Source: Hartmannibacter diazotrophicus (GTDB taxonomy: Bacteria > Pseudomonadota > Alphaproteobacteria > Rhizobiales > Pleomorphomonadaceae). Taken from it: a stretch of 64,000 nt of DNA. The position numbers were made by a program, and so were the translations under genes. The notes under the pieces were generated by a model, which was not told the DNA's origin, searched no databases, and was given only the letters and a program-made list of their open reading frames with translations. Shown here one piece after another: positions 1 to 64,000 of the stretch. Each line of letters opens with the position of its first letter. Positions within the stretch are counted from its first letter, which is position 1. The stretch covers positions 4,480,001 through 4,544,000 of the forward strand of contig NZ_LT960614.1 in NCBI RefSeq assembly GCF_900231165.1. The letters run 5' to 3'.

Positions 1-324
1 GTCGCGCACGCACGCGTACATACCCAAACAATCCCCCGGATTTTGACCGTCTGCCCAACAGACGCCGCATTCGCAGCTTCAAGGGTAGTACGCGAACCGC
101 TACGGTCGATTCGTGAAGGCGGCACGTCCTCACCAGTCCGGTGCGGAACCGCCGGAAACGTTGACTCGTGCGCCGTGAGCAGCCAAGGTTCCGCCAACGA
201 AGAACGTTTCCGTAAGCGCGTAGCTCGATCCTCGTGACAGTCTCTGCTCGTGGCAGGCTCAAGGTATCGCGTGGCCGTTCGGACGGTACGAGAGACGATC
301 GAGGCAGATGGAGACGTTTGGGCA
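1..324. other. Intergenic or upstream DNA, no gene seen
   Basis: A 64-codon open frame crosses this stretch, but it has no recognisable family, no convincing ribosome site and an arginine/serine-rich composition typical of chance frames in GC-rich DNA. The segment presumably carries the promoter of the downstream peptidase gene. I see no tRNA or convincing structured RNA. Confidence 0.5.
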
Positions 325-2310
325 ATGAATGCGGTCTGGTCCGACCATGATCGAAAGTCTATCGACCTTGGGGACGAACCGCCCATCCGTACGATTGACA
401 CCCGCCGTGCGCCGCCCGACCGCCGCGCCATCTCCCTGCGTTGGCTGACGAGCACGGTTCTCGCAGCTCTTGCCTCCAGCTGCCTGATGGCTGGCGCTCT
501 TTACGCCGCTCTCGACGGCCGGCCGGCCGTGGCCGCCATCCCCTCGCTCGAACCCGAGACGGCAGCGCGTCCGGGACAATTCGGCGGCCTTGTTCTCAAG
601 GCCGATTTTCCCGACGACGATCAGGAAGACACCGGATCGCGCCGGGTGATGCGGCTCAGCACGGTGACGCGCGACGGCGAGCGCGACATCATCCGCATGC
701 GCCCCTTTGCCCGGGTCACGACACCGCTGATCACCGACGCCGATGACATCGTCGCCGACATTCCCTCCTTCGATCCGCTTCGTATCTTCGCCGAAGCCAA
801 CGCGACGACGCCGGAGAAATCCGTCAGCGATTCCTTCTATGGCGCCGACGTGGAAGGCGAGATGGCGGTCAAGGTCGTGGATTTCCCGGTCAACGACACG
901 ACCATGGTGGCCTACGCGCCCCTCTCCGACGTCGAGACGGAAGCCCTTGTCCACGACCAGGCCGAGTTCCTGACCGGAGCGGACGTCAAGGTCGCCTCGC
1001 TGCCGACGACGACATCGTCGCGTTTCGACGACAGCTTCGCGATCCGCAACTCCTTCGAGCAGCTCGGCGTGCGGATCATCCCCGAGAATGTCTCCTTCGT
1101 CGCCAAGAGCGGCGATCAGGTCTCCGACAGCTTCGACGACCGCGAGGAAAAGATCGTCACGGTCGGCAAGGGCGATACGCTCCAGGGACTGCTGATCGAC
1201 AACGAGGCGACGGACGACGAGGCGCTGGAGATCAACAGCGCGTTCCGCAATCGCTTTGCCATTCCAGGTGTCGCACCGGGCGAAAAGCTGCGCATTGCCC
1301 TCGCCCCGGCCAATGACGAGACCAACCGCTACCACCCCGTCTCCGTCTCGATCTACCGCGACGGACAGCACCTGGCCACGGTCGCCCTTTCCGACGAACT
1401 GGCCTATGTGCCGGCGCAGGAACCGGCAGGCGGTCTCTCCCTTTCCAGCACCGGGCTCGGCGAGAGCGACGTCAACACGCCGCGCCCGCGTCTTTATCGC
1501 AGCCTCTACCAGACGGCGCTCGACAACGACATGTCGCCCCGCCTGATCGACGACCTCATCCACGTCATCTCCTATGACGTCGATTTCAACGCGCGCGTCA
1601 GCCGAGGTGATTCGATCGATCTGTTCTATTCGCTGGCCGACGACGGCACGGAAACCGCCGACTCCTCGGAGCTTCTCTACGTCTCGATCACGCTCGGCGG
1701 GCAGCGGCATCGCTACTATCGCTTCCGCAGCTCCACCGACGGCACCGTCGACTACTACGACGAGGACGGGCGCAACGCGAAGAAGTTCCTGATGCGCAAG
1801 CCGATGTCCGTCGGCACCTTCCGCCGGGGCTTCGGCATGCAGCGCCATCCGCTGCTCGGCTACATGAAGATGCACACCGGCGTCGACTGGGCCGCGCCGC
1901 GCGGCACGCCGATCATGGCGTCAGGCGACGCCACCGTGGTCAAGGACGGCTGGGTCAACGGCTATGGCAACTACATCGAACTGCGCCACGCCAACGGCTA
2001 TTCGACCGCCTACGGTCACATGAGCGCCTTCGTGAAGGGCATGCACAAGGGCATGAAGGTCAAGCAGGGCCAGGTGATCGGCTATGTCGGCTCGACCGGC
2101 CTTTCGACCGGCCCCCATCTCCACTTCGAGATCCTGGTCAACGACCGCCAAGTCGACCCGATGCGCATCCGCCTGCCCGAGGGCAAGTCGCTCGCCGGCA
2201 ACGAACTCGACACCTTCGAGGACGAACGGGCCCGCATCGACGCATTGCTGAGCGGCGGCACGCCGCCATCCAATCTGGCGGCCAACGACGTCAAGGCATC
2301 CGGCGGCTAA
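325..2310 (+). CDS. M23 family (LytM-type) peptidoglycan metallopeptidase, membrane anchored
   Basis: This is a predicted zinc endopeptidase that cleaves peptidoglycan cross-bridges in the periplasm. The 661-residue product has a cytoplasmic N-terminus, one membrane segment at about residues 41-63, a long acidic linker, a LysM/OapA-like stretch with the motif TVGKGDTLQGLL near residue 300, and a C-terminal M23 domain. The domain shows the zinc ligands HTGVD (His about 517, Asp about 521) and the GPHLHFEI motif near residue 598, with GYGNYIELRH and AYGHM between them. The frame stays open to a GTG at 250, but I chose the ATG at 325 because GGAG lies about 11 bases upstream. The gene stands alone. 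The family and fold are secure; whether it acts in elongation, division or flagellar wall remodelling cannot be told. Confidence 0.85.
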   Translation: MNAVWSDHDRKSIDLGDEPPIRTIDTRRAPPDRRAISLRWLTSTVLAALASSCLMAGALYAALDGRPAVAAIPSLEPETAARPGQFGGLVLKADFPDDDQEDTGSRRVMRLSTVTRDGERDIIRMRPFARVTTPLITDADDIVADIPSFDPLRIFAEANATTPEKSVSDSFYGADVEGEMAVKVVDFPVNDTTMVAYAPLSDVETEALVHDQAEFLTGADVKVASLPTTTSSRFDDSFAIRNSFEQLGVRIIPENVSFVAKSGDQVSDSFDDREEKIVTVGKGDTLQGLLIDNEATDDEALEINSAFRNRFAIPGVAPGEKLRIALAPANDETNRYHPVSVSIYRDGQHLATVALSDELAYVPAQEPAGGLSLSSTGLGESDVNTPRPRLYRSLYQTALDNDMSPRLIDDLIHVISYDVDFNARVSRGDSIDLFYSLADDGTETADSSELLYVSITLGGQRHRYYRFRSSTDGTVDYYDEDGRNAKKFLMRKPMSVGTFRRGFGMQRHPLLGYMKMHTGVDWAAPRGTPIMASGDATVVKDGWVNGYGNYIELRHANGYSTAYGHMSAFVKGMHKGMKVKQGQVIGYVGSTGLSTGPHLHFEILVNDRQVDPMRIRLPEGKSLAGNELDTFEDERARIDALLSGGTPPSNLAANDVKASGG

Positions 2311-2560
2311 GCGCCAGCCGCCGTTCTCCGGTCAAATCCATCGTACGGACTTGCGCGACGACAGGTCCACAGTCGGACGGAACAGGTCGAAGCGTCGGCC
2401 AACCGGACGATGCTCTGGATTGAGTCGCTGTGATCGAAGGCCGGGAAAACCCGAAGCGCGACCGAGATTTTGAAGCAGACGCCTGTGCCGCCGGCAACGC
2501 GGGGATCGGCAACGCCGGGCGCGAAATGCTAGGCCCTGAGCGGCAGCCCGGCGCGGGCAT

Positions 2561-3823
2561 TCATAGCCCGGCGATGGCCTTGGCGAAATCCTCCGCCTTG
2601 AAGGGCTCCAGATCGTCGATCCCCTCGCCAACGCCGATGAAATGCACCGGCAGCTTGAACTTCGCCGAAATCGCCACGAGGATGCCGCCGCGTGCGGTGC
2701 CATCAAGCTTGGTCATGGCAAGGCCGGTGACGCCGGCTGTCCGGCCGAAAACCTCCACCTGGTTGAGCGCGTTCTGGCCCGTGGTGGCATCGAGGACGAG
2801 CAGCGAGGCGTGCGGGGCGCTCGGGTCGACCTTGCGGATGACGCGGATGACCTTTTCAAGCTCCGCCATCAGTTCGGCCTTGTTCTGAAGCCGGCCGGCG
2901 GTATCGACGAGCAACACGTCGACATTCTGCTCCTGCGCTGCCTTCAGCGCATCGAAGGCAAGGCCTGCCGCATCCGAACCGACATCGCGGGCGATGACCG
3001 GCGTGCCCGTCCGCTCGCCCCAGACCTTCAGCTGCTCGATGGCCGCCGCGCGGAAGGTGTCGCCCGCCGCCATCATGACGGACTTGCCCTCGGCCCGGAA
3101 CTTGGCCGCCAGCTTGCCGATCGTCGTCGTCTTGCCGGACCCGTTGACGCCGACGACAAGCAGCACGAAGGGCTTCTTCGACGTGTCGATCGTCAGCGGC
3201 TCGGCAACGGGGCCGAGCACCTTGGTGACTTCCGAGGCAAGGATCGTCTTCACCTCTTCCGGTGCGATGTCCTTGCCGTAGCGTCCCTTGGCCAGCGCCT
3301 CGGTGATGGCCATCGCCGTCGCAACGCCAAGGTCAGCCTGGATGAGGACATTCTCCAGCTCTTCCAGCGTCTCGTCATCGAGCTTGCGCTTGGTGAAGAT
3401 CGAGGTGATTCCCTCGCCAATCGCCGACGAGGACCGGAGCAATCCCGTCCTGAGGCGCTGGAACCAGGAGAGTTTCTTGCCGGGCTCCGGCGCGACGGGG
3501 GCCACTTCGGCCGGCACGGGCGCCGATTCGACCAAGGGCGGTTCGACCGGAGTTTCGGCAGCAGCGGCAGGCATCTCCTCAGGCGCGTCTTCCGCCATAG
3601 GCACAGCTGCCGGCGGCATCATCTCGATGACCGGCTCGGGGACTGGCCGAGAGGTCGGCGCCTCAGGAGCCTTCGCTTCCAGCTCCTTCTCGGCGGCAGG
3701 CGCTGGCGGAGGCGCCTTTCGCTCCTCTTCGGGAAGAACCTGAGGCTCGGGATCGGCTTCCGGCTTGGCCACCATGAAGTCGGCGACCTTGCTGAAAAAG
3801 CCGGATTTCTTCTGCTCGCTCAT
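2561..3823 (-). CDS. ftsY: Signal recognition particle receptor FtsY
   Basis: FtsY is the membrane-associated SRP receptor GTPase that docks ribosome-nascent chain-SRP complexes at the translocon. The 420-residue protein has an acidic, Ala/Glu/Pro-rich N-terminal A domain (about residues 20-115), typical of the family, and then the NG GTPase domain. The nucleotide motifs are visible: GVNGSGKTT at 225-233, DTFRAAA near 255, DTAGR at 307-311, TKLDGTARGG at 371-380 and a closing GVGE motif. It is the last gene of a probable dapF-mtaB-ftsY operon, with about 106 bases between mtaB and ftsY. This grouping is, from memory, common in Rhizobiales. Confidence 0.97.
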   Translation of the reverse strand: MSEQKKSGFFSKVADFMVAKPEADPEPQVLPEEERKAPPPAPAAEKELEAKAPEAPTSRPVPEPVIEMMPPAAVPMAEDAPEEMPAAAAETPVEPPLVESAPVPAEVAPVAPEPGKKLSWFQRLRTGLLRSSSAIGEGITSIFTKRKLDDETLEELENVLIQADLGVATAMAITEALAKGRYGKDIAPEEVKTILASEVTKVLGPVAEPLTIDTSKKPFVLLVVGVNGSGKTTTIGKLAAKFRAEGKSVMMAAGDTFRAAAIEQLKVWGERTGTPVIARDVGSDAAGLAFDALKAAQEQNVDVLLVDTAGRLQNKAELMAELEKVIRVIRKVDPSAPHASLLVLDATTGQNALNQVEVFGRTAGVTGLAMTKLDGTARGGILVAISAKFKLPVHFIGVGEGIDDLEPFKAEDFAKAIAGL

Positions 3824-3929
3824 GCCATCTCCCGAGGACGACGGTCGGCGTCAGGCGCACGGTTCTCCGTGCGCGCCCGCCCCGCCTCCGATTTTTCTAT
3901 CTGCCGAACCCGCTGATCGCAAACGCGTC

Positions 3930-5204
3930 TCATGCGGCAAGAGCCACCGCGCGCAACGACCGCTCCGTATGCCCCGTGATTCGCGCCGGCACGATATCGC
4001 CGACGGCACCGCCATCGATCTCGACCAGCGTGAAATGCTCCGATCGGCCGAGACCGTCGCGCTCCACGAGCACGCGGCGCTCCCGTCCGACCTCGGCGGA
4101 GAAATGACGCATCAAGGCCGTCTCCCCGGCTTCGCGCAGGCGCGCGGCACGGTCCTTCACCAGTGCCTTGTCGAGCTGCGGCATGCGCGCGGCCGGCGTG
4201 CCGGGGCGCGGCGAATAGGGAAAGACATGCAGGTGCGTCAGGCCGCAGTCGTCGACGATCTTCAGCGAGTTGGCGAAGGCGTCCTCGGTCTCGGTCGGAA
4301 AGCCGGCAATGATGTCCGCCCCGAAAACAACATCCGGGCGCAGCCGCCGCACTTCGTCGGTGAAGGCAATCGTGTCGGCGCGAAGGTGGCGGCGCTTCAT
4401 CCGCTTCAGGATGAGATCGTCGCCCGACTGCAGCGACAGATGGAAATGCGGCATCAGCCGCTCTTCCTCGGCGATCGCCGCCATGAACTCCGGATCGACC
4501 TCGATGGAATCGATGGAGGAGATCCTGAGCCGCTCCAGATCCGGCACATTCTTCAGCACCTGACGGATGAGGCGTCCGAGCTTCGGCGCACCGGGCAGAT
4601 CCTGTCCCCAGCTCGTGAGGTCGACGCCGGTCAGCACCACCTCGCGATAGCCATTCTCAACGATTCGCCGGATCTGATCGACCGCATCGCCCATCGGCAC
4701 GGAGCGGGAGTTGCCCCGGCCATAGGGGATGATACAGAAGGTGCAGCGGTGATCGCAGCCGTTCTGCACCTGGACGAAGGCGCGCGTGCGCCCCTCGATG
4801 CCCTCGATGAGATGGCCCGCCGTGTCGGTCACGCTCATGATGTCGTTGACGCGCACCTTTTCCAATCCGCCGATGCCGAAGTCGGCGCCGGCCGGCGCGG
4901 TGTCGCGGTAGGCGGCCTCGCCCAGTTTTTCCATGTTGCCGATGACGAGGTCGACCTCGCCCATGGCGGCGAACATGTCGGGATCGGTCTGGGCGGCGCA
5001 GCCGGAGACGATGATGCGCGCCTCCGGGTTTTCGCGCCGCGCGCGCCGGATCGCCTGCCGCGCCTGACGCACGGCCTCGCCCGTTACGGCGCAGGTATTG
5101 ACCAGCACCGCGTTATCGAGCCCGGCAGCCTTTGCCTTTTCCTTCATGACCTCCGATTCTACCGTGTTGAGCCGGCAGCCGAAGGTGATGACGTCGATCG
5201 TCAT
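3930..5204 (-). CDS. mtaB: tRNA (t6A37) methylthiotransferase MtaB
   Basis: MtaB is a radical-SAM enzyme that converts N6-threonylcarbamoyladenosine-37 to its 2-methylthio form in tRNAs reading ANN codons. The N-terminal UPF0004 domain begins ITFGCRLNTVE and carries its three cluster cysteines (GCRLN, NTCAVT, GCAAQ). The radical-SAM triad is CDHRCTFC, followed by IIPYGRG, and a C-terminal TRAM-like segment closes the protein. The frame remains open to 5309, but homologues begin near MTIDVITFGCR, so I start at the ATG at 5204, giving 424 residues. The added upstream residues would overlap a palindromic repeat. It lies between dapF and ftsY on the same strand. Confidence 0.95.
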   Translation of the reverse strand: MTIDVITFGCRLNTVESEVMKEKAKAAGLDNAVLVNTCAVTGEAVRQARQAIRRARRENPEARIIVSGCAAQTDPDMFAAMGEVDLVIGNMEKLGEAAYRDTAPAGADFGIGGLEKVRVNDIMSVTDTAGHLIEGIEGRTRAFVQVQNGCDHRCTFCIIPYGRGNSRSVPMGDAVDQIRRIVENGYREVVLTGVDLTSWGQDLPGAPKLGRLIRQVLKNVPDLERLRISSIDSIEVDPEFMAAIAEEERLMPHFHLSLQSGDDLILKRMKRRHLRADTIAFTDEVRRLRPDVVFGADIIAGFPTETEDAFANSLKIVDDCGLTHLHVFPYSPRPGTPAARMPQLDKALVKDRAARLREAGETALMRHFSAEVGRERRVLVERDGLGRSEHFTLVEIDGGAVGDIVPARITGHTERSLRAVALAA

Positions 5205-5268
5205 GTCAGATGCAATTCCCGCCGCGACATGCGCGGCTGTTCCGAAAGTGGTCGGGATTTTCCGGGTA

Positions 5269-5316
5269 GAGCATAATGCGTTCAAGCGAACACGCGTGAA
5301 CGGGAACATTGTGCTC
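5269..5316. repeat. Imperfect inverted repeat between dapF and mtaB
   Basis: The segment starts GAGCATAATG and ends CATTGTGCTC, giving imperfectly complementary arms around a GC-rich centre. It resembles the short palindromic intergenic repeats scattered in rhizobial genomes and sits in the 225-base gap between dapF and mtaB. It could form an RNA hairpin that tunes expression of the downstream genes. Only one copy is seen here, so the repeat-family assignment is inference. Confidence 0.4.
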
Positions 5317-5429
5317 CAGACTCAGGAATATAGAGCGGCCCGGAAGGCGCTCATATGTATCCTGTGGCCGAACGCCGCTCTATATGGCGGAATTGGGCGG
5401 AAATTGCCAGAGAAGATGCGAATCGGGAT

Positions 5430-6293
5430 TTACGCCGCAGCAGTATCTTCGAACGTCTCCGCCGGCAGCTCGCCGATATGTTCGAGCTCCGCCGGTCCCG
5501 TCATCAGGATCTGGTCGTCGTCGCGCCACTCGATGAAGAGATCGCCGCCCGGCAGGGAGACAAGCACCTTGCGGCCGGTCCGCTTCGTGCGCGCCGCCGA
5601 CACCGCGACCGCGCAGGCCGCCGAGCCGCAGGCCTTCGTCAGCCCTGCGCCGCGCTCCCACACCTTCACGCGGATATGGTCGGGCGAGAGCACCTGCGCC
5701 AGCGAGATATTTGCCCGCTCCGGGAAGATCGGATGGTTTTCCAAAAGCGGCCCGAAGCGGGCAAGGTCATAGGCCTCGACGTCGTCGACCCAGAAGATCG
5801 CGTGCGGATTGCCGATATTGGCGACCGACGGCGAATGCAGGATCGGCGCATCGATCGGCCCGATCTGCAATTCGATATAGCGCGTGTCGTGGAAAGGTTC
5901 GGCGAGCGGAATGTCCTGCCAGCCGAACTTCGGCTTGCCCATGCCGACGGTGAACTGGCCATCGTCGGTCTTGCGCACCGGCAGCAGGCCCGCGCGCGTC
6001 TCCAGCACCAGCCGATCCTTCGCGCCTTCCTCAAAAAGCCGCATGGCAACGCAGCGTGTGCCATTGCCGCAGGCCTCCGATTCCGAACCGTCGATATTGA
6101 AGATCGTCATCGCGGCATCGCTGCCGGGCGTCCTGGCCGGATAGAGCACCATGAGCTGGTCGAAATGCGCGCCGGGCGTTGCCGCGATCGCGCGCGCGGC
6201 CTCAGGGGACACCTTGAGGTCCGAATCGCGGAGATCCAGAACGACGATTTCATTGCCGATGCCATTCATCTTGGCGAAGGGAATGCCGGTCAC
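5430..6293 (-). CDS. dapF: Diaminopimelate epimerase DapF
   Basis: DapF interconverts LL- and meso-diaminopimelate in lysine and peptidoglycan synthesis. Both catalytic cysteines are present in their signature contexts: [10 protein letters not shown] in the N-terminal half and TKACGSAAC in the C-terminal half. The protein opens with [10 protein letters not shown], the usual FAKMHGLGND-type start. The frame is open upstream to 6563, but that extension runs through a dispersed palindromic repeat and is not coding. I therefore chose the GTG at 6293, preceded by AGACAGG, giving 287 residues, the normal family length. It is the first gene of the dapF-mtaB-ftsY group. Confidence 0.95.
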
Positions 6294-6405
6294 GACCTGT
6301 CTTTCATTGCTCTGTGCGCGCTGCCGGAAGAACGGCTGCACGTTGCTGCATTCATGTCGGATTTTTGGGGCAAAGCGCAAGTGTTGACGGAAGAGCCTCT
6401 TCATT

Positions 6406-6537
6406 GTCATTCCCGCGAAAGCGGGAACCCATTGGCGGCTCGGAACGAAAAGGCCTGAAGTCTTCTGATCCTTCGCGTCCCCAATGCCCACTAGAAAGAG
6501 AATGCGTGGAGTGGGTTCCCGCTTTCGCGGGAATAAC
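6406..6537. repeat. Dispersed REP-like element, two inverted halves (copy 1)
   Basis: Positions 6406-6431 and 6512-6537 are inverted copies of one unit whose core is CCCGCGAAAGCGGG, itself a five-base-pair stem with a GAAA loop. The two halves enclose about 80 bases that include GAACGAAAAGGCCT. A second member of the family lies at 15969-16101. Such units generate false open frames reading PAFAGMT or VIPAKAGTH and are well known as interspersed repeats in proteobacteria. It sits in the dapF-ccmB spacer. Confidence 0.85.
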
Positions 6538-6623
6538 GGTGGAGAGGGTGAATGGACAACCAAACAGCCGCAACTTCCACGATCACGCGCGCCTTGAAGC
6601 TCGGCATCACGATGCTCGGCTTA

Positions 6624-6701
6624 TTTTCGGTCCGATGCCGGCCTGCTTCCATAGCGCAGCGGATTTTCCCGAAAACCGGTTCCCACTTTTCGGTCCGATG
6701 C
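6624..6701. repeat. Short direct-repeat/palindrome element upstream of ccmB
   Basis: The 15-mer TTTTCGGTCCGATGC occurs at 6624-6638 and again at 6687-6701. Between the copies lies a partly palindromic GATTTTCCCGAAAACCGG stretch. From memory this resembles a widespread intergenic repeat of Rhizobiales. It abuts the ccmB start and lies exactly where the ccm operon is rearranged. Confidence 0.6.
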
Positions 6702-6743
6702 TCTAAGGTCCGCCGGCAGCTCATCGAGAAACCGGCTCCAAGC

Positions 6744-7415
6744 GTGACGAATCCCCTGCTCTCCCTTTATCGCCGCGATCTGGCGCTCGCCGTCAGGATC
6801 GGCGGCAGTGCCCTCATGGGCGTTCTCTTCTTTCTCATCGTCGTTACCGTCTTTCCCTTCGCCGTCGGCCCGGACCTCAATCTTCTCTCCCGCCTTGGTC
6901 CGGCGATCCTTTGGATCGGCGCGCTGTTGGCAACGCTTCTCGGCCTCGACCGTCTTTTCGAGGCCGACCGCGAGGACGGCACGCTGGACCTCATCGTCAT
7001 GTCCGGACAGCCGCTGGAACTGGTGGTTCTCGTCAAATGCCTCGCGCACTGGACGTCGACCGGCCTGCCGCTCGTCATCGCAACCCCCTTCTTCGCCCTC
7101 TTCCTTGCCATGGAGCCGGCGGCCATCGGCGCGACCATGCTGACGCTGCTGGTCGGAACGCCGGCTCTCACCCTCCTCGGCGCCATCGGCGCGGGCCTCA
7201 CCGTCAGCCTCAGGCGCGGCGGCCTGCTGCTCGCCGTCCTGATCCTGCCCTTCACGATCCCCGTCATGATCTTCGGCGTTTCCGCCGCCAACGCCGCGAC
7301 GGTTGCCCCCTCGCCCTTCATGACGCCGTTCCTGCTGCTCTGCGCCATCACGCTGGCAACGCTCGTGCTCGCTCCTCTCGCGGCGGCCGCTGCCCTCAAG
7401 AGCGGCCTCGACTGA
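6744..7415 (+). CDS. ccmB: Heme exporter membrane subunit CcmB
   Basis: CcmB is the membrane subunit of the CcmABCD complex that releases the heme-loaded chaperone CcmE during cytochrome c maturation. The 223-residue product is almost entirely hydrophobic with about six membrane segments and carries the typical N-terminal RRDLALAVR and central FEADREDGTLDL signatures. The frame is open back to 6552, but that part translates repeat DNA, so I chose the GTG at 6744, which gives the family length. It is unusual that ccmA is not directly upstream: ccmA lies 8 kb away on the other strand. A DeoR regulator and an MFS gene separate ccmB from ccmC. Confidence 0.94.
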   Translation: MTNPLLSLYRRDLALAVRIGGSALMGVLFFLIVVTVFPFAVGPDLNLLSRLGPAILWIGALLATLLGLDRLFEADREDGTLDLIVMSGQPLELVVLVKCLAHWTSTGLPLVIATPFFALFLAMEPAAIGATMLTLLVGTPALTLLGAIGAGLTVSLRRGGLLLAVLILPFTIPVMIFGVSAANAATVAPSPFMTPFLLLCAITLATLVLAPLAAAAALKSGLD

Positions 7416-7549
7416 CCCTGTCATCGCGAAGTCTGACGAATCCGGCAGGGTCCAGCGTCCGGAACGGATCGTTTGCGCCTTGATTCTGCCGAATTTTGCA
7501 TGTTATGGGTCTAATAATGCAAGAACAGGCACCATAAACAGGCACAAAC

Positions 7550-8338
7550 ATGCAAGCTGTCGATATCGCACCAGCCATCGCGCTGCTCCCCGACGAACGC
7601 CAACGCCTGATCGGCGAGGCGCTCGACCGCGACGGCAAGGTGCTGGCCACCGATCTGGCGCGGTTCCTCAACACCTCCGAGGACACCATCCGCCGCGACC
7701 TGCGCGAGATGGCGAAGGCAGGCCTCTGCCGCCGCGTCTACGGCGGTGCGCTTCCCGTTTCGCCCGCTTCCGGCACCATTGCGGAGCGATCCGGCAGGAA
7801 CGTGCAGGAAAAGGAGCGCCTTGCGAAGGCCGCCGCCGGCCTCGTGCGGGCCAACCAGACGATCTTCATCGATGCGGGTTCCACCAACGCCGCCATCGCC
7901 CGGGCCCTGCCCGAAGGGATGTCGCTCACGGTCGCGACCAACGCGCCGATGATTGCCGCATCCCTTGCCGGGCGGGAGGGTATCGGCGTCATCATGATCG
8001 GCGGGCGGGTCGACCCGCACAGCGGCGCCTGCCTCGGTTCCGCGGCCATGCGGGAAGCCGAGCGCATCCGGCCCGACCTGTGCTTTCTCGGCACCTGCGC
8101 CGTCGACACGATCGAGGGCGTCACCACCTTCGATTTCGACGAGGCCGAATTCAAGCGCCTGCTCGCCGCGCGCAGCCGCAGGGTCGTGGCCGTCGCCACC
8201 CGGGAAAAGCTGCACACCGGCGCACCGCACAAGGTGATGGAGGCCGCCGACCTCGGCATCCTCGTCGCCGACGGTCCTGCGGACGATCTCGACGCCTACC
8301 GCACGCTCGGCATCACCGTCGTGACGCCCAACGCCTGA
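7550..8338 (+). CDS. DeoR/GlpR family transcriptional regulator
   Basis: The 262-residue protein has an N-terminal DeoR helix-turn-helix (about residues 18-72, including FLNTSEDTIRRDLREM and the RVYGGAL wing) and a C-terminal sugar-phosphate sensor domain with DAGSTNAAIARAL and MIGGRVDP. The family represses carbohydrate genes and is relieved by a phosphorylated sugar. The next gene is an MFS transporter 17 bases downstream, so the two probably form one unit. This pair sits inside the ccm gene set, between ccmB and ccmC, where it has no obvious functional link. The effector is unknown. Confidence 0.87.
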   Translation: MQAVDIAPAIALLPDERQRLIGEALDRDGKVLATDLARFLNTSEDTIRRDLREMAKAGLCRRVYGGALPVSPASGTIAERSGRNVQEKERLAKAAAGLVRANQTIFIDAGSTNAAIARALPEGMSLTVATNAPMIAASLAGREGIGVIMIGGRVDPHSGACLGSAAMREAERIRPDLCFLGTCAVDTIEGVTTFDFDEAEFKRLLAARSRRVVAVATREKLHTGAPHKVMEAADLGILVADGPADDLDAYRTLGITVVTPNA

Positions 8339-8355
8339 TCCAACGGACAATCATC

Positions 8356-9525
8356 ATGACCCTGCCGGACTCCTCCGCCATGACCGCTCCGCGTTTCCTC
8401 ACCCCGCGCACCGCCACGGTGGCGATGTTCTTCGCCAACGGCTTTGGCATTGGCAACTGGGCCGTGAGCCTGCCGCTGATCAAGGACGCCGCCGGGCTTG
8501 ACGCGGCCCGCTTCAGCCTCGTGCTTCTCGGTCTTGCAGTCGGCGCGGTCGTCTCCATGCCGCTCTCGGGCTTGCTGCTGCCAAGGCTCGGCGGCAGCGG
8601 ACGGGCGACAGGCGCCGCCGCAATTGCCTTTTCCCTGCTGCTCGCCCTGCCGACGTTGCTCGCCAGCCTGCCCACCCTCGTTGCCAACACGCTGGTCCTC
8701 GGCGCGGCGAGCGGCCTGATGGATGTGTCGATGAACGCCCATGCGAGCACCATCGAGCGCCGCCACGGACGGCCGATCATGTCGTCCTTCCATGCCGCCT
8801 TCAGCGCGGGCGGTCTGGTCGGCGCGCTTTTCGGGGGCGCCTATCTCGGCGTCGGCCTGCCGTCGCCGCTGCTCTTGCCGGTCGCGGCAATCGTCTGTCT
8901 TTTCCTGGTCCTGGCGACCAAGCGCCATCTCGGCGAGGGCGAGCCCCCGCGGGAAGCGGACGCCGCCCGGCCCCGCTTCCGCATCAACCGCGCCATCCTC
9001 GGGCTCGGCCTTCTTGCCTTCGTCTTCATGGTGGTGGAGGGCGCCATGGCCGACTGGTCGGCGGTCTTTCTGACCACCATCCACGAAGCAAGCCCTGCCG
9101 AGGCGGCAATGGGCTTCGCGGCCTTCTCGATCACCATGCTTGCCGGCCGCCTGACCGGCGACTGGACGCTCGCCGTCTTCGGCACGGTGAAGGTGCTGGT
9201 GATCGGCAGCCTCGCCGTCGCTGGCGGGCTCGCGCTCGCCGCCGCCTCGCCGGATGCACTCGCCGCCGGCATCGGCTTCGCGCTCGTCGGCATCGGCGCC
9301 GCCAACATGGTCCCCGTCGCCTTCAGCCTTGCCGGCAAGGCTGGCCCGGCGCCGGAAATCGGCATCTCGGCGGTCGCCACTCTCGGCTATGGCGGCTTCC
9401 TGGCCGGACCTCCGATGATCGGCTGGATAGCCGCCCATTTTTCCCTGCCCGACGCATTCTGGCTCCTGGCCGGCGCGGCCGCTCTGATGGGCGTTGCCAA
9501 CCTTGCCGCCCGCACACGAGCGTGA
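8356..9525 (+). CDS. MFS transporter
   Basis: The 389-residue protein is a major facilitator superfamily carrier with about twelve membrane segments. It begins FANGFGIGNWAVSLPLIKD, like the YbjJ/FucP-type MFS permeases annotated for sugars. The start at 8356 follows the DeoR stop by 17 bases and gives a complete first helix; longer in-frame extensions overlap the regulator gene and are not credible. Co-transcription with the DeoR regulator suggests a sugar or sugar-derivative substrate, but no residue here fixes it. Confidence 0.82.
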   Translation: MTLPDSSAMTAPRFLTPRTATVAMFFANGFGIGNWAVSLPLIKDAAGLDAARFSLVLLGLAVGAVVSMPLSGLLLPRLGGSGRATGAAAIAFSLLLALPTLLASLPTLVANTLVLGAASGLMDVSMNAHASTIERRHGRPIMSSFHAAFSAGGLVGALFGGAYLGVGLPSPLLLPVAAIVCLFLVLATKRHLGEGEPPREADAARPRFRINRAILGLGLLAFVFMVVEGAMADWSAVFLTTIHEASPAEAAMGFAAFSITMLAGRLTGDWTLAVFGTVKVLVIGSLAVAGGLALAAASPDALAAGIGFALVGIGAANMVPVAFSLAGKAGPAPEIGISAVATLGYGGFLAGPPMIGWIAAHFSLPDAFWLLAGAAALMGVANLAARTRA

Positions 9526-9597
9526 AGCGCGGTTTGCCGGCCCTGCGAGGCGAAACGTCTCGTTGCGGTCGGGCCGCAACGCGGGTAAAACCGCCCC

Positions 9598-10338
9598 ATG
9601 CTGAAATGGTTCTCCGACCTTGCCAACCCGACCCGCTTTCTGGGCTTTGCCGGAAAGGCCATCCCGGTCCTGACGGTGATCACGCTCGTGCTCTTCGCGA
9701 TCGGGCTCTATGGCTCGCTCGTCCTCGCCCCGCCGGACTACCAGCAGGGCGAGACGGTCAAGATCATGTTCATCCACGTGCCCGCCGCGTGGCTGTCGAT
9801 GTTCACCTACGGCCTGATGACGGTCTCGGCCCTCGGCACCCTCGTCTGGCGCCATCCGCTGGCCGATGTCTCGGCGAGGGCGGCCGCCCCGCTCGGCGCC
9901 GGCTTCACCTTCATCGCCCTCGTCACCGGCTCGCTCTGGGGTAAGCCGATGTGGGGCACTTGGTGGATCTGGGACGCGCGCCTCACCTCCGTGCTGATTC
10001 TCTTCATCATGTATCTCGGCCTGATCGCGCTCTGGCGCACCATCGAGGAACCGGCCCGCGCCGCGCGCATCGTCGCGATCCTGATCCTCGTCGGCTCGGT
10101 CAATATCCCGATCATCAAGTTCTCGGTCGACTGGTGGAACACGCTGCACCAGCCCGCCAGCGTCTTCCGCATGGGCGGGCCGACCATCGACGCCTCGATG
10201 CTCTGGCCGCTGCTGGTGATGGCGCTCGCCTTCACCTTCCTGCTCCTGACGCTGCACATGATGGCGATGCGCAATGAGATCCTGCGCCGCCGCGTGCGCG
10301 CCCTCGGCCTCGTCGCCGCCAGCGGAGGCGTCGCCTGA
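9598..10338 (+). CDS. ccmC: Heme transporter/chaperone CcmC
   Basis: CcmC is the membrane protein that attaches heme to the chaperone CcmE for cytochrome c maturation. The 246-residue product has six membrane segments and the tryptophan-rich periplasmic heme-handling motif WGTWWIWD at residues 119-126. Conserved heme-ligand histidines are present, including His60 in IMFIHVPAAW. The ATG is the first in frame and the last base of the stop overlaps the ccmD start. It heads the contiguous ccmC-ccmD-ccmG group. Confidence 0.97.
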   Translation: MLKWFSDLANPTRFLGFAGKAIPVLTVITLVLFAIGLYGSLVLAPPDYQQGETVKIMFIHVPAAWLSMFTYGLMTVSALGTLVWRHPLADVSARAAAPLGAGFTFIALVTGSLWGKPMWGTWWIWDARLTSVLILFIMYLGLIALWRTIEEPARAARIVAILILVGSVNIPIIKFSVDWWNTLHQPASVFRMGGPTIDASMLWPLLVMALAFTFLLLTLHMMAMRNEILRRRVRALGLVAASGGVA

Positions 10339-10559
10339 TGTCGATCGATCTCGGCAACCACGCCGGCTTCATCCTCGGCTCCTACATCGTGACGATCCTC
10401 GTCATCGCGGCGATGATCGCCTGGGTGATCCTCGATCACAGGGCCCAGAGCCGACGCCTGAAGCAGCTTGAGGAGCGCGGCGCCCGCCGCCGCTCCGAAC
10501 GGCAGGCACCGGCGGGAACCGCAAAGCCGCTCGCCTCGCGGCAGGAGACCGGCGCATGA
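10338..10559 (+). CDS. ccmD: Heme exporter protein CcmD
   Basis: CcmD is a small membrane protein that stabilises the CcmABC-CcmE complex and aids release of holo-CcmE. The 73-residue product has one N-terminal membrane helix (FILGSYIVTILVIAAMIAWV) followed by a basic, helical tail, the characteristic CcmD layout. It overlaps ccmC by one base and ccmG by four bases, which implies translational coupling. Confidence 0.9.
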   Translation: MSIDLGNHAGFILGSYIVTILVIAAMIAWVILDHRAQSRRLKQLEERGARRRSERQAPAGTAKPLASRQETGA

Positions 10560-11185
10560 GCGGCCCGGAGACCGCAGGCGAAAGCGCGAAGAAATCCGGC
10601 GGCATCAAGTGGATCGCCTTCCTGCCGCTGCTGATCTTCCTCGGCCTTGCAGGCTTCTTCCTGAAGCAGCTTTTTTCCGGCGATCCGTCGGAACTGCCCT
10701 CCGTGCTGATCGGCAAGGAGGTGCCGAAGTTCGAGCTTCCCGCCGTCGCGGGGCTGGCAAGCAATGGCCAGCCGACACCGGGCCTGTCTTCGAGCGAACT
10801 GGAGACGGCGAAATACGGCGACGTCGTACTGCTGAATGTCTGGGCGTCCTGGTGCGTGCCCTGCCGCGACGAGCACCCGCTGCTGATGGAGCTTGCCAAG
10901 CAGCCGGGCTTCACCCTCGTCGGCATAAACTACAAGGACAAGCCGCAGAACGCGGCCGATTTCCTCAACGGCCTCGGCAACCCCTTCAAGGCGGTCGGCT
11001 CGGACGAAAGCGGGCGCACGGGCATCGACTTCGGCGTCTACGGCGTGCCGGAGACCTTCGTCATCGATGGCACCGGCCACATCCGCTACAAATACATCGG
11101 TCCGCTCAGTCCCGAGGGCATCCGCGACCGCCTGCTGCCGGAAATCGAAAAGGCCAGGACGCCCGAAAAAGCCGGGACGTCCTGA
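10556..11185 (+). CDS. ccmG: Thiol:disulfide interchange protein CcmG/DsbE
   Basis: CcmG is a membrane-tethered periplasmic thioredoxin that reduces apocytochrome c cysteines before heme attachment. The 209-residue protein has one N-terminal membrane anchor (about residues 19-40), a thioredoxin fold with active site WCVPC (Cys100, Cys103), the CcmG-type GINYKD motif and the cis-proline segment YGVPETFVID. It ends the ccmC-ccmD-ccmG run. No ispZ-like gene follows, although ispZ and ftsY often neighbour this operon in relatives (from memory). Confidence 0.96.
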   Translation: MSGPETAGESAKKSGGIKWIAFLPLLIFLGLAGFFLKQLFSGDPSELPSVLIGKEVPKFELPAVAGLASNGQPTPGLSSSELETAKYGDVVLLNVWASWCVPCRDEHPLLMELAKQPGFTLVGINYKDKPQNAADFLNGLGNPFKAVGSDESGRTGIDFGVYGVPETFVIDGTGHIRYKYIGPLSPEGIRDRLLPEIEKARTPEKAGTS

Positions 11186-11228
11186 TCCGATCGCACGCCG
11201 CTCTCATCCGGGCGCTCGCCAGCCCCCC

Positions 11229-11570
11229 TCAGGCCTGCCCGTAGATGGCTTGTTCTGCCGCCCCGAGCGCCCGCATCGCGTCGGCCATTCGGTCGGGCGT
11301 ATCCGCGAGCTTGTAGCCCTGGTCCAGCAGCCTCGTCGTATGGATCTTGTTGTAGATGAACGCCCAGATGATCGAGACGACGAACCAGCCGATGCCGAGC
11401 CCGACGACACCGGCGAGGATGCCGACCGCGATCATGCCAAGGCCGATGCCCGTATCGCCCCTGAGAAGGGCCGGGATGCCGCCGAAGAAGAAACTGGTCC
11501 AGCTGAAGCCGTAATAGCCGGTCTTCTGCACGCCGGAGGTCGGATTCACGAGATTGATTGCGGTTGCCAT
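11229..11570 (-). CDS. Small membrane protein, function unknown
   Basis: The 113-residue product begins MATAINLVNPTSG and has the motif GYYGFSWTSFFFGGIPALLRGD, followed by two hydrophobic stretches (about residues 35-70) and a soluble tail. The pattern of aromatic-rich GFSWT.FFFG then a membrane hairpin resembles small inner-membrane proteins with TM2- or DUF2628-like domains. I cannot assign a function. The longer frame to 11747 was rejected because the ATG at 11570 has a strong AGGGG site just upstream. It is convergent with ccmG. Confidence 0.75.
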   Translation of the reverse strand: MATAINLVNPTSGVQKTGYYGFSWTSFFFGGIPALLRGDTGIGLGMIAVGILAGVVGLGIGWFVVSIIWAFIYNKIHTTRLLDQGYKLADTPDRMADAMRALGAAEQAIYGQA

Positions 11571-11797
11571 GTTGCCCCTACCGTAACTTATGATTGCATC
11601 AAACGAGAGTCGCAACTTCTTGTCAACGGCAGAGATGGGTCTGCCCGGCCCCATCGAATGACAGGGTAAACGGCCGCCCCGCAGCTTCCCCGTGCCATGA
11701 CGACAAATGGCTCCGTGTGTGCCAAGGTCGGTCAACGCCGGCGGCAAGAACCGGGACCGATCCGCCTCACCTCAGCCGGAATGAAGCCGCGACGCCC

Positions 11798-12322
11798 ATG
11801 ACCGACCTCGTGACGCCAAGCTTTGAGACCCGCATTCCCGAAGGCGACGAGCGCGCCCGCGACGTCTGCACCCGCTGCGGCTTCATCGCCTATGAAAACC
11901 CGAAGATCGTGGTTGGCTCGGTGGTGCGCGCGGGCGACAAGGTGCTGCTCTGCCGGCGCGCCATCGACCCGCAGTCGGGCTTCTGGACCCTGCCGGCCGG
12001 CTTCATGGAGTTGAACGAGACGCCGGAACAGGGTGCGGCCCGCGAGGCCTATGAGGAGGCCCGCGCGTCCATCGAGATCCACGACCTTCTGGCGATCTAC
12101 ACGATCCCGCGCATTTCGCAGGTCCAGCTCATCTATCGGGCAACGCTGAAGGGCGGCTTTGCGCCGGGCCCGGAAAGCCTGGAGGTCGACCTCTTTTCAC
12201 CCGACGACATCCCGCGCGACCGCATCGCCTTTCCCTCCGTGCATTGGGCACTGGATCAGGAGGCACGGTGGCGGAGGGGTGAAGCGGTTGGGCCGTTTAT
12301 GAATCCTGTGGAGGGGTTGTGA
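11798..12322 (+). CDS. NUDIX hydrolase
   Basis: This is a nucleotide-diphosphate-linked compound hydrolase. The Nudix box is complete (GFMELNETPEQGAAREAYEE, with the REAYEE core). An N-terminal CTRCG motif precedes GFIAYENPKIVVGSVV, the layout of NudC-like or ADP-ribose pyrophosphatase-like Nudix proteins that carry a single partial zinc knuckle. The ATG at 11798 gives 174 residues; the open frame upstream is not conserved-looking. Its specific substrate is not evident. It borders the low-GC accessory island. Confidence 0.9.
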   Translation: MTDLVTPSFETRIPEGDERARDVCTRCGFIAYENPKIVVGSVVRAGDKVLLCRRAIDPQSGFWTLPAGFMELNETPEQGAAREAYEEARASIEIHDLLAIYTIPRISQVQLIYRATLKGGFAPGPESLEVDLFSPDDIPRDRIAFPSVHWALDQEARWRRGEAVGPFMNPVEGL

Positions 12323-12849
12323 GACGAATCAAACAACTATTTGTCCGATCGTTTACTTTGGCTCCTGACAATCTCCAAAATAGCGATCACGACTGGCTCT
12401 AGCAGTAAGAAATGCTTCGAGGCCCGGATATGGGTTAGAGCTTACCCGTTCCTCAATTGAATACTCGACCACGACTTCATGCCAGGAAAGGTCCAAATGT
12501 GGGCCTGACAAGACCGATAGTCGCCCCTCCCGCAATCCAAAATTCGAAATAACGTTTGCCCGAATTTGATCGCAAATTAGGTTGGCCGATCGCGTCAGCT
12601 CCAATACCAAATCCTCGACAAGATCGACATGATGATTATATTCTCTTAGTAATTTATTGTATAACTCCTCATCCCATCTATCTATCTTATAGAATTTTTT
12701 CGTAGTAAGCTCAAAATCGTCGTCCGCATGCGAAGTACGATGCTTATTGAAAACCCTCAATAAATCATTCAAAACAAATGCGAAATTCTTAAATGCCTGC
12801 TCCAAAGATAAATAACGACCAGGCCACACGCGTTTCATAATCCACCTAG

Positions 12850-13686
12850 GCTCAGGACCCATTAATTTGCATTGATGCGTGATATGTGATTCAGGGTGGC
12901 AAAGGAGTTTGCCATGCCTGATTTGTTTCTGCTCTCGCCTTCCCAGATGTCGAAGATCGAGCCATTCTTTCCGAAGTCGCACGGGGTGCCTCGTGTGGAT
13001 GATCGCCGGATTGTGTCGGGCATCATCTATGTGCTGAAGCATGGCCTCCAATGGAAAGATGCCCCAAAGGGGTATGGCCCTCACAAGACGCTCTACAACC
13101 GCTTTCGCCGCTGGACCGAATTGGGCGTGTTCGATAGGATTTTCAGTCACTTGGCAGCGAGTGGCGGCGCTCCGGACACGCTGATGATCGACGCGACGCA
13201 TCTGAAGGCTCACCGGACAGCGTCAAGCCTTTTAAAAGGGGGCTTCTTCCCCGCCACATTGGCCGCACAAAGGGTGGACTGAACACCAAACTGCATGCTG
13301 TGTGCGATGGCGAAGGCCGACCGCTCGCGATGTGCCTGACGGCGGGACAGGTTTCTGATCACGTCGGGGCCAAGATCCTCTATCCGGTCCTGCCTGAGGG
13401 CGGCAGTGCGACAATGATTGCCGACAAGGGATACGATTCCGACGAGTATCGCGCCGCGCTCCAAGCCAAAGGCATCGCGTCCTGCATACCGCCGCGCAAG
13501 GGCCGAAAGGCACCTGCCGAATTCTGCAAAACCCAATACAAACAACGCCATAAGATCGAGAACATGTTCGGGCGCCTGAAAGACTGGCGGCGCATTGCTA
13601 CCCGTTACGACCGCCGCGCTGACGTCTTCATGGCAGCAATTACAATCGCAGCCATCGTCACTTGGTGGATTCAATGAGTCCTGAGC
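12850..13686 (+). mobile_element. IS5-family (IS427-like) insertion sequence
   Basis: The element is about 837 bp. Its left end reads GCTCAGGACCCATTAA and its right end is the inverted, slightly diverged GGATTCAATGAGTCCTGAGC. CTAG stands directly outside each end (12846-12849 and 13687-13690), matching the YTAR-type target preference and short duplication of IS5 relatives. It carries a two-frame transposase with a canonical slippage site. Precise removal restores the reading frame of the host HNH gene, which confirms both boundaries. Confidence 0.93.
12914..13677 (+). CDS. IS427-type transposase, two frames joined by -1 frameshift
   Basis: The first frame runs 12914-13282 and begins MPDLFLLSPSQMSKIEPFFP. 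It holds the N-terminal DNA-binding region and the first catalytic aspartate (LMIDATHLKAHRT). The second frame is open from before its first ATG at 13300 to 13677 and holds GLNTKLHAVCD, the second catalytic aspartate (IADKGYDSDEY) and the catalytic glutamate region (RHKIENMFGRLKDWRRIATRYD). The slippery heptamer T TTA AAA at 13231-13237 would move ribosomes back one base and yield a fused DDE transposase of about 254 residues, the normal size. It therefore looks intact rather than broken. Confidence 0.9.
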
Positions 13687-14204
13687 CTAGCTAATTTAAC
13701 CAGATCGTCAAATTTTGCCGTCTCGATAGACGGCTCACCAAAAGAAAGCAATGGAGATGTCCAATTAGTCCACTCCTTCAAATGACAAAGAGAGGACCAT
13801 TCATCGATATAATCAGCATAAATAATATCATCCCTCACCTTGATATTATCATAATCTGGCAAAAACTCCCGAACCCAAGACTCGTGCTGATTTTTAATTT
13901 CGTGCAGACGGTCAACAGTCCAAGTAATATACTGATCATCAATTTCTTTATGATGATTCTTGCATAATAGAATAAGATTCGAATACCGATTTCTATCATC
14001 TAATTTAAGAGGGGATATGCCCCGTGGACCATCTTCACTTTCAGCTACAATGTGCGCCATATCTCCAATCAATGCTGGATCATCAACTTCTGTATCATCT
14101 AGAACGAGGTGTTTTCGGCAAGTCGGCAAAGAACATCTCGCCGCGGCTCGACCCCACAACATTTTTGCAGCTTTTGCGGAAATTGACATCGTCATCCCCC
14201 TCCT

Positions 14205-14420
14205 AACCCAGTTACATCAACGGGCAATAGAATACCCGCTCAAGAGCCAGTTCCTGCCCATTCTCCAGGTCGGCCGTCAGATGCGTCGCTGCGAAGATCA
14301 GCCTGCCGCCGCCACCTGGGCGTGCATACGTTCGACGAGCCGCGCTGCCGAGGCATCGCCGAGCGCCGATGTTGGCTCGTCCATGCGCCAAACCGACGCC
14401 GTGACGGCTAGTTGCCCAAA
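14205..14420 (-). pseudogene. Decayed duplicate of the 3' end of ccmA
   Basis: On the minus strand this segment encodes RMDEPTSALGDASAARLVER, then, after a one-base frame change, LIFAATHLTADLENGQELAL. The intact ccmA at 15022-15735 encodes WLMDEPTSALDKASEARLVD and LILAATHLAIDLENAQELAL. By eye about three quarters of the bases match over about 190 bp, in the same orientation. Only the last quarter of the gene is present and its frame is broken, so it cannot be functional. It lies between the HNH gene and the GFA gene. Confidence 0.88.
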
Positions 14421-14491
14421 CCAGCCGAATGAAAAGCGCCGTCTATTGAAATGCTGCCCGTGGCGCCCAAGCCCAGCAGTAGCCCAGACAC

Positions 14492-14947
14492 TCACACCTC
14501 TTCCGCAAACGCCTTCACGAGCCCCTCGAACTCCTCCTCCGAGGGAAAGCGCTCGTAGCTGTAGCAGGCGGGCGTTTCCACCCACGGCAGCTTTTCCGCC
14601 GTCTGCGTTTCGATGAAGGGTAAGGTCCACCTTGGATCGTCGAGCAGCGTCGGCCGCACGTTGACGAAGGCGTCGATGCCGGAAATCCGCGTGAACATCC
14701 ACGTCTTGCAGTCCGGGCAGAAATAATGGTCGAGCTGCGCACCTCCTGCGCCGCCCTTCACCGGCTCGCCCGATGTGACGCGGAATGCCGGCGCCGGGAT
14801 CAGCGCCGTCAGCGAGTAGGCGCTGGCACTCATTGTCTGGCAGCCGCGACAGTGACAGGCCGCCGTCAGGAGCGGCGGCGCGCTGATCTCGATGCCGACG
14901 TGCCCGCATCGGCATGTCCCCAAAAGCGGACGGTCAAGGTCTGCCAT
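14492..14947 (-). CDS. GFA (glutathione-dependent formaldehyde-activating-like) family protein
   Basis: The 151-residue protein carries the CENP-V/GFA zinc fold: GTCRCG near residue 10, CHCRGC near residue 31 and CPDC near residue 79, followed by TRISGIDAFVNVRP. Members bind zinc through these cysteines; catalysis of S-hydroxymethylglutathione formation was proposed for Gfa but is disputed, and most members are uncharacterised. The gene lies between the decayed and the intact copies of the ccmA 3' end, so it may have arrived with that rearrangement. Confidence 0.9.
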   Translation of the reverse strand: MADLDRPLLGTCRCGHVGIEISAPPLLTAACHCRGCQTMSASAYSLTALIPAPAFRVTSGEPVKGGAGGAQLDHYFCPDCKTWMFTRISGIDAFVNVRPTLLDDPRWTLPFIETQTAEKLPWVETPACYSYERFPSEEEFEGLVKAFAEEV

Positions 14948-15021
14948 CGGTGAGTTTCTCCATTGGTCGGGAAAGCCCGCAATGCACGAAAGGCCGCGAC
15001 GGCGGCCGGCGGTGCCATCGT

Positions 15022-15735
15022 CTAGCCCAGTTCTTCCAGCGGGTCATAGACCACCCGCTCCAGCGCCAGTTCCTGCGCGTTCTCCAGGTCGATCGCCAGA
15101 TGCGTCGCGGCAAGGATCAGACCGCCGCCCGTAACATGCGCCCGCATCAGGTCGACAAGCCGCGCCTCCGAGGCCTTGTCGAGCGCCGAGGTCGGCTCGT
15201 CCATGAGCCAGACCGGACGGGCGGCAACGAGCAGGCGCGCGATGGAAAGTCGGCGCCGCTGGCCGGCTGAGAGCAGCATCGACGGCAGGTCGGCAAGATG
15301 GAGAAGATCCACCGCCTCCAGCGCGTCGTCGATGGAGAGAAGCGGATGCCCCCGCCCCTCGCCGGTACGCGGCTCTCCCAAAAAACTCTGCCAGAAGGCG
15401 AGGTTTTCGGTCACCGTCAGCGCCGTCTTGATCGCATCGCGGTGGCCGAGATAGTGGCAACCCTCGCCGACGTCGGTGCCCGCAAGCTTGTCGCCGCTAA
15501 GATCGAGCGAAAGCTGTCCGGCCTCAATGGAGGTCAGCCCGGCAATGGCGCGCAGCAGCGTCGACTTGCCGACCCCGTTGGGCCCGGTGATGAATAGCGC
15601 CGCGCCTTCGCGGCCCTTCGGCGCCAGGCGGACGTTCACGCCATGCAGCACCCGCCGCCCGCCGCGCAGCACGCAAATGCCGTCGAGGACGAGGCCTTCA
15701 GGATCGGACGAATGCGGCTCGGCGGATGGGGTCAT
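15022..15735 (-). CDS. ccmA: Heme exporter ATP-binding protein CcmA
   Basis: CcmA is the ATPase of the CcmABCD complex, which releases holo-CcmE for cytochrome c maturation. The ABC motifs are clear: Walker A GPNGVGKST, signature LSAGQRRRLSIARLL, Walker B VWLMDEPTSALD and the switch histidine in AATHL. The CcmA-typical YLGHRDAIKTALTVTENL is also present. The frame extends to 15867, but the ATG at 15735 gives 237 residues, closer to family length. It is divergent from acnA, as I recall it in other Rhizobiales. Its usual partner ccmB is not downstream; it lies at 6744 on the other strand. Confidence 0.95.
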   Translation of the reverse strand: MTPSAEPHSSDPEGLVLDGICVLRGGRRVLHGVNVRLAPKGREGAALFITGPNGVGKSTLLRAIAGLTSIEAGQLSLDLSGDKLAGTDVGEGCHYLGHRDAIKTALTVTENLAFWQSFLGEPRTGEGRGHPLLSIDDALEAVDLLHLADLPSMLLSAGQRRRLSIARLLVAARPVWLMDEPTSALDKASEARLVDLMRAHVTGGGLILAATHLAIDLENAQELALERVVYDPLEELG

Positions 15736-16513
15736 GGCAGGCAACGCGGCGGTCTCGGAGTTGAAGTCGGTTGACGGCTTCCCACTAAGCGGAAATTCGC
15801 CGTCCTGCCAAGGGTGGGTAGGACACAAGCCTATCCTCAAGGTCATGGTCCGCTTCAGGCGGACCATCCACGAAGGCCACGCGCATCCGTTTCGTGGATG
15901 GTCTGCCTGCGCAGACCATGACGGCGTGAGCCTCTCCGTGGCCGAAGTCCTGTCTCTGCCTCTCCATCGTCATCCCCGCGAAAGCGGGGACCCAATCATC
16001 AATCGGCAGCGAACATCGCCTCGGGTCACGGCAGGCAGTGCCTCCCGCCGGAGCACTGTGACGCGAAAAGGCCTATGGGTCCCCGCTTTCGCGGGGATGA
16101 CGACGGAGAGGGAGAAGGACAACAGGAAGAGCGGCAGGATCGCGAAGGAAGGGGAAGTTGAGGCGGCAATAACACCCACGCACCCACCCTTGACCTGACG
16201 AACGGACGCCCGATTTGTTGAATGGGCTCAAAAAAATGACCCGCCGGTCGCAATAGCCCATTCGGCCTGCTGGCGCTGCACTGCGAAATTTCCTATAAGC
16301 GCGAGGATGACCCGCCGGCCTCGCGTTGCCGGAACGGCAGGCGGGCTCGTCCCATCATCGGTCCAAACACCGACGCCGGGGAGACGCAGACGACCGGGCC
16401 CCGAGGTTTCAAGCCCCTCGCCCGGAAACCGGACACGCGCAAAGAAGCCGATCAAAGGCTCGCGACGCGTCCGATAGCCGCCTTCCCGCCGCCAACCTGA
16501 GGAAGATCCCGCC
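15736..16513. other. ccmA-acnA divergent intergenic region
   Basis: This 778-base region holds the second REP-like element (15969-16101) and the promoters of the divergent ccmA and acnA genes. Open frames here translate the repeat or are antisense, and I see no additional gene. A TTGACC hexamer near 16190 could be part of the acnA promoter, but the -10 match is weak. Confidence 0.5.
15969..16101. repeat. Dispersed REP-like element, two inverted halves (copy 2)
   Basis: Positions 15969-15994 and 16076-16101 are inverted copies of a unit with the core CCCCGCGAAAGCGGGG, the same family as the element at 6406-6537 but with GGG in place of GGA next to the stem. The inner segment again contains GCGAAAAGGCCT. 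It lies in the ccmA-acnA spacer. Confidence 0.87.
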
Positions 16514-19213
<2,700 letters not shown>

Positions 19214-19300
19214 TCGATCCCGGCCGGAAGGGCCGCCGGAGACCGGCGGCCCCGAAGCGGACGAGGAGCGGACTGGCACCGCTCCACTCCATCACGATCG

Positions 19301-19338
19301 CAAAAAGAAACGGCCCCGGTTTCCCGGGGCCGTTTTTT
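19301..19338. terminator. Bidirectional intrinsic terminator between acnA and terC
   Basis: The stem CGGCCCCGG/CCGGGGCCG (about 19311-19332) is followed by seven T on the plus strand and preceded by AAAAAGAAA, which reads as a T-rich tract on the minus strand. It can end both acnA and the convergent TerC gene. Confidence 0.9.
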
Positions 19339-19363
19339 TGTCTGATGCCTTGGGAGGCCAGGA

Positions 19364-20005
19364 TCAGGCGTGCGGTGCCTCGCCGCCCGTCATGAAGGGC
19401 AGGACGTCGAGGAAGCCGTGATAGGTCATGTCCGCCGCCACGTAGACGATGATGGCAAGACCCACGTAGGCGATCCAGCGATAGCGGTTGAGCAGGCCCG
19501 CAATGAAGTTGGCGGCAATGCCCATCAGCGCGATGGAGACGACGAGACCGATCATCATGACGACCGGATGGTCCTTGGCGGCGCCGACGATGGCCAGAAC
19601 GTTGTCGAGCGACATCGACACGTCCGCGACCACGATCTGCCAGGCGGCCTGCAGGAATGTCTTCTCCTGATGGCCGCTGCCATGGGCGCCTTCGCCATCT
19701 TCCCCGCTTCCGCGCAGTTCCTGCCACATCTTCCAGCAGACGTAGAACAGCAGCGCTCCGCCGAGGAGAAGAATACCGGTGATGTTGACGAGATAGGCGC
19801 CGACGCCGGCGAAGGCGAGACGCATCACCGTTGCCGCGGCGATGCCGAAAAGGATGGCCTTCTTGCGCTGTTCGGCCGGGAGGCCGGCGGCTGCGAGGCC
19901 GATAACGACCGCGTTGTCGCCCGACAACACGATATTGATCATGATGACAGTCATCAGTGCTGTCAGCGCTTCCGGCGCCAGCAGCTGGGCGATCATTCCC
20001 TCCAT
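19364..20005 (-). CDS. TerC/YjbE family integral membrane protein
   Basis: The 213-residue protein has about seven membrane segments and the two acidic family signatures SGDNAVVIGLA near residue 30 and MSLDNVLAIVGA in the second half. The family includes TerC and the manganese exporters MntX/YceF-YkoY, so metal-ion (Mn2+) export is a plausible role. A soluble loop with GSGEDGEGAHGSGHQ separates the helical bundles. I chose the ATG at 20005, behind GAGAGGAG, over longer frames. The C-terminal end meets acnA convergently. Confidence 0.9.
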   Translation of the reverse strand: MEGMIAQLLAPEALTALMTVIMINIVLSGDNAVVIGLAAAGLPAEQRKKAILFGIAAATVMRLAFAGVGAYLVNITGILLLGGALLFYVCWKMWQELRGSGEDGEGAHGSGHQEKTFLQAAWQIVVADVSMSLDNVLAIVGAAKDHPVVMMIGLVVSIALMGIAANFIAGLLNRYRWIAYVGLAIIVYVAADMTYHGFLDVLPFMTGGEAPHA

Positions 20006-20545
20006 GCGAATGCTCCTCTCGATGTGTTCATGGGAGAAGCGGCCGGCGGAAATTCCACTGGTCCCCCAGATCAGCCCCGCGTCGCCGCCAATTGATGGCG
20101 CATCGATACGCAGATCCGATGGGCAAAACCAGTTCGGCGGGCCACTCCCGATTTTCTTTTTCAGTCCGACATCGCGGTTCAAGGAACCGCCAGAGGGGCC
20201 CGGCCTGATGACTGGTATTTATCATGCCAACGAAATCTCGGCAAGGAGCCGCGTGAATCGAGGATGCGGCTTTGAAGAATAATCAGAGCAGAAATGGTCG
20301 TTCGCGCCCCATTCCAAGATGCATCGCACCATCATGGAGTGCATCGCAGCATAACTGGCCCTTGGAACGCCGATCTCCCGGAAGGTAGCTTTTGAACGCC
20401 CGCGACGCGGAGAAATAAATGCCGCCGAAAATCGTTAAACTTGCGGAATCAAAGAATTTTTGCCTCTACAGTGAAGATCTATTGCCATTATGCCAAAGCC
20501 AAACGATACTGCAAAAAAACATAATTGTTGGGAGGGATAACAGCT
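20006..20545. other. Divergent terC/gntR intergenic region, no gene
   Basis: This 540-base stretch becomes AT-rich toward its right end, typical of a promoter region. It contains one exact copy of the oxalate-block palindrome (20213-20229). Short frames in it have no support. Confidence 0.55.
20213..20229. promoter_or_regulatory. Palindromic operator site 1, TGGYAT-N5-ATGCCA
   Basis: The sequence TGGTATTTATCATGCCA matches the recurring palindrome exactly. It is 208 bases upstream of the TerC start (minus strand) and about 330 bases upstream of the first GntR gene, so its target is ambiguous. Confidence 0.75.
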
Positions 20546-21244
20546 TTGAAAGCGACGCGATCACCGCGACGAATGGTCGACCAGAAGCAGGCCGTTCAGC
20601 CGACGTTGCGAAATTTCGCCTACGAGGCGATTCGAAACACCATTGCGCAGATGGATTTTTATTCGACGCCGGACGCCATCCGGCTTGATGAGCGGGAACT
20701 GGCCGAACAGCTCGGCGTCAGCCGCACGCCGATCCGCGAGGCCCTCTGCGTCCTGGCTCGCGAGGGGCTCGTCCAGTCGGTCGCCCGCAGCGGCTTCTTC
20801 GTCATGAAGAAATCGCGCGACGAGATTGTGGAAATGATCTGTGCCTGGGCGAGTCTTGAATCCATGGCGGCAAGACTTGCGACCGAGCGGGCAACGGACG
20901 AGGAACTGTCCTCGCTCAAAGGGCTGTTCGAGGACGCCGACAACGCCGACGAGGGTGCCGACGAGGTCTATTCGGACGCCAATTTCCGCTTTCACCAGGA
21001 AATTCTTCGCCTCGGCGGCAACACGATCATCGATGGTCTGACGAGCGGGTTGCTGGTGCACATGAAGGCCATCCGGCGGGCGGCGCTCAAGCAGGAGCTG
21101 CGTGCCGAACGGTCCAGATCCGAGCACTCGGAGATCATTCACGCCCTCAAGGCGCGTGATGCGGATCTGGCCGGCGTCCTCGTGCGCAATCATGCGCTGG
21201 GCCTGGCCACCCACGTGCGCGAACACGGGTTGTCCAGAGGCTGA
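20546..21244 (+). CDS. GntR family transcriptional regulator, FCD type (paralogue 1)
   Basis: A one-domain winged helix (about residues 18-85, with LDERELAEQLGVSRTPIREA) is joined to an FCD effector domain carrying the metal or ligand residues of the family (FRFHQEI, LLVHMKAIR, late NHALGL). FCD GntR regulators sense organic acids. It is clearly paralogous to the regulators at 22461-23195 and 34412-35128, sharing the MDFYST-type lead and the closing HALGLA. I prefer the TTG at 20546, nine bases after GGAGGG; an ATG at 20573 is the alternative. The paralogy and flanking operator tie it to the oxalate block. Confidence 0.87.
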   Translation: MKATRSPRRMVDQKQAVQPTLRNFAYEAIRNTIAQMDFYSTPDAIRLDERELAEQLGVSRTPIREALCVLAREGLVQSVARSGFFVMKKSRDEIVEMICAWASLESMAARLATERATDEELSSLKGLFEDADNADEGADEVYSDANFRFHQEILRLGGNTIIDGLTSGLLVHMKAIRRAALKQELRAERSRSEHSEIIHALKARDADLAGVLVRNHALGLATHVREHGLSRG

Positions 21245-21273
21245 AGAACAAGACGGTGGCGCGCCGGAGGCGA

Positions 21274-22284
21274 TCAGGCCTCGGCGCCCACCGTCATGAC
21301 GATCTTGCCGATATGGCTGCTGGTCTCCATCAGCGCATGCGCCTTCGCGGCCTCGGCCAGCGGGAAGACCGCGTGGATCACCGGCTTCACGGTGCCGGCG
21401 GCGACAAGCGGCCAGACCTTTTCCTCAAGCTCGGCGGCGATCTTCGCCTTGGCGGCCACCGACTGGGCCCGAAGCGTCGAGCCGGTCTGGATGAGGCGCT
21501 TCATCATCAGGCGGGTGAAATCGATCTCCACCTTCGAGCCCATCAGGAAGGCGATGTTGACGATCCGCCCATCGTTGGCGGCGGCAACGTAGTTCTGCTC
21601 GATATAGGGGCCGCCGACCATGTCGAGGATCAGCTCGACGCCCTTCTTGTCGGTCGCATTGCGCACCTCTTCCAGCCAGTTCTGGGTCTTGTAGTTGATG
21701 GCGAGATCCGCGCCGAGCTTGCGGCAGGCCTCGCATTTTTCATCCGAGCCCGCCGTCGTGAAGACCCGAGCGCCGAACGCCTTGGCAAGCATGATCGCCG
21801 TGGTGCCGATGCCGGACGAACCGCCATGAATGAGCAGCGTCTCGCCGGCCTTCAGGCCGCCGCGCTGAAAGACGTTGTGCCAGACGGTAAAGAAGGTCTC
21901 CGGCAGCGCGGCCGCCGTCACCCAGTCGAGATCGCCCGGCAGCGGCAGAACGTTGCGCCCGTCGACAAGGGCATACTCGGCGTAGCCGCCGCCCGGCGTC
22001 AGCGCCACGACCTTGTCGCCGACCGACCAGCGCTGCGTCCCCTCGCCGACCGCCGCGATGATGCCGCTGACCTCAAGCCCCGGCAGATCCGTCGTTCCCT
22101 TCGGCGGCGGATAGGCGCCAGAGCGCTGCAGCACGTCGGGACGGTTGACCCCCGCGGCCATCACCTTGACCAGCACCTCGCCCGGACCCGGCGCCGGCAC
22201 CGGGCGCGTGTCGGGCTGCAGGACCTCGGGCCCGCCCGGCTCCTTGATGGCGATGACGGTCATGGTCTCGGGCAGACTGGTCAT
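21274..22284 (-). CDS. NAD(P)H:quinone oxidoreductase, zeta-crystallin type (MDR family)
   Basis: The 336-residue protein is a zinc-independent medium-chain dehydrogenase/reductase of the QOR/PIG3 type. The N-terminal GroES-like fold shows AAGVNRPDVLQRSGAYPPP, and the Rossmann domain shows the NADPH motif GGSSGIGTTAIMLAKAFGARV (GGSSGIG then AxAFGA). It lacks the cysteine/histidine zinc ligands. It probably reduces a quinone or enal with NADPH. It is convergent with GntR paralogue 1 and 176 bases downstream of paralogue 2 on the same strand, so it may be co-transcribed with the latter. Confidence 0.9.
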   Translation of the reverse strand: MTSLPETMTVIAIKEPGGPEVLQPDTRPVPAPGPGEVLVKVMAAGVNRPDVLQRSGAYPPPKGTTDLPGLEVSGIIAAVGEGTQRWSVGDKVVALTPGGGYAEYALVDGRNVLPLPGDLDWVTAAALPETFFTVWHNVFQRGGLKAGETLLIHGGSSGIGTTAIMLAKAFGARVFTTAGSDEKCEACRKLGADLAINYKTQNWLEEVRNATDKKGVELILDMVGGPYIEQNYVAAANDGRIVNIAFLMGSKVEIDFTRLMMKRLIQTGSTLRAQSVAAKAKIAAELEEKVWPLVAAGTVKPVIHAVFPLAEAAKAHALMETSSHIGKIVMTVGAEA

Positions 22285-22460
22285 GGGAGCGCTCCGGATC
22301 GATTGGGAGTGACAGGGCGGCCGGATAAAGGCTTGAGCGGGACGTAAGACGCCTGCCAGAGCCGGTCAAGTCCGCAGACGGCGGCCACTCAAGGAAATGG
22401 CTGCCGACGCGAGCAGCGTCCGGCAGCCATGACAGAAAAACAGCGATCGGTCGCGAACGC

Positions 22461-23195
22461 TCAGTCGAAGATGCCCTCGCTGTGCTTGTCCACATAGTCG
22501 GCAAGGCCGAGCGTGTGGTCGCGCGCCAGCTTTTCGGCGAGCTCCGTGTCGCGCGCCTCGAGCGCGGCGATGATGGCGCGGTGATCGAGGATCGACTGGC
22601 TGGCGCGATCGTCGCGCCCGATGGTGATCTGGCGGATGCCGCGCACATGCAACAGCAGGTTCTCCGTCATTTCGGCAAGCACTTGCGAACCGGTCAGCTG
22701 AATGATCGTCTGATGGAAGCGGATATTCGCAGTCGAATAATCGGACAGATAGTCGGACGGCTTGTGGGTCTCGTCGAACTCCGCGAACATCGGCCGAAGC
22801 TTGGCGATGTCGGCGTCCTTGGCCCGCTGGGTCACGAGGCGGGCTGCCATGCCCTCCAGTGCCGCCCAGGCCTGGACCATCTCGATGACTTCGCGCTTCG
22901 TCTTGCGCAGGACGATGATCCCCCGCCGCGGCATCGACTTGACGAAACCCTGCTGCTCCAGCATGGCAATCGCTTCGCGAACCGGAGTTCGGCTGATCCC
23001 AAGACGTTCGGACAACTGTCGCTCGTCGAGCCAGGTTGGCTCGTTGCTGCTATAGATGTCCATGTTGGTGATGGCCTGTTTCAACGCGCTGTAGACGCGC
23101 GTCTTGTAGGTCTGCTCGGGAGCAAACTTTTCCAGCACCAGTTCCGGTGTCGACTCGTCGGCGATCGGCCACCGAACCTGCGATTTGATTGCCAC
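22461..23195 (-). CDS. GntR family transcriptional regulator, FCD type (paralogue 2)
   Basis: The 244-residue product has a GntR winged helix (LDERQLSERLGISRTPVREA near residues 55-75, wing PRRGIIVLRK) and an FCD domain with NIRFHQTIIQL, LLLHVRGIRQ and ARDHTLGL, the usual metal-binding histidine positions. It is closest to the regulator at 34412-35128: both share RTPVREAIAMLE, LLLHVRGIRQI and HTLGL. A near-exact operator palindrome (23226-23242) lies 31 bases upstream of its start, which suggests autoregulation. Likely effectors are oxalate or glyoxylate, or a CoA ester; this is inference. Confidence 0.9.
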   Translation of the reverse strand: MAIKSQVRWPIADESTPELVLEKFAPEQTYKTRVYSALKQAITNMDIYSSNEPTWLDERQLSERLGISRTPVREAIAMLEQQGFVKSMPRRGIIVLRKTKREVIEMVQAWAALEGMAARLVTQRAKDADIAKLRPMFAEFDETHKPSDYLSDYSTANIRFHQTIIQLTGSQVLAEMTENLLLHVRGIRQITIGRDDRASQSILDHRAIIAALEARDTELAEKLARDHTLGLADYVDKHSEGIFD

Positions 23196-23225
23196 CTGCT
23201 ACGCCTCCCAAACCATCCACTTCAC

Positions 23226-23242
23226 TGGGATTTATAATGCCA
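23226..23242. promoter_or_regulatory. Palindromic operator site 2 (one mismatch)
   Basis: The sequence TGGGATTTATAATGCCA differs from TGGYAT-N5-ATGCCA by one base. A second, overlapping dyad, ATAATGC...GCATTAT, runs to about 23254. Placed 31 bases before the GntR paralogue 2 start, it is well positioned for autorepression. Confidence 0.65.
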
Positions 23243-23342
23243 TCTCAGCATTATTGCACGAAGTGAGAGGGAGGTGAGACAATTCATCCCGAAACGGCAG
23301 TATTTGAGGGGGTTCCTCTCTGAATCCCGGCGTTCAGGCGTT

Positions 23343-23375
23343 ATGGCGTCCGATTTTTTGCATACCGGACGCCAT
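23343..23375. terminator. Hairpin after the PEP carboxylase gene
   Basis: A perfect ten-base-pair stem, ATGGCGTCCG with CGGACGCCAT, encloses a loop of about 13 bases just beyond the PEP carboxylase stop on the minus strand. There is no T tract after it in that direction, so it may be an attenuating or mRNA-stabilising structure rather than a classic terminator. Confidence 0.5.
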
Positions 23376-23379
23376 TCGA

Positions 23380-26235
23380 TCACCCATGAGCGCCGAACTC
23401 AAGCGCAATGGCCGCTCCGATTTCGAGAATCGCCGCGTGGCATTCCGTGATCGGATCGATCAGCCGCGCGCTCAGGGACTCGTAGTTGGCCGGCGCCTCG
23501 CCCGGATATGTGTACGATTCACGCAATTTATAGCCCGACATGTCCGCCCCGTCGGCCGGATAGGCATCGTGCAGCAGCGCGACGGCCTCGGGAATGCGTA
23601 GCGCGAAGATGAGCTGCATGATGTCGTCGCGCGAAATGTCGTTGCGCGTCGAGAACCGGGGCACGCGGGCCGCCATGAGGAAAATGTGCTGGAGAAGCGC
23701 CAGTCGCACCGCGTGCAGCATGTCGAGCCGCTGCCGCTTCTCGCTGACCTCCGAACCCGGATTGAGCCCGCAGCGATCGAGCACCCGGTGCAGCCAGATG
23801 GCGTCGAGCCTGAGCTTCACGGCCATCGCGCTGATCGAGGCCGCCCTATCGTCCTCTTCCAGAAGCTGGGTGATGAAGAGACATGGCTCGGCCAGATGCG
23901 GTTCCGCCCCCGCATAGGGCCGGGTCGACCAGAAGACCGGATCGTAGAGCACCGCGAAGGCCGCCAGTGCCTTGATGCTCGACCGCTTTTTCATCTCGCT
24001 GACATGCGACGTCAGCCGGCGCAGCCGGTCCGATGTCGCATAGACGTCCACGAACCGGTCCTCGTCGCCGCGCATCGCCGTGCCGAAGCCCGCGATCACC
24101 GTCAGCGGATGACCGAGCTGCTGCAGGATGGCGTTGTGCGGGATCGCCCGGAACTTGCGCACCTGATGCACGTCGCTGGCCGAGACGTCGAACTGCCGCC
24201 GCGACTTGCGCGAGCCCGTCTCGTTGAGAAGACCGGGCGCAAAGGAGCCGAGAGTTACGTGATAGGCCCGGTCATCCAGCAGGTGATCGTGGAAATTGGC
24301 GACCCGGCGATAGAAGTCGAGCGAGAAATTCGTCCGCGAATAAAGCGCATCCTCGCCGGCAAGATCGCGCCAGTCCGCTTCAGCCTCGATCAGGCGGCTG
24401 ACCGTAGCAAGGGCAAGCTCCGGCGTTTCGAAATAGACAAAGCCGTCGCCGCCCTGGAAGGTCACCTCGTGCTTGACCTTGATCCCGAGCGTTTCGAACT
24501 GCATCCGGGCCCACGGACTGAACACATAGAGCGAGCGATCGACAAAGGAACGCTGGTGCGCTCCGCGCCCCGCCGATTCGCCGTGGGTGTCGAAGATCAG
24601 GACCTCGACGTCGGTCAGGCCGTGACGCTCGCAGGTGCGGGCAAGCTGGCCGTGAAGACGCTCGATCGCCAGGGCCGCCGGAATCTGGCCCATGAAGCGG
24701 CCGGAGTCGGAAAAGCCGGTCTGGATCGCGATCCGGCCGCGCTTGCGCACCATCTCGCAATATTCAGGCGTGCTTGCCAGGGCCTCGAAGAACCGCGAGG
24801 CGCTTTCCAGCGCTGCAGGCGTCTCGAACAGCGGCGAGACGTCGATCTTGTGGTCGACGCCGAAGAGCTTGGAAAAATAGAAGGCCGTCAGCGCCGTCGC
24901 CGGCAGTTCGCATTCGGCGATCAGCATGCGGATCGAGCAGTCGCGGTCGACATGCTTCAGGATCTGCGCGGCGATGATGAACATGCGCAGCGCCGTCTTC
25001 TGCTCGATGTCGAGCGAGCCGAAATTGACCTTCAGCGGCTCGGCGTCGCGGATGAGGCCCGCCAGGCGGTCCATCATCGACCGGCTACCGATCTGCTCCT
25101 CCGACTCCATGTCGAGATGCTGCATGATCGCATTGTGAAGCTGCGTGGCGTTGATGCGCATGTGCACCTCGCCGACGCCGAAGCCGAGCGACTTCATCTC
25201 GCTGCGCAGGGTGATCAGCTCGATCGCCAGATCGTCTGGCGCCTCCTCGATCGCCTCGTTGAGCATGGCGACGAGCGCGTCGACACTCACCTCCTTGTGC
25301 GGATGGTCCGACGTCAGAAGGTCGGCCGCCGTGTCGAGCGAGCCCTTGTCGAGCGGTTCCTGGGAAAAGGCCTCGTGGACCCAGGCGCTCCAGGCGCGAA
25401 GCCGCTTCAGTCGCAGCGACAGCTGGCCGATGCGGCTGTTCTCCTCGGCAGCGCCGGGAAACTTGTCGCAAATCCGTTCCAGGACCGTCTCGTAGCGGGA
25501 GATCTGGTGAACCTTTTCCGCCAGCCGGAAGCGGAACGTATCGCTCCAGCGGATGTCCGTGCGCCCGTCGAGGTCATAGCCGATCCAGGTCCCGAGCCCG
25601 GAAAAGCCGACATTGGTCTGCTTCCAGTCGTCCGGATGGCGCTCCTTCATCACGGCGACCGCAACGCGGGTGAAGGTCACGAGAGCCGCCTTCGCGGCAT
25701 CGAGCGCGTCGAGCGTCGCCGCGTGCTCGATCTGCAGCGTCATCGGCGAATCGGGACCGAGAGGATCGGACGGCGTCGCCACGTCGTGGCCGCTCGCCTT
25801 GCGGGCCAGCGCCTGACGCTGGCTGCGCTTCAGGAGGAAGGTCGGATGGGCCGTGAAGACGATGCCGATGCGGGCGCGCTCCAGAAGCGCGAGATCGTCC
25901 TCAAAGGAGCCGCCGCTGCCGATCAGCTTCTCGATCGCCGCCCTCAGCCGGTCCACGTTGTCTTTGAGGGCGACCGGGCCGACATAGGCGCCAAGCCCTT
26001 CGGCCCGCGCCTCGAAGGATTCCTGCCCGAGCCGGCGGGCCAGATTGATCAGGTCCTCGTGGGCCAGCTTGCCGGCTTCCATGTCCCGGGAAAGTTCGAA
26101 GGAAAGCTGCGCCACGGGATTGTATCGCGGCTCGTCCCTCAGGCGCCCGCGAAAGCTCTCCAGGCGGCTGCGGCACTGCGCCTCGAGGGTGGCAGGATCG
26201 GTGAGCGGCCCTTGAACGATGGCTGCGCTATCCAT
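23380..26235 (-). CDS. ppc: Phosphoenolpyruvate carboxylase, divergent (methylotroph-type)
   Basis: This 951-residue protein aligns over the whole PEPC family length. PEPC carboxylates PEP to oxaloacetate, a key step of the serine cycle. The first catalytic site reads VFTAHPTFLLKRSQ (His130), where typical enzymes have TAHPTE. The second region reads TGFSDSGRFMGQ near residue 505 instead of GYSDS.KD.G, and the third reads GRGAHQRSF instead of GRGGGP-like. The catalytic histidine and SDS remain, but the changes are notable. From memory, the acetyl-CoA-independent PEPCs of serine-cycle methylotrophs form such a divergent group. The ATG at 26235 follows GTGAGG. No operator palindrome is seen upstream. 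Confidence 0.85.
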   Translation of the reverse strand: MDSAAIVQGPLTDPATLEAQCRSRLESFRGRLRDEPRYNPVAQLSFELSRDMEAGKLAHEDLINLARRLGQESFEARAEGLGAYVGPVALKDNVDRLRAAIEKLIGSGGSFEDDLALLERARIGIVFTAHPTFLLKRSQRQALARKASGHDVATPSDPLGPDSPMTLQIEHAATLDALDAAKAALVTFTRVAVAVMKERHPDDWKQTNVGFSGLGTWIGYDLDGRTDIRWSDTFRFRLAEKVHQISRYETVLERICDKFPGAAEENSRIGQLSLRLKRLRAWSAWVHEAFSQEPLDKGSLDTAADLLTSDHPHKEVSVDALVAMLNEAIEEAPDDLAIELITLRSEMKSLGFGVGEVHMRINATQLHNAIMQHLDMESEEQIGSRSMMDRLAGLIRDAEPLKVNFGSLDIEQKTALRMFIIAAQILKHVDRDCSIRMLIAECELPATALTAFYFSKLFGVDHKIDVSPLFETPAALESASRFFEALASTPEYCEMVRKRGRIAIQTGFSDSGRFMGQIPAALAIERLHGQLARTCERHGLTDVEVLIFDTHGESAGRGAHQRSFVDRSLYVFSPWARMQFETLGIKVKHEVTFQGGDGFVYFETPELALATVSRLIEAEADWRDLAGEDALYSRTNFSLDFYRRVANFHDHLLDDRAYHVTLGSFAPGLLNETGSRKSRRQFDVSASDVHQVRKFRAIPHNAILQQLGHPLTVIAGFGTAMRGDEDRFVDVYATSDRLRRLTSHVSEMKKRSSIKALAAFAVLYDPVFWSTRPYAGAEPHLAEPCLFITQLLEEDDRAASISAMAVKLRLDAIWLHRVLDRCGLNPGSEVSEKRQRLDMLHAVRLALLQHIFLMAARVPRFSTRNDISRDDIMQLIFALRIPEAVALLHDAYPADGADMSGYKLRESYTYPGEAPANYESLSARLIDPITECHAAILEIGAAIALEFGAHG

Positions 26236-26605
26236 GTCGACCTCACTTCCGTCTGGTTTCGCCTCATGATTAGACGCAGGACGCGTCCCCCGGCAAGACA
26301 CCACGGTGATCAATAAAGAGGCATGCAAGGCAAAGCGCCGTACGACATTCGGGCGGATGCCGGAGCATGACGGCAAAGCCCCGGAAATTCATGCGTTTAG
26401 AGGCAGGATTCGGAACCGAAACGGAGAATAGAATGCCCGATTGCAAGGCGGCACCCGTCGGCCGGTAAAACAGTTTCGCCGCCGGATAATGCGCCGGCAC
26501 CCTCATCCGCTTGGCGATCCTGGATTCATACCGCGAGCACCGCGGCCCGAAGGCCGCCTCCCGCCGCGGGCGCGCCCGGCTGGGAACAGGCCAGCAGATC
26601 GTGCC

Positions 26606-26635
26606 AATAGAAAAACGGGCGCCAGAGGCGCCCGT
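26606..26635 (-). terminator. Intrinsic terminator after the molybdenum hydroxylase genes
   Basis: On the minus strand a nine-base-pair stem, ACGGGCGCC with GGCGCCCGT around TCT, is followed by TTTTTCTATT. It sits 25 bases after the large-subunit stop. Confidence 0.88.
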
Positions 26636-26659
26636 CCTGTGAATGCCCTGCGCGCTGTC

Positions 26660-28936
26660 CTACGCTTTCCCAAGCGCCGCGAGCACGCGATCCGGCGTCA
26701 TCGGCATCTTGCGCAGACGGACGCCCGTCGCATCGAAGAAGGCGTTCGCGACCGCACCCGGCACGATGCGGGTCGAGGATTCGCCAGCGCCCAGCGGCCC
26801 GAGTTCGGGATGCTCGATCAGGTGAATCTCGACCTCTTCCGGGATGTCCTGCATCTCCATGATCGGATAGGAGTCCCAGTCGTGCGAGCGAACCATCGCT
26901 TCATCGAAATCCACCTCCTCGAACAGCGTGCGGCTGAGAGCCATCATGACGCTGCCCTCGATGGTCGAGCGGATCGCCCTGGCGTTGATGACCTGGCCGT
27001 GGTCGGCGGCGACGGTGAATTTCCGCACCCAGACCCGGCCCGTCTTCCGGTTCACTTCGACTTCGGCGACGACCGCGTTGACTGGACCGCCACGCTGCGC
27101 ATAGGCAATGCCACGCCCTTTCAGGATGTCGCCCTCGCCCGGATCGGGATTGGGACCGACGCGCGTTTGCCACTTCGCCGCCTTGGCGGCCGTCTCCACC
27201 ACCGCGATATCGCGAGGGTCCGTCAGATATTTCAGCCGGAAGGCAACGGGGTCCATGTTCGCCGCCAGCGCCACCTCGTCGATGAAGCTCTCCTGCCCGA
27301 AATGCACCTCCGGCCCCATCGGGTCACGCATATGCGCGGTCCTGAGCGGCGAAGCGGTCAGCAGAAGCGGATCGATCACCTGTTCGGTGTAGCGCATGGT
27401 GGCGAACTTGTAGGACTGCTCCGGCGACCGGGAGGCGTAGCCATTTTCGGGCTTGCGCTCCAGCAGATGGCCGGCCAGCAGCGAGCCCGCCTCGTCGCCG
27501 CGCGAGCGCATGTTGCTGCGGGAGAAGGCCTTGATGGTGAAGTTGTAGCCGACGACGTTGCCATCCGCATCGAGGCCCGCCCTGCCCGTGGTGACGGCAG
27601 CAACGCCTTTCGGATCCCAGGCAATGCCTTCGTGGCGCATCCACTGCACGCGCACGGGTCGACCGACCGCCGCCGATAGAACCGCCGCATCCGCCGCGCC
27701 GTCATCGGCGTCCGAACGCCCGTAGGACCCCGGACCCGGCATCCAGATCGCCCGGACGTTTTCCTCCGGAATGCCGAGCACATCGGCGACACCGGGCCGG
27801 ACCGAATGCGGCTTTTGCGAATCCGTCCACACCGTCACCCCGTCCCGCGTGACATCGGCCAGACCGAAGGCCGGAGCCATGCGCGAATGACTTTGGAATG
27901 GCCATTCGTACTGGGCAGTGATCTGCTTCGGCGCGCCTTTGATAGCGCCGTCCACGTCGCCGTCTTCCGTCGTGTGCTTTTCCGACATGACCTTTGCGCC
28001 GCGGATGTAGTCGTGCAGTCCGGACGTGGTCGTCTTCAGTTGCGGCGAAGGGTCCGACCAGGTCACCTTCAACTCCTGCGACGCACGAATCGCGTCCCAC
28101 TCTTCCTCTGCCACGACGCCAAGGAAATGGTCCTTCCACACGACCTGCGCCGCGAACGGGGCCACCGATGCCGTATCGACCTCGACCGGAACCGCTCCGG
28201 CAACGGGTGGGCGCACCATTCGCCCGTGCAGCATGCCGGGCAAGACCATGTGATGGGCATAGCTGCGTGTCGCCATGACCTTGCCGGGCACGTCCTTGCG
28301 CGGCACTTCGGTCCCGACGAGGGTGTACTGATCCGGCGATTTCGGGGGAAACTTGCTCTTCAGGGTGAGGCTGTTGCCGTATTTCCCGTTCCACTGAATG
28401 GTCGACGAGAAATAGCGGTTGCCGACAAGTTCGCCATAGGTCACCGATTTCGAGGCGTCCGCGACCGCGACGACTGTTCCGTCCTTCACCGTCAGCGCAT
28501 CGGCGGGAAGTTCCAGTTTCTTGGCGGCCATGTCCATGAGCACCCGGCGCGCCTCGGCCGCTGCGTTGCGAATAGCGACGCCGCTCTCCTGCACGCCGGT
28601 GCTGCCCGACGCCCCGCCCTGATCGACGGTGAGCGCGGTGTCGCCTTGGATCACGTTGACGCGGTCGATGCCGACATCCAGTTCCTCGGCCGCCATGATG
28701 GCGATGCCCGTGTCGGTTCCCTGGCCCATGTCCATCTTGCCCCAGTACACCGTGACGGTGTTGTCCGAGGAGACGGCGATCCACGAATCGAGCGAGGCGG
28801 GATCGAGCGGCCTGTTGGTCGCGCGCGCCGCAGCAGGATCGGTGGTTTCCAGAATGCCGGCCGGCACGGCAAACGCGACGACAAGAGCGCCGCCGGCTTT
28901 GAGCAGATCGCGGCGCGCAAGGCTTGGATTGATCAT
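26660..28936 (-). CDS. Xanthine dehydrogenase-family molybdopterin-binding subunit, Tat-exported (IorB-like)
   Basis: This is the catalytic subunit of a molybdenum hydroxylase that oxidises an aldehyde or N-heterocycle with water as oxygen donor. The ATG at 28936 follows a GGGGGGATGGG site and gives 758 residues with an N-terminal twin-arginine signal (LARRDLLKAGGALVVAFAVP), so the enzyme acts in the periplasm. Family signatures are GKMDMGQGTDTG, GGASGSTGVQESG, GPGSYGRSDADDG and, near the C-terminus, GAGESSTRIVPGAVANA with the likely catalytic glutamate. The architecture matches the isoquinoline 1-oxidoreductase beta/aldehyde dehydrogenase type. Its small subunit is just upstream. No FAD subunit or cytochrome is adjacent, so the electron acceptor is unknown. 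In this setting a C2 aldehyde such as glyoxylate is a tempting but unproven substrate. Confidence 0.88.
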   Translation of the reverse strand: MINPSLARRDLLKAGGALVVAFAVPAGILETTDPAAARATNRPLDPASLDSWIAVSSDNTVTVYWGKMDMGQGTDTGIAIMAAEELDVGIDRVNVIQGDTALTVDQGGASGSTGVQESGVAIRNAAAEARRVLMDMAAKKLELPADALTVKDGTVVAVADASKSVTYGELVGNRYFSSTIQWNGKYGNSLTLKSKFPPKSPDQYTLVGTEVPRKDVPGKVMATRSYAHHMVLPGMLHGRMVRPPVAGAVPVEVDTASVAPFAAQVVWKDHFLGVVAEEEWDAIRASQELKVTWSDPSPQLKTTTSGLHDYIRGAKVMSEKHTTEDGDVDGAIKGAPKQITAQYEWPFQSHSRMAPAFGLADVTRDGVTVWTDSQKPHSVRPGVADVLGIPEENVRAIWMPGPGSYGRSDADDGAADAAVLSAAVGRPVRVQWMRHEGIAWDPKGVAAVTTGRAGLDADGNVVGYNFTIKAFSRSNMRSRGDEAGSLLAGHLLERKPENGYASRSPEQSYKFATMRYTEQVIDPLLLTASPLRTAHMRDPMGPEVHFGQESFIDEVALAANMDPVAFRLKYLTDPRDIAVVETAAKAAKWQTRVGPNPDPGEGDILKGRGIAYAQRGGPVNAVVAEVEVNRKTGRVWVRKFTVAADHGQVINARAIRSTIEGSVMMALSRTLFEEVDFDEAMVRSHDWDSYPIMEMQDIPEEVEIHLIEHPELGPLGAGESSTRIVPGAVANAFFDATGVRLRKMPMTPDRVLAALGKA

Positions 28937-28950
28937 TTTCCCATCCCCCC

Positions 28951-29418
28951 TCAGGTCCGCATTTCCTTGGCCGCGCGCTTGACCGCCCGCATGATCGACA
29001 TGTGGGTGGCGCAGCGGCACTTCAGGCCGACGAATTCGTCACGGATGTCCTGGTCCGTGGCGTCGGGATTCCGCTCCAAGAGCGCGACCGTGTACATCAT
29101 CCAGCCATTGGTGCAGTAGCCGCACTGCGGGACTTCCTCGGCCATGAAGGCGGCTTGAACGGGATGCGGCTTTTCCTCGGTGCCGAGGCCGTCGAGCGTG
29201 CGGATGTCTCCGTCCACCGCCGAGACCGGGGTCACGCAGGAGCGGATCGGCTGGTTGTCCATGAGAACCGTGCAGGCGCCGCACTGGGCAAGCCCGCAGC
29301 CGAATTTCGGCCCCTTGAGTTCGAGTGCGCCGCGCAGCGCATAGAGCAGCGGCATCTCGGGATCAGCCGTGATGTCCCGCATGGTGCCGTCGATCTTAAT
29401 CGAGAATTTTTCTTTCAT
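28951..29418 (-). CDS. (2Fe-2S)-binding small subunit of the molybdenum hydroxylase (IorA-like)
   Basis: The 155-residue protein carries two 2Fe-2S clusters passing electrons from the molybdenum site. The plant-ferredoxin-type cluster is CGLAQCGACTVL with a later SCVTP, and the second cluster is QCGYCTNGW with KCRCATH. It has no export signal of its own and would ride with the Tat-signal-bearing large subunit. The ATG at 29418 has a GGGAGGG site; longer frames lack support. Only 14 bases separate it from the large-subunit gene. Confidence 0.93.
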   Translation of the reverse strand: MKEKFSIKIDGTMRDITADPEMPLLYALRGALELKGPKFGCGLAQCGACTVLMDNQPIRSCVTPVSAVDGDIRTLDGLGTEEKPHPVQAAFMAEEVPQCGYCTNGWMMYTVALLERNPDATDQDIRDEFVGLKCRCATHMSIMRAVKRAAKEMRT

Positions 29419-29981
29419 CGTTCCCTCCCTGTCTCCTGCATGACTGCATGCGATCGATCCGTGCGGCGACAGGCGGCGGGCAAGCCGTCCCGGCGCGCTG
29501 TCCGGCGCGTTGGATGCCGGGGCGACGAAACGGAACGGCAGAGGTGCCCCAGGGGGTCGAACGTGACCGAACACCATTGAGCGCAGGCGGAGGCTCAATT
29601 TGCTGCATGCGGATGGACGCGCTCCAGGCCGGACAAGTCCGTCCGTCCGTCCGGACCGGAGAAGAGGCCGACTGCCGGATGCGGAAGTCGCCAGCGGCTC
29701 GTCGGCGGAGATGGGCTCGCGGCTTGCTTGTCCCCTCCTGCGGCGAGCCTAGGAGGTTCATCCGGTTGTTTGGAAGAATTGAAACGCTATGCCACTCAGG
29801 CCGGATGAAATTGGCACGACGAGAAGGCAAAAGCCGCGGCGTCGCCCGAAATTGTGGCCCGGGGCCATTTCCGGCGAGGCGCAAGGCGCGGCGGGCCGCT
29901 CGCGGGGCAGGATTTCCCGAGCGTCGTTCGGGTGCCTGCGAAGGGTGTGAACGAGGGCCGCCTGCGGCCGGCGCGGGCCTG
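29419..29981. other. Intergenic region, no gene recognised
   Basis: This stretch of about 560 bases lies between the molybdenum hydroxylase small subunit and the terminator of frc copy 1. It presumably contains the hydroxylase promoter. Open frames on both strands are arginine- and proline-rich and unlike any family. No operator palindrome occurs here. Confidence 0.5.
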
Positions 29982-30019
29982 AAAATAAAAAAGGATGGCG
30001 CGCAAGAAGCGCGTCATCC
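29982..30019 (-). terminator. Intrinsic terminator after frc copy 1
   Basis: On the minus strand an eleven-base-pair stem with one mismatch (GGATGACGCGC/GCGCGCCATCC) is followed by TTTTTTATTTTC. Confidence 0.87.
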
Positions 30020-30033
30020 CGTGTTTGTCGTCT

Positions 30034-30069
30034 TGGCCAGGGGCGGCTCGACTGTGCCGCCCCTGGCCA
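30034..30069. repeat. Perfect 14-bp hairpin directly after frc copy 1
   Basis: TGGCCAGGGGCGGC and its exact complement are separated by eight bases. It lies 17 bases beyond the frc stop and before the T-tracted terminator. It has no T tract of its own and may stabilise the frc mRNA 3' end. Confidence 0.7.
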
Positions 30070-30085
30070 GATGGCTGATCCGTGA

Positions 30086-31336
30086 TCAGACGGCCTGAGC
30101 CGCGTGCATCTCGGCGATCTGCTCGGCGGAGTAGCCGAGCTGCTGCAGCACCTCGTCGGTGTGCTCGCCGAGCAGCGGCGAAGCCTTCACCTCGACCTTC
30201 ATGTCCGAGAACTTGATCGGCGAACCGACGGTCAGGTACTTGCCGATCTTCGGATGGTCGACCTCGACGATCGTGCCGCTCTCGCGCAGCGACGGATCGT
30301 TGGCGATTTCCTTCATCGACAGGACCGGCGAGCACGGAATGTCGAACTTGCGCAGGATATCGACCGCCTCGAACTTCGTCTTCGTCGAGAGCCAGCTCTC
30401 GATGAAATTGAAGATGTCGAAGATCTTGTCCTGGCGGGCTTCCGCCGTGTTGTACTCCGGATCGTCGATCCACTCCGGCTTGCCGAGCGCCTTGCAGATC
30501 GGAGCCCAGGCATGGCCCTGGATGGTGAAGTAGATGTAGGCGTTCGGGTCGGTTTCCCAGCCCTTGCACTTCAGCACCCAGCCCGGCTGACCGCCACCGC
30601 CGGCGTTGCCGCCGCGCGGCACGACGTCCGAGAAGGAGCCGTGCGGATACTGCGGATACTCTTCCAGGTAGCCGAGGGCGTCGAGACGCTGCTGGTCGCG
30701 CAGCTTGACGCGGCAAAGGTTCAGCACCGAGTCCTGCATCGAGACCGCGACCTTCTGGCCGGTGCCGGTCTTGTTCTTCTGGTGCAGAGCCGTGAGGATG
30801 CCGATGGCAAGGTGCATGCCGGTGTTCGAGTCGCCGAGAGCGGCGGCCGAAACGGTCGGCGGGCCATCCCAGAAGCCGGTGGTCGAGGCAGCACCGCCGG
30901 CGCACTGGGCGACGTTCTCGTAGACCTTCAGGTCTTCGTAGTGGTGGCCGTCGGAGAAGCCCTTCACCGAGGCGAGGATCATGCCCGGGTTGAGCGACTG
31001 AATGTGCTCCCAGGTGAAGCCCATACGGTCGAGCGCGCCGGGGCCGAAGTTCTCGACCATGACGTCCGATTCGGCGATCAGCTTCTCAAGCACTTCCTTG
31101 CCCTGCGGCGTCTTGGTGTTGAGCGTCAGCGAGCGCTTGTTGGAGTTCAGCATGGTGAAGTAGAGCGCGTCGGCGTCCTTGACGTGACGCAGCTGCGAGC
31201 GGGTCACGTCGCCGGCGCCGGGACGCTCGACCTTGATGACGTCCGCGCCGAACCAGGCGAGCAGCTGCGTGCAGGCGGGACCGGCCTGAACGTGCGTGAA
31301 GTCAATAATCTTGATCCCTTCGAGTGGCTTACTCAT
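30086..31336 (-). CDS. frc: Formyl-CoA:oxalate CoA-transferase (copy 1)
   Basis: Frc moves CoA from formyl-CoA to oxalate, giving oxalyl-CoA and formate, the entry step of oxalate breakdown. The 416-residue class III CoA-transferase has the catalytic aspartate at residue 169 (LGDSNTG), the same number as in the Oxalobacter enzyme. The glycine-rich active-site lid GGGGQPG is at about 246-252, and [15 protein letters not shown] and [14 protein letters not shown] are also present. It is downstream of a PAS-protein gene on the same strand (165-base gap), and the pair has an exact operator palindrome upstream at 32127. A second, clearly distinct copy follows oxc at 37147. Confidence 0.93.
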
Positions 31337-31501
31337 CTGGGTCTTTCTCCCTTTTCAATCGTTTCATTTTCCGTCCGGAGGCCCGCCGGGAAAGGACGTT
31401 TGGCCCGGAACATCACACTCCCACCCGACGAGGGTGGAAACTTGCTTGCAACCGGTTTTCCGCCTGGCGGCGAACCGGCGCGGCAGGGACGCGGAAACGC
31501 T

Positions 31502-31930
31502 TTACTCCGCGACCTTCGCCTGCAACTCCTTCAACTTGCGCCGCAGCTCTCGGTCCTGCTGCCAGCGCTCGGTCTCGTCGCGGACGACCGCGACGATGCC
31601 TGAAATCGTTCCATCGGCGTCGTGCATCAGCGCCACCGTGAACGCGATCGAAAGGCTCGATCCGTCCTTGTGCAGCGCCGGCACCTTGAGCAGCGACGTG
31701 CCGTAGCGGGTCACCCCGGTCTGCATCGTCTTCTCATAGCCGTTCCAGTGGGCCGGTCGCTGGCGCTCCGGAATGATCAGATCGAGCGACTGCCCGATGG
31801 CCTCCTCGGCCGAAAACCCGAAGATCCGCTCCGCCGCTGCGTTCCAGAACGTGATCCGGCCGTCAGGACCGGACACGATGACCGCGTCGGGGATCACCGC
31901 GACGAGCTGCTCGTGGTCGAACGACGCCAT
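31502..31930 (-). CDS. Small PAS-domain protein
   Basis: The 142-residue product is essentially one PAS domain (PDAVIVSGPDGRITFWN, IFGFSAEEAIG, then DGTISGIVAVVRDETERW) followed by a short coiled-coil tail (RELRRKLKELQAKVAE). It has no kinase, cyclase or DNA-binding output domain. It may sense redox, a small ligand or heme and act through a protein partner. I chose the ATG at 31930 over a longer frame because CGGAG precedes it. It is the gene immediately upstream of frc copy 1 and shares an operator palindrome 200 bases upstream, so an oxalate-linked role is likely but undefined. Confidence 0.87.
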   Translation of the reverse strand: MASFDHEQLVAVIPDAVIVSGPDGRITFWNAAAERIFGFSAEEAIGQSLDLIIPERQRPAHWNGYEKTMQTGVTRYGTSLLKVPALHKDGSSLSIAFTVALMHDADGTISGIVAVVRDETERWQQDRELRRKLKELQAKVAE

Positions 31931-32126
31931 GGTCAGGCTCCGTTCGCCATGCTGCTCGCCACCGGCATGCAAACTCGGCGGACGGAAGCCGTCTCGTGAC
32001 CCGAAGGCCCAAGTCTGCCAGATAGCGTCATTCTCTGTCCTCCCACACCGATCGCCTGCTCTCATGCACGACAGCCGCGTTGGCAAGCGGATCGGACCGG
32101 CCGCCGAACCATGGCACGCCAGCGGG

Positions 32127-32143
32127 TGGCATTTGGCATGCCA
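32127..32143. promoter_or_regulatory. Palindromic operator site 3, exact match
   Basis: TGGCATTTGGCATGCCA matches TGGYAT-N5-ATGCCA. It lies about 200 bases upstream of the PAS-frc unit and downstream of the OxlT-like gene on the same strand, so it most probably controls PAS-frc. Confidence 0.78.
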
Positions 32144-32311
32144 AACAACATGAATGTCAAGTCCCTGCGAAGTCAGCGGCGCATCACGATCAGTTTTCTT
32201 GGCAGGGACCGGAACGGTGAAAAGGGCGAAATTCCTATTTCAGCCAGAGCCTTGAATGAATCTGTAGAAAGCCGCATCCAGGCCCGACAGCAACGTTCAA
32301 GACGTCTGTAC

Positions 32312-32340
32312 GCCCTGCCGGATGCAGCACCCGGCAGGGC
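32312..32340. terminator. Hairpin after the OxlT-like transporter gene
   Basis: A ten-base-pair stem, GCCCTGCCGG with CCGGCAGGGC around nine bases, lies 10 bases beyond the stop on the minus strand. It lacks a clear T tract, so termination strength is uncertain. Confidence 0.55.
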
Positions 32341-32349
32341 TGGAGTGCC

Positions 32350-33645
32350 TTATTCGGCAGGCTGCATATCCACCGCGCGGGCGTTGGAAGCCAGCATGCC
32401 GCGGCGCCAGGGCTTCAGCACCCCGATCGCCAGGAAGGCGGTCAGGGCGTTGAGCACGACACCGATGATGAAGACCGGACCCCAGTTACCGGCACCGGCC
32501 AGAGCCGTCCCGAACGGCACCAGAAGCGCCGCCGTGCCCTTTGCCGTGTAGAGAAGACCGGCGTTGGTCGCGGCGAACTTGGAACCGAAGGTGTCCGTGC
32601 AGGTGGAGGGGAAGAGGCTGTAGATCTCGCCCCAGGCAAAGAACACCGTACCCGACAGGATCACGAACGCGATGTGGTTGTGGCCCCACAGATAGAGCAG
32701 GTAGATGCCGATGGCCTCGATCGCGAAGGCGATGAACATCGTGTTTTCGCGGCCGATCTTGTCGGAGATCCAGCCGAAGAAGGGCCGGGTCACGCCATTG
32801 AGCACGCGGTCGATGGTGGCGGCCAGCGTCAGGGCGGTCATGCCCCAGGCGATCGACATGTCGGCGACGCCGAGGTCCTTGGCCATCGGAGCAAGGTTGG
32901 CCGTGACGACCAGGCCGCCCGAGCCCACCATCACGAACATGGCGTACATGAGCCAGAACATCGGGTGCTTGACCACTTCCTGGGGCGTGTACTGGCGCTT
33001 GCTCTGGACGATGTTGCCCTTGGACTCAGCCTCGGGAACCTGTCCCTCCTTCGGCGCATAGAGGAAGAAGGAGAAGATGACGATGATGATGCCCTGCCCG
33101 AGGCCGAACCACAGGAAGGCATGCTGGTAGCCGAAGTTGGCGATCGTTGCCTGGATCGGCCAGACGGTGAGGGCCGAACCGGCACCGAAGCCCGCCGCCG
33201 TGATACCGGAGGCAAGGCCGCGCTTGTCCGGGAACCACTTCAGCGCGTTACCGACGCACGTGCCATAGACCGATCCCGCGCCTATGCCCGCCAGAACTTG
33301 GCCGAGGCAGAAGGTGAACATGTCGGATGCCATCGAGTTGATGACCCAGCCGGCACCGCACAGCACACCGCCGATGAGAATGACAATCTTCGGGCCGAAC
33401 TTGTCGACGAACCAGCCTTCGACAGGGACCAGCCATGTCTCGAACAGGACGAAGAGCGTGAAGGCCCATTGGATTTCCGACCGTGACCAGCCGAAGGATT
33501 GCTTGATTTCCGGAACGAAGAACGTCCAGCCGTATTGCAGATTGGCGATCATGACCATGCAGACGACGCCGATGGCCAACTGTCCCCAACGGTAGCCGTC
33601 GCTGACAGGTTGCGCTGATGCCTGGTGTTGAATCGATTGAGTCAT
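32350..33645 (-). CDS. oxlT: Oxalate/formate antiporter-like MFS transporter (OxlT type)
   Basis: The 431-residue protein is a twelve-helix MFS carrier of the OxlT subfamily, which exchanges oxalate for formate. It shows WTFFVPEIKQSFGWSRSEIQW near the N-terminus, GAGSVYGTCVGNALKWFPDKRG between helices 4 and 5, RVLNGVTRPFFGWISDKIGRE (holding a conserved helix-8-region arginine) and LLYTAKGTAALLVPF (holding the helix-11 lysine) — the two charges that OxlT uses to bind dicarboxylate. An exact operator palindrome sits 56 bases upstream of the ATG. The substrate assignment rests on family plus context. Confidence 0.87.
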   Translation of the reverse strand: MTQSIQHQASAQPVSDGYRWGQLAIGVVCMVMIANLQYGWTFFVPEIKQSFGWSRSEIQWAFTLFVLFETWLVPVEGWFVDKFGPKIVILIGGVLCGAGWVINSMASDMFTFCLGQVLAGIGAGSVYGTCVGNALKWFPDKRGLASGITAAGFGAGSALTVWPIQATIANFGYQHAFLWFGLGQGIIIVIFSFFLYAPKEGQVPEAESKGNIVQSKRQYTPQEVVKHPMFWLMYAMFVMVGSGGLVVTANLAPMAKDLGVADMSIAWGMTALTLAATIDRVLNGVTRPFFGWISDKIGRENTMFIAFAIEAIGIYLLYLWGHNHIAFVILSGTVFFAWGEIYSLFPSTCTDTFGSKFAATNAGLLYTAKGTAALLVPFGTALAGAGNWGPVFIIGVVLNALTAFLAIGVLKPWRRGMLASNARAVDMQPAE

Positions 33646-33700
33646 TTCCTAACCCTTCACGCTTGTTCGGACTTGGATGCCGCGCTGAAGGGCCAGACAC

Positions 33701-33717
33701 TGGTATCTATTATGCCA
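33701..33717. promoter_or_regulatory. Palindromic operator site 4, exact match
   Basis: TGGTATCTATTATGCCA lies 56 bases upstream of the OxlT-like ATG (minus strand), where a bound repressor or activator would affect that promoter. Confidence 0.83.
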
Positions 33718-34347
33718 AACGGCAACTGCCTTTTTTTGAAGATCTGCAATTTAAACAAAGTCACTGTTTTTAAGTAGCTTTTCATGGTTGCAATCGATCC
33801 GTTGAGATACAACCAGACGAGATTTTGTTACGTGACAGAAACAAACTTTTTGGACAGATCCAAGGAAAACAAGTCAGTAAGACTGATTATATCCTTCACG
33901 GAAAAATGTTCTCCGGAATGAGGCCTCTAAATTTTTCAAGCCGGCTTGAATGAAATAAGCCAAACTTTATAGATTTCTAAGACTTTTCAAATTGTTAAAC
34001 GATTTACGACAGTCGGGCACCTTCATCGTGACGCCAAATGTGTCGTGGGGGAAAAGATCCTTTGCCGGCGACGGAGTGAATCCTTCTGACCGTCTCTTCA
34101 GGCCCCTCGGCGTCGCCCGATGAGGCAGCCATCGCGCCATCGCAATGCAGCAACACCGAAACATCTTGATTCAATGGAGGTGAGAGCCACCCATCCGCCC
34201 TGCTCCGGGCGGCCGGGATCATCTGCACGGCCTGCGCCAAAGGGCTTGCAGCCGCCTTGCCGCGACCCCGCGCAGGCCTATCTGCGAACACGATGACGCG
34301 ATTCCACAGGTCAAGAGAGGCAAAGCGCCACATGATCGATTGACATC
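33718..34347. other. AT-rich divergent region between oxlT and gntR3, no gene
   Basis: About 630 bases, of which 33720-34010 are markedly AT-rich compared with the rest of the window. Both flanks carry an exact operator palindrome. Two short minus-strand frames (65 and 118 codons) have no family features. It may hold long untranslated leaders or a small RNA, but I cannot identify one. Confidence 0.5.
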
Positions 34348-34364
34348 TGGTATTTGGCATGCCA
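34348..34364. promoter_or_regulatory. Palindromic operator site 5, exact match
   Basis: TGGTATTTGGCATGCCA is 47 bases upstream of the GntR paralogue 3 ATG, and an extra half-site AATGCCA follows at about 34370. The position implies autoregulation and control of the downstream oxc gene. Confidence 0.83.
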
Positions 34365-34411
34365 ACGGTAATGCCAACAAAGAAATGCCATCTGGGGAGA
34401 GATCAGGAACG

Positions 34412-35128
34412 ATGCGGCCGGGAGCGCAAGTCAGACGGCCGACTGGGTCCGGACGCCGTGCAAAGGCCCCGGACAACGGACAAACCAACAAGCGTCGCAT
34501 TTACCAGGCCCTGAAGCAGGCCATCGTCGAGATGGATGTTTATGGCACGGATAAAACGATTGAGTTGGGTGAGAGGCAGCTGTCCAAGGAATACGGCGTA
34601 TCGCGGACGCCCGTTCGTGAGGCCATCGCGATGCTGGAATACGAAGGCTTCGTGCGCACCGTACCAAGGCGCGGCGTGGTCGTCGTCCGTAAGTCGCCGG
34701 ACCAGATCATCGAGATTATCGAGGCCTGGGCCGCCCTTGAGGCAATTGCCGCTCGGTTGGTGGCCTTGAACGCCAGGCCCGAGGAAGTCTCGGCTTTGCG
34801 TGACCTGTTCACCGACAGCAATGTGGAGGATTTTGGCCCCGAGGCGCTTGGCGAATACTCGCGGGCCAATCTGGATTTTCACCAGGCGATCATCCGTCTC
34901 AGCGGATCGCAGACGCTGATCGACCTGACCGAGGACCTGCTCTTGCATGTGCGCGGCATCCGCCAGATTGCAATCGGCAGGGCTGAACGCCGGCGGCGCT
35001 CGATCGACGACCATTTCGGCATCATCGACGCGCTGGAAAAGAGGGATGCGGATCGGGCCGAGGCCCTGTCCCGGCAGCATACGCTGGGACTGACCCAATT
35101 CGTTGAGGCGATTGGCCAGCAGGCCTAG
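34412..35128 (+). CDS. GntR family transcriptional regulator, FCD type (paralogue 3)
   Basis: The 238-residue product has a winged helix (LGERQLSKEYGVSRTPVREA, wing PRRGVVVVRK) and an FCD domain (LDFHQAIIRLSG, LLLHVRGIRQIAIG, SRQHTLGL). It is the closest relative of the regulator at 22461-23195. The frame is open to 34340, but that would place the operator palindrome inside the coding region, so I chose the ATG at 34412 behind AGGA. It precedes oxc by 92 bases on the same strand and is the best candidate for the local oxalate regulator. Confidence 0.9.
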   Translation: MRPGAQVRRPTGSGRRAKAPDNGQTNKRRIYQALKQAIVEMDVYGTDKTIELGERQLSKEYGVSRTPVREAIAMLEYEGFVRTVPRRGVVVVRKSPDQIIEIIEAWAALEAIAARLVALNARPEEVSALRDLFTDSNVEDFGPEALGEYSRANLDFHQAIIRLSGSQTLIDLTEDLLLHVRGIRQIAIGRAERRRRSIDDHFGIIDALEKRDADRAEALSRQHTLGLTQFVEAIGQQA

Positions 35129-35220
35129 GTCGCTTCGAATGGCACGAGACGGATCGCAGAAGATCAACCAAGACAGTCCTATAGCAAGACAGTCCTAAAG
35201 AACGTCCGGGAGAAAACGGA

Positions 35221-36960
35221 ATGTCCGCAGTAGCACAAACCATTGATGCCGCCACTGAAGAAGAGCGCGATCTCACCGATGGCTTCCATCTTGTGATCGA
35301 CGCGCTGAAGCTCAACGGCATCGAGACCATTTACGGCGTTCCGGGGATTCCGATCACCGACCTCGGCCGCATGTGCCAGGAAGAAGGCATCCGCGTCGTC
35401 TCGTTCCGCCACGAGCAGAACGCCGGCAACGCCGCCGCGATCGCCGGCTTCCTGACCAAGAAGCCCGGGATTTGCCTCACGGTCTCTGCGCCCGGCTTCC
35501 TCAACGGTCTGACGGCTCTCGCCAACGCCACGACCAACTGCTTCCCCATGATCCTCATCTCCGGCTCCTCCGAGCGTGAGATCGTCGACCTGCAGCAGGG
35601 CGACTACGAGGAAATGGACCAGCTCGCGATCGCCAAGCCGCTCTGCAAGGCCGCCTTCCGCGTGCTTCATGCCGAAGACATCGGCATCGGTGTCGCCCGC
35701 GCCATCCGCGCGGCCTGCTCGGGCCGTCCGGGCGGTGTCTACCTCGACCTGCCGGCCAAGCTCTTCGGCCAGGTTCTCGACGCGGAAAAGGGCGCCCAGT
35801 CGCTGGTCAAGGTGATCGACCCCGCTCCCGAGCAGCTCCCGGCTCCGGCCGCCGTCAAGCGTGCGATGGACGTGCTGAAGGGCGCCAAGAAGCCGCTCAT
35901 CATCCTCGGCAAGGGCGCGGCTTACGCCCAGGCTGACGACGACATCCGTGCGTTCGTCGAAAAGTCGGGCATCCCCTTCCTGCAGATGTCGATGGCCAAG
36001 GGCCTTCTGCCGGACAACCACCCGCAGTCCGCCGGTGCCGCCCGTTCGCTGGCGCTGCTGGAATCCGACGTGGTCGTCCTCGTCGGCGCCCGCCTCAACT
36101 GGCTGCTCAGCCACGGCAAGGGCAAGCAGTGGGGCCCCGCCGGCTCCAAGAAGTTCATCCAGATCGACATCGAGCCGAAGGAGATGGACTCCAACGTCGA
36201 GATCGCCGCTCCGCTCGTTGGTGACATCGGCTCCTGCGTCAAGGCGCTTCTGTCCGGCATCGACGGCAAGTGGGAAGCTCCCTCGGCCGAGTGGACCGGC
36301 GCCATCAGCGCCAAGAAGGACGCCAACATCGCCAAGATGGCGTCGCGGCTGATGAAGAACTCCTCGCCGATGGACTTCCATTCGGCCCTCGGCGCGCTGA
36401 AGACCGTCATTGCCGAGCGTCCGGACGCCATCCTCGTCAACGAGGGCGCCAACACGCTCGACCTCGCCCGCGGCGTCATCGACATGTACCAGCCGCGCAA
36501 GCGTCTCGACGTCGGCACCTGGGGCGTGATGGGCATCGGCATGGGCTTTGCCATCGCCGCCGCCGTCGAAACCGGCAAGCCGGTCCTCGCGGTCGAGGGC
36601 GACTCGGCCTTCGGCTTCTCCGGCATGGAGGTGGAGACGATCTGCCGCTACAACCTGCCGGTCTGCATCGTCATCTTCAACAACAACGGCATCTACCGCG
36701 GCACCGACAAGGATCCGACGGGCCGCGATCCGGGCACGACCGTGTTCGTCGAGAATGCCCGTTACGACAAGATGATGGAAGCCTTCGGCGGCGTCGGTGT
36801 GAACGTCACCACCCCGGACGAGCTGAAGCGCGCCGTTGACGAAGCCATGGACAGCGGCAAGCCGACCCTCATCAACGCGGTGATCGATCCGGCCGCCGGC
36901 AGCGAGAGCGGCAACATCGGCAGCCTCAACCCGCAGAGCGTGGTCAAGAAGAAGAAGTAA
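35221..36960 (+). CDS. oxc: Oxalyl-CoA decarboxylase
   Basis: Oxc uses thiamin diphosphate to decarboxylate oxalyl-CoA to formyl-CoA and CO2. The 579-residue protein has the full three-domain ThDP-enzyme layout: the PYR domain with catalytic glutamate 65 in RHEQNAG, a central ADP-binding domain, and the PP domain with the metal/ThDP motif GDSAFGFSG starting at residue 460 and ending NNNGIYRG. The first segment, [15 protein letters not shown], is typical of Oxc. The basic C-terminus VVKKKK is unusual but short. It follows GntR paralogue 3 and precedes frc copy 2. Confidence 0.96.
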
Positions 36961-37011
36961 TCGGCAACGACCGGTTACTGACGCTGATCGCCCGGCGATC
37001 CTCCCAAGTCC

Positions 37012-37039
37012 GCTCCCGGCCGATATCTCGGCCGGGAGC
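37012..37039. terminator. Perfect 12-bp hairpin between oxc and frc copy 2
   Basis: GCTCCCGGCCGA and TCGGCCGGGAGC flank a TATC loop, 51 bases after the oxc stop. There is no T tract, so it may dampen rather than end transcription into frc. Confidence 0.6.
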
Positions 37040-37082
37040 CGGCCCGGGGAACGGGTGACATAGCGACGCGGATGGCCAGTGC

Positions 37083-37094
37083 GTGGTATGCCAC
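37083..37094. promoter_or_regulatory. Compressed variant of the operator palindrome upstream of frc copy 2
   Basis: GTGGTATGCCAC joins TGGTAT and ATGCCA half-sites without the five-base spacer, 53 bases upstream of the frc ATG. It is palindromic but not equivalent to the standard 17-bp site, so regulator binding is doubtful. Confidence 0.35.
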
Positions 37095-37146
37095 GTACAC
37101 AGGCTTTGGTATAAAAAGAAAAGTTTATATCCGCAGGAGAGGATTC

Positions 37147-38424
37147 ATGGTCAAGGCGCTCGAAGGCGTTCGTATTCTCGATTTCACACACGTTCAGTCC
37201 GGGCCCACATGCACCCAGCTTCTGGCTTGGTTTGGCGCCGACGTGATCAAGGTGGAACGGCCGGGCGTTGGTGACATCACCCGCGGTCAGCTGGTGGACG
37301 TCCCCGAGGCGGATAGCCTCTATTTCACGATGCTGAACCACAACAAGCGCTCGATCACGATCGACACCAAGAATCCCGAGGGCAAGCGGGTTCTCGAGGA
37401 GCTGATCAAGATCTGCGACGTGATGGTGGAGAATTTCGCTCCCGGCGCGCTCGACCGCATGGGCTTTTCCTGGGAGCGCATCCAGGAGATCAATCCGAGG
37501 ATCATTCTCGCCTCGATCAAGGGTTTCGGCCCCGGTCCCTACGAGGACTGCAAGGTCTACGAGAACGTTGCCCAGTGCACCGGCGGTTCGGCCTCCACGA
37601 CCGGCTTCCGCGACGGCCTGCCGCTGGTGACCGGCTCCCAGATCGGCGACAGCGGCACGGGCCTGCATCTTGCGCTCGGCATCGTCACGGCGCTCTTCCA
37701 GCGCACCCACACCGGCCGCGGCCAGAAGGTCAGCGCTGCCATGCAGGACGCCGTGCTCAACCTTTGCCGCGTCAAGCTGCGCGACCAGCAGCGTCTCGCC
37801 CACGGTCCGCTGAGGGAATACAGCCAGTTCGGTGAAGGCATCGAATTCGGCGACGCCGTGCCGCGCGCAGGCAACGACAGCGGCGGCGGCCAGCCGGGCC
37901 GTATCCTGAAGTGCAAGGGCTGGGAGACCGACCCGAACGCCTACATCTACTTCATCACCCAGGCCCCGGTCTGGGAGAAGATCTGCGACGTCATCGGCGA
38001 GCCGGACTGGAAGACCCACCCGGACTATGCCAAGCCGGCGGCTCGCCTGCCCCGTCTCAACGCGATCTTTGCGCGCATCGAACAGTGGACGATGACCATG
38101 GACAAGTTCGAGGCGATGAACATCCTCAACAAATACGACATTCCCTGCGGCCCGATCCTTTCGATGAAGGAACTCGCCGAGGACGAGTCGCTGCGCGCGA
38201 CCGGAACCGTCGTCGAGGTCGATCATCCGGTCCGCGGTTCGTATCTGACGGTCGGCAACCCGATCAAACTGTCCGACAGCCCGACGGAGGTGACCCGTTC
38301 GCCGCTGCTCGGCGAGCACACCGAAGAAATCCTGCGCGAAGTCCTGAAATTCTCCGACGACAAGATCGAGGATATTCTGGCGACCGGCGCGCTCGGCGTA
38401 ACGTCAAAGGTTGCCGCCGAATAA
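37147..38424 (+). CDS. frc: Formyl-CoA:oxalate CoA-transferase (copy 2)
   Basis: This 425-residue class III CoA-transferase has the catalytic aspartate at residue 168 (QIGDSGTG), the glycine lid in [12 protein letters not shown] and the [15 protein letters not shown] signature. It is readily aligned with copy 1 at 30086-31336 but differs at many positions, so the pair is an old duplication or separate acquisitions rather than a recent copy. The start at 37147 follows AGGAGAGG; residues added by the frame to 37072 are not family-like. It lies directly after oxc, the classic oxc-frc pairing, and has its own terminator. Confidence 0.93.
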
Positions 38425-38447
38425 TCTCCCTCCCTGGCGGGACACTC

Positions 38448-38486
38448 AGGCGGTGGTATTCCTTTGGATGCCGCCGCCTTTTTTCT
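38448..38486 (+). terminator. Intrinsic terminator after frc copy 2
   Basis: AGGCGGTGG pairs imperfectly with CCGCCGCCT and is followed by six T, 24 bases after the frc stop. It separates the oxc-frc unit from the CoA-ligase genes. Confidence 0.83.
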
Positions 38487-38589
38487 TTCTCGCAAGGACA
38501 GAACACTGCAGCCGGCCGTGAAAGTCGGCTCCAATATCTGGAGAGGTCAACACGCCGCACCGGCAATACATTGACGCGCCGGTTTGTCG

Positions 38590-38606
38590 TGGCATACTGC
38601 ATTCCA
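38590..38606. promoter_or_regulatory. Palindromic operator site 6 (one mismatch)
   Basis: TGGCATACTGCATTCCA matches the palindrome except for one base in the right half. It lies 106 bases upstream of the CoA-ligase beta-subunit ATG. Confidence 0.6.
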
Positions 38607-38712
38607 GTCATCACGATTTTCCGAATTGCCCCTTTTCAATCGGGTGTGAAGGCTGCACTCTTTTCGCAAGATCATCCCCTGCGAAGGGATGGCGGCAGGT
38701 GGGAGGACGCTC

Positions 38713-39876
38713 ATGAAACTGCATGAATTCCAGGCCAAGCGGTTGCTGACCCGCTTCGGCGTCTCCTCGCCGCCCGGCCGCGTCGCGCTGACGCCTGACG
38801 AGGCGAGAAACATCGCCGTCGAACTCGACGTCAAGGCCTATGCGGTCAAGGCCCAGATCCTCGCCGGTGGCCGCGGCCGCGCCGGTGGCGTCCGTCTTGT
38901 CCAGACGCCAACCGAAGTGGAAACCGCCGCCGCCGCATTGATCGGCCAGCGCCTCGTCACCGAGCAGAACGGCCCCAAGGGACACCTCGTCAAGCGTGTG
39001 TTGGTCGAGGCCGCGATGCCGATCCGGCGCACGCTGCACGTCTCGCTCTTCGTCGATCGCTCGGCCGGCGAGATCGTCGTGCTGGCCTCGCTCGGCGGCG
39101 GCGACGACATCGAGGAGCGCTTCCGGCGCGGCGACCTCAAGCTGGAGCGCCTGTCGCTCGGCGCAGGCCGGACCTCCGCCCTCGACGGTGCGAAGGATCT
39201 CGCCGGACGCCTCGGCCTTGACGCCTCACTTGCCGATCGTTTCGCCGATCTCGTCGAACGCCTGCGCCAGGCCTTCATCGACGTCGACGCCAGCCTCATC
39301 GAGATCAACCCGCTGGTCGTCACTGACGAGGGCGCCCTGATGGCCGCCGACGCCAAGATCGTCGTCGACGACAACGCCCTCTTCCGCCAGCCGGAGATGG
39401 CCTCCTACCAGGACGAGGAGGACCTCGACGAGACCGAGGTCAATGCCCAGCGCCGCCAGCTCAACTACATGGAACTGGACGGCAACATCGGCCTTGCCTG
39501 TAACGGCGCCGGGCTCGGCCTTGCCACCCTCGACATGGTCAAGGCGGCGGGCGGCAATCCGGCCAACTTCATGGACATCCGCACGACGGCGAAAAGCCTC
39601 GACGTCGCCTATGGTTTCGGCCTGCTTTTGAAGAACCCGCAGGTCAAGTCGATCCTCATCAACGTCCACGGCGGCGGCATGCAGCCTTGCGACACCATCG
39701 CCGAAGGGCTCGGCATCGCCATGCGCCGCACGGGGCGCTCCTGCCCCACCATCGTACGCCTCGCCGGCAAGAATGCGGACTTTGCCCGCAACCGCTTCGC
39801 CAACTTCGGCTGCAAGGTCATCGAATGCCCGGACATGTGGTCGGCCGCCCAGCGCGCCGTCGCCGCCGCGAAATAA
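38713..39876 (+). CDS. ADP-forming acyl-CoA ligase, beta subunit (SucC/MtkA-like, substrate uncertain)
   Basis: The 387-residue protein has the ATP-grasp plus CoA-ligase layout of succinyl-CoA synthetase beta and malate thiokinase MtkA. It opens MKLHEFQAKRLLTRFGV, and shows KAQILAGGRGRAGGV and DASLIEINPLVVT, then the NGAGLGLATLDM loop. The next block reads GGNPANFMDIRTTAKS where family members have PANFLDVGGGA. The usual NIFGGI.RCD becomes NVHGGGMQPCD. Both changes fall in the region that contacts the acid substrate, so the substrate may be neither succinate nor malate. Start at 38713 behind GGAGGACG. It is 12 bases upstream of the alpha subunit. Malate is the default guess in a serine-cycle setting; oxalate or glyoxylate-derived acids are alternatives. 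Confidence 0.8.
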   Translation: MKLHEFQAKRLLTRFGVSSPPGRVALTPDEARNIAVELDVKAYAVKAQILAGGRGRAGGVRLVQTPTEVETAAAALIGQRLVTEQNGPKGHLVKRVLVEAAMPIRRTLHVSLFVDRSAGEIVVLASLGGGDDIEERFRRGDLKLERLSLGAGRTSALDGAKDLAGRLGLDASLADRFADLVERLRQAFIDVDASLIEINPLVVTDEGALMAADAKIVVDDNALFRQPEMASYQDEEDLDETEVNAQRRQLNYMELDGNIGLACNGAGLGLATLDMVKAAGGNPANFMDIRTTAKSLDVAYGFGLLLKNPQVKSILINVHGGGMQPCDTIAEGLGIAMRRTGRSCPTIVRLAGKNADFARNRFANFGCKVIECPDMWSAAQRAVAAAK

Positions 39877-39888
39877 GGAGAGCCAGTC

Positions 39889-40773
39889 ATGGCCATTCTC
39901 GTTGACGAAAATACGCGGGTCCTCTGCCAGGGCATGACCGGCTGGGCCGGCAGCCACCACACCGCGGAAATGATCGCCTACGGCACCAAGGTTGTCGCCG
40001 GCGTCACCCCTGGCAAGGGCGGCCGCTTCCATCTTGGCCTGCCCGTCTTCGACACCGTCGCCGAAGCGATGACGGCGACCCAGGCCAACGCCAGCATGCT
40101 CTTCGTGCCGCCGGACAACGCCGCCGCCGCGATGATCGAGGCGATCGAGGCGGAAATGCCCCTCATCGTCGCCATCACCGAGCGCGTTCCTGTGCTCGAC
40201 ATGCTGCGGGTGCGCGATGCGCTGAAGGGCTCCAAGACGATCCTCGTCGGCCCGAACTCGCAGGGCGTCCTCGCGCCCGGCGTCTGCAAGATCGGTGTCA
40301 TGGCGACCGGACCGGAGCGCCGCGGCCATGTCGGCATCATTTCCCGTTCCGCCTCGCTCACCAGCGAAGTCATCGCCCAGGTCAGCGCGGCCGGCCTCGG
40401 CCAGTCCACCACCGTCGGCGTCGGCGGCGATGCGGTGCACGGCCTCGGCATGCGCGAGAGCCTCGAGATGTTCCTGAAGGACCCGGAGACGCACGGCATC
40501 GTGCTCATCGGCGAGATCGGCGGCAACGAGGAGGAAGAAGTCGCCGACTTCGTCAAGCAGGTTCGCCCATCGATTCCGATCGTCGCGCTCGTGGTCGGCC
40601 GCAACGCCCCGCCGGAACGGCGCATGGGCCATGCCGGCGCGCTCAACCAGGCCGGACGCGGCGATGCGGAGAGCAAGATCAAGGCACTCTCGGGCGCTGG
40701 CGTGATCATCGCCCCGAGCCCACATCTCGTCGGTGAGACCATCCGCCAGTCGCTCGCCTCGAAGGCGGCGTGA
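39889..40773 (+). CDS. ADP-forming acyl-CoA ligase, alpha subunit (SucD/MtkB-like)
   Basis: The 294-residue protein has the CoA-binding Rossmann domain (CQGMTGWAGSHHT near residue 13) and the ligase domain with the phospho-accepting histidine at residue 248 (RRMGHAGAL) and GEIGGNEEEE near 208. Deviations from SucD are SRSASLTSE for SRSGTLTYE and GGDAVHGLGMRESLEMF for GGDPV.GT.F.D. The catalytic chemistry is therefore kept while surrounding residues differ. It forms an operon with the beta subunit and ends at a bidirectional terminator. Confidence 0.82.
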   Translation: MAILVDENTRVLCQGMTGWAGSHHTAEMIAYGTKVVAGVTPGKGGRFHLGLPVFDTVAEAMTATQANASMLFVPPDNAAAAMIEAIEAEMPLIVAITERVPVLDMLRVRDALKGSKTILVGPNSQGVLAPGVCKIGVMATGPERRGHVGIISRSASLTSEVIAQVSAAGLGQSTTVGVGGDAVHGLGMRESLEMFLKDPETHGIVLIGEIGGNEEEEVADFVKQVRPSIPIVALVVGRNAPPERRMGHAGALNQAGRGDAESKIKALSGAGVIIAPSPHLVGETIRQSLASKAA

Positions 40774-40804
40774 GCCAGTCGGGCTTTCGGCAACGCATGA
40801 ATCG

Positions 40805-40834
40805 AAAAGGGCCGCCCCAAAGGCGGCCCTTTTC
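40805..40834. terminator. Bidirectional intrinsic terminator
   Basis: GGGCCGCC and GGCGGCCC form a stem around CCAAA, with AAAA before and TTTTCTTG after, so it works for the CoA-ligase operon (plus) and the FAH-family gene (minus). Confidence 0.88.
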
Positions 40835-40863
40835 TTGTCTCGATGCAAACAGACGGCAGTCCG

Positions 40864-41637
40864 TCAGCACAGCACCCGGTTGGAGAGCGTCCCGATCCCC
40901 TCGATCGAGACCTCGACGATATTGACCGGCTCCTTCATCGAGCCGACGCCGACCGAGGTGCCGCAGGCGATCAGATCGCCCGGCATCAGCGTCATGTCCT
41001 GCGAAATCCGGCTGACGAGGTCCGCCGCCGGGAAGATCATGTCCGAGACCGGATAGTTCTGCCGCTCGGCGCCGTTGAGAACGGTGCGGATCGACAGCGT
41101 CGACGGATCGAGGCCGGTGGCGATCACCGGTCCGAAGGGGCAGAAGCCGTCGAAGCTCTTGGCTCGCGCCCACTGCGGGAAATTCGGGTCCTTATTGAGG
41201 AGATCGCCGGCCGTGATGTCGTTGACGCAGGTGTAGCCGAAGATGCCGTCTTCCGCTTCGGTAACGCTGGCATTGGCCAGCCGCTTGCCGATCACGATCC
41301 CAAGCTCGCCCTCATAGACGATGCGGCCGTCATAGGCCTTCGGGCGCGGCACATCGGCCTGCGGCGAGGTGATGCTGGAGACGGCCTTCAGGAGATAGAG
41401 CGGGTCTTCGGGCGCCGAAACGCCGAGCTTGGCGCCAAGCGCGCGAAAATTGTTCCAAAGCGCGATCACCTTGGTCGGCTGGCAGGGCGGCAGCAGCTTG
41501 AGGCCATCGGCCGAAAGCGTGCGCCCCGTGTCCGTCGCACCGTCGAACATGTCGCCCTCATGCACATGGACGACATTGTCCTCGACGGTGCCGAAGGCCG
41601 CCGTACCGTTGTCGTCGAAGCGCACCCATCGTGTCAT
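40864..41637 (-). CDS. Fumarylacetoacetate hydrolase (FAH) family protein
   Basis: The 257-residue protein has the FAH fold. Metal-binding acidic residues are seen in VYEGELGIVIGK and the following YTCVNDITAGD. The signature FPQWARAKSFDGFCPFGPVI and the closing GDLIACGTSVGVG are also present. The family includes oxaloacetate decarboxylase/tautomerase (FAHD1) and acylpyruvate or 2-hydroxyhepta-dienedioate isomerases. In this neighbourhood an oxaloacetate-handling role is attractive because PEP carboxylase makes oxaloacetate, but the sequence does not prove it. It lies 104 bases downstream of pntB on the same strand. Confidence 0.88.
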   Translation of the reverse strand: MTRWVRFDDNGTAAFGTVEDNVVHVHEGDMFDGATDTGRTLSADGLKLLPPCQPTKVIALWNNFRALGAKLGVSAPEDPLYLLKAVSSITSPQADVPRPKAYDGRIVYEGELGIVIGKRLANASVTEAEDGIFGYTCVNDITAGDLLNKDPNFPQWARAKSFDGFCPFGPVIATGLDPSTLSIRTVLNGAERQNYPVSDMIFPAADLVSRISQDMTLMPGDLIACGTSVGVGSMKEPVNIVEVSIEGIGTLSNRVLC

Positions 41638-41741
41638 GGTCTGATCTCCCGTCTGATTGTCTTCTTGATCGAAAGACGGCAGCGGACCGATCGTCCGCCG
41701 CCGCCTCTTGCGTTTCTCAGGAGTGGAACCTCAGCTCTCTC

Positions 41742-43139
41742 TCACTCGAGGTTCTTGATGATGTTCTCGACCATTTTCTTGGCGTCGGCGAAGAGCATCA
41801 TGGTGTTGTCGCGGAAGAAGAGTTCGTTCTCGACGCCGGCATAGCCCGATCCCATGCCGCGCTTGATGAACAGCACGGTCTTGGCCTTGTCGACGTCGAG
41901 GATCGGCATGCCGTAGATGGCCGAGGTCGGGTCGGTCTTGGCCGCCGGGTTGGTGACGTCGTTGGCGCCGATGACGAAGGCAACGTCGGCCTGGGCGAAC
42001 TCGGAGTTGATGTCTTCCAGCTCGAACACCTCGTCATAGGGCACGTTCGCTTCTGCCAGCAGCACGTTCATGTGCCCGGGCATGCGGCCGGCGACCGGGT
42101 GGATGGCGTATTTGACCTCGACGCCCTCCTCCTTGAGCTTGTCGGCCATCTCGCGCAGCGCATGCTGGGCCTGGGCGACCGCCATGCCGTAGCCCGGCAC
42201 GATGATCACCTTGCCGGCGTTCTTCATGATGAAGGCCGCATCCTCCGCCGAGCCCTGCTTGACCGGCCGGGTCTCCACCGCGCCGCCCGCCGGGCCCGCC
42301 GTCTCGCCGCCGAAGCCGCCGAGGATGACCGAGATGAACGACCGGTTCATGCCCTTGCACATGATGTAGGAGAGGATCGCGCCCGACGAGCCGACGAGGG
42401 CGCCGGTGATGATCAGCGCCGTGTTGCCGAGCGTGAAGCCGATGCCGGCCGCCGCCCAGCCCGAGTAGCTGTTCAGCATCGAGACGACGACGGGCATGTC
42501 CGCGCCGCCGATCGGGATGATGATCAGGATGCCGAGCGCCAGCGCCGCCAGCGTGATCAGCCAGAAGACGGCGTGGCTCTCGGTGTTGACCAGCACGACG
42601 ATCAGGATGACGAGGGCGGCGGCGAGCGCGATGTTGATCACGTGCCGGCCGGGCAGCATGATCGGCTTGCCGGACATCCGCCCGTCGAGCTTCAGGAAGG
42701 CGATGACCGAGCCGGTGAAGGTGATCGCGCCGATGGCGACACCGAGGCTCATCTCGACCAGCGCCTGGCCGTGGATCGAGCCGACCTCGCCGATGCCGAG
42801 CGCCGAGGGGGCGTAGAGCGCGCCGGCCGCCACCATCACCGCGGCAAGGCCGACGAGCGAGTGGAAGGCCGCGACCAGCTGCGGCATCGCCGTCATGGCG
42901 ATCTTGCGGGCGATGACCGCGCCGGCGCCGCCGCCGATGGCGAGCGCGATCACGATCAGCGCGATCGAGCCGACGGAGAGATGGATGCCGGCCAGCGTCG
43001 TGAGGATCGCGATCCCCATGCCGACCATGCCGTAGAGGTTGCCCTTGCGCGAGGTCACGGGGCTGGAAAGCCCCCTCAGCGCCATGATGAACAGAACAGC
43101 AGAGACGAGATAAAGGCTCGCCATCACATTCGCGGACAT
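41742..43139 (-). CDS. pntB: NAD(P) transhydrogenase beta subunit
   Basis: PntB is the membrane and NADP(H)-binding subunit of the proton-translocating transhydrogenase that makes NADPH from NADH at the expense of the proton gradient. The 465-residue product has about nine membrane helices and a soluble C-terminal domain with VPGYGMAVAQAQHALREM, HPVAGRMPGHMNVLLAEA and VIGANDVTNPAAK, the NADP-binding signatures. Its start is four bases after the stop of the preceding subunit. Confidence 0.97.
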   Translation of the reverse strand: MSANVMASLYLVSAVLFIMALRGLSSPVTSRKGNLYGMVGMGIAILTTLAGIHLSVGSIALIVIALAIGGGAGAVIARKIAMTAMPQLVAAFHSLVGLAAVMVAAGALYAPSALGIGEVGSIHGQALVEMSLGVAIGAITFTGSVIAFLKLDGRMSGKPIMLPGRHVINIALAAALVILIVVLVNTESHAVFWLITLAALALGILIIIPIGGADMPVVVSMLNSYSGWAAAGIGFTLGNTALIITGALVGSSGAILSYIMCKGMNRSFISVILGGFGGETAGPAGGAVETRPVKQGSAEDAAFIMKNAGKVIIVPGYGMAVAQAQHALREMADKLKEEGVEVKYAIHPVAGRMPGHMNVLLAEANVPYDEVFELEDINSEFAQADVAFVIGANDVTNPAAKTDPTSAIYGMPILDVDKAKTVLFIKRGMGSGYAGVENELFFRDNTMMLFADAKKMVENIIKNLE

Positions 43140-43143
43140 CGCC

Positions 43144-43632
43144 TTATCCCTTCTTCTTGTACATCGCCAGCATCCGGCTGGTGACCAGGAAGCCGCCGAA
43201 GATGTTCACCGCCGCAAGGATCACGGCGACGAAGCCGAAGCCGCGCGCCATGCCCGCCGACGCCGACGTCGACAGATCGACGCCCACCGCCAGCAGCGCG
43301 CCGACGATGATCACCGACGAGATCGCGTTGGTGACGCTCATCAGCGGCGTGTGGAGGGCCGGCGTCACCGACCAGACCACGTAGTAGCCGACGAAGATCG
43401 CGAGCACGAAGATCGACAGGCGGAAGACGAAGGGATCGATCGCGCCCCCGCTCATGGAATGGACGGCCGCGCCGATGCCGTCGTCGAGGCCGTTATGCGC
43501 GGCGCCCGCAAGCTGGTCCACGATGGAGCCGGCGGCTTTGGCCGCCTCGGCGGCCTGGTCGGCGGCAAGCCGGGCCGCCTCCGCCGCCGCCCGGGCGCGC
43601 TCCAGCGCCTCGTCGGGTGAAAGTGTTGCCAT
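43144..43632 (-). CDS. pntAB: NAD(P) transhydrogenase alpha subunit, part 2 (membrane)
   Basis: The 162-residue protein is the separate membrane part of the split alpha subunit found in many alphaproteobacteria. After an alanine-rich helical lead, helices include FVFRLSIFVLAIFVGYYVVW and GFVAVILAAVNIFGGF, and the protein ends VTSRMLAMYKKKG, typical of this component. It lies between part 1 and pntB. Confidence 0.95.
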   Translation of the reverse strand: MATLSPDEALERARAAAEAARLAADQAAEAAKAAGSIVDQLAGAAHNGLDDGIGAAVHSMSGGAIDPFVFRLSIFVLAIFVGYYVVWSVTPALHTPLMSVTNAISSVIIVGALLAVGVDLSTSASAGMARGFGFVAVILAAVNIFGGFLVTSRMLAMYKKKG

Positions 43633-43851
43633 GGTCGTTGTCCCCTTGGATCAGTCGCGGGGTCCGTGCCCCGCGCGAGGTTCGGTTGGCCTCATGGGAT
43701 AGGAAAATCGGAAAGCACGCGCCGTGCGGCAGCCGAGAATGGCAAGACTGCCGGAAGCCCCCCTCCCCGAGGAAGATGGCCGCCCGGCAAGACCCGCCGA
43801 GGGGGCCGGGCGCCGAAGCCGGCGCCCCCGCCTCCTTGCCTAGAAGGCCCC

Positions 43852-44994
43852 TTACGCGGCCTCTTTCGGCGCAAACGCCGGATGTACCACCGCGCCGTCG
43901 CGCGTCAGCACCGTCGCCTTCACCAGTTCGTCCTCGTAGTCGACCTTGAGCGCCTTGGCCTCCTTGTCGACCAGCGTCTCCACGAAGGCGTAGAGGTTCT
44001 TGGCATAGAGCTGCGAGGCCGTCGCCGCGATGCGGCCCGCCACGTTCCTGTGGCCGACGATCTTCACCGCCCCGATCTCGACGATCTCGCCGGCGACCGC
44101 GCCTTCCACGTTGCCGCCGCGCTCCACCGCCAGATCCACCAGCACCGAGCCCGGCCGCATGGAGGCGAGCATCTCGGCCGTCACCAGCCGCGGCGCCTGC
44201 CGGCCCGGGATCAGCGCCGTGGTGATCACGACGTCCTGCTTCTTGATGTGTTCGGCAACGAGGGCGGCCTGCTTGGCCTGATACTCGGCCGACATCGGCT
44301 TGGCGTAGCCCGCCGCCGTCTCGGCCTGCTTGAACTCCTCGTCCTCGACCGCGATGAACTTGCCGCCGAGCGATTCCACCTGCTCCTTGGAGGCCGGCCG
44401 CACGTCGGTGGCCGACACCACCGCGCCGAGGCGCTTGGCGGTCGCGATCGCCTGCAGGCCGGCAACGCCCGCGCCCATCACGAAGACGCGCGCCGCCGGC
44501 ACCGTGCCCGCCGCCGTCATCATCATCGGGAAGGCCCGGTCGTAGACCTCGGCCGCGTCGATCACCGCCTGGTAGCCGGCAAGGTTGGCCTGGGACGACA
44601 GAACGTCCATCACCTGCGCGCGAGTGATGCGCGGCATGAACTCCATCGCCACCGCGACGAGCCCGGCCTCCGCCATCGCCTTGACCGCGTCCTCGTGGCC
44701 ATAGGGGTCCATGGTGGCGATCACCAGCGCGCCCTTCGGGATCAGGCCAAGCTCTTCCGCCTCGGGACGGCGCACCTTCAGCACCACGTCGGCGCCGGCA
44801 TAGGTGTCCGCCGCCGAGCCGGCGATCTTCGCCCCCGCCGCCTCATACTCGCCGTCCGGTATCCGCGACAGCGCACCGGCGCCCGTCTCCACAACCACCT
44901 CGGCACCAAGGCCGACATAACGCTTCACAACATCCGGAACCACCGCAACGCGGCCCTCGCCAGATGCAACCTCTTTAGGGACCACGAGCTTCAT
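43852..44994 (-). CDS. pntAA: NAD(P) transhydrogenase alpha subunit, part 1 (NAD-binding)
   Basis: The 380-residue soluble subunit binds NAD(H). It starts MKLVVPKEVASGEGRVA, has the alanine dehydrogenase/PNT fold with FVMGAGVAGLQAIATAKRLGA (NAD-binding GAGVAGL) and AEYQAKQAALVAEHIKKQD, and ends with the LVKATVLTRDGAVVH tail. I chose the ATG at 44994 over a longer frame. It is first in the pntAA-pntAB-pntB operon. Beside the oxalate genes it could supply NADPH for oxalyl-CoA reduction; this is inference. Confidence 0.96.
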   Translation of the reverse strand: MKLVVPKEVASGEGRVAVVPDVVKRYVGLGAEVVVETGAGALSRIPDGEYEAAGAKIAGSAADTYAGADVVLKVRRPEAEELGLIPKGALVIATMDPYGHEDAVKAMAEAGLVAVAMEFMPRITRAQVMDVLSSQANLAGYQAVIDAAEVYDRAFPMMMTAAGTVPAARVFVMGAGVAGLQAIATAKRLGAVVSATDVRPASKEQVESLGGKFIAVEDEEFKQAETAAGYAKPMSAEYQAKQAALVAEHIKKQDVVITTALIPGRQAPRLVTAEMLASMRPGSVLVDLAVERGGNVEGAVAGEIVEIGAVKIVGHRNVAGRIAATASQLYAKNLYAFVETLVDKEAKALKVDYEDELVKATVLTRDGAVVHPAFAPKEAA

Positions 44995-45187
44995 CGTTCG
45001 TCCTACCTTCCCGTTTCCTGAACCCTCGTCTTCGCCGCCGTCCCACGATTGGGCGGAAGCAGGCAGCAAAGAACCCTGCCGGGCGGAGACCGCCTGGCAT
45101 TCATTTCAATCGATACCTTGAAACCCCACAGCCGCACGCCGCGGCAGCGCCATGAAGAGGCGCCGCGCGGCGAGTGCGCGCCGAAGC

Positions 45188-46216
45188 TCAGGCGATCGCC
45201 TTGACCTTCGGCTCTTCGACCACCTCTGCCTCGGGGAAGCATGGATAGATCCCCTGCACCCGCGCCATCTGCTGTGCCAAAGCCAGCACGCAGTCGATGA
45301 AGGGCGTTTGCATGCCGGCAAGCCGGCCCATTTCCTGGACCGCCGTCAGCAGCGCGTCCAGCTCGATGACCTTGCCGCTTTCCACGTCCTGCAGCATCGA
45401 GGTGCGGTGCGCACCGACCTTGGCCGCTCCGTTGATGCGGCGTTCGACGTCGACGCGGAACGAGGCGCCGAAATGCTCGCCGATGGCCTGGGCCTCGAGC
45501 ATCATCTTGCGGGCAAGCTCCCGGGTACCGGCATCCGTCGCGACGACGTCGAGCGTTGCACGGGTCAGCGCCGAGATCGGGTTGAAGCAGAGGTTGCCCC
45601 ACAGCTTGATCCAGATGTCGTCGCGGATGTCGTCATAGTATTTCGCCTTGAGGCCGCAGGCATCGAGCGCATCGCCGAGCCGCTTGACGCGGGCGCTCTC
45701 GGTCCGGTTCGGCTCGCCGAGGCCGAACTGGTTGCCGTAGATGTGCTTGATAACGCCCGGCTCGATGATCTCGGTCGCCGGATAGACCGTGCAGCCGATG
45801 ATCCGCTGCGGTCCGATCACGTTCCATTGGCGGTTGCCCGGATCGACGCTCTGAAGACGCAGATCCTTGAACTTCTCGTCGAGGCCGTAGAAGTACCACC
45901 ACGGCACGCCGTTCTGCGCCGTCACCACGGCCGTATCAGGCCCGAGCAGCGGAACCATCTGCTCGGCCGATTCCCAGGCCTGATGCGCCTTGAGGCCGCT
46001 GATCACATAATCCTGCGGACCGAGTTCGCCCGGATCGCGCGTCGCGGGCATCGCCTCGACGATTTCCTCGCCGTCGATGATCAGTTTCAGACCGTTGGAC
46101 TTGATCGCTTCAAGATGCGGACCGCGCGCCACGATGGAGACGTCGACGCCGCTCCTTTTCAGCATGACCGCCATGTATCCCCCGATAGCGCCCGCGCCGA
46201 AAATGCATACCTTCAT
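45188..46216 (-). CDS. panE2: PanE/ApbA-family reductase, probable oxalyl-CoA reductase
   Basis: The 342-residue protein is a ketopantoate-reductase-fold NADPH enzyme: N-terminal nucleotide motif FGAGAIGG (residues 6-13), RG at the 2'-phosphate position, QNGVPWWYF, and the catalytic lysine block IKLWGNLCFNP with a conserved asparagine. It is longer than biosynthetic PanE and has a QNGVPWW signature of the 2-dehydropantoate 2-reductase-like side branch. From memory, in Methylobacterium extorquens AM1 a protein named PanE2 was shown to reduce oxalyl-CoA to glyoxylate during oxalate assimilation. Context here (frc, oxc, transhydrogenase, operator sites at 46444 and 46633) fits that role better than pantothenate synthesis. 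Activity is not proved by sequence alone. Confidence 0.75.
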   Translation of the reverse strand: MKVCIFGAGAIGGYMAVMLKRSGVDVSIVARGPHLEAIKSNGLKLIIDGEEIVEAMPATRDPGELGPQDYVISGLKAHQAWESAEQMVPLLGPDTAVVTAQNGVPWWYFYGLDEKFKDLRLQSVDPGNRQWNVIGPQRIIGCTVYPATEIIEPGVIKHIYGNQFGLGEPNRTESARVKRLGDALDACGLKAKYYDDIRDDIWIKLWGNLCFNPISALTRATLDVVATDAGTRELARKMMLEAQAIGEHFGASFRVDVERRINGAAKVGAHRTSMLQDVESGKVIELDALLTAVQEMGRLAGMQTPFIDCVLALAQQMARVQGIYPCFPEAEVVEEPKVKAIA

Positions 46217-46443
46217 CACGAAATTCCTTCCTGGTCATGCCTGGAGCATTGTCCGTCGCCGGTGTCGCGGTCCGAACGAAGACCCATGCTCTTCTGGTTC
46301 GCTCCGGTGTGCTGCCCGCCCGGTCCAACGACCACGCGGGGGCAGCACCTCCCCCCGGAAAACAAGCCCTGTTCCTCAACTCGCCAGGTCGCCAGACGAT
46401 GCGCATGACCAAGCCCACAGGCGCAAAACCCATCGGCATCAGC

Positions 46444-46460
46444 ACGTATTAAGTATGCCA
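46444..46460. promoter_or_regulatory. Palindromic operator site 7 (weak left half)
   Basis: ACGTATTAAGTATGCCA has an exact right half and two mismatches in the left half. It is 228 bases upstream of the PanE-family start. Confidence 0.45.
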
Positions 46461-46632
46461 CGTCAACGCGCCAAAAGTCGCGCTCGCATCGAGAGAGATT
46501 GACGACCGTGAAACCGGCCTTTGACAAGAAATCCGTCCTCATCGGTCCTTGCGAAAGATCCTTTGTCTTCCGTAAACCGATAACGGCAATATGACTTGCC
46601 TCCCCAATCGACTTAGTCGAGTTTCTTTTCTG

Positions 46633-46649
46633 TGGTATGCAAGATGCCA
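46633..46649. promoter_or_regulatory. Palindromic operator site 8, exact match
   Basis: TGGTATGCAAGATGCCA matches the consensus. The only gene oriented to use it is the PanE-family gene on the minus strand, about 420 bases away, so the transcript would have a long leader or the site acts from a distance. Confidence 0.72.
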
Positions 46650-46821
46650 GAAGATACCCGACTGTCAATCCTGCCGGACGGCGCACAACGGCCGAATCCG
46701 GTCTGGGAGCGCATTTGTCGCAGGCAAAAGCCGCCGGAAATCCGCGCGTTTCGGGCATTCGGCGCGGCCACGGCCATGGCAGGCCGCTGCGTTGCATATT
46801 TTCTGAAAAGGCTTGAAATTT

Positions 46822-46863
46822 AAATGAAAACGCCGCGGAAAGCCGATTGGCTGACCGCGGCGT
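46822..46863 (-). terminator. Intrinsic terminator after the chemoreceptor gene
   Basis: On the minus strand ACGCCGCGG pairs with CCGCGGCGT around 16 bases and is followed by TTTCATTTAAAT. It ends the chemoreceptor transcript 35 bases after its stop. Confidence 0.8.
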
Positions 46864-46897
46864 CCGATGGGGAACCAGGGACGATTTCCGGCAGGCC

Positions 46898-48580
46898 TCA
46901 GGCCGCCTTGATCCGCTCCAGGGCCTTCGTCATCGTGTCGCCGAGAAGGGCCGCGCGCTGGAACAGCGCCTCGACGGCTTCCTGCATGTTGGTGCTGAGT
47001 TCGCCCGTCCGCCGGGCATCCTCGCTGACGCTGATGATCGACTGCGCGACATCGCGCGTGCCCGTCGCCGCCTCGTTGACGTTACGTGCGATCTCGACCG
47101 TCGCGGCGTTCTGCTGCTCGGCGGCCGCCGCGATCGTGCTCGAACGCTCCGACATTTCGGCGACCAACTGGCTGGCCGAACGCGAGGCTTCCATGGACAC
47201 CATGGCGGCCGACTTCATCGCCTGGATTTCGCGGTCGATCTCCTCGGTGGCCTTGGCCGTCTGCCCGGCAAGTGCCTTCACCTCCTGGGCGACGATCGCG
47301 AACCCGCGTCCCGCCTCGCCGGCCCGCGCCGCCTCGATGGTCGCATTGAGAGCCAGCAGGTTGGTCTGGGCGGCGATGTCGTTGATCAGCGTCGTGACGT
47401 CGCCGATCCGGTCGACGACCGTGTTGAGGGCATCGATGGCCTCGCTGGAGCGCTCGACTTCCTTGACCGCGTTGTTGGCGATTTCCGAGGACGAGCGGAC
47501 AGCGCCGCTGACTTCGTTGATCGAGGCGGAAAGTTCCTCCGAAGCGCTGGCAACGGTCTGCACGTTCGCTGTGGTCTCCTCGGCGGTGCTCGAAACCGAC
47601 ATCGCGCGATCCGTGGTGGCGGACGCGATCTCCGACAGCGAGCGGGCCGTCTCGTTCAGCGCGCGGGAGGCGGCGATGATCTCCTCGCCGATCGAGCCGA
47701 CGGTCTCCTGAAGTTCGTCCGCGACGCGGGCCATGTCGACCTTGCGCGCTTCCTCGTTGATCCGACGCTGCTCGCTGGACTGCATTTCCAGAGCCCGCGA
47801 CCGCGACAACCCCTCACGGAAGACGGCAAGCGCGTCGGTCATCTGGCCGATCTCGTCGCTGCCCGCCTTGGCGAGCGTGACATCGAGATCGCCATTCGCG
47901 AGGCGCGAGGTCACATCGGCCAGTCTGCTGAGAGGCTTGGAGACGAGGTAGAAGTTCAGGAAGCCAAGGCCGGCAGCGAAAAGCGCCACCAGACCGGCCG
48001 CAAGAAGGCTGATCGATTCGACCGAATGAAGAGCCGACTTCTGGTCGGCCGAGGCGACCTTGCCGCGCTGCTGCAGCGCTGCCTCGACGCTGCCGATATC
48101 GCTGTTGAAGGCGCCGAGAAGCTTTGCACCCTCGCCGGTCAGTTCGATCGCGCGGGCGAGATCGACCGTCATCGGGTCGCGCATCAGCTGGATCTGCCGC
48201 TCCACGACCGACGACCGCCAGGTATCGAGAGACGCCTTGGCGTTCTGCAGCGTCTTCAGCTCGCCCGGCGCCTCGGCGGCGTAGAGCTCTTCAAGCCTTG
48301 CGGACTGGGCATCGATCTTGCCGCTGACGTCCTGATAGGTCGTGACGAAGTCGCGATTTCCGGTCAGGAGGAAATTCTTGAGGGCCAGATTGGCGGCCGT
48401 GACATCGTCGGAAAGCTCACCGGTGTCGGACAGCAGGTCGACCAGGGTGAGGTTGTTCTCGACGAGGGTGGTCGCTGTCGTCGCGCGCGAATGAATGATG
48501 GCGCTGGTTCCGATGGCGATGAGGGCCAGGATCCCGAATGCCGCAAAGCCTTTCGCACTGACCGATATGTTCTTGAGCAT
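46898..48580 (-). CDS. Methyl-accepting chemotaxis protein
   Basis: The 560-residue chemoreceptor has an N-terminal membrane helix (about residues 12-30), a periplasmic helical sensor with an EDD-like pattern (about 35-185), a second membrane helix (about 190-210), a HAMP domain ([18 protein letters not shown]) and the long methylation/signalling coiled coil. The hairpin tip reads [20 protein letters not shown]. The conserved [16 protein letters not shown] lead is present. The ATG at 48580 was preferred to a longer frame. The adjacent upstream gene encodes a periplasmic Cache-like protein that may be a ligand-binding partner. The ligand is unknown. Confidence 0.95.
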
Positions 48581-48702
48581 GATCGTCTTCTCTTGTCGAT
48601 AGGGCTGCACAGAAGCCGCTCTCGTTGGCCCCACGCATGGGAGCCGCGAGAAATTTCACACCGGCGGGCCTCGGAGACGCAGGCCGCCGGACGGGCGGCT
48701 CG

Positions 48703-49314
48703 CTATGTGCCGAATGCCTCACGGCGCTGCAACTCGGTCAGGTTCAGTTCGACCGTGACCGCGCCGATCTCGTTCTGTCCGGAACTGTCCGTCAGCGTGA
48801 AGCTGACCTGGCCGCGCCAGATCTTGCTGTCGTCGTCCCATTCCGGATCGTCGACGAAGACTGCATCCTTCGACACATCATAGGTCTTCTGGAACTTGGC
48901 TTCGTCGCCCTGCCAGAAATCGCTGGTGATCGAACTCTGCCCGACGTTGAGGCCGTTCTGGTCCATCACGAAGATTTCGGCGTAAAGGCCGATCGAACGC
49001 CCCTGCATGCGCGTCAGGTAGATCGAGAGGGGGTTGGACAGCGTCGCCGCGATCAGCGGCTTGTCGTCCATCTCGCGTTCTTTGCGCCACTGCTGATCGA
49101 GCTCGTCGATCTTGGCTTGTTCGAGCTTCTGCAACCGGTCATTCTGCGCCGCGACAGAGACCCGGACAATGTCGGTCTCGACCCAGCCCTTGATGTCCTT
49201 CATCACCGACGGCGTCAGAAGCGCTTTGAAATCAGGCTGCGGCGGCTCCGCTAAGGCCAGAGTTCCCGAAAGCATCAACGCGGCCACCGAAATCACCAAA
49301 CGCATCTGTTGCAT
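48703..49314 (-). CDS. Periplasmic protein with Cache/PDC-like sensor fold
   Basis: The 203-residue product starts with a clear Sec signal peptide (about residues 1-22, MRLVISVAALMLSGTLALAEP), then a helix rich in charged residues (KLEQAKIDELDQQWRKERE) and a domain reading YLTRMQGRSIGLYAEIFVMD followed by QNGLNVGQSSITSDFWQGDE. The MDQNG...G.S..T.DFW.GDE pattern is that of PDC/Cache ligand-binding domains in stand-alone periplasmic proteins. It lies 122 bases upstream of the chemoreceptor on the same strand, so the two may form a two-component sensor. A precise function is unknown. Confidence 0.78.
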   Translation of the reverse strand: MQQMRLVISVAALMLSGTLALAEPPQPDFKALLTPSVMKDIKGWVETDIVRVSVAAQNDRLQKLEQAKIDELDQQWRKEREMDDKPLIAATLSNPLSIYLTRMQGRSIGLYAEIFVMDQNGLNVGQSSITSDFWQGDEAKFQKTYDVSKDAVFVDDPEWDDDSKIWRGQVSFTLTDSSGQNEIGAVTVELNLTELQRREAFGT

Positions 49315-49970
49315 ACCTGCCTCCTTACATTAAGGCAGAGATAGAATGAGCCGATTAACGTCCAGTAAATTGAAACGAACCGGCTACAGAAAACTACTTA
49401 AGCTTGAAATTATATTTGTAATACGTTTTTTCATCGAGAAATATATTTCGAACAGGAGTATGTATTCACGAAATTCAATTAACTACGTAATCGCTAAAAC
49501 TAAATAAAATTCAACTAATTAAATTTTTTATATAAATTTCAACCGATTCACAAGAAAACAGAACGACATTTCAACTACGCCGTAATTGCAGTATGCTGCG
49601 ACGGTAAACGAGCCGTTCGTAAAGATCGGCCATACCGCGCTATCCGGCAGTATATCCGGCCCAACGGGATGGAGGTCAAAAACAGGCGTCCCTGCAACCG
49701 ATCCAAGCAGATTGAACGCGTTGACAACGAAAGATTGCTCGTCCATGCACGCGTTCGTTGCCGCAATCGCCTCTCCCGACGACCGCATCCGTGACATCCG
49801 ACAGGTCGTCGGAAGACGACGTTGCTACAGAAAGGCCATCGTGATGCGCGATACTTGCGGTGACACCAGCCGAAACACCGGAGCACTACTGGTCCAAAGC
49901 CACCATTATCCCCGGCATGCCGCAGACCGCGGGGATGAGGACTGGCTGTCATAACAAAGAGAGTGTGGCC
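49315..49970. other. AT-rich divergent intergenic region
   Basis: The 656-base gap lies between the periplasmic-protein gene (minus) and the response-regulator gene (plus). Positions 49330-49580 are strongly AT-rich with several A/T runs, typical of promoters or horizontally derived DNA. I see no gene; a 249-codon minus-strand frame across the region is antisense to the response regulator. Confidence 0.5.
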
Positions 49971-50429
49971 ATGACTGCCAACGCCCAGATCGTCACCCCC
50001 CGCAACATCGAAATCCTCCTTGTCGAGGACAACCCCGGAGACATCGTGCTGACGCGCGAAGCCTTCCGGATGGCCGATATCGGCAACAGCATCAACATCG
50101 CCGAAGACGGCGAACTGGCGATCACCTATCTCGACAAGGTGTCCCGGCACGATCCCTCGGTGCCGCGCCCCGACATCATTCTGCTGGACCTCAACCTGCC
50201 GCGGCGCAATGGCCGTGAGGTGCTGGAACACGTCAAGCAGCATGAAAGCCTGCGGCGCATTCCCGTCATTGTCCTGACGACGTCGGATCTGCCCGAGGAT
50301 ATCAACGACAGCTATAACCGCCACGCCAATTCCTACATCACCAAGCCGCTCGACATGCGCCAGTTCATGTTCATCGTCTCGACGATCAAGGATTTCTGGT
50401 TCGGCGCATCGATGCTGCCGCGCACATAG
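49971..50429 (+). CDS. CheY-like single-domain response regulator (Rcp1 type)
   Basis: The 152-residue protein is a stand-alone receiver domain: LLVEDNPGDIVLTREAF (acidic pocket), DIILLDLNLPRRNG (phospho-accepting aspartate), IVLTTSD and the conserved lysine in SYITKPLD. The NPGD.VLTREA signature is that of the Rcp1/phytochrome-associated class. No output domain follows, so it signals through a partner. No kinase is adjacent. I use the ATG at 49971, behind AGAGAG, instead of the longer frame. Confidence 0.9.
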   Translation: MTANAQIVTPRNIEILLVEDNPGDIVLTREAFRMADIGNSINIAEDGELAITYLDKVSRHDPSVPRPDIILLDLNLPRRNGREVLEHVKQHESLRRIPVIVLTTSDLPEDINDSYNRHANSYITKPLDMRQFMFIVSTIKDFWFGASMLPRT

Positions 50430-50483
50430 GCCGGGGCATGCGATTGGGGCCCGGACCTGCGAACGGCGGGCTCGCTCTCGCCC

Positions 50484-51269
50484 TCAGTTCTTCGCGCCGG
50501 CCTGTGCGATACGTCCCTGTGTCGTTGCCTCGGCACCGGACGGTTCTTCTCCGGCGAAATGCCCGTGGTCGAGCGCCACGCGCTCATCGAACACGAAACA
50601 TCCGCCTTCCCACTGGCTTTGCGATTCCGGCACCTGTTCCAGATAGGCCAGGATGCCGCCCTTCAGGTGGTAGACCTCCTCAAAGCCCTCGGCGAGCATG
50701 TAGGCGCTCGCCTTCTCGCACCGGATGCCTCCAGTACAGAACATCGCGATTTTCCGATGCCGCGACGGATCCAGCGTTGCCGTCACATAGGCGGGAAACT
50801 CGCTGAAGGAGCCGGTCATAGGGTCGACCGCGCCCCGAAAGCTGCCATGCTCGACCTCGAAATGATTGCGCACGTCGATGACCACGACATCGTCGCTGGA
50901 AATGACGGCGTTCCAATCGGCCGGCTCGACATAGGTTCCGACCTGCGAAAGAGGATCGGCCCGTTCCGCGCGCATGGTCACGATCTCGGGCTTCACGCGC
51001 ACCTTCAGCTTGCCGAACGGCATGGTTTCCGCCTGCGAGAACTTCAACTCCAGCCGATCGAGCCGTCCCTTGAAGGCGGCGCCATGCCGCAGTTCTGCGA
51101 TGAGGGCTTCAACGTCCGCGTCGGAACCGGCAACCGTGCCGTTGATCCCCTCCTCGGCCAGGAGAAGGGTGCCGAGGATGCCTCGGTCCCGGCAGAAGGC
51201 GTCGAGATGCGAGCGCAGGTCCTCGCAATCCGGCAGGCTCACGAACTGATAGAGAGCGGCGACCTTCAC
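50484..51269 (-). CDS. trhO: tRNA uridine(34) hydroxylase TrhO (rhodanese family)
   Basis: TrhO (YceA) performs oxygen-dependent hydroxylation of U34 in tRNA to ho5U. The 261-residue product has the N-terminal acylphosphatase-like UPF0176 domain (AALYQFVSL, LLLAEEGINGTVAG) and the rhodanese domain with catalytic cysteine in MFCTGGIRCEKAS. The frame opens to 51332, but KVAALYQFV is the usual beginning, so I chose the GTG at 51269; the true start may be slightly different. It overlaps no neighbour and follows pmtA on the same strand. Confidence 0.92.
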   Translation of the reverse strand: MKVAALYQFVSLPDCEDLRSHLDAFCRDRGILGTLLLAEEGINGTVAGSDADVEALIAELRHGAAFKGRLDRLELKFSQAETMPFGKLKVRVKPEIVTMRAERADPLSQVGTYVEPADWNAVISSDDVVVIDVRNHFEVEHGSFRGAVDPMTGSFSEFPAYVTATLDPSRHRKIAMFCTGGIRCEKASAYMLAEGFEEVYHLKGGILAYLEQVPESQSQWEGGCFVFDERVALDHGHFAGEEPSGAEATTQGRIAQAGAKN

Positions 51270-51312
51270 GGCCAATTCCAGAAACTCCGATTTCCCCGCA
51301 ATTCGCCGGCGG

Positions 51313-51996
51313 TCAGACCGCCTCGAACTCAAGGAGACTGTAGAAGCCCGACAGACCGGCAGGACGGCGCGACACGAAGCGCAGGCCCTTCATGTCCATC
51401 AACGATCCGGAGGTGATGCGCGCGTTCCAGCCAAGAAGGTGCCAGAGCGGCGTCAGCAGCTGCCCGACCTGGGCCAAAAGTCCCTTCTCGGATGCGAAAT
51501 GGCTGAGAATGAGCACCCGTCCGCCCGGGCGGACGACCCGGCGCATCTCCGCCATCACCGCCTCCGCATCCGGCACGACGGTCATCACATACATCGCCAT
51601 CACGGCGTCGAACGACCCGCTCTCGAAGGACATAGCCGAGGCGTCCATTTCCAGAATGCCATCGACATTCGTCAGGCGGCGCTTGGCCACCCTCTTGCGG
51701 GCAATCTCCAGCATGTGGGGGCTGAGATCGATCCCGGTGACCCGGGTTCCGGCGGAATAGAGCGGCAGCGAAATACCCGTGCCGACGCCGACCTCCAGAA
51801 CGCTGGTGGTGCCTCGTGGCAGGGCCTGAACCGCGTTGCGCCGGGCACCATCCATGATGGCTCCGAAGACCGCATCATAAATTGGCGCCCAGCGGGCATA
51901 GGCCGCGACGACCTCGGTCTCGCAAATACGAGAGTCGGCAACCGCCGCCGAGCCATCGAGTCGCCGGCCACGACCGCTGCTGGACCTTTCCTGCAT
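51313..51996 (-). CDS. pmtA: Phosphatidylethanolamine N-methyltransferase PmtA (rhizobial/Rhodobacter type)
   Basis: PmtA methylates phosphatidylethanolamine with S-adenosylmethionine toward phosphatidylcholine, a major lipid in these bacteria. The 227-residue product is a class I methyltransferase with WAPIYDAVFGAIMDGARR at the N-terminus, the SAM motif I VLEVGVGTGISLP, GIDLSPHMLEIAR and a late LGWNARI segment, matching the Sinorhizobium/Rhodobacter-type PmtA. The ATG at 51996 has GAGAGGA upstream. A generic ubiquinone-type methyltransferase is the less likely alternative. Confidence 0.83.
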   Translation of the reverse strand: MQERSSSGRGRRLDGSAAVADSRICETEVVAAYARWAPIYDAVFGAIMDGARRNAVQALPRGTTSVLEVGVGTGISLPLYSAGTRVTGIDLSPHMLEIARKRVAKRRLTNVDGILEMDASAMSFESGSFDAVMAMYVMTVVPDAEAVMAEMRRVVRPGGRVLILSHFASEKGLLAQVGQLLTPLWHLLGWNARITSGSLMDMKGLRFVSRRPAGLSGFYSLLEFEAV

Positions 51997-52227
51997 GTCC
52001 TGTCCTCTCCCCGCGACCGGGCCGCGCGAACGCGCACCCGCTCCCGTCTCGCAACCGCTTGAAATGCGGGATTGTTCCCTTTCACTCTTGATAGAGGAAA
52101 TGGGGTCGGTCTTTCAACGGTTCGAAAGGCCCAAAATCGCCTCCTGGCCCCAGCGGTCCGCCTTCATCACCCGTGAAGACTTGCCGCACCGCGAAAGCTG
52201 GCGCGGAAACGGGGACGAGGTAGCCAT

Positions 52228-53418
52228 TCAGCCTGACGCCGCCGAAACCAGGCGGTCCGCCGGCTGCCGCGCCGGTTGGGCGTCGAAACGGCTGGAGGTC
52301 GCCGCGATGAACCCGCCGCCGAGCACCCGTGCGCCGTCGTCGAGCGAATCGTAGAAGACGCAGGCCTGTCCCGGCGCAACGCCCTGCTCGCCGTCGAAAA
52401 GGTCGACGTGCACCGCTCCATTCTCATGGCACAGCAGCGCCGGCTTGGGCGGCCGGGTCGAGCGGACCTTGGCGTAGATTTCAAGGCCCTCGCGCGGCAG
52501 GTCGGTCAGTGCGCCGTCGCCAATCCAGTTGACGTCGCGCAGCGTCAGCCGCCCGGTCAGCAGCGCCTCGCGCGGCCCGACCACCACCTGCCGGCGTTCC
52601 GAGTCGAGCTTGATCACGAAGAGCGGCTCGCCGAGCGCGATGCCGAGGCCGCGCCGCTGCCCCACAGTATAATGTATGATGCCGTCATGCCGGCCGAGCA
52701 CGCGCCCGTCGACGTGGACGATGTCTCCGCCCTCGGAAGCGCCCGGCTTCAGCCGTTCGATGACGTCGGCATACTTGCCGGTCGGCACGAAGCAGATGTC
52801 CTGGCTGTCATGCTTGTCTGCGACGACGAGGCCCAGGCTGCGGGCGATCTCGCGCGTCTCGGCCTTGGTCAGCCCGCCCAGCGGAAATCGCAGGAAATCG
52901 AGCTGATCGCGAGTCGTGGCGAAGAGGAAATAGCTCTGGTCGCGGTCGAGGTCGACCGGCCGGCACAATTCGCGATGGTCTCCGACCTGGACCGAGCGGA
53001 CATAGTGGCCGGTCGCCAGCGCCGCCGCGCCGAGATTGCGCGCGGTCTCCAGAAGATCGGAAAACTTGACCGTCTGGTTGCAGGCAACGCAGGGGATCGG
53101 CGTCTCGCCGTGGATGTAGCTCTCGGCGAAGCTGTCGATCACCGCATTCTTGAAACGCTCTTCATAGTCGAGGACGTAATGCGGAATGCCGAGCGAAGCG
53201 GCGACCTCGCGCGCGTCGTGGATGTCCTGGCCGGCGCAGCAGGCGCCCTTGCGATGCACGGCCTCGCCGTGATCGTAAAGCTGCAACGTCATGCCGACGA
53301 CATCATAGCCTTCACGCTTCAGCAGTCCCGCGACGACCGACGAGTCGACGCCGCCGGACATGGCGACCACGACGCGTGTGTCCTCGGGCCGACCCGGCAG
53401 ATCGAGGCTGTTCAACAT
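52228..53418 (-). CDS. mnmA: tRNA-specific 2-thiouridylase MnmA
   Basis: MnmA adds sulfur at position 2 of wobble uridine 34 in tRNAs for Lys, Glu and Gln, using ATP. The PP-loop is [16 protein letters not shown], the catalytic cysteine pair is in PCVACNQ and SQDICFVP, and [14 protein letters not shown] is the conserved tRNA-contact block. The ATG at 53418 follows GAGGA and gives 396 residues; an ATG twelve bases further upstream is the alternative. Confidence 0.97.
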
Positions 53419-53871
53419 GCTTTTCCTCATTCGGACCCAATATCTGGCGCTCTCGAACTCTCTCGGCGCATGGACGCGTTGTCGACCACCGGGCAGGCAA
53501 CGTCACACAAGGCAGGACGAGCAAGGCGCCCCGTGCTTCACGCCCCGAAGGCGGAACCGGACAGATGGGCAAGGCCCAGCGAAAACGGTTCTCTCTCTTC
53601 CACGCGGCGGCACGGCATTCTTCGTCCTTCCAATAACACCAAACGCGATCCGGCGAAACGGTCGCCCGAAAGCGCGATGGCTTGAGCAGCCGGGACGGCA
53701 GTTTTTTCCCACGCTCCCGGCAAGGTCTGCCCTCTGGCGCCGGTGAACCCGCCTCCGAATAGGCAGCCTGCTGGCGCCCGCCCGGCAAAAACATTGTTTT
53801 CCAGACCCTTATGAAAAGCCGGAAAACTGGCCTGTCGATTGCGTGGATCACATGCCAATTCGAGGAACACC
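53419..53871. other. mnmA-fliK intergenic region, no gene
   Basis: This 453-base divergent spacer presumably holds the promoters of mnmA and the flagellar fliK-flgD unit. Frames on both strands are antisense or unrelated to any family. I could not recognise a sigma-54 or CtrA site here with confidence. Confidence 0.45.
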
Positions 53872-56775
53872 ATGACCATCGCGCCGGCCGCACCCAAACC
53901 AGTCGCTCCTACCGCTCCCAATGTGGGAAGCGCGATCGCGTCCGGCAATGCGCCTGCCCAAAGGGAGACCGGTCGCGGCGACTTCGGGACCTATCTTTCC
54001 AGGGGACGATCGGCGGCCACGAACGAGACGGTGGACAGGCACGCCGCTCGCAGGGAAGACCGCCCGGACAGGACCTCGCAATCAAGGCACAGGTCCGACG
54101 ACCGCGCGGACCGGGCCGATGTCCGCCAGGATCGTCATGACCGTACGGCCAGACCTGACCGGGCTGACCGGACCGACCGGCAGTCCCGCGCAGAAGAAAG
54201 AGCGTCCGCCGGCCGGTCCGAGCGGCATGCCGTCGACGAGGTGCGGTCCAAGTCGGCCGACATTGCGGAGGCCAAAGACGCAAGGCCAACCAAGGACGCC
54301 GAGAAGCCGCAAAGCGCCGAGACGAACGCCGCCAGCGCGGACCACATCGACGACACCACGCAGCAGGCGACCGCCGGGGCCAACGCACCCGATCGTTCCG
54401 AAGCCGAGGCACTTGCCAGCACGCGCCGCGCCTATCCGTGCGACAAACATCGCGCCGACCGGAAAACGGATGGCGGCGACGCCCCCGCCGACGTTGCGGA
54501 CGCCAGCGCCGCTGACACCGGATCGGAAACCGCCCAGACGGACGCCGCATCGTCCGACGCCACATCGTCTGAGGTCACCGAGCCAGAGACCACGCAGTCC
54601 GAGGCCGCAGGGCCCGAGACCACACAGTCCGACGACGCGCTGGCTGACGCCGCAGAGACCGCCTTGCCCGAAGCAACCGGCACGCAGACCTCTCCGGCAT
54701 CGGACGACACCGCAGCAACCGATGCCGCCAGCACGGACGACGCGGAAGCGCCGGCCGCAGCCGCCGATGGCGAGGCAACCGACGTTGCCCTGCCACCGGA
54801 ACAGCCTGCCCCGGCACCGGTGCCAGAGGAAGTGTTCCCTCCCGCGCCTCTCCCGGTCGCAGCCGATGCGGAAGGCCCTGCCGGCGACACGCCGAATGCC
54901 TCGGCCAGCACCGACGAGACCGCGGCTGCGACGGACGAGGCTCCGGACAATCTCCCGCCCACTCCGCCGGCGCTGCCAGAAGAGCAGAGCGCTGCCGCAG
55001 ACGATGCCGAAACGTCAGCCGGGACGGACGATGCCAAAGCGTCCGACGAGGCGGACGGAGCCACGGACGAGCAGGACGCGGCCTCGCCGAATGATGACGA
55101 GCCGGCACTGCCGGACGATACGTCGCTCGATCTGGTTGCCGCAGCCATCCCGCCCGCGCCGGCGCCCGTCGAAGCGGCGCCGGTTGCCGCCGATCAGTCA
55201 TCCGGCACAGACGCAGGGACGCCGCCTCTCGCCGAGAGCGCTTCCCAGCCCCGCGAGCCCGCGTCACCGGCGCCGTTGCCCACGTCACCGGTTGCCTCCC
55301 CCGAACAGGCCGCGACGGCAGACGCCGACGCAACCGGCGACACCGGCGGCACTGGCACGATCGCCGATAAAACGGTCGCGGTTTCCGCGGACGGCGATGC
55401 GGCTATACCGGCTTCAAATGAATATGCTGACGTCCCGGACGGCACGGAGAACGCTGTCCCGACCGATGCTGTCGACGTTCCTGTCGAAGAACCCGTCCAG
55501 GAAATTGCCGCGGACAGCCTGATCGACATGTCATCCGTCGACGACGCCGAGACGGCGGCGTCGAAGCCCGCGACCGATCAGGCGGCGGCGCCGGGCCCCA
55601 GGGAACCCCGCCCTGAGGCACGGCCGATGCCGCCGCACGCGCAAGGCGCGAGCCATGCCTCGGCCACCGCGGCCCAGCACGCCAACGCCCAGTCTCCCGT
55701 GGCGGCCGTCAATGCCGCCGGAGACGCATCCCAGACGAATGCGGCGCCCGATCTGTCGAAAGTGACGGTGATCCAGGAGCAGGCCCCTGCCAAGACGCCG
55801 GACGCGGATGCCGGCAAGCAGGTCCAGGTCGACGACGGACTGACGGCGACCGTGCGCGTCCGCCATCTGGACGCAGCGCCCCGCCAGCCCGACCCCGCGG
55901 TCCAGACCGCCCCGGCCGGCACGTCGACGCAATCCGCCGCGAGTGTCTCGCAGCAGGCCGCGACGCAGGCCGGAGCCATATTGGCGGCAAGCGCCGCGCC
56001 CGGTGCGGCCAACGCACGGCCGACCTCCACGGCTTCGACCGAGAAGGCATCGGCCGGCGATGGCGACGCGGTCGATGCGGACGGCGTCACCACCCAGTCC
56101 ACGCCCGCCCGCGCGGGTGCGGAAGCGAACTCCCGTGCGGAGGGAGTGCGCGCGCCGGTCTCCGGCGTCAGCGATGCGGCGGTCGCCTTTGCGCGTCGCA
56201 TGGCGGAGGCTGCCTCGGGCCGCCGTGACAACCTGTCGAAACCGACTGGCGACGATTTTGCCTCCCTGCTCGGCCGCCAGTCGCCCTCGACCATCACGAC
56301 GACACCCCTCGGCACCGCCACTGCGACCACGACGGCGACCCCGCCATCCCTGCCCGTGCAGCAAATCGCCAGCCAGATGGCCGGCGCCGCCCTCACGGGC
56401 CAGAGCAAGTTCGACATCAATATCGAGGGCGACGACCTCGGCCGCGTCGAGGTCCGGCTCGATATCCACCACGATGGCCGCACCCACGCCCATATCGTCG
56501 TCGACCGCAAGGAGACGCTCGACATGATGATGCGCGACCAGCGCCATCTGGAGCAGGCCCTGCGCGACTCCGGCCTGGAAGCCGGCGAGGACACCCTCTC
56601 CTTCTCGCTGCGCGACGACGGCACCGGGGACAGCCGGCACGATCGCCAGGAGGATCGCGACAACCGCGGCCCTCGCCCGGTCGATATGGCAAAGGCAGCA
56701 GAGACGCCGGCCAGCGCCCAGATCGTCGCCGCTTACACCGCCAAGGCCAACGGACGCATCGACCTCAGGGTCTGA
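53872..56775 (+). CDS. fliK: Flagellar hook-length control protein FliK
   Basis: FliK is the secreted ruler that sets hook length and triggers the export switch. The 967-residue protein is far longer than enterobacterial FliK (about 400). Residues about 30-760 are low-complexity and rich in Ala, Asp, Thr, Pro and Glu, consistent with an extended, disordered ruler. The C-terminal FliK domain is clear: INIEGDDLGRVEVRLDIHHD, then IVVDRKETLDMMMRDQRHLE and QALRDSGLEAGEDTLSFSL. The ATG at 53872 was used. flgD follows after 38 bases. Confidence 0.88.
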   Translation: MTIAPAAPKPVAPTAPNVGSAIASGNAPAQRETGRGDFGTYLSRGRSAATNETVDRHAARREDRPDRTSQSRHRSDDRADRADVRQDRHDRTARPDRADRTDRQSRAEERASAGRSERHAVDEVRSKSADIAEAKDARPTKDAEKPQSAETNAASADHIDDTTQQATAGANAPDRSEAEALASTRRAYPCDKHRADRKTDGGDAPADVADASAADTGSETAQTDAASSDATSSEVTEPETTQSEAAGPETTQSDDALADAAETALPEATGTQTSPASDDTAATDAASTDDAEAPAAAADGEATDVALPPEQPAPAPVPEEVFPPAPLPVAADAEGPAGDTPNASASTDETAAATDEAPDNLPPTPPALPEEQSAAADDAETSAGTDDAKASDEADGATDEQDAASPNDDEPALPDDTSLDLVAAAIPPAPAPVEAAPVAADQSSGTDAGTPPLAESASQPREPASPAPLPTSPVASPEQAATADADATGDTGGTGTIADKTVAVSADGDAAIPASNEYADVPDGTENAVPTDAVDVPVEEPVQEIAADSLIDMSSVDDAETAASKPATDQAAAPGPREPRPEARPMPPHAQGASHASATAAQHANAQSPVAAVNAAGDASQTNAAPDLSKVTVIQEQAPAKTPDADAGKQVQVDDGLTATVRVRHLDAAPRQPDPAVQTAPAGTSTQSAASVSQQAATQAGAILAASAAPGAANARPTSTASTEKASAGDGDAVDADGVTTQSTPARAGAEANSRAEGVRAPVSGVSDAAVAFARRMAEAASGRRDNLSKPTGDDFASLLGRQSPSTITTTPLGTATATTTATPPSLPVQQIASQMAGAALTGQSKFDINIEGDDLGRVEVRLDIHHDGRTHAHIVVDRKETLDMMMRDQRHLEQALRDSGLEAGEDTLSFSLRDDGTGDSRHDRQEDRDNRGPRPVDMAKAAETPASAQIVAAYTAKANGRIDLRV

Positions 56776-56813
56776 TGCGCGTTTGACAGCAACCGAACCA
56801 TCTGGAAGTCACC

Positions 56814-57473
56814 ATGGACGTTTCCGCACTGAGCAGCCCCTCCTCGTCGACGACAAAGTCGGCGAACGCGGCCAGTTCCCTGCTGTCGAACTACGATACC
56901 TTCCTGACGCTGCTGACGACGCAGCTGACGACGCAGAACCCGCTCGACCCCATGGACGCCGACAAGTTCACCGAACAGCTCACGGCTTTCTCGTCGGTCG
57001 AACAGCAGATCGAGACCAACTCGAATCTGGAGGACATGCTCTCCGCCCTGTCGGCGAGCGCCGCGCTCAACCTCGTCAACTACGTCGGAAAATCCGTCAC
57101 CGCGCTCTCCGATACGACGCAGCTGTCGGGCGGCAGCGCCCAGTGGACCTACACGATGGGCAACGATGCGGAGACGGTCGACGTGACCATCACCAACTCC
57201 GCGGGTGCTGTCGTCGCAAACGACAAGATCAAGGCGAATGCCGGAACCAACACCTATACGTGGGACGGCACGACGAGAAACGGCGGCGAGGCCACCGAAG
57301 GCGACAACTACACGATCTCCTTCTCGGCGACCGATTCCGACGGCAAGTCCGTCCCCGTCACGACCCAGGTCAAGGGCAAGGTCTCGGCCGTCGACGTTTC
57401 CGGGTCCGAGCCCTATCTTGTGGTAAACGGTTCGTCGGTTCCGCTGAGCGGTGTGCTTTCCGTCAACAACTGA
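56814..57473 (+). CDS. flgD: Flagellar hook capping protein FlgD
   Basis: FlgD caps the growing hook and lets hook subunits polymerise. The 219-residue protein has the N-terminal FLTLLTTQLTTQNPLDPMD signature (residues about 30-48) with the following TEQLTAFSSVEQQI, then a Tudor/fibronectin-like region (NTYTWDGTTRNGGEATEGDN). It follows fliK closely and ends at 57473. Confidence 0.96.
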   Translation: MDVSALSSPSSSTTKSANAASSLLSNYDTFLTLLTTQLTTQNPLDPMDADKFTEQLTAFSSVEQQIETNSNLEDMLSALSASAALNLVNYVGKSVTALSDTTQLSGGSAQWTYTMGNDAETVDVTITNSAGAVVANDKIKANAGTNTYTWDGTTRNGGEATEGDNYTISFSATDSDGKSVPVTTQVKGKVSAVDVSGSEPYLVVNGSSVPLSGVLSVNN

Positions 57474-57815
57474 ACGAATATCAACCAAAATCGCCAAAGC
57501 CTTAACGCGGTGTCCCCGAAGGGACGCCGCGCCGAAGGCGTTGGCCGGCAGGTCTGATCGCTCCAAGATGTTGACGGTGCGCGACAAATGTCGTTCCGGG
57601 GCGGCCCCTCGGGCTTTCCGCCATGGCGGTGTGGTCGCAACCGGACCTTCACCATAACGGGCCACATGCTTGACCATTCGTTAGGAAATCACTTCAAATT
57701 TCCCGCCTCAAGTCATTATGATTATTACTGAATTGTTGCCAGCCAGTTAGGCTATTTTTAAGTCGCGCGGTGTAGTTTCCACAACTGGACAGGTCGAGTT
57801 CAGTGTGAGAGTACG
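57474..57815. other. flgD-sciP intergenic region
   Basis: This is a 342-base gap. The right half is AT-rich and holds a CtrA-like box (57747-57762). No gene is seen. Confidence 0.55.
57747..57762. promoter_or_regulatory. Candidate CtrA box upstream of sciP
   Basis: TTAGGCTATTTTTAAG fits the CtrA consensus TTAA-N7-TTAA with one mismatch in the first half. It is 54 bases upstream of the sciP ATG. Confidence 0.5.
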
Positions 57816-58091
57816 ATGACCGAGCAAATACGTCCGCGCGTAAAATATGTGATCGGCCCAGACGGTAGTCCGCTGACGATCGCAGATCTTCCGCCGGAAA
57901 ACACCAAGCGTTGGGTGATCCGTCGCAAGGCAGAAGTAGTCGCTGCCGTTCGCGGCGGCCTGCTGTCTCTGGAGGAGGCCTGCAGTCGTTATACGCTGAC
58001 GGTCGAGGAATTCCTCTCCTGGCAGCAGTCGATCGACAAGCACGGGCTTGCTGGTCTGCGCGCAACGCGGGTCCAGCAGTATCGCCCCTGA
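57816..58091 (+). CDS. sciP: SciP-like CtrA inhibitor (DUF1153 family)
   Basis: SciP binds DNA-bound CtrA and blocks its activation of target promoters. The 91-residue protein has the conserved VKYVIGPDGSPLTIADLPP block and the helix-turn-helix WVIRRKAEVVAAVRGGLLS followed by FLSWQQSIDKHGLAGLRATR; the last residues match the Caulobacter family ending RVQQY. The ATG is preceded by GAGAGTACG. It sits between flagellar genes, and CtrA boxes flank it, in keeping with cell-cycle control of flagellar synthesis. Confidence 0.94.
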   Translation: MTEQIRPRVKYVIGPDGSPLTIADLPPENTKRWVIRRKAEVVAAVRGGLLSLEEACSRYTLTVEEFLSWQQSIDKHGLAGLRATRVQQYRP

Positions 58092-58186
58092 CGAACCGAC
58101 CGGAAGCGACCGCCTGCAAAGCCCCAACGACATGGCCGAGCAGTCCGACGGGTAAATGCGTTTCACTGGAACGGGCACAGCCAAAT

Positions 58187-58217
58187 GGGCGGCTTTCCTC
58201 GGAAAGCCGCCCTTTTT
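58187..58217 (+). terminator. Intrinsic terminator after sciP
   Basis: GGGCGGCTTTCC and GGAAAGCCGCCC form a perfect twelve-base-pair arm pair around a tiny TC-centred loop, followed by TTTTT. Confidence 0.9.
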
Positions 58218-58464
58218 GCGTCTTGGACAGAGAAACGGCCGCGACATCGGATTGTGGGACCGGATTGCGGCACCGCCGACGCGGGCTCGCTGTCGTCCTT
58301 TGCGGCCCTTCCGTCCGCCGCGCAATCGTTCTCATTCTGACAAAAATAATTCCTGGTTTGTGCTCCCGGCGCCCCGATAGGCAAAAATTGCCGGGTTTCC
58401 GGTTGAGCCATGGACCGGATTTCGGGCCGCAAGGGCCATTCAAAACGCCTTGTTCCGTCGGGCG

Positions 58465-58480
58465 TTAACAACTTGTTTAC
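58465..58480. promoter_or_regulatory. Candidate CtrA box upstream of fliF
   Basis: TTAACAACTTGTTTAC matches TTAA-N7-TTAAC with one mismatch in the second half. It is about 236 bases upstream of the fliF start, consistent with CtrA control of the class II flagellar operon. Confidence 0.5.
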
Positions 58481-58715
58481 CGAGTTGGGGGGAAATTATT
58501 GCCGGGTTCGGGAAACGGGTTCGCCATCGCGTTCGCAGTAGGCGGCGCATCCGGCCGATCCGGCCAGAGCATCGGGCCGAAACGCCTGTCTCCACGATGA
58601 CGGGGATGGACGCGGTTTTCGGACAATCCGGTGCTCCGGCATCAAGAGGGCAGAGCCGCGGGAAATCGGCTCAACGACAAGAACGGATCGTTTCCGAGAG
58701 GCATTGGAGTGGGGC

Positions 58716-60359
58716 GTGAACGGGCTATTTGACGTCATCAAGTCGATGGGACCGGCACGATTGGGTGCCATGGGCGCGGTCGCGCTCGGCCTCGTCGCCT
58801 TTTTCGCCTTCATGATCATGCGCTTCAACGAAGTGCAGATGGCCCCGCTCTATTCCGGCCTGTCCTTCGAGGACTCGTCCGCGGTCGTCAAGGAACTCGA
58901 CAGCCTGAACATTCCCTATGAACTCAGGGAAGAGGGCAAGACGATCCTTGTCGCCGATGCCGACGTCCTCAAGCTGCGCATGCAGCTTGCCGAAAACGGC
59001 CTGCCGACCGGCGGCGGCGTCGGCTACGAGATTTTCGACAAGTCCGATGCCCTCGGCACCACCAGCTTCGTCCAGAACGTCAATCATCTGCGCGCGCTGG
59101 AAGGCGAGCTCGGCCGCACGATCCGCGCCCTCGATCGCGTCGAGCAGGCCCGCGTCCATCTGGTCCTTCCCGAACGCCAGCTCTTCAAGAAGGATGCGGA
59201 AAAGCCCACCGCCTCCGTCGTCCTGAAAACCCGCGGACAGCTCGAGACGGCCCAGATCCGGGCGATCCAGCATCTCGTCGCCTCGGCCGTTCCGGGGCTT
59301 CAGCCCTCGCGCATCTCGATTGTCGACGAAACCGGCCGCCTGCTCGCCTCGGGCGAGGACGGCGACGACCAGGGCCTCTTCGCCTCCAACCTCGACGAGC
59401 GCACGACCTCCTACCAGAACCGGATGGAAAACAAGATCGAGGAGATCATCGCCTCGGTGGTCGGTCCCGGCCGCGCCCGCGTCAAGGTCAGCGCCGAGCT
59501 TGATTTCAACCGCGTCACCCAGACCGAGGATCACTTCGATCCGGATGGCCAGGTTGTCCGCTCCTCGCAGAACCGCGAGGAAAACTCCTCCACGGTCAAC
59601 CCCAATGGCGAGGTCACCGTCGGCAACCAGGTGCCGAACGGCGGCAACGGCAACGACGGCCAGAGCCCGACGGACCAGACCAGCAAGACCGAGGAGGTCG
59701 TCAACTACGAGATTTCCAAGACCTCGCGCACCGAAGTGGTCGAGGCCGGCGGCCTGAAGCGCCTTTCGGTCGCTGTCCTCGTCGACGGCAGCTATGCCCC
59801 CGACGCCAACGGCAACATGGTCTATTCGCCGCGCACCCAGGAGGAGCTCGACCGCATCTCCGCGCTCGTGCGCACGGCCATGGGCTACAGCCAGGACCGG
59901 GGCGACCAGATCGAGGTCGTCAACCTGCGCTTTGCCGAAGGGCCGCCCTCCCTGCCGGTCGACGGCATCGCGCCGGGCCTGTTCGACTTCGACAAGTCCG
60001 ACATCATGCGGCTGGCGGAACTGGGCGTGATGGGCGTCATGACCCTGCTGGTCCTGCTCTTCGCCGTGCGCCCGCTGGTCAAGCGCATCCTTTCGCCCGA
60101 GCGCATCACCGAGCACGTCGCCATCACCAACCAGTCGGCGACCATGGTCGACGAAAACGGCAACATCGTTCCCCTGGTGGAAGGTCAGAGCGGCGAGCTC
60201 ACCGCCATCGAGGCGCAATCGGAAGTCAGTCGCATCGATGAGGCCCAGGCTCAGGGCGAAGCCCAGATGGTCGAGATCAAGAAGGTCGGCAAGCTCGTCG
60301 ACGAGAACCCGATCGAGGCCTCGATCATCATCCGTAACTGGCTTCTGGAGGCCGCCTGA
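58716..60359 (+). CDS. fliF: Flagellar MS-ring protein FliF
   Basis: FliF builds the MS ring in the inner membrane. The 547-residue product has an N-terminal membrane helix (about residues 17-37), the YscJ/FliF ring-building motif with [11 protein letters not shown], the second domain with SVVLKTRG, a periplasmic variable region, a second membrane helix near 430-450 ([18 protein letters not shown]) and a C-terminal FliG-binding tail. I chose the GTG at 58716, six bases after GGAG, over an in-frame TTG at 58704. fliG begins three bases after its stop. Confidence 0.96.
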
Positions 60360-60361
60360 CC

Positions 60362-61429
60362 ATGGCTGCCGCATCCAATCTCGTCCAGGCCATGTCGGCC
60401 AACGGGCTGACGGTCTCCTCGGACTCCGAAAGCCGCATTCTCCAGGGCCCGGAGAAGGCTGCCGTGATCATGCTCGCCCTCGGCGAGAAGTTCGGAGCGC
60501 CGATCTGGGGCCTGATGGACGAAAGCGAGGTCAAGGCGATCTCCATCGCCATGTCGCGGATCGGCCCGATCACGCCGAAGATGCTGGACGAACTCCTCGT
60601 CGAGTTCGTCACCTCGGTCAGTTCGACCGGCGCTCTGACCGGCAACCTCGACACCACCGAGCGGCTGCTCTCCTCCGTGCTGCCGCCGGAAAAGGTTTCC
60701 TCCATCATGGAGGAAATCCGCGGCCCGGCCGGCCGCAACATGTGGGAGAAGCTCTCCAACGTGCACGAGAACGTGCTCGCCAACTATCTGAAGAACGAAT
60801 ATCCGCAGACCGTCGCCGTCGTCCTGTCGAAGATCCGCTCCGAGCATGCCGCCAAGGTGCTCTCGATTCTGCCTGAGGAATTCGCGCTGGAGGTGGTGAA
60901 CCGGATGCTGCGCATGGAAGCCGTGCAGAAGGACATTCTCGACAAGGTCGAGCAGACCCTGCGCATCGAGTTCATGTCCAACCTGTCGACGACCCAGCGC
61001 CGCGATTCGCACGAGTTGATGGCCGAGATCTTCAACAAGTTCGACCGCACGACCGAGGCCCGTTTCCTCACCGCCCTTGAGGACGAGAACCGCGACTCGG
61101 CCGATCGCATCAAGACCCTGATGTTCACCTTCGACGACCTCGGCAAGCTCGACGCCGCCTCGATCCAGACGATGCTGCGGTCGGTGGAAAAGGACAAGCT
61201 GGCGCTGGCGCTCAAGGGTGCCAACGACACGGTGCGCGACTTCTTCTTCCAGAACATGTCGACCCGCGCCGCCGCGCTGCTGAAGGAAGACATGGAGGCT
61301 CTTGGCCCCGTGCGCCTGCGCGACGTCGACGAGGCGCAGTCGTCCATGATCAACACCGCCAAGGATCTCGCCGCGCGGGGCGAGATCATGATTACCAAGA
61401 ACAAGGGTGAGGACGAGCTCGTCTACTGA
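60362..61429 (+). CDS. fliG: Flagellar motor switch protein FliG
   Basis: FliG forms the rotor ring that contacts the stator and sets rotation. The 355-residue protein has the N-terminal [17 protein letters not shown], the middle [20 protein letters not shown] with the EHPQ-like hinge, and the C-terminal torque domain with MFTFDDL (the conserved F.FEDL) and [21 protein letters not shown]. Start ATG at 60362, just after the fliF stop. Confidence 0.97.
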
Positions 61430-61456
61430 CGACTGGTCTCGCGAAAGGATCATTTG

Positions 61457-62236
61457 ATGGCATCGCCCGCCCGCTTCATGTTCGACAATGACTTTGCCGC
61501 CCCGCCCCCGCCGCCGGAGCCCGAGGCGCCCAAGGTTCCGATGATCGAGGTCTCCGTGCACGAGGCCCTGATGGCCGACGCCGTGCGGCGCGCGCACGAG
61601 CGCGGCGTCGTCGAGGGTCGCAACGACGCGGAGGTGAAGGCCGCCGGCCGGCTCGCCGACGAGGCCGCCCGCCTCGCCTCGGCCGCGCAGTCGATCCTCG
61701 CCATTCTCGACACGGAGCGCCTGCGCATCGAAAAGGACGCTTTGCAGCTTGCCGAAGTCATCGGACGCCAGCTTGCGCGGGAACTCGTCGACATGCACCC
61801 AAGGGATGCTATCATGTCGGTGATTACCGAGGCGCTCGCGCCGCTGCGCCAGACCCCGCACTTGGTGGTGCGCCTGAGCGCCGATGACGCCGAGCCGATC
61901 GGCGCCGAACTGAAGAAACTCGCGCACGAGCGCGGCTTCGAGGGCCGGCTCGTCATTCTTGGCGAAGACAGTATCGAGCGCGGCGACTGCCGCATCGACT
62001 GGGCGGACGGCGGGATCGTTCTCAATCGCGCGGACTGCGAGGAAGCGGTCTCGCGCGCCATCGACCTGCATATCGTCGGAATGGAAGAGGAAGCCCGTCT
62101 TGCGGCGGGAAAAGCCGCAAGCGGCACGTCGGCAGAAGCCGCCGGTGAGGCGGCCGGCAACGAGCCGGACAGCAAGGCGATTTCGAGAGAAGAACGCGCC
62201 GCGCGGCGGCGCATGAACAGGTCCGAAACGGCATGA
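61457..62236 (+). CDS. fliH: Flagellar assembly protein FliH (FlbE-like)
   Basis: FliH regulates the export ATPase FliI and links it to the C ring. The 259-residue protein has a proline-rich N-terminus (APPPPPEPEAPKVP), a long helical middle (VHEALMADAVRRAHERGVVE, then ADEAARLASAAQSILAI) and a FliH C-terminal fold (DSIERGDCRIDWADGGI). Its position between fliG and fliN matches the Caulobacter fliF-fliG-flbE-fliN-flbD operon, where the FliH homologue was called FlbE. It overlaps fliN by four bases. Confidence 0.85.
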   Translation: MASPARFMFDNDFAAPPPPPEPEAPKVPMIEVSVHEALMADAVRRAHERGVVEGRNDAEVKAAGRLADEAARLASAAQSILAILDTERLRIEKDALQLAEVIGRQLARELVDMHPRDAIMSVITEALAPLRQTPHLVVRLSADDAEPIGAELKKLAHERGFEGRLVILGEDSIERGDCRIDWADGGIVLNRADCEEAVSRAIDLHIVGMEEEARLAAGKAASGTSAEAAGEAAGNEPDSKAISREERAARRRMNRSETA

Positions 62237-62574
62237 GCGAAGAAGAGGAAGAAGGCGGTCTGGCGCTGGACGAGCATGAGGTCGCGCGCAGGGCCGAGAT
62301 GGACGACGAGGATCCGAACCAGGCCCACGCCGCCAACGAGCTGGAGGCCGTGTTCGACGTCCCCGTGCGCGTCTCGGCGATCCTCGGCCGCGCCCGTCTG
62401 CCCGTCTCCGACATCCTGAAGATGTCGACCGGAACCGTGATCGAACTCGACCGCAAGGTCGGCGAGGCGATCGACATTTTTGTGAACAACCGTCTGGTGG
62501 CCCGCGGCGAGGTCGTGCTCGTCGAGGACCGGCTCGGCGTGACGATGACCGAGATCATCAAGTCTGACAAATGA
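62233..62574 (+). CDS. fliN: Flagellar motor switch protein FliN
   Basis: FliN is a C-ring component that also aids export. The 113-residue protein has an acidic N-terminus (EEEEEGGLALDEHE) and the SpoA/SURF1-type domain: VFDVPVRVSAILGRARLPVSD, then STGTVIELDRKVGEAIDIFV and ARGEVVLVEDRLGV. fliM is not present in this cluster. Confidence 0.97.
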   Translation: MSEEEEEGGLALDEHEVARRAEMDDEDPNQAHAANELEAVFDVPVRVSAILGRARLPVSDILKMSTGTVIELDRKVGEAIDIFVNNRLVARGEVVLVEDRLGVTMTEIIKSDK

Positions 62575-62639
62575 GGCCATTGCCTGCCTGGGCGCGAAGC
62601 GGACCGCGCCGGCAAGGCTACCCCGAGGGAATGAAGACC

Positions 62640-64000
<1,361 letters not shown>

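Follow-up and report, generated by a model that had tools for sequence, protein, structure and literature searches.

In the Frc/Oxc cycle, Frc converts formyl-CoA and oxalate into oxalyl-CoA and formate, and Oxc converts oxalyl-CoA into formyl-CoA and CO2. The cycle is commonly called self-sustaining, an account that does not cover the origin of its first CoA thioester or the replacement of this thioester once oxalyl-CoA is diverted into biosynthesis. Frc and Oxc conserve one CoA thioester, while an oxalyl-CoA reductase of the PanE2 type, which yields glyoxylate and free CoA, takes one out with every turn. Net assimilation of oxalate therefore calls for an ATP-driven source, and a priming spark is needed even for pure oxalate breakdown. 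The oxalyl-CoA synthetase of plants and yeast (AAE3/Pcs60, EC 6.2.1.8) is an AMP-forming acyl-activating enzyme, belonging to a superfamily other than that of the enzymes described below. In the accessible part of a study of YfdE, priming of the Oxc/Frc cycle was proposed as the role of this protein (PMC3720670). Escherichia coli Nissle equipped with oxlT, oxdC and frc is described, in the available sections of the reports, as leaving oxalate unused until a yeast oxalyl-CoA synthetase was supplied (PMC8899768; see also PMC11045627), and PanE of Methylobacterium extorquens is presented, in the accessible text, as interconverting glyoxylate and oxalyl-CoA reversibly (PMC9485241). Oxalate assimilation via oxalyl-CoA reductase in M. 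extorquens AM1 follows the same PanE2 pathway logic as that considered here. A study of this strain by Schneider et al. from 2012 reportedly mentions an oxalyl-CoA synthetase mutant in its abstract; if that synthetase belongs to the family described below, the function of the family is already partly known and its novelty falls.

The window analysed in this study is a 64,000-nucleotide stretch of the 5.45-Mb genome of Hartmannibacter diazotrophicus, to which all coordinates refer. It carries two intact plus-strand genes in the order beta-alpha, encoding a SucC-like beta subunit (38713-39876 including the stop codon; 387 aa) and a SucD-like alpha subunit (39889-40773 including the stop codon; 294 aa), with 12 bases between the beta stop and the alpha start. 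Judged from sequence and genomic context, the pair probably encodes an ADP-forming oxalate-CoA ligase (oxalyl-CoA synthetase) with the scaffold of a succinyl-CoA synthetase. Upstream of it, the plus strand carries (i) a gene for a GntR/FCD regulator (34415-35128; PF00392 and PF07729), (ii) oxc, encoding oxalyl-CoA decarboxylase (35221-36960; TIGR03254, 1020.9 bits, cut-off 739.4), and (iii) frc (37144-38424; TIGR03253, 736.8 bits, cut-off 504.2), and the minus strand carries (iv) an oxlT-type oxalate/formate antiporter gene (32350-33645; TIGR04259, 599 bits, cut-off 335) and (v) a second Frc paralogue (30086-31336; TIGR03253, 732.9 bits). Downstream, all on the minus strand, lie a gene for a fumarylacetoacetate-hydrolase-family (FAH) protein (40864-41637; PF01557), transhydrogenase genes (41742-45069) and a panE2-like gene, named 2-dehydropantoate 2-reductase and proposed to encode an oxalyl-CoA reductase (45188-46219; NF005089, 473.2 bits). 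The transhydrogenase beta gene (41742-43139) scores 563.5 bits with NF006974, below the cut-off of 689, and the next two genes (43144-43632 and 43852-45069) take their identification as transhydrogenase alpha genes from their syntenic, annotated counterparts in Phyllobacterium zundukense. In another genome of the same family (G003), the gene order from GntR to FAH is identical and the beta subunit shares 78% identity. The FAH-family gene also recurs beside the pair in loci L021, L053 and L109-L111.

The first-pass annotation had described both subunits as keeping their chemistry and as altered in the acid-binding area, and this description was borne out. The catalytic His248 of alpha lies within GHAGAL (from residue 247), and the ATP-grasp residues E197, N199 and D213 of beta are present and invariant in an alignment of 16. 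All the quoted beta and alpha motifs were found: the beta subunit carries PANFMDIRTTAKS, starting at residue 283, and NVHGGGMQPCD at residue 317, where E. coli SucC has PANFLDVGGGATK and NIFGGIVRCD, the second motif of the pair being 1 residue longer, and the alpha subunit carries SRSASLTSE from residue 152. Two further alpha changes, TEGIP to TERVP and GPNCPG to GPNSQG, add to those noticed earlier. The pair does not match the SucCD acid-site motifs (DVGGGA, NIFGGI-RCD, TEGIP, GPNCPG and SRSGTLTYE), which are near-constant in canonical rows and altered across the whole family recognized by the beta signature (DIRTTA plus HGGGM). These changes go beyond chance, Arg at beta position 290 and the longer GGG loop being present in 41 of the 41 homologues from the order (E<=1e-95). 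TER[VI]P, G[PA]N[ST][QHL]G and SRSA occur in all 44 family alphas aligned, a tally that omits those of G349 and G392, which sit apart from beta. Other alphas have mostly TEGIP, GPNCPG and SRSG; TER was found in one of 46, L100, which itself belongs to the family and has its beta truncated at a contig end.

Pfam models matched over their cut-offs (PF08442 and PF00549 in beta; PF02629 and PF00549 in alpha) place the pair among ADP-forming acyl-CoA synthetases (SCS superfamily). The beta subunit scores 399.9 bits with NF001913 (cut-off 370) and 356.9 bits with the malate-CoA ligase model NF010647 (cut-off 604), TIGR01016 gives 375.6 bits (cut-off 375.55), and the alpha subunit scores 351.4 bits with NF004230 (cut-off 336) and 349.8 bits with TIGR01019, narrowly under the cut-off of 353.2. 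The new clade is not told apart by the scores of these curated SucCD models. For an AlphaFold model of beta alone (mean pLDDT 86.6), used for fold and secondary structure, the PDB entries nearest in fold are beta chains of succinyl-CoA synthetases. In its C-terminal domain, the ends of three strands (283-289, 313-319 and 346-351) hold, in this order, the motif DIRTT, the motif GGGMQP and the segment that follows VRL. For a related ligase, the accessible part of the source describes active sites that superpose on loops P128-C130, G163-I165 and V354-D356, among others, with L131, F146, A164, G355 and S385 close to the acyl group, L131 and S385 being variable and possibly tied to substrate range (PMC11494057). 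Equated by motif rather than by a ligand-bound structure, these loops would correspond to GPNSQG, SRSAS and DIRTT of the pair.

Tight placement inside SucCD or MtkAB, which the first-pass annotation had named as an outcome that would refute its proposal, was not found. In a tree of 102 betas, from which five far betas (L024, L095, L096, L098 and L101) and the cut beta of L100 had been dropped, the 46 signature betas form one clade (support 100/100) apart from the SucC and MtkA-type rows, and the seven MtkA-type rows form a separate clade (100/100). A second tree, built without the signature columns, with far canonical rows thinned and with two more signature rows taken from relatives outside the order, still has its 48 signature rows in one clade (SH-aLRT 100), and in neither tree does the pair group with SucC. 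The genome encodes three such pairs: the window pair, a SucCD-type pair (L020), which adjoins the SucC rows in the beta tree, and an MtkAB-type pair (L019), which passes the malate-CoA ligase model with 708.3 bits and is neighboured by citE/malyl-CoA-lyase-like and glyoxylate-reductase-like genes.

The window pair is probably a new acid-specificity subfamily within a known kind of enzyme. It shares with SucCD (EC 6.2.1.5) the fold, the subunit architecture, the alpha histidine and the ATP-grasp residues (39% identity to E. coli beta), but differs in the acid-site loops of both subunits, in its separate clade, in its tie to Frc and in its location in oxalate operons. MtkAB (EC 6.2.1.9) is likewise a two-subunit ADP-forming ligase, with approximately 42% identity between the beta of the pair and the MtkA-type beta of the same genome, but it has its own clade and context; the corresponding loops are DIGGGA and FAGINRCD in MtkA-type rows, and the pair scores far below the cut-off of the malate-CoA ligase model. 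With AAE3/Pcs60 the pair would share the product, oxalyl-CoA; in a comparison by domains, the AMP-forming acyl-activating fold was not found in the pair, the Pfam matches of both subunits being of the ATP-grasp/SCS type only. YfdE/UctC, the acetyl-CoA:oxalate CoA-transferase, is likewise a proposed primer of the cycle, but as a class III CoA-transferase it spends acetyl-CoA and is not an ATP-driven ligase.

At E<=1e-95 the pair was detected in 41 of 397 genomes sampled from the order (18 of 141 genera); this cut was set after the first homologue scores had been seen, and it loses G025 (E 3.6e-90), a genome with the signature and, at L144, an oxalate island. All 42 ligase genomes (the 41 and G025) have an Frc that exceeds the curated cut-off; across the order, 115 of the 397 genomes do. 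By the search tallies, the pair occurs in none of the 282 genomes of the order that lack a match to the Frc model at E<=1e-165; the profile search scored some first-look candidates per genome, mostly 4, and listed only a minority of the genomes without a match, so that this zero rests on the tallies together with the Frc check of ligase genomes. Counted by genome, the hypergeometric probability of the association is 2e-25, and counted by genus it is 7e-10, related genomes not being independent. At the cut chosen, 74 of the 115 Frc genomes have no such pair, so the need for it is not universal and there must be alternative routes, such as transferases or the NDP-forming acyl-CoA synthetase encoded beside some islands. 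Of 44 ligase genomes, 36 have a PanE2 relative of at least 60% identity (a partial one in one case) and 8 have none, so feeding PanE2 cannot be the sole role of the pair. A survey of 398 genomes across the phylum gave just two matches, the host genome and one of the same order. Three more genomes outside the order, whose matches are narrowly over the E-value cut, carry the canonical motifs, and the stretch examined in them is free of oxalate genes. The signature itself occurs outside the order in G816, where panE2 adjoins it in a beta-alpha-panE2 arrangement (L164), and in a beta of G909 (L165), which has no oxalate gene in 19 kb and is accompanied by a carboxyltransferase-like gene and a DASS symporter; this deep branch may use another acid.

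The gene neighbourhood agrees with a role in oxalate metabolism in most loci. In 41 of 46 loci (45 distinct, L056 and L129 being the same contig) frc, oxc, oxlT or panE2 lies in the examined stretch; four of the remaining loci have formate dehydrogenase alone, with or without Tct genes, and one is a 4.6-kb contig with TctC. The panE2 gene lies within 400 bases downstream of the pair in 15 of the 46 loci, a formate dehydrogenase beta gene within 265 bases downstream in 12, frc lies within 430 bases upstream in 7, and glyoxylate carboligase is encoded approximately 1 kb downstream in 4 (L054, L055, L112 and L114). Among canonical betas such genes accompany 2 of 54 loci, both of them second pairs inside a signature island; these controls are mostly from other phyla, the sequence available for 41 of them being at least 10 kb long, and the count leaves aside seven canonical betas; the comparison is therefore weaker than the phyletic one. 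Two islands, L053 and L121, hold a canonical SucCD-like pair beside the signature pair, which suggests a division of labour.

According to the first-pass annotation, the pair forms a terminator-bounded unit of its own with an operator site, and consensus scans and direct reading of the sequence yielded elements consistent with this. A terminator-like hairpin of 14 pairs separates frc from the pair (38448-38479, plus strand), a consensus match only, such hairpins numbering 4 in 36900-40900 versus 2.9 in shuffles. It is followed by a sigma-70-like promoter match, TTGACG-16-CATACT (38571-38598, plus strand; 9/12), again a consensus match only (1 found versus 0.4 in shuffles). Over its second hexamer, 105 bases before the beta ATG, lies the palindromic operator-like site TGGCATACTGCATTCCAG (38590-38607, plus strand). 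Direct reading of the sequence after alpha showed a GC-rich inverted repeat flanked by runs of A and T (40805-40833), which is absent from the list of the consensus scan. Pattern matches to the operator-like site were also detected before oxlT (33700-33717), before the GntR/FCD gene (34347-34364) and, with one mismatch, 0.4 kb upstream of panE2 (46632-46650). The pattern has 9 matches in the window versus 0.11 in shuffles, and TGGCATN5ATNCCAG has 7 exact matches in the genome, 5 of them within 20212-38607 of the window (18.4 kb), counts that are partly circular because the pattern was built from sites they include, namely those at 33700, 34347 and 38590 and the site before beta in L021. Independent of this derivation are the exact sites at 20212 and 23225, the one-mismatch sites at 32126 and 46632, and those at L021:8249 and in L053 and L172. 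Further operator-like sites lie near two more GntR paralogues, and a one-mismatch site precedes a PAS gene; upstream of beta, the pattern is also present in L021 and in the Phyllobacterium locus L053. A pattern with a 6-base spacer was rejected (2 matches versus 3.55 expected by chance), a spacer of 5 fitting the sequences.

Activation of oxalate, with priming of the Frc cycle without formyl-CoA, had been suggested for the pair earlier, and as a predicted activity it is backed by the phylogeny, the co-occurrence with Frc, the operon partners and the shared operator-like site. An ADP-forming oxalate-CoA ligase is the simplest enzyme to fit the panE2 operons, the tie to Frc and a diacid-binding scaffold with extra arginines. 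In the proposed mechanism, ATP would phosphorylate His248 of alpha, and the phosphoryl group would pass to one carboxylate of oxalate, held by a reshaped pocket formed by the new Arg290 of beta, the new arginine of the alpha TERVP loop and the longer GGG loop. Displacement of phosphate by CoA would then give oxalyl-CoA, ADP and Pi. Two fates are proposed for the oxalyl-CoA: PanE2 could reduce it to glyoxylate, using NADPH that the transhydrogenase encoded nearby perhaps supplies, or Oxc could decarboxylate it, and the formyl-CoA formed would start and top up the Frc/Oxc cycle. The role in feeding PanE2 is an addition to the first-pass reading.

The main competing explanation is an ADP-forming formate-CoA ligase, whose formyl-CoA would prime and refill the Frc cycle. 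The presence of Frc in all 42 ligase genomes checked suits it, and so do the formate dehydrogenase genes next to the pair in 12 loci, and formyl-CoA would refill the cycle equally well; in 15 loci, however, the gene within 400 bases is panE2, whose product acts on oxalyl-CoA, and not a formate gene, and four loci have glyoxylate carboligase downstream. Moreover, the scaffold is one for diacids, and the positive charge that the fixed changes bring in would suit a second carboxylate. On balance we regard formate as an unlikely substrate. PanE2 and the carboligase also work on glyoxylate, and this fact, the approximately 42% similarity to MtkA-type beta and the signature of L165 among other genes would all agree with an MtkAB-like malate-CoA ligase or a ligase for glyoxylate, glycolate, tartronate or malonate. 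Such a specificity appears improbable given the strict tie to Frc and the position of the pair outside the MtkA clade. The latter, the 356.9 bits reached against a cut-off of 604 and the separate MtkAB-type pair of the genome, beside its citE-like and glyoxylate-reductase-like genes, likewise speak against the earlier proposal that the pair makes malyl-CoA with altered specificity.

Still more doubtful is an ordinary succinyl-CoA synthetase paralogue, from whose succinyl-CoA a transferase would make oxalyl-CoA. The pair passes NF001913 and NF004230, and relatives in P. zundukense bear the corresponding annotation, but the acid-site motifs are changed throughout the family, and the genome has two more pairs, one on the SucC side and one of the MtkA type; the canonical SucCD-like pairs in the L053 and L121 islands may be counted in its favour or, by the division of labour that they suggest, against it. 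Motifs, clade and context led us to discard plain SucCD identity, even though the curated SucCD models accept the sequences.

Returning to oxalate as the substrate, we consider it reasonably likely, if somewhat less so than the activity itself, that the pair represents an unrecognised alphaproteobacterial family of ADP-forming oxalyl-CoA synthetases under the name sucCD, providing the missing ATP-driven entry to oxalate assimilation, with a pocket purpose-built for the smallest dicarboxylate and with de novo synthesis of oxalyl-CoA for PanE2. Among the titles and abstract openings of the matches listed, most subscription papers being outside reach, there was no SucCD-like or ADP-forming bacterial oxalate ligase. 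An ADP-forming ligase costs less ATP than an AMP-forming enzyme, and, if the proposal is true, a two-gene bacterial oxalate ligase fills the gap that engineered E. coli met with the yeast enzyme. It would also explain a misannotated family, and its reaction would be the step by which oxalate use begins and is fed in many soil and plant-associated bacteria. The P. zundukense relatives of the pair are annotated sucC and sucD, labels by which annotation hides the family. A point against the proposal is that some of the oxalate islands carry, in addition, an NDP-forming acyl-CoA synthetase, another possible acid activator.

Ten of the 42 genomes carrying the divergent SucCD-like ligase encode no oxalyl-CoA decarboxylase (Oxc) scoring over the curated cut-off, and in these a different ThDP enzyme adjoins frc, the formyl-CoA:oxalate CoA-transferase gene (found by tblastn in eight genomes and by coordinates in G122 and G233). 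In an eleventh ligase genome without Oxc over the cut-off, G354, contig ends split Oxc. The ThDP enzyme encoded near frc (positions 6673-8424 of the Phyllobacterium stretch L053 and 11754-13640 of L109; also in the fetched stretches L110, L111, L136, L139 and L169-L171) shares approximately 27% identity with Oxc, its best models being PRK05858/2-hydroxyacyl-CoA lyase, and is a candidate for taking the place of Oxc as oxalyl-CoA decarboxylase, or for acting as a formyl-CoA carboligase.

In the oxalate islands a fused NDP-forming acyl-CoA synthetase, resembling acetate/hydroxybutyrate-CoA ligases, recurrently adjoins frc or the antiporter gene oxlT (L053:1958-4252; also L109, L110, L111, L115, L140, L169 and L171) and is possibly a second acid activator there. 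Three oxalate islands contain a canonical SucCD-like pair adjoining the divergent one (L053:1-1850, L121:11206-13335 and L172:1-1062, the last stretch covering sucC only). The divergent pair itself is split in genomes G349 and G392 (L136, L139, L149 and L150), where alpha lies apart from beta, beyond frc on the same contig, and formate dehydrogenase genes come after beta.

The window carries two Frc paralogues (30086-31336 and 37144-38424), which share 64% identity and both score well above the Frc cut-off. One island in it holds three GntR/FCD-type paralogues (20525-21241, 22464-23195 and 34415-35128); the operator-like site recurs close to each of them, and cross-regulation among these three is possible. 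Xanthine/aldehyde-oxidoreductase-like MoCo subunits (26663-29598) and a PEP-carboxylase-like protein (23383-26376; weak score) are also encoded near the oxalate genes.
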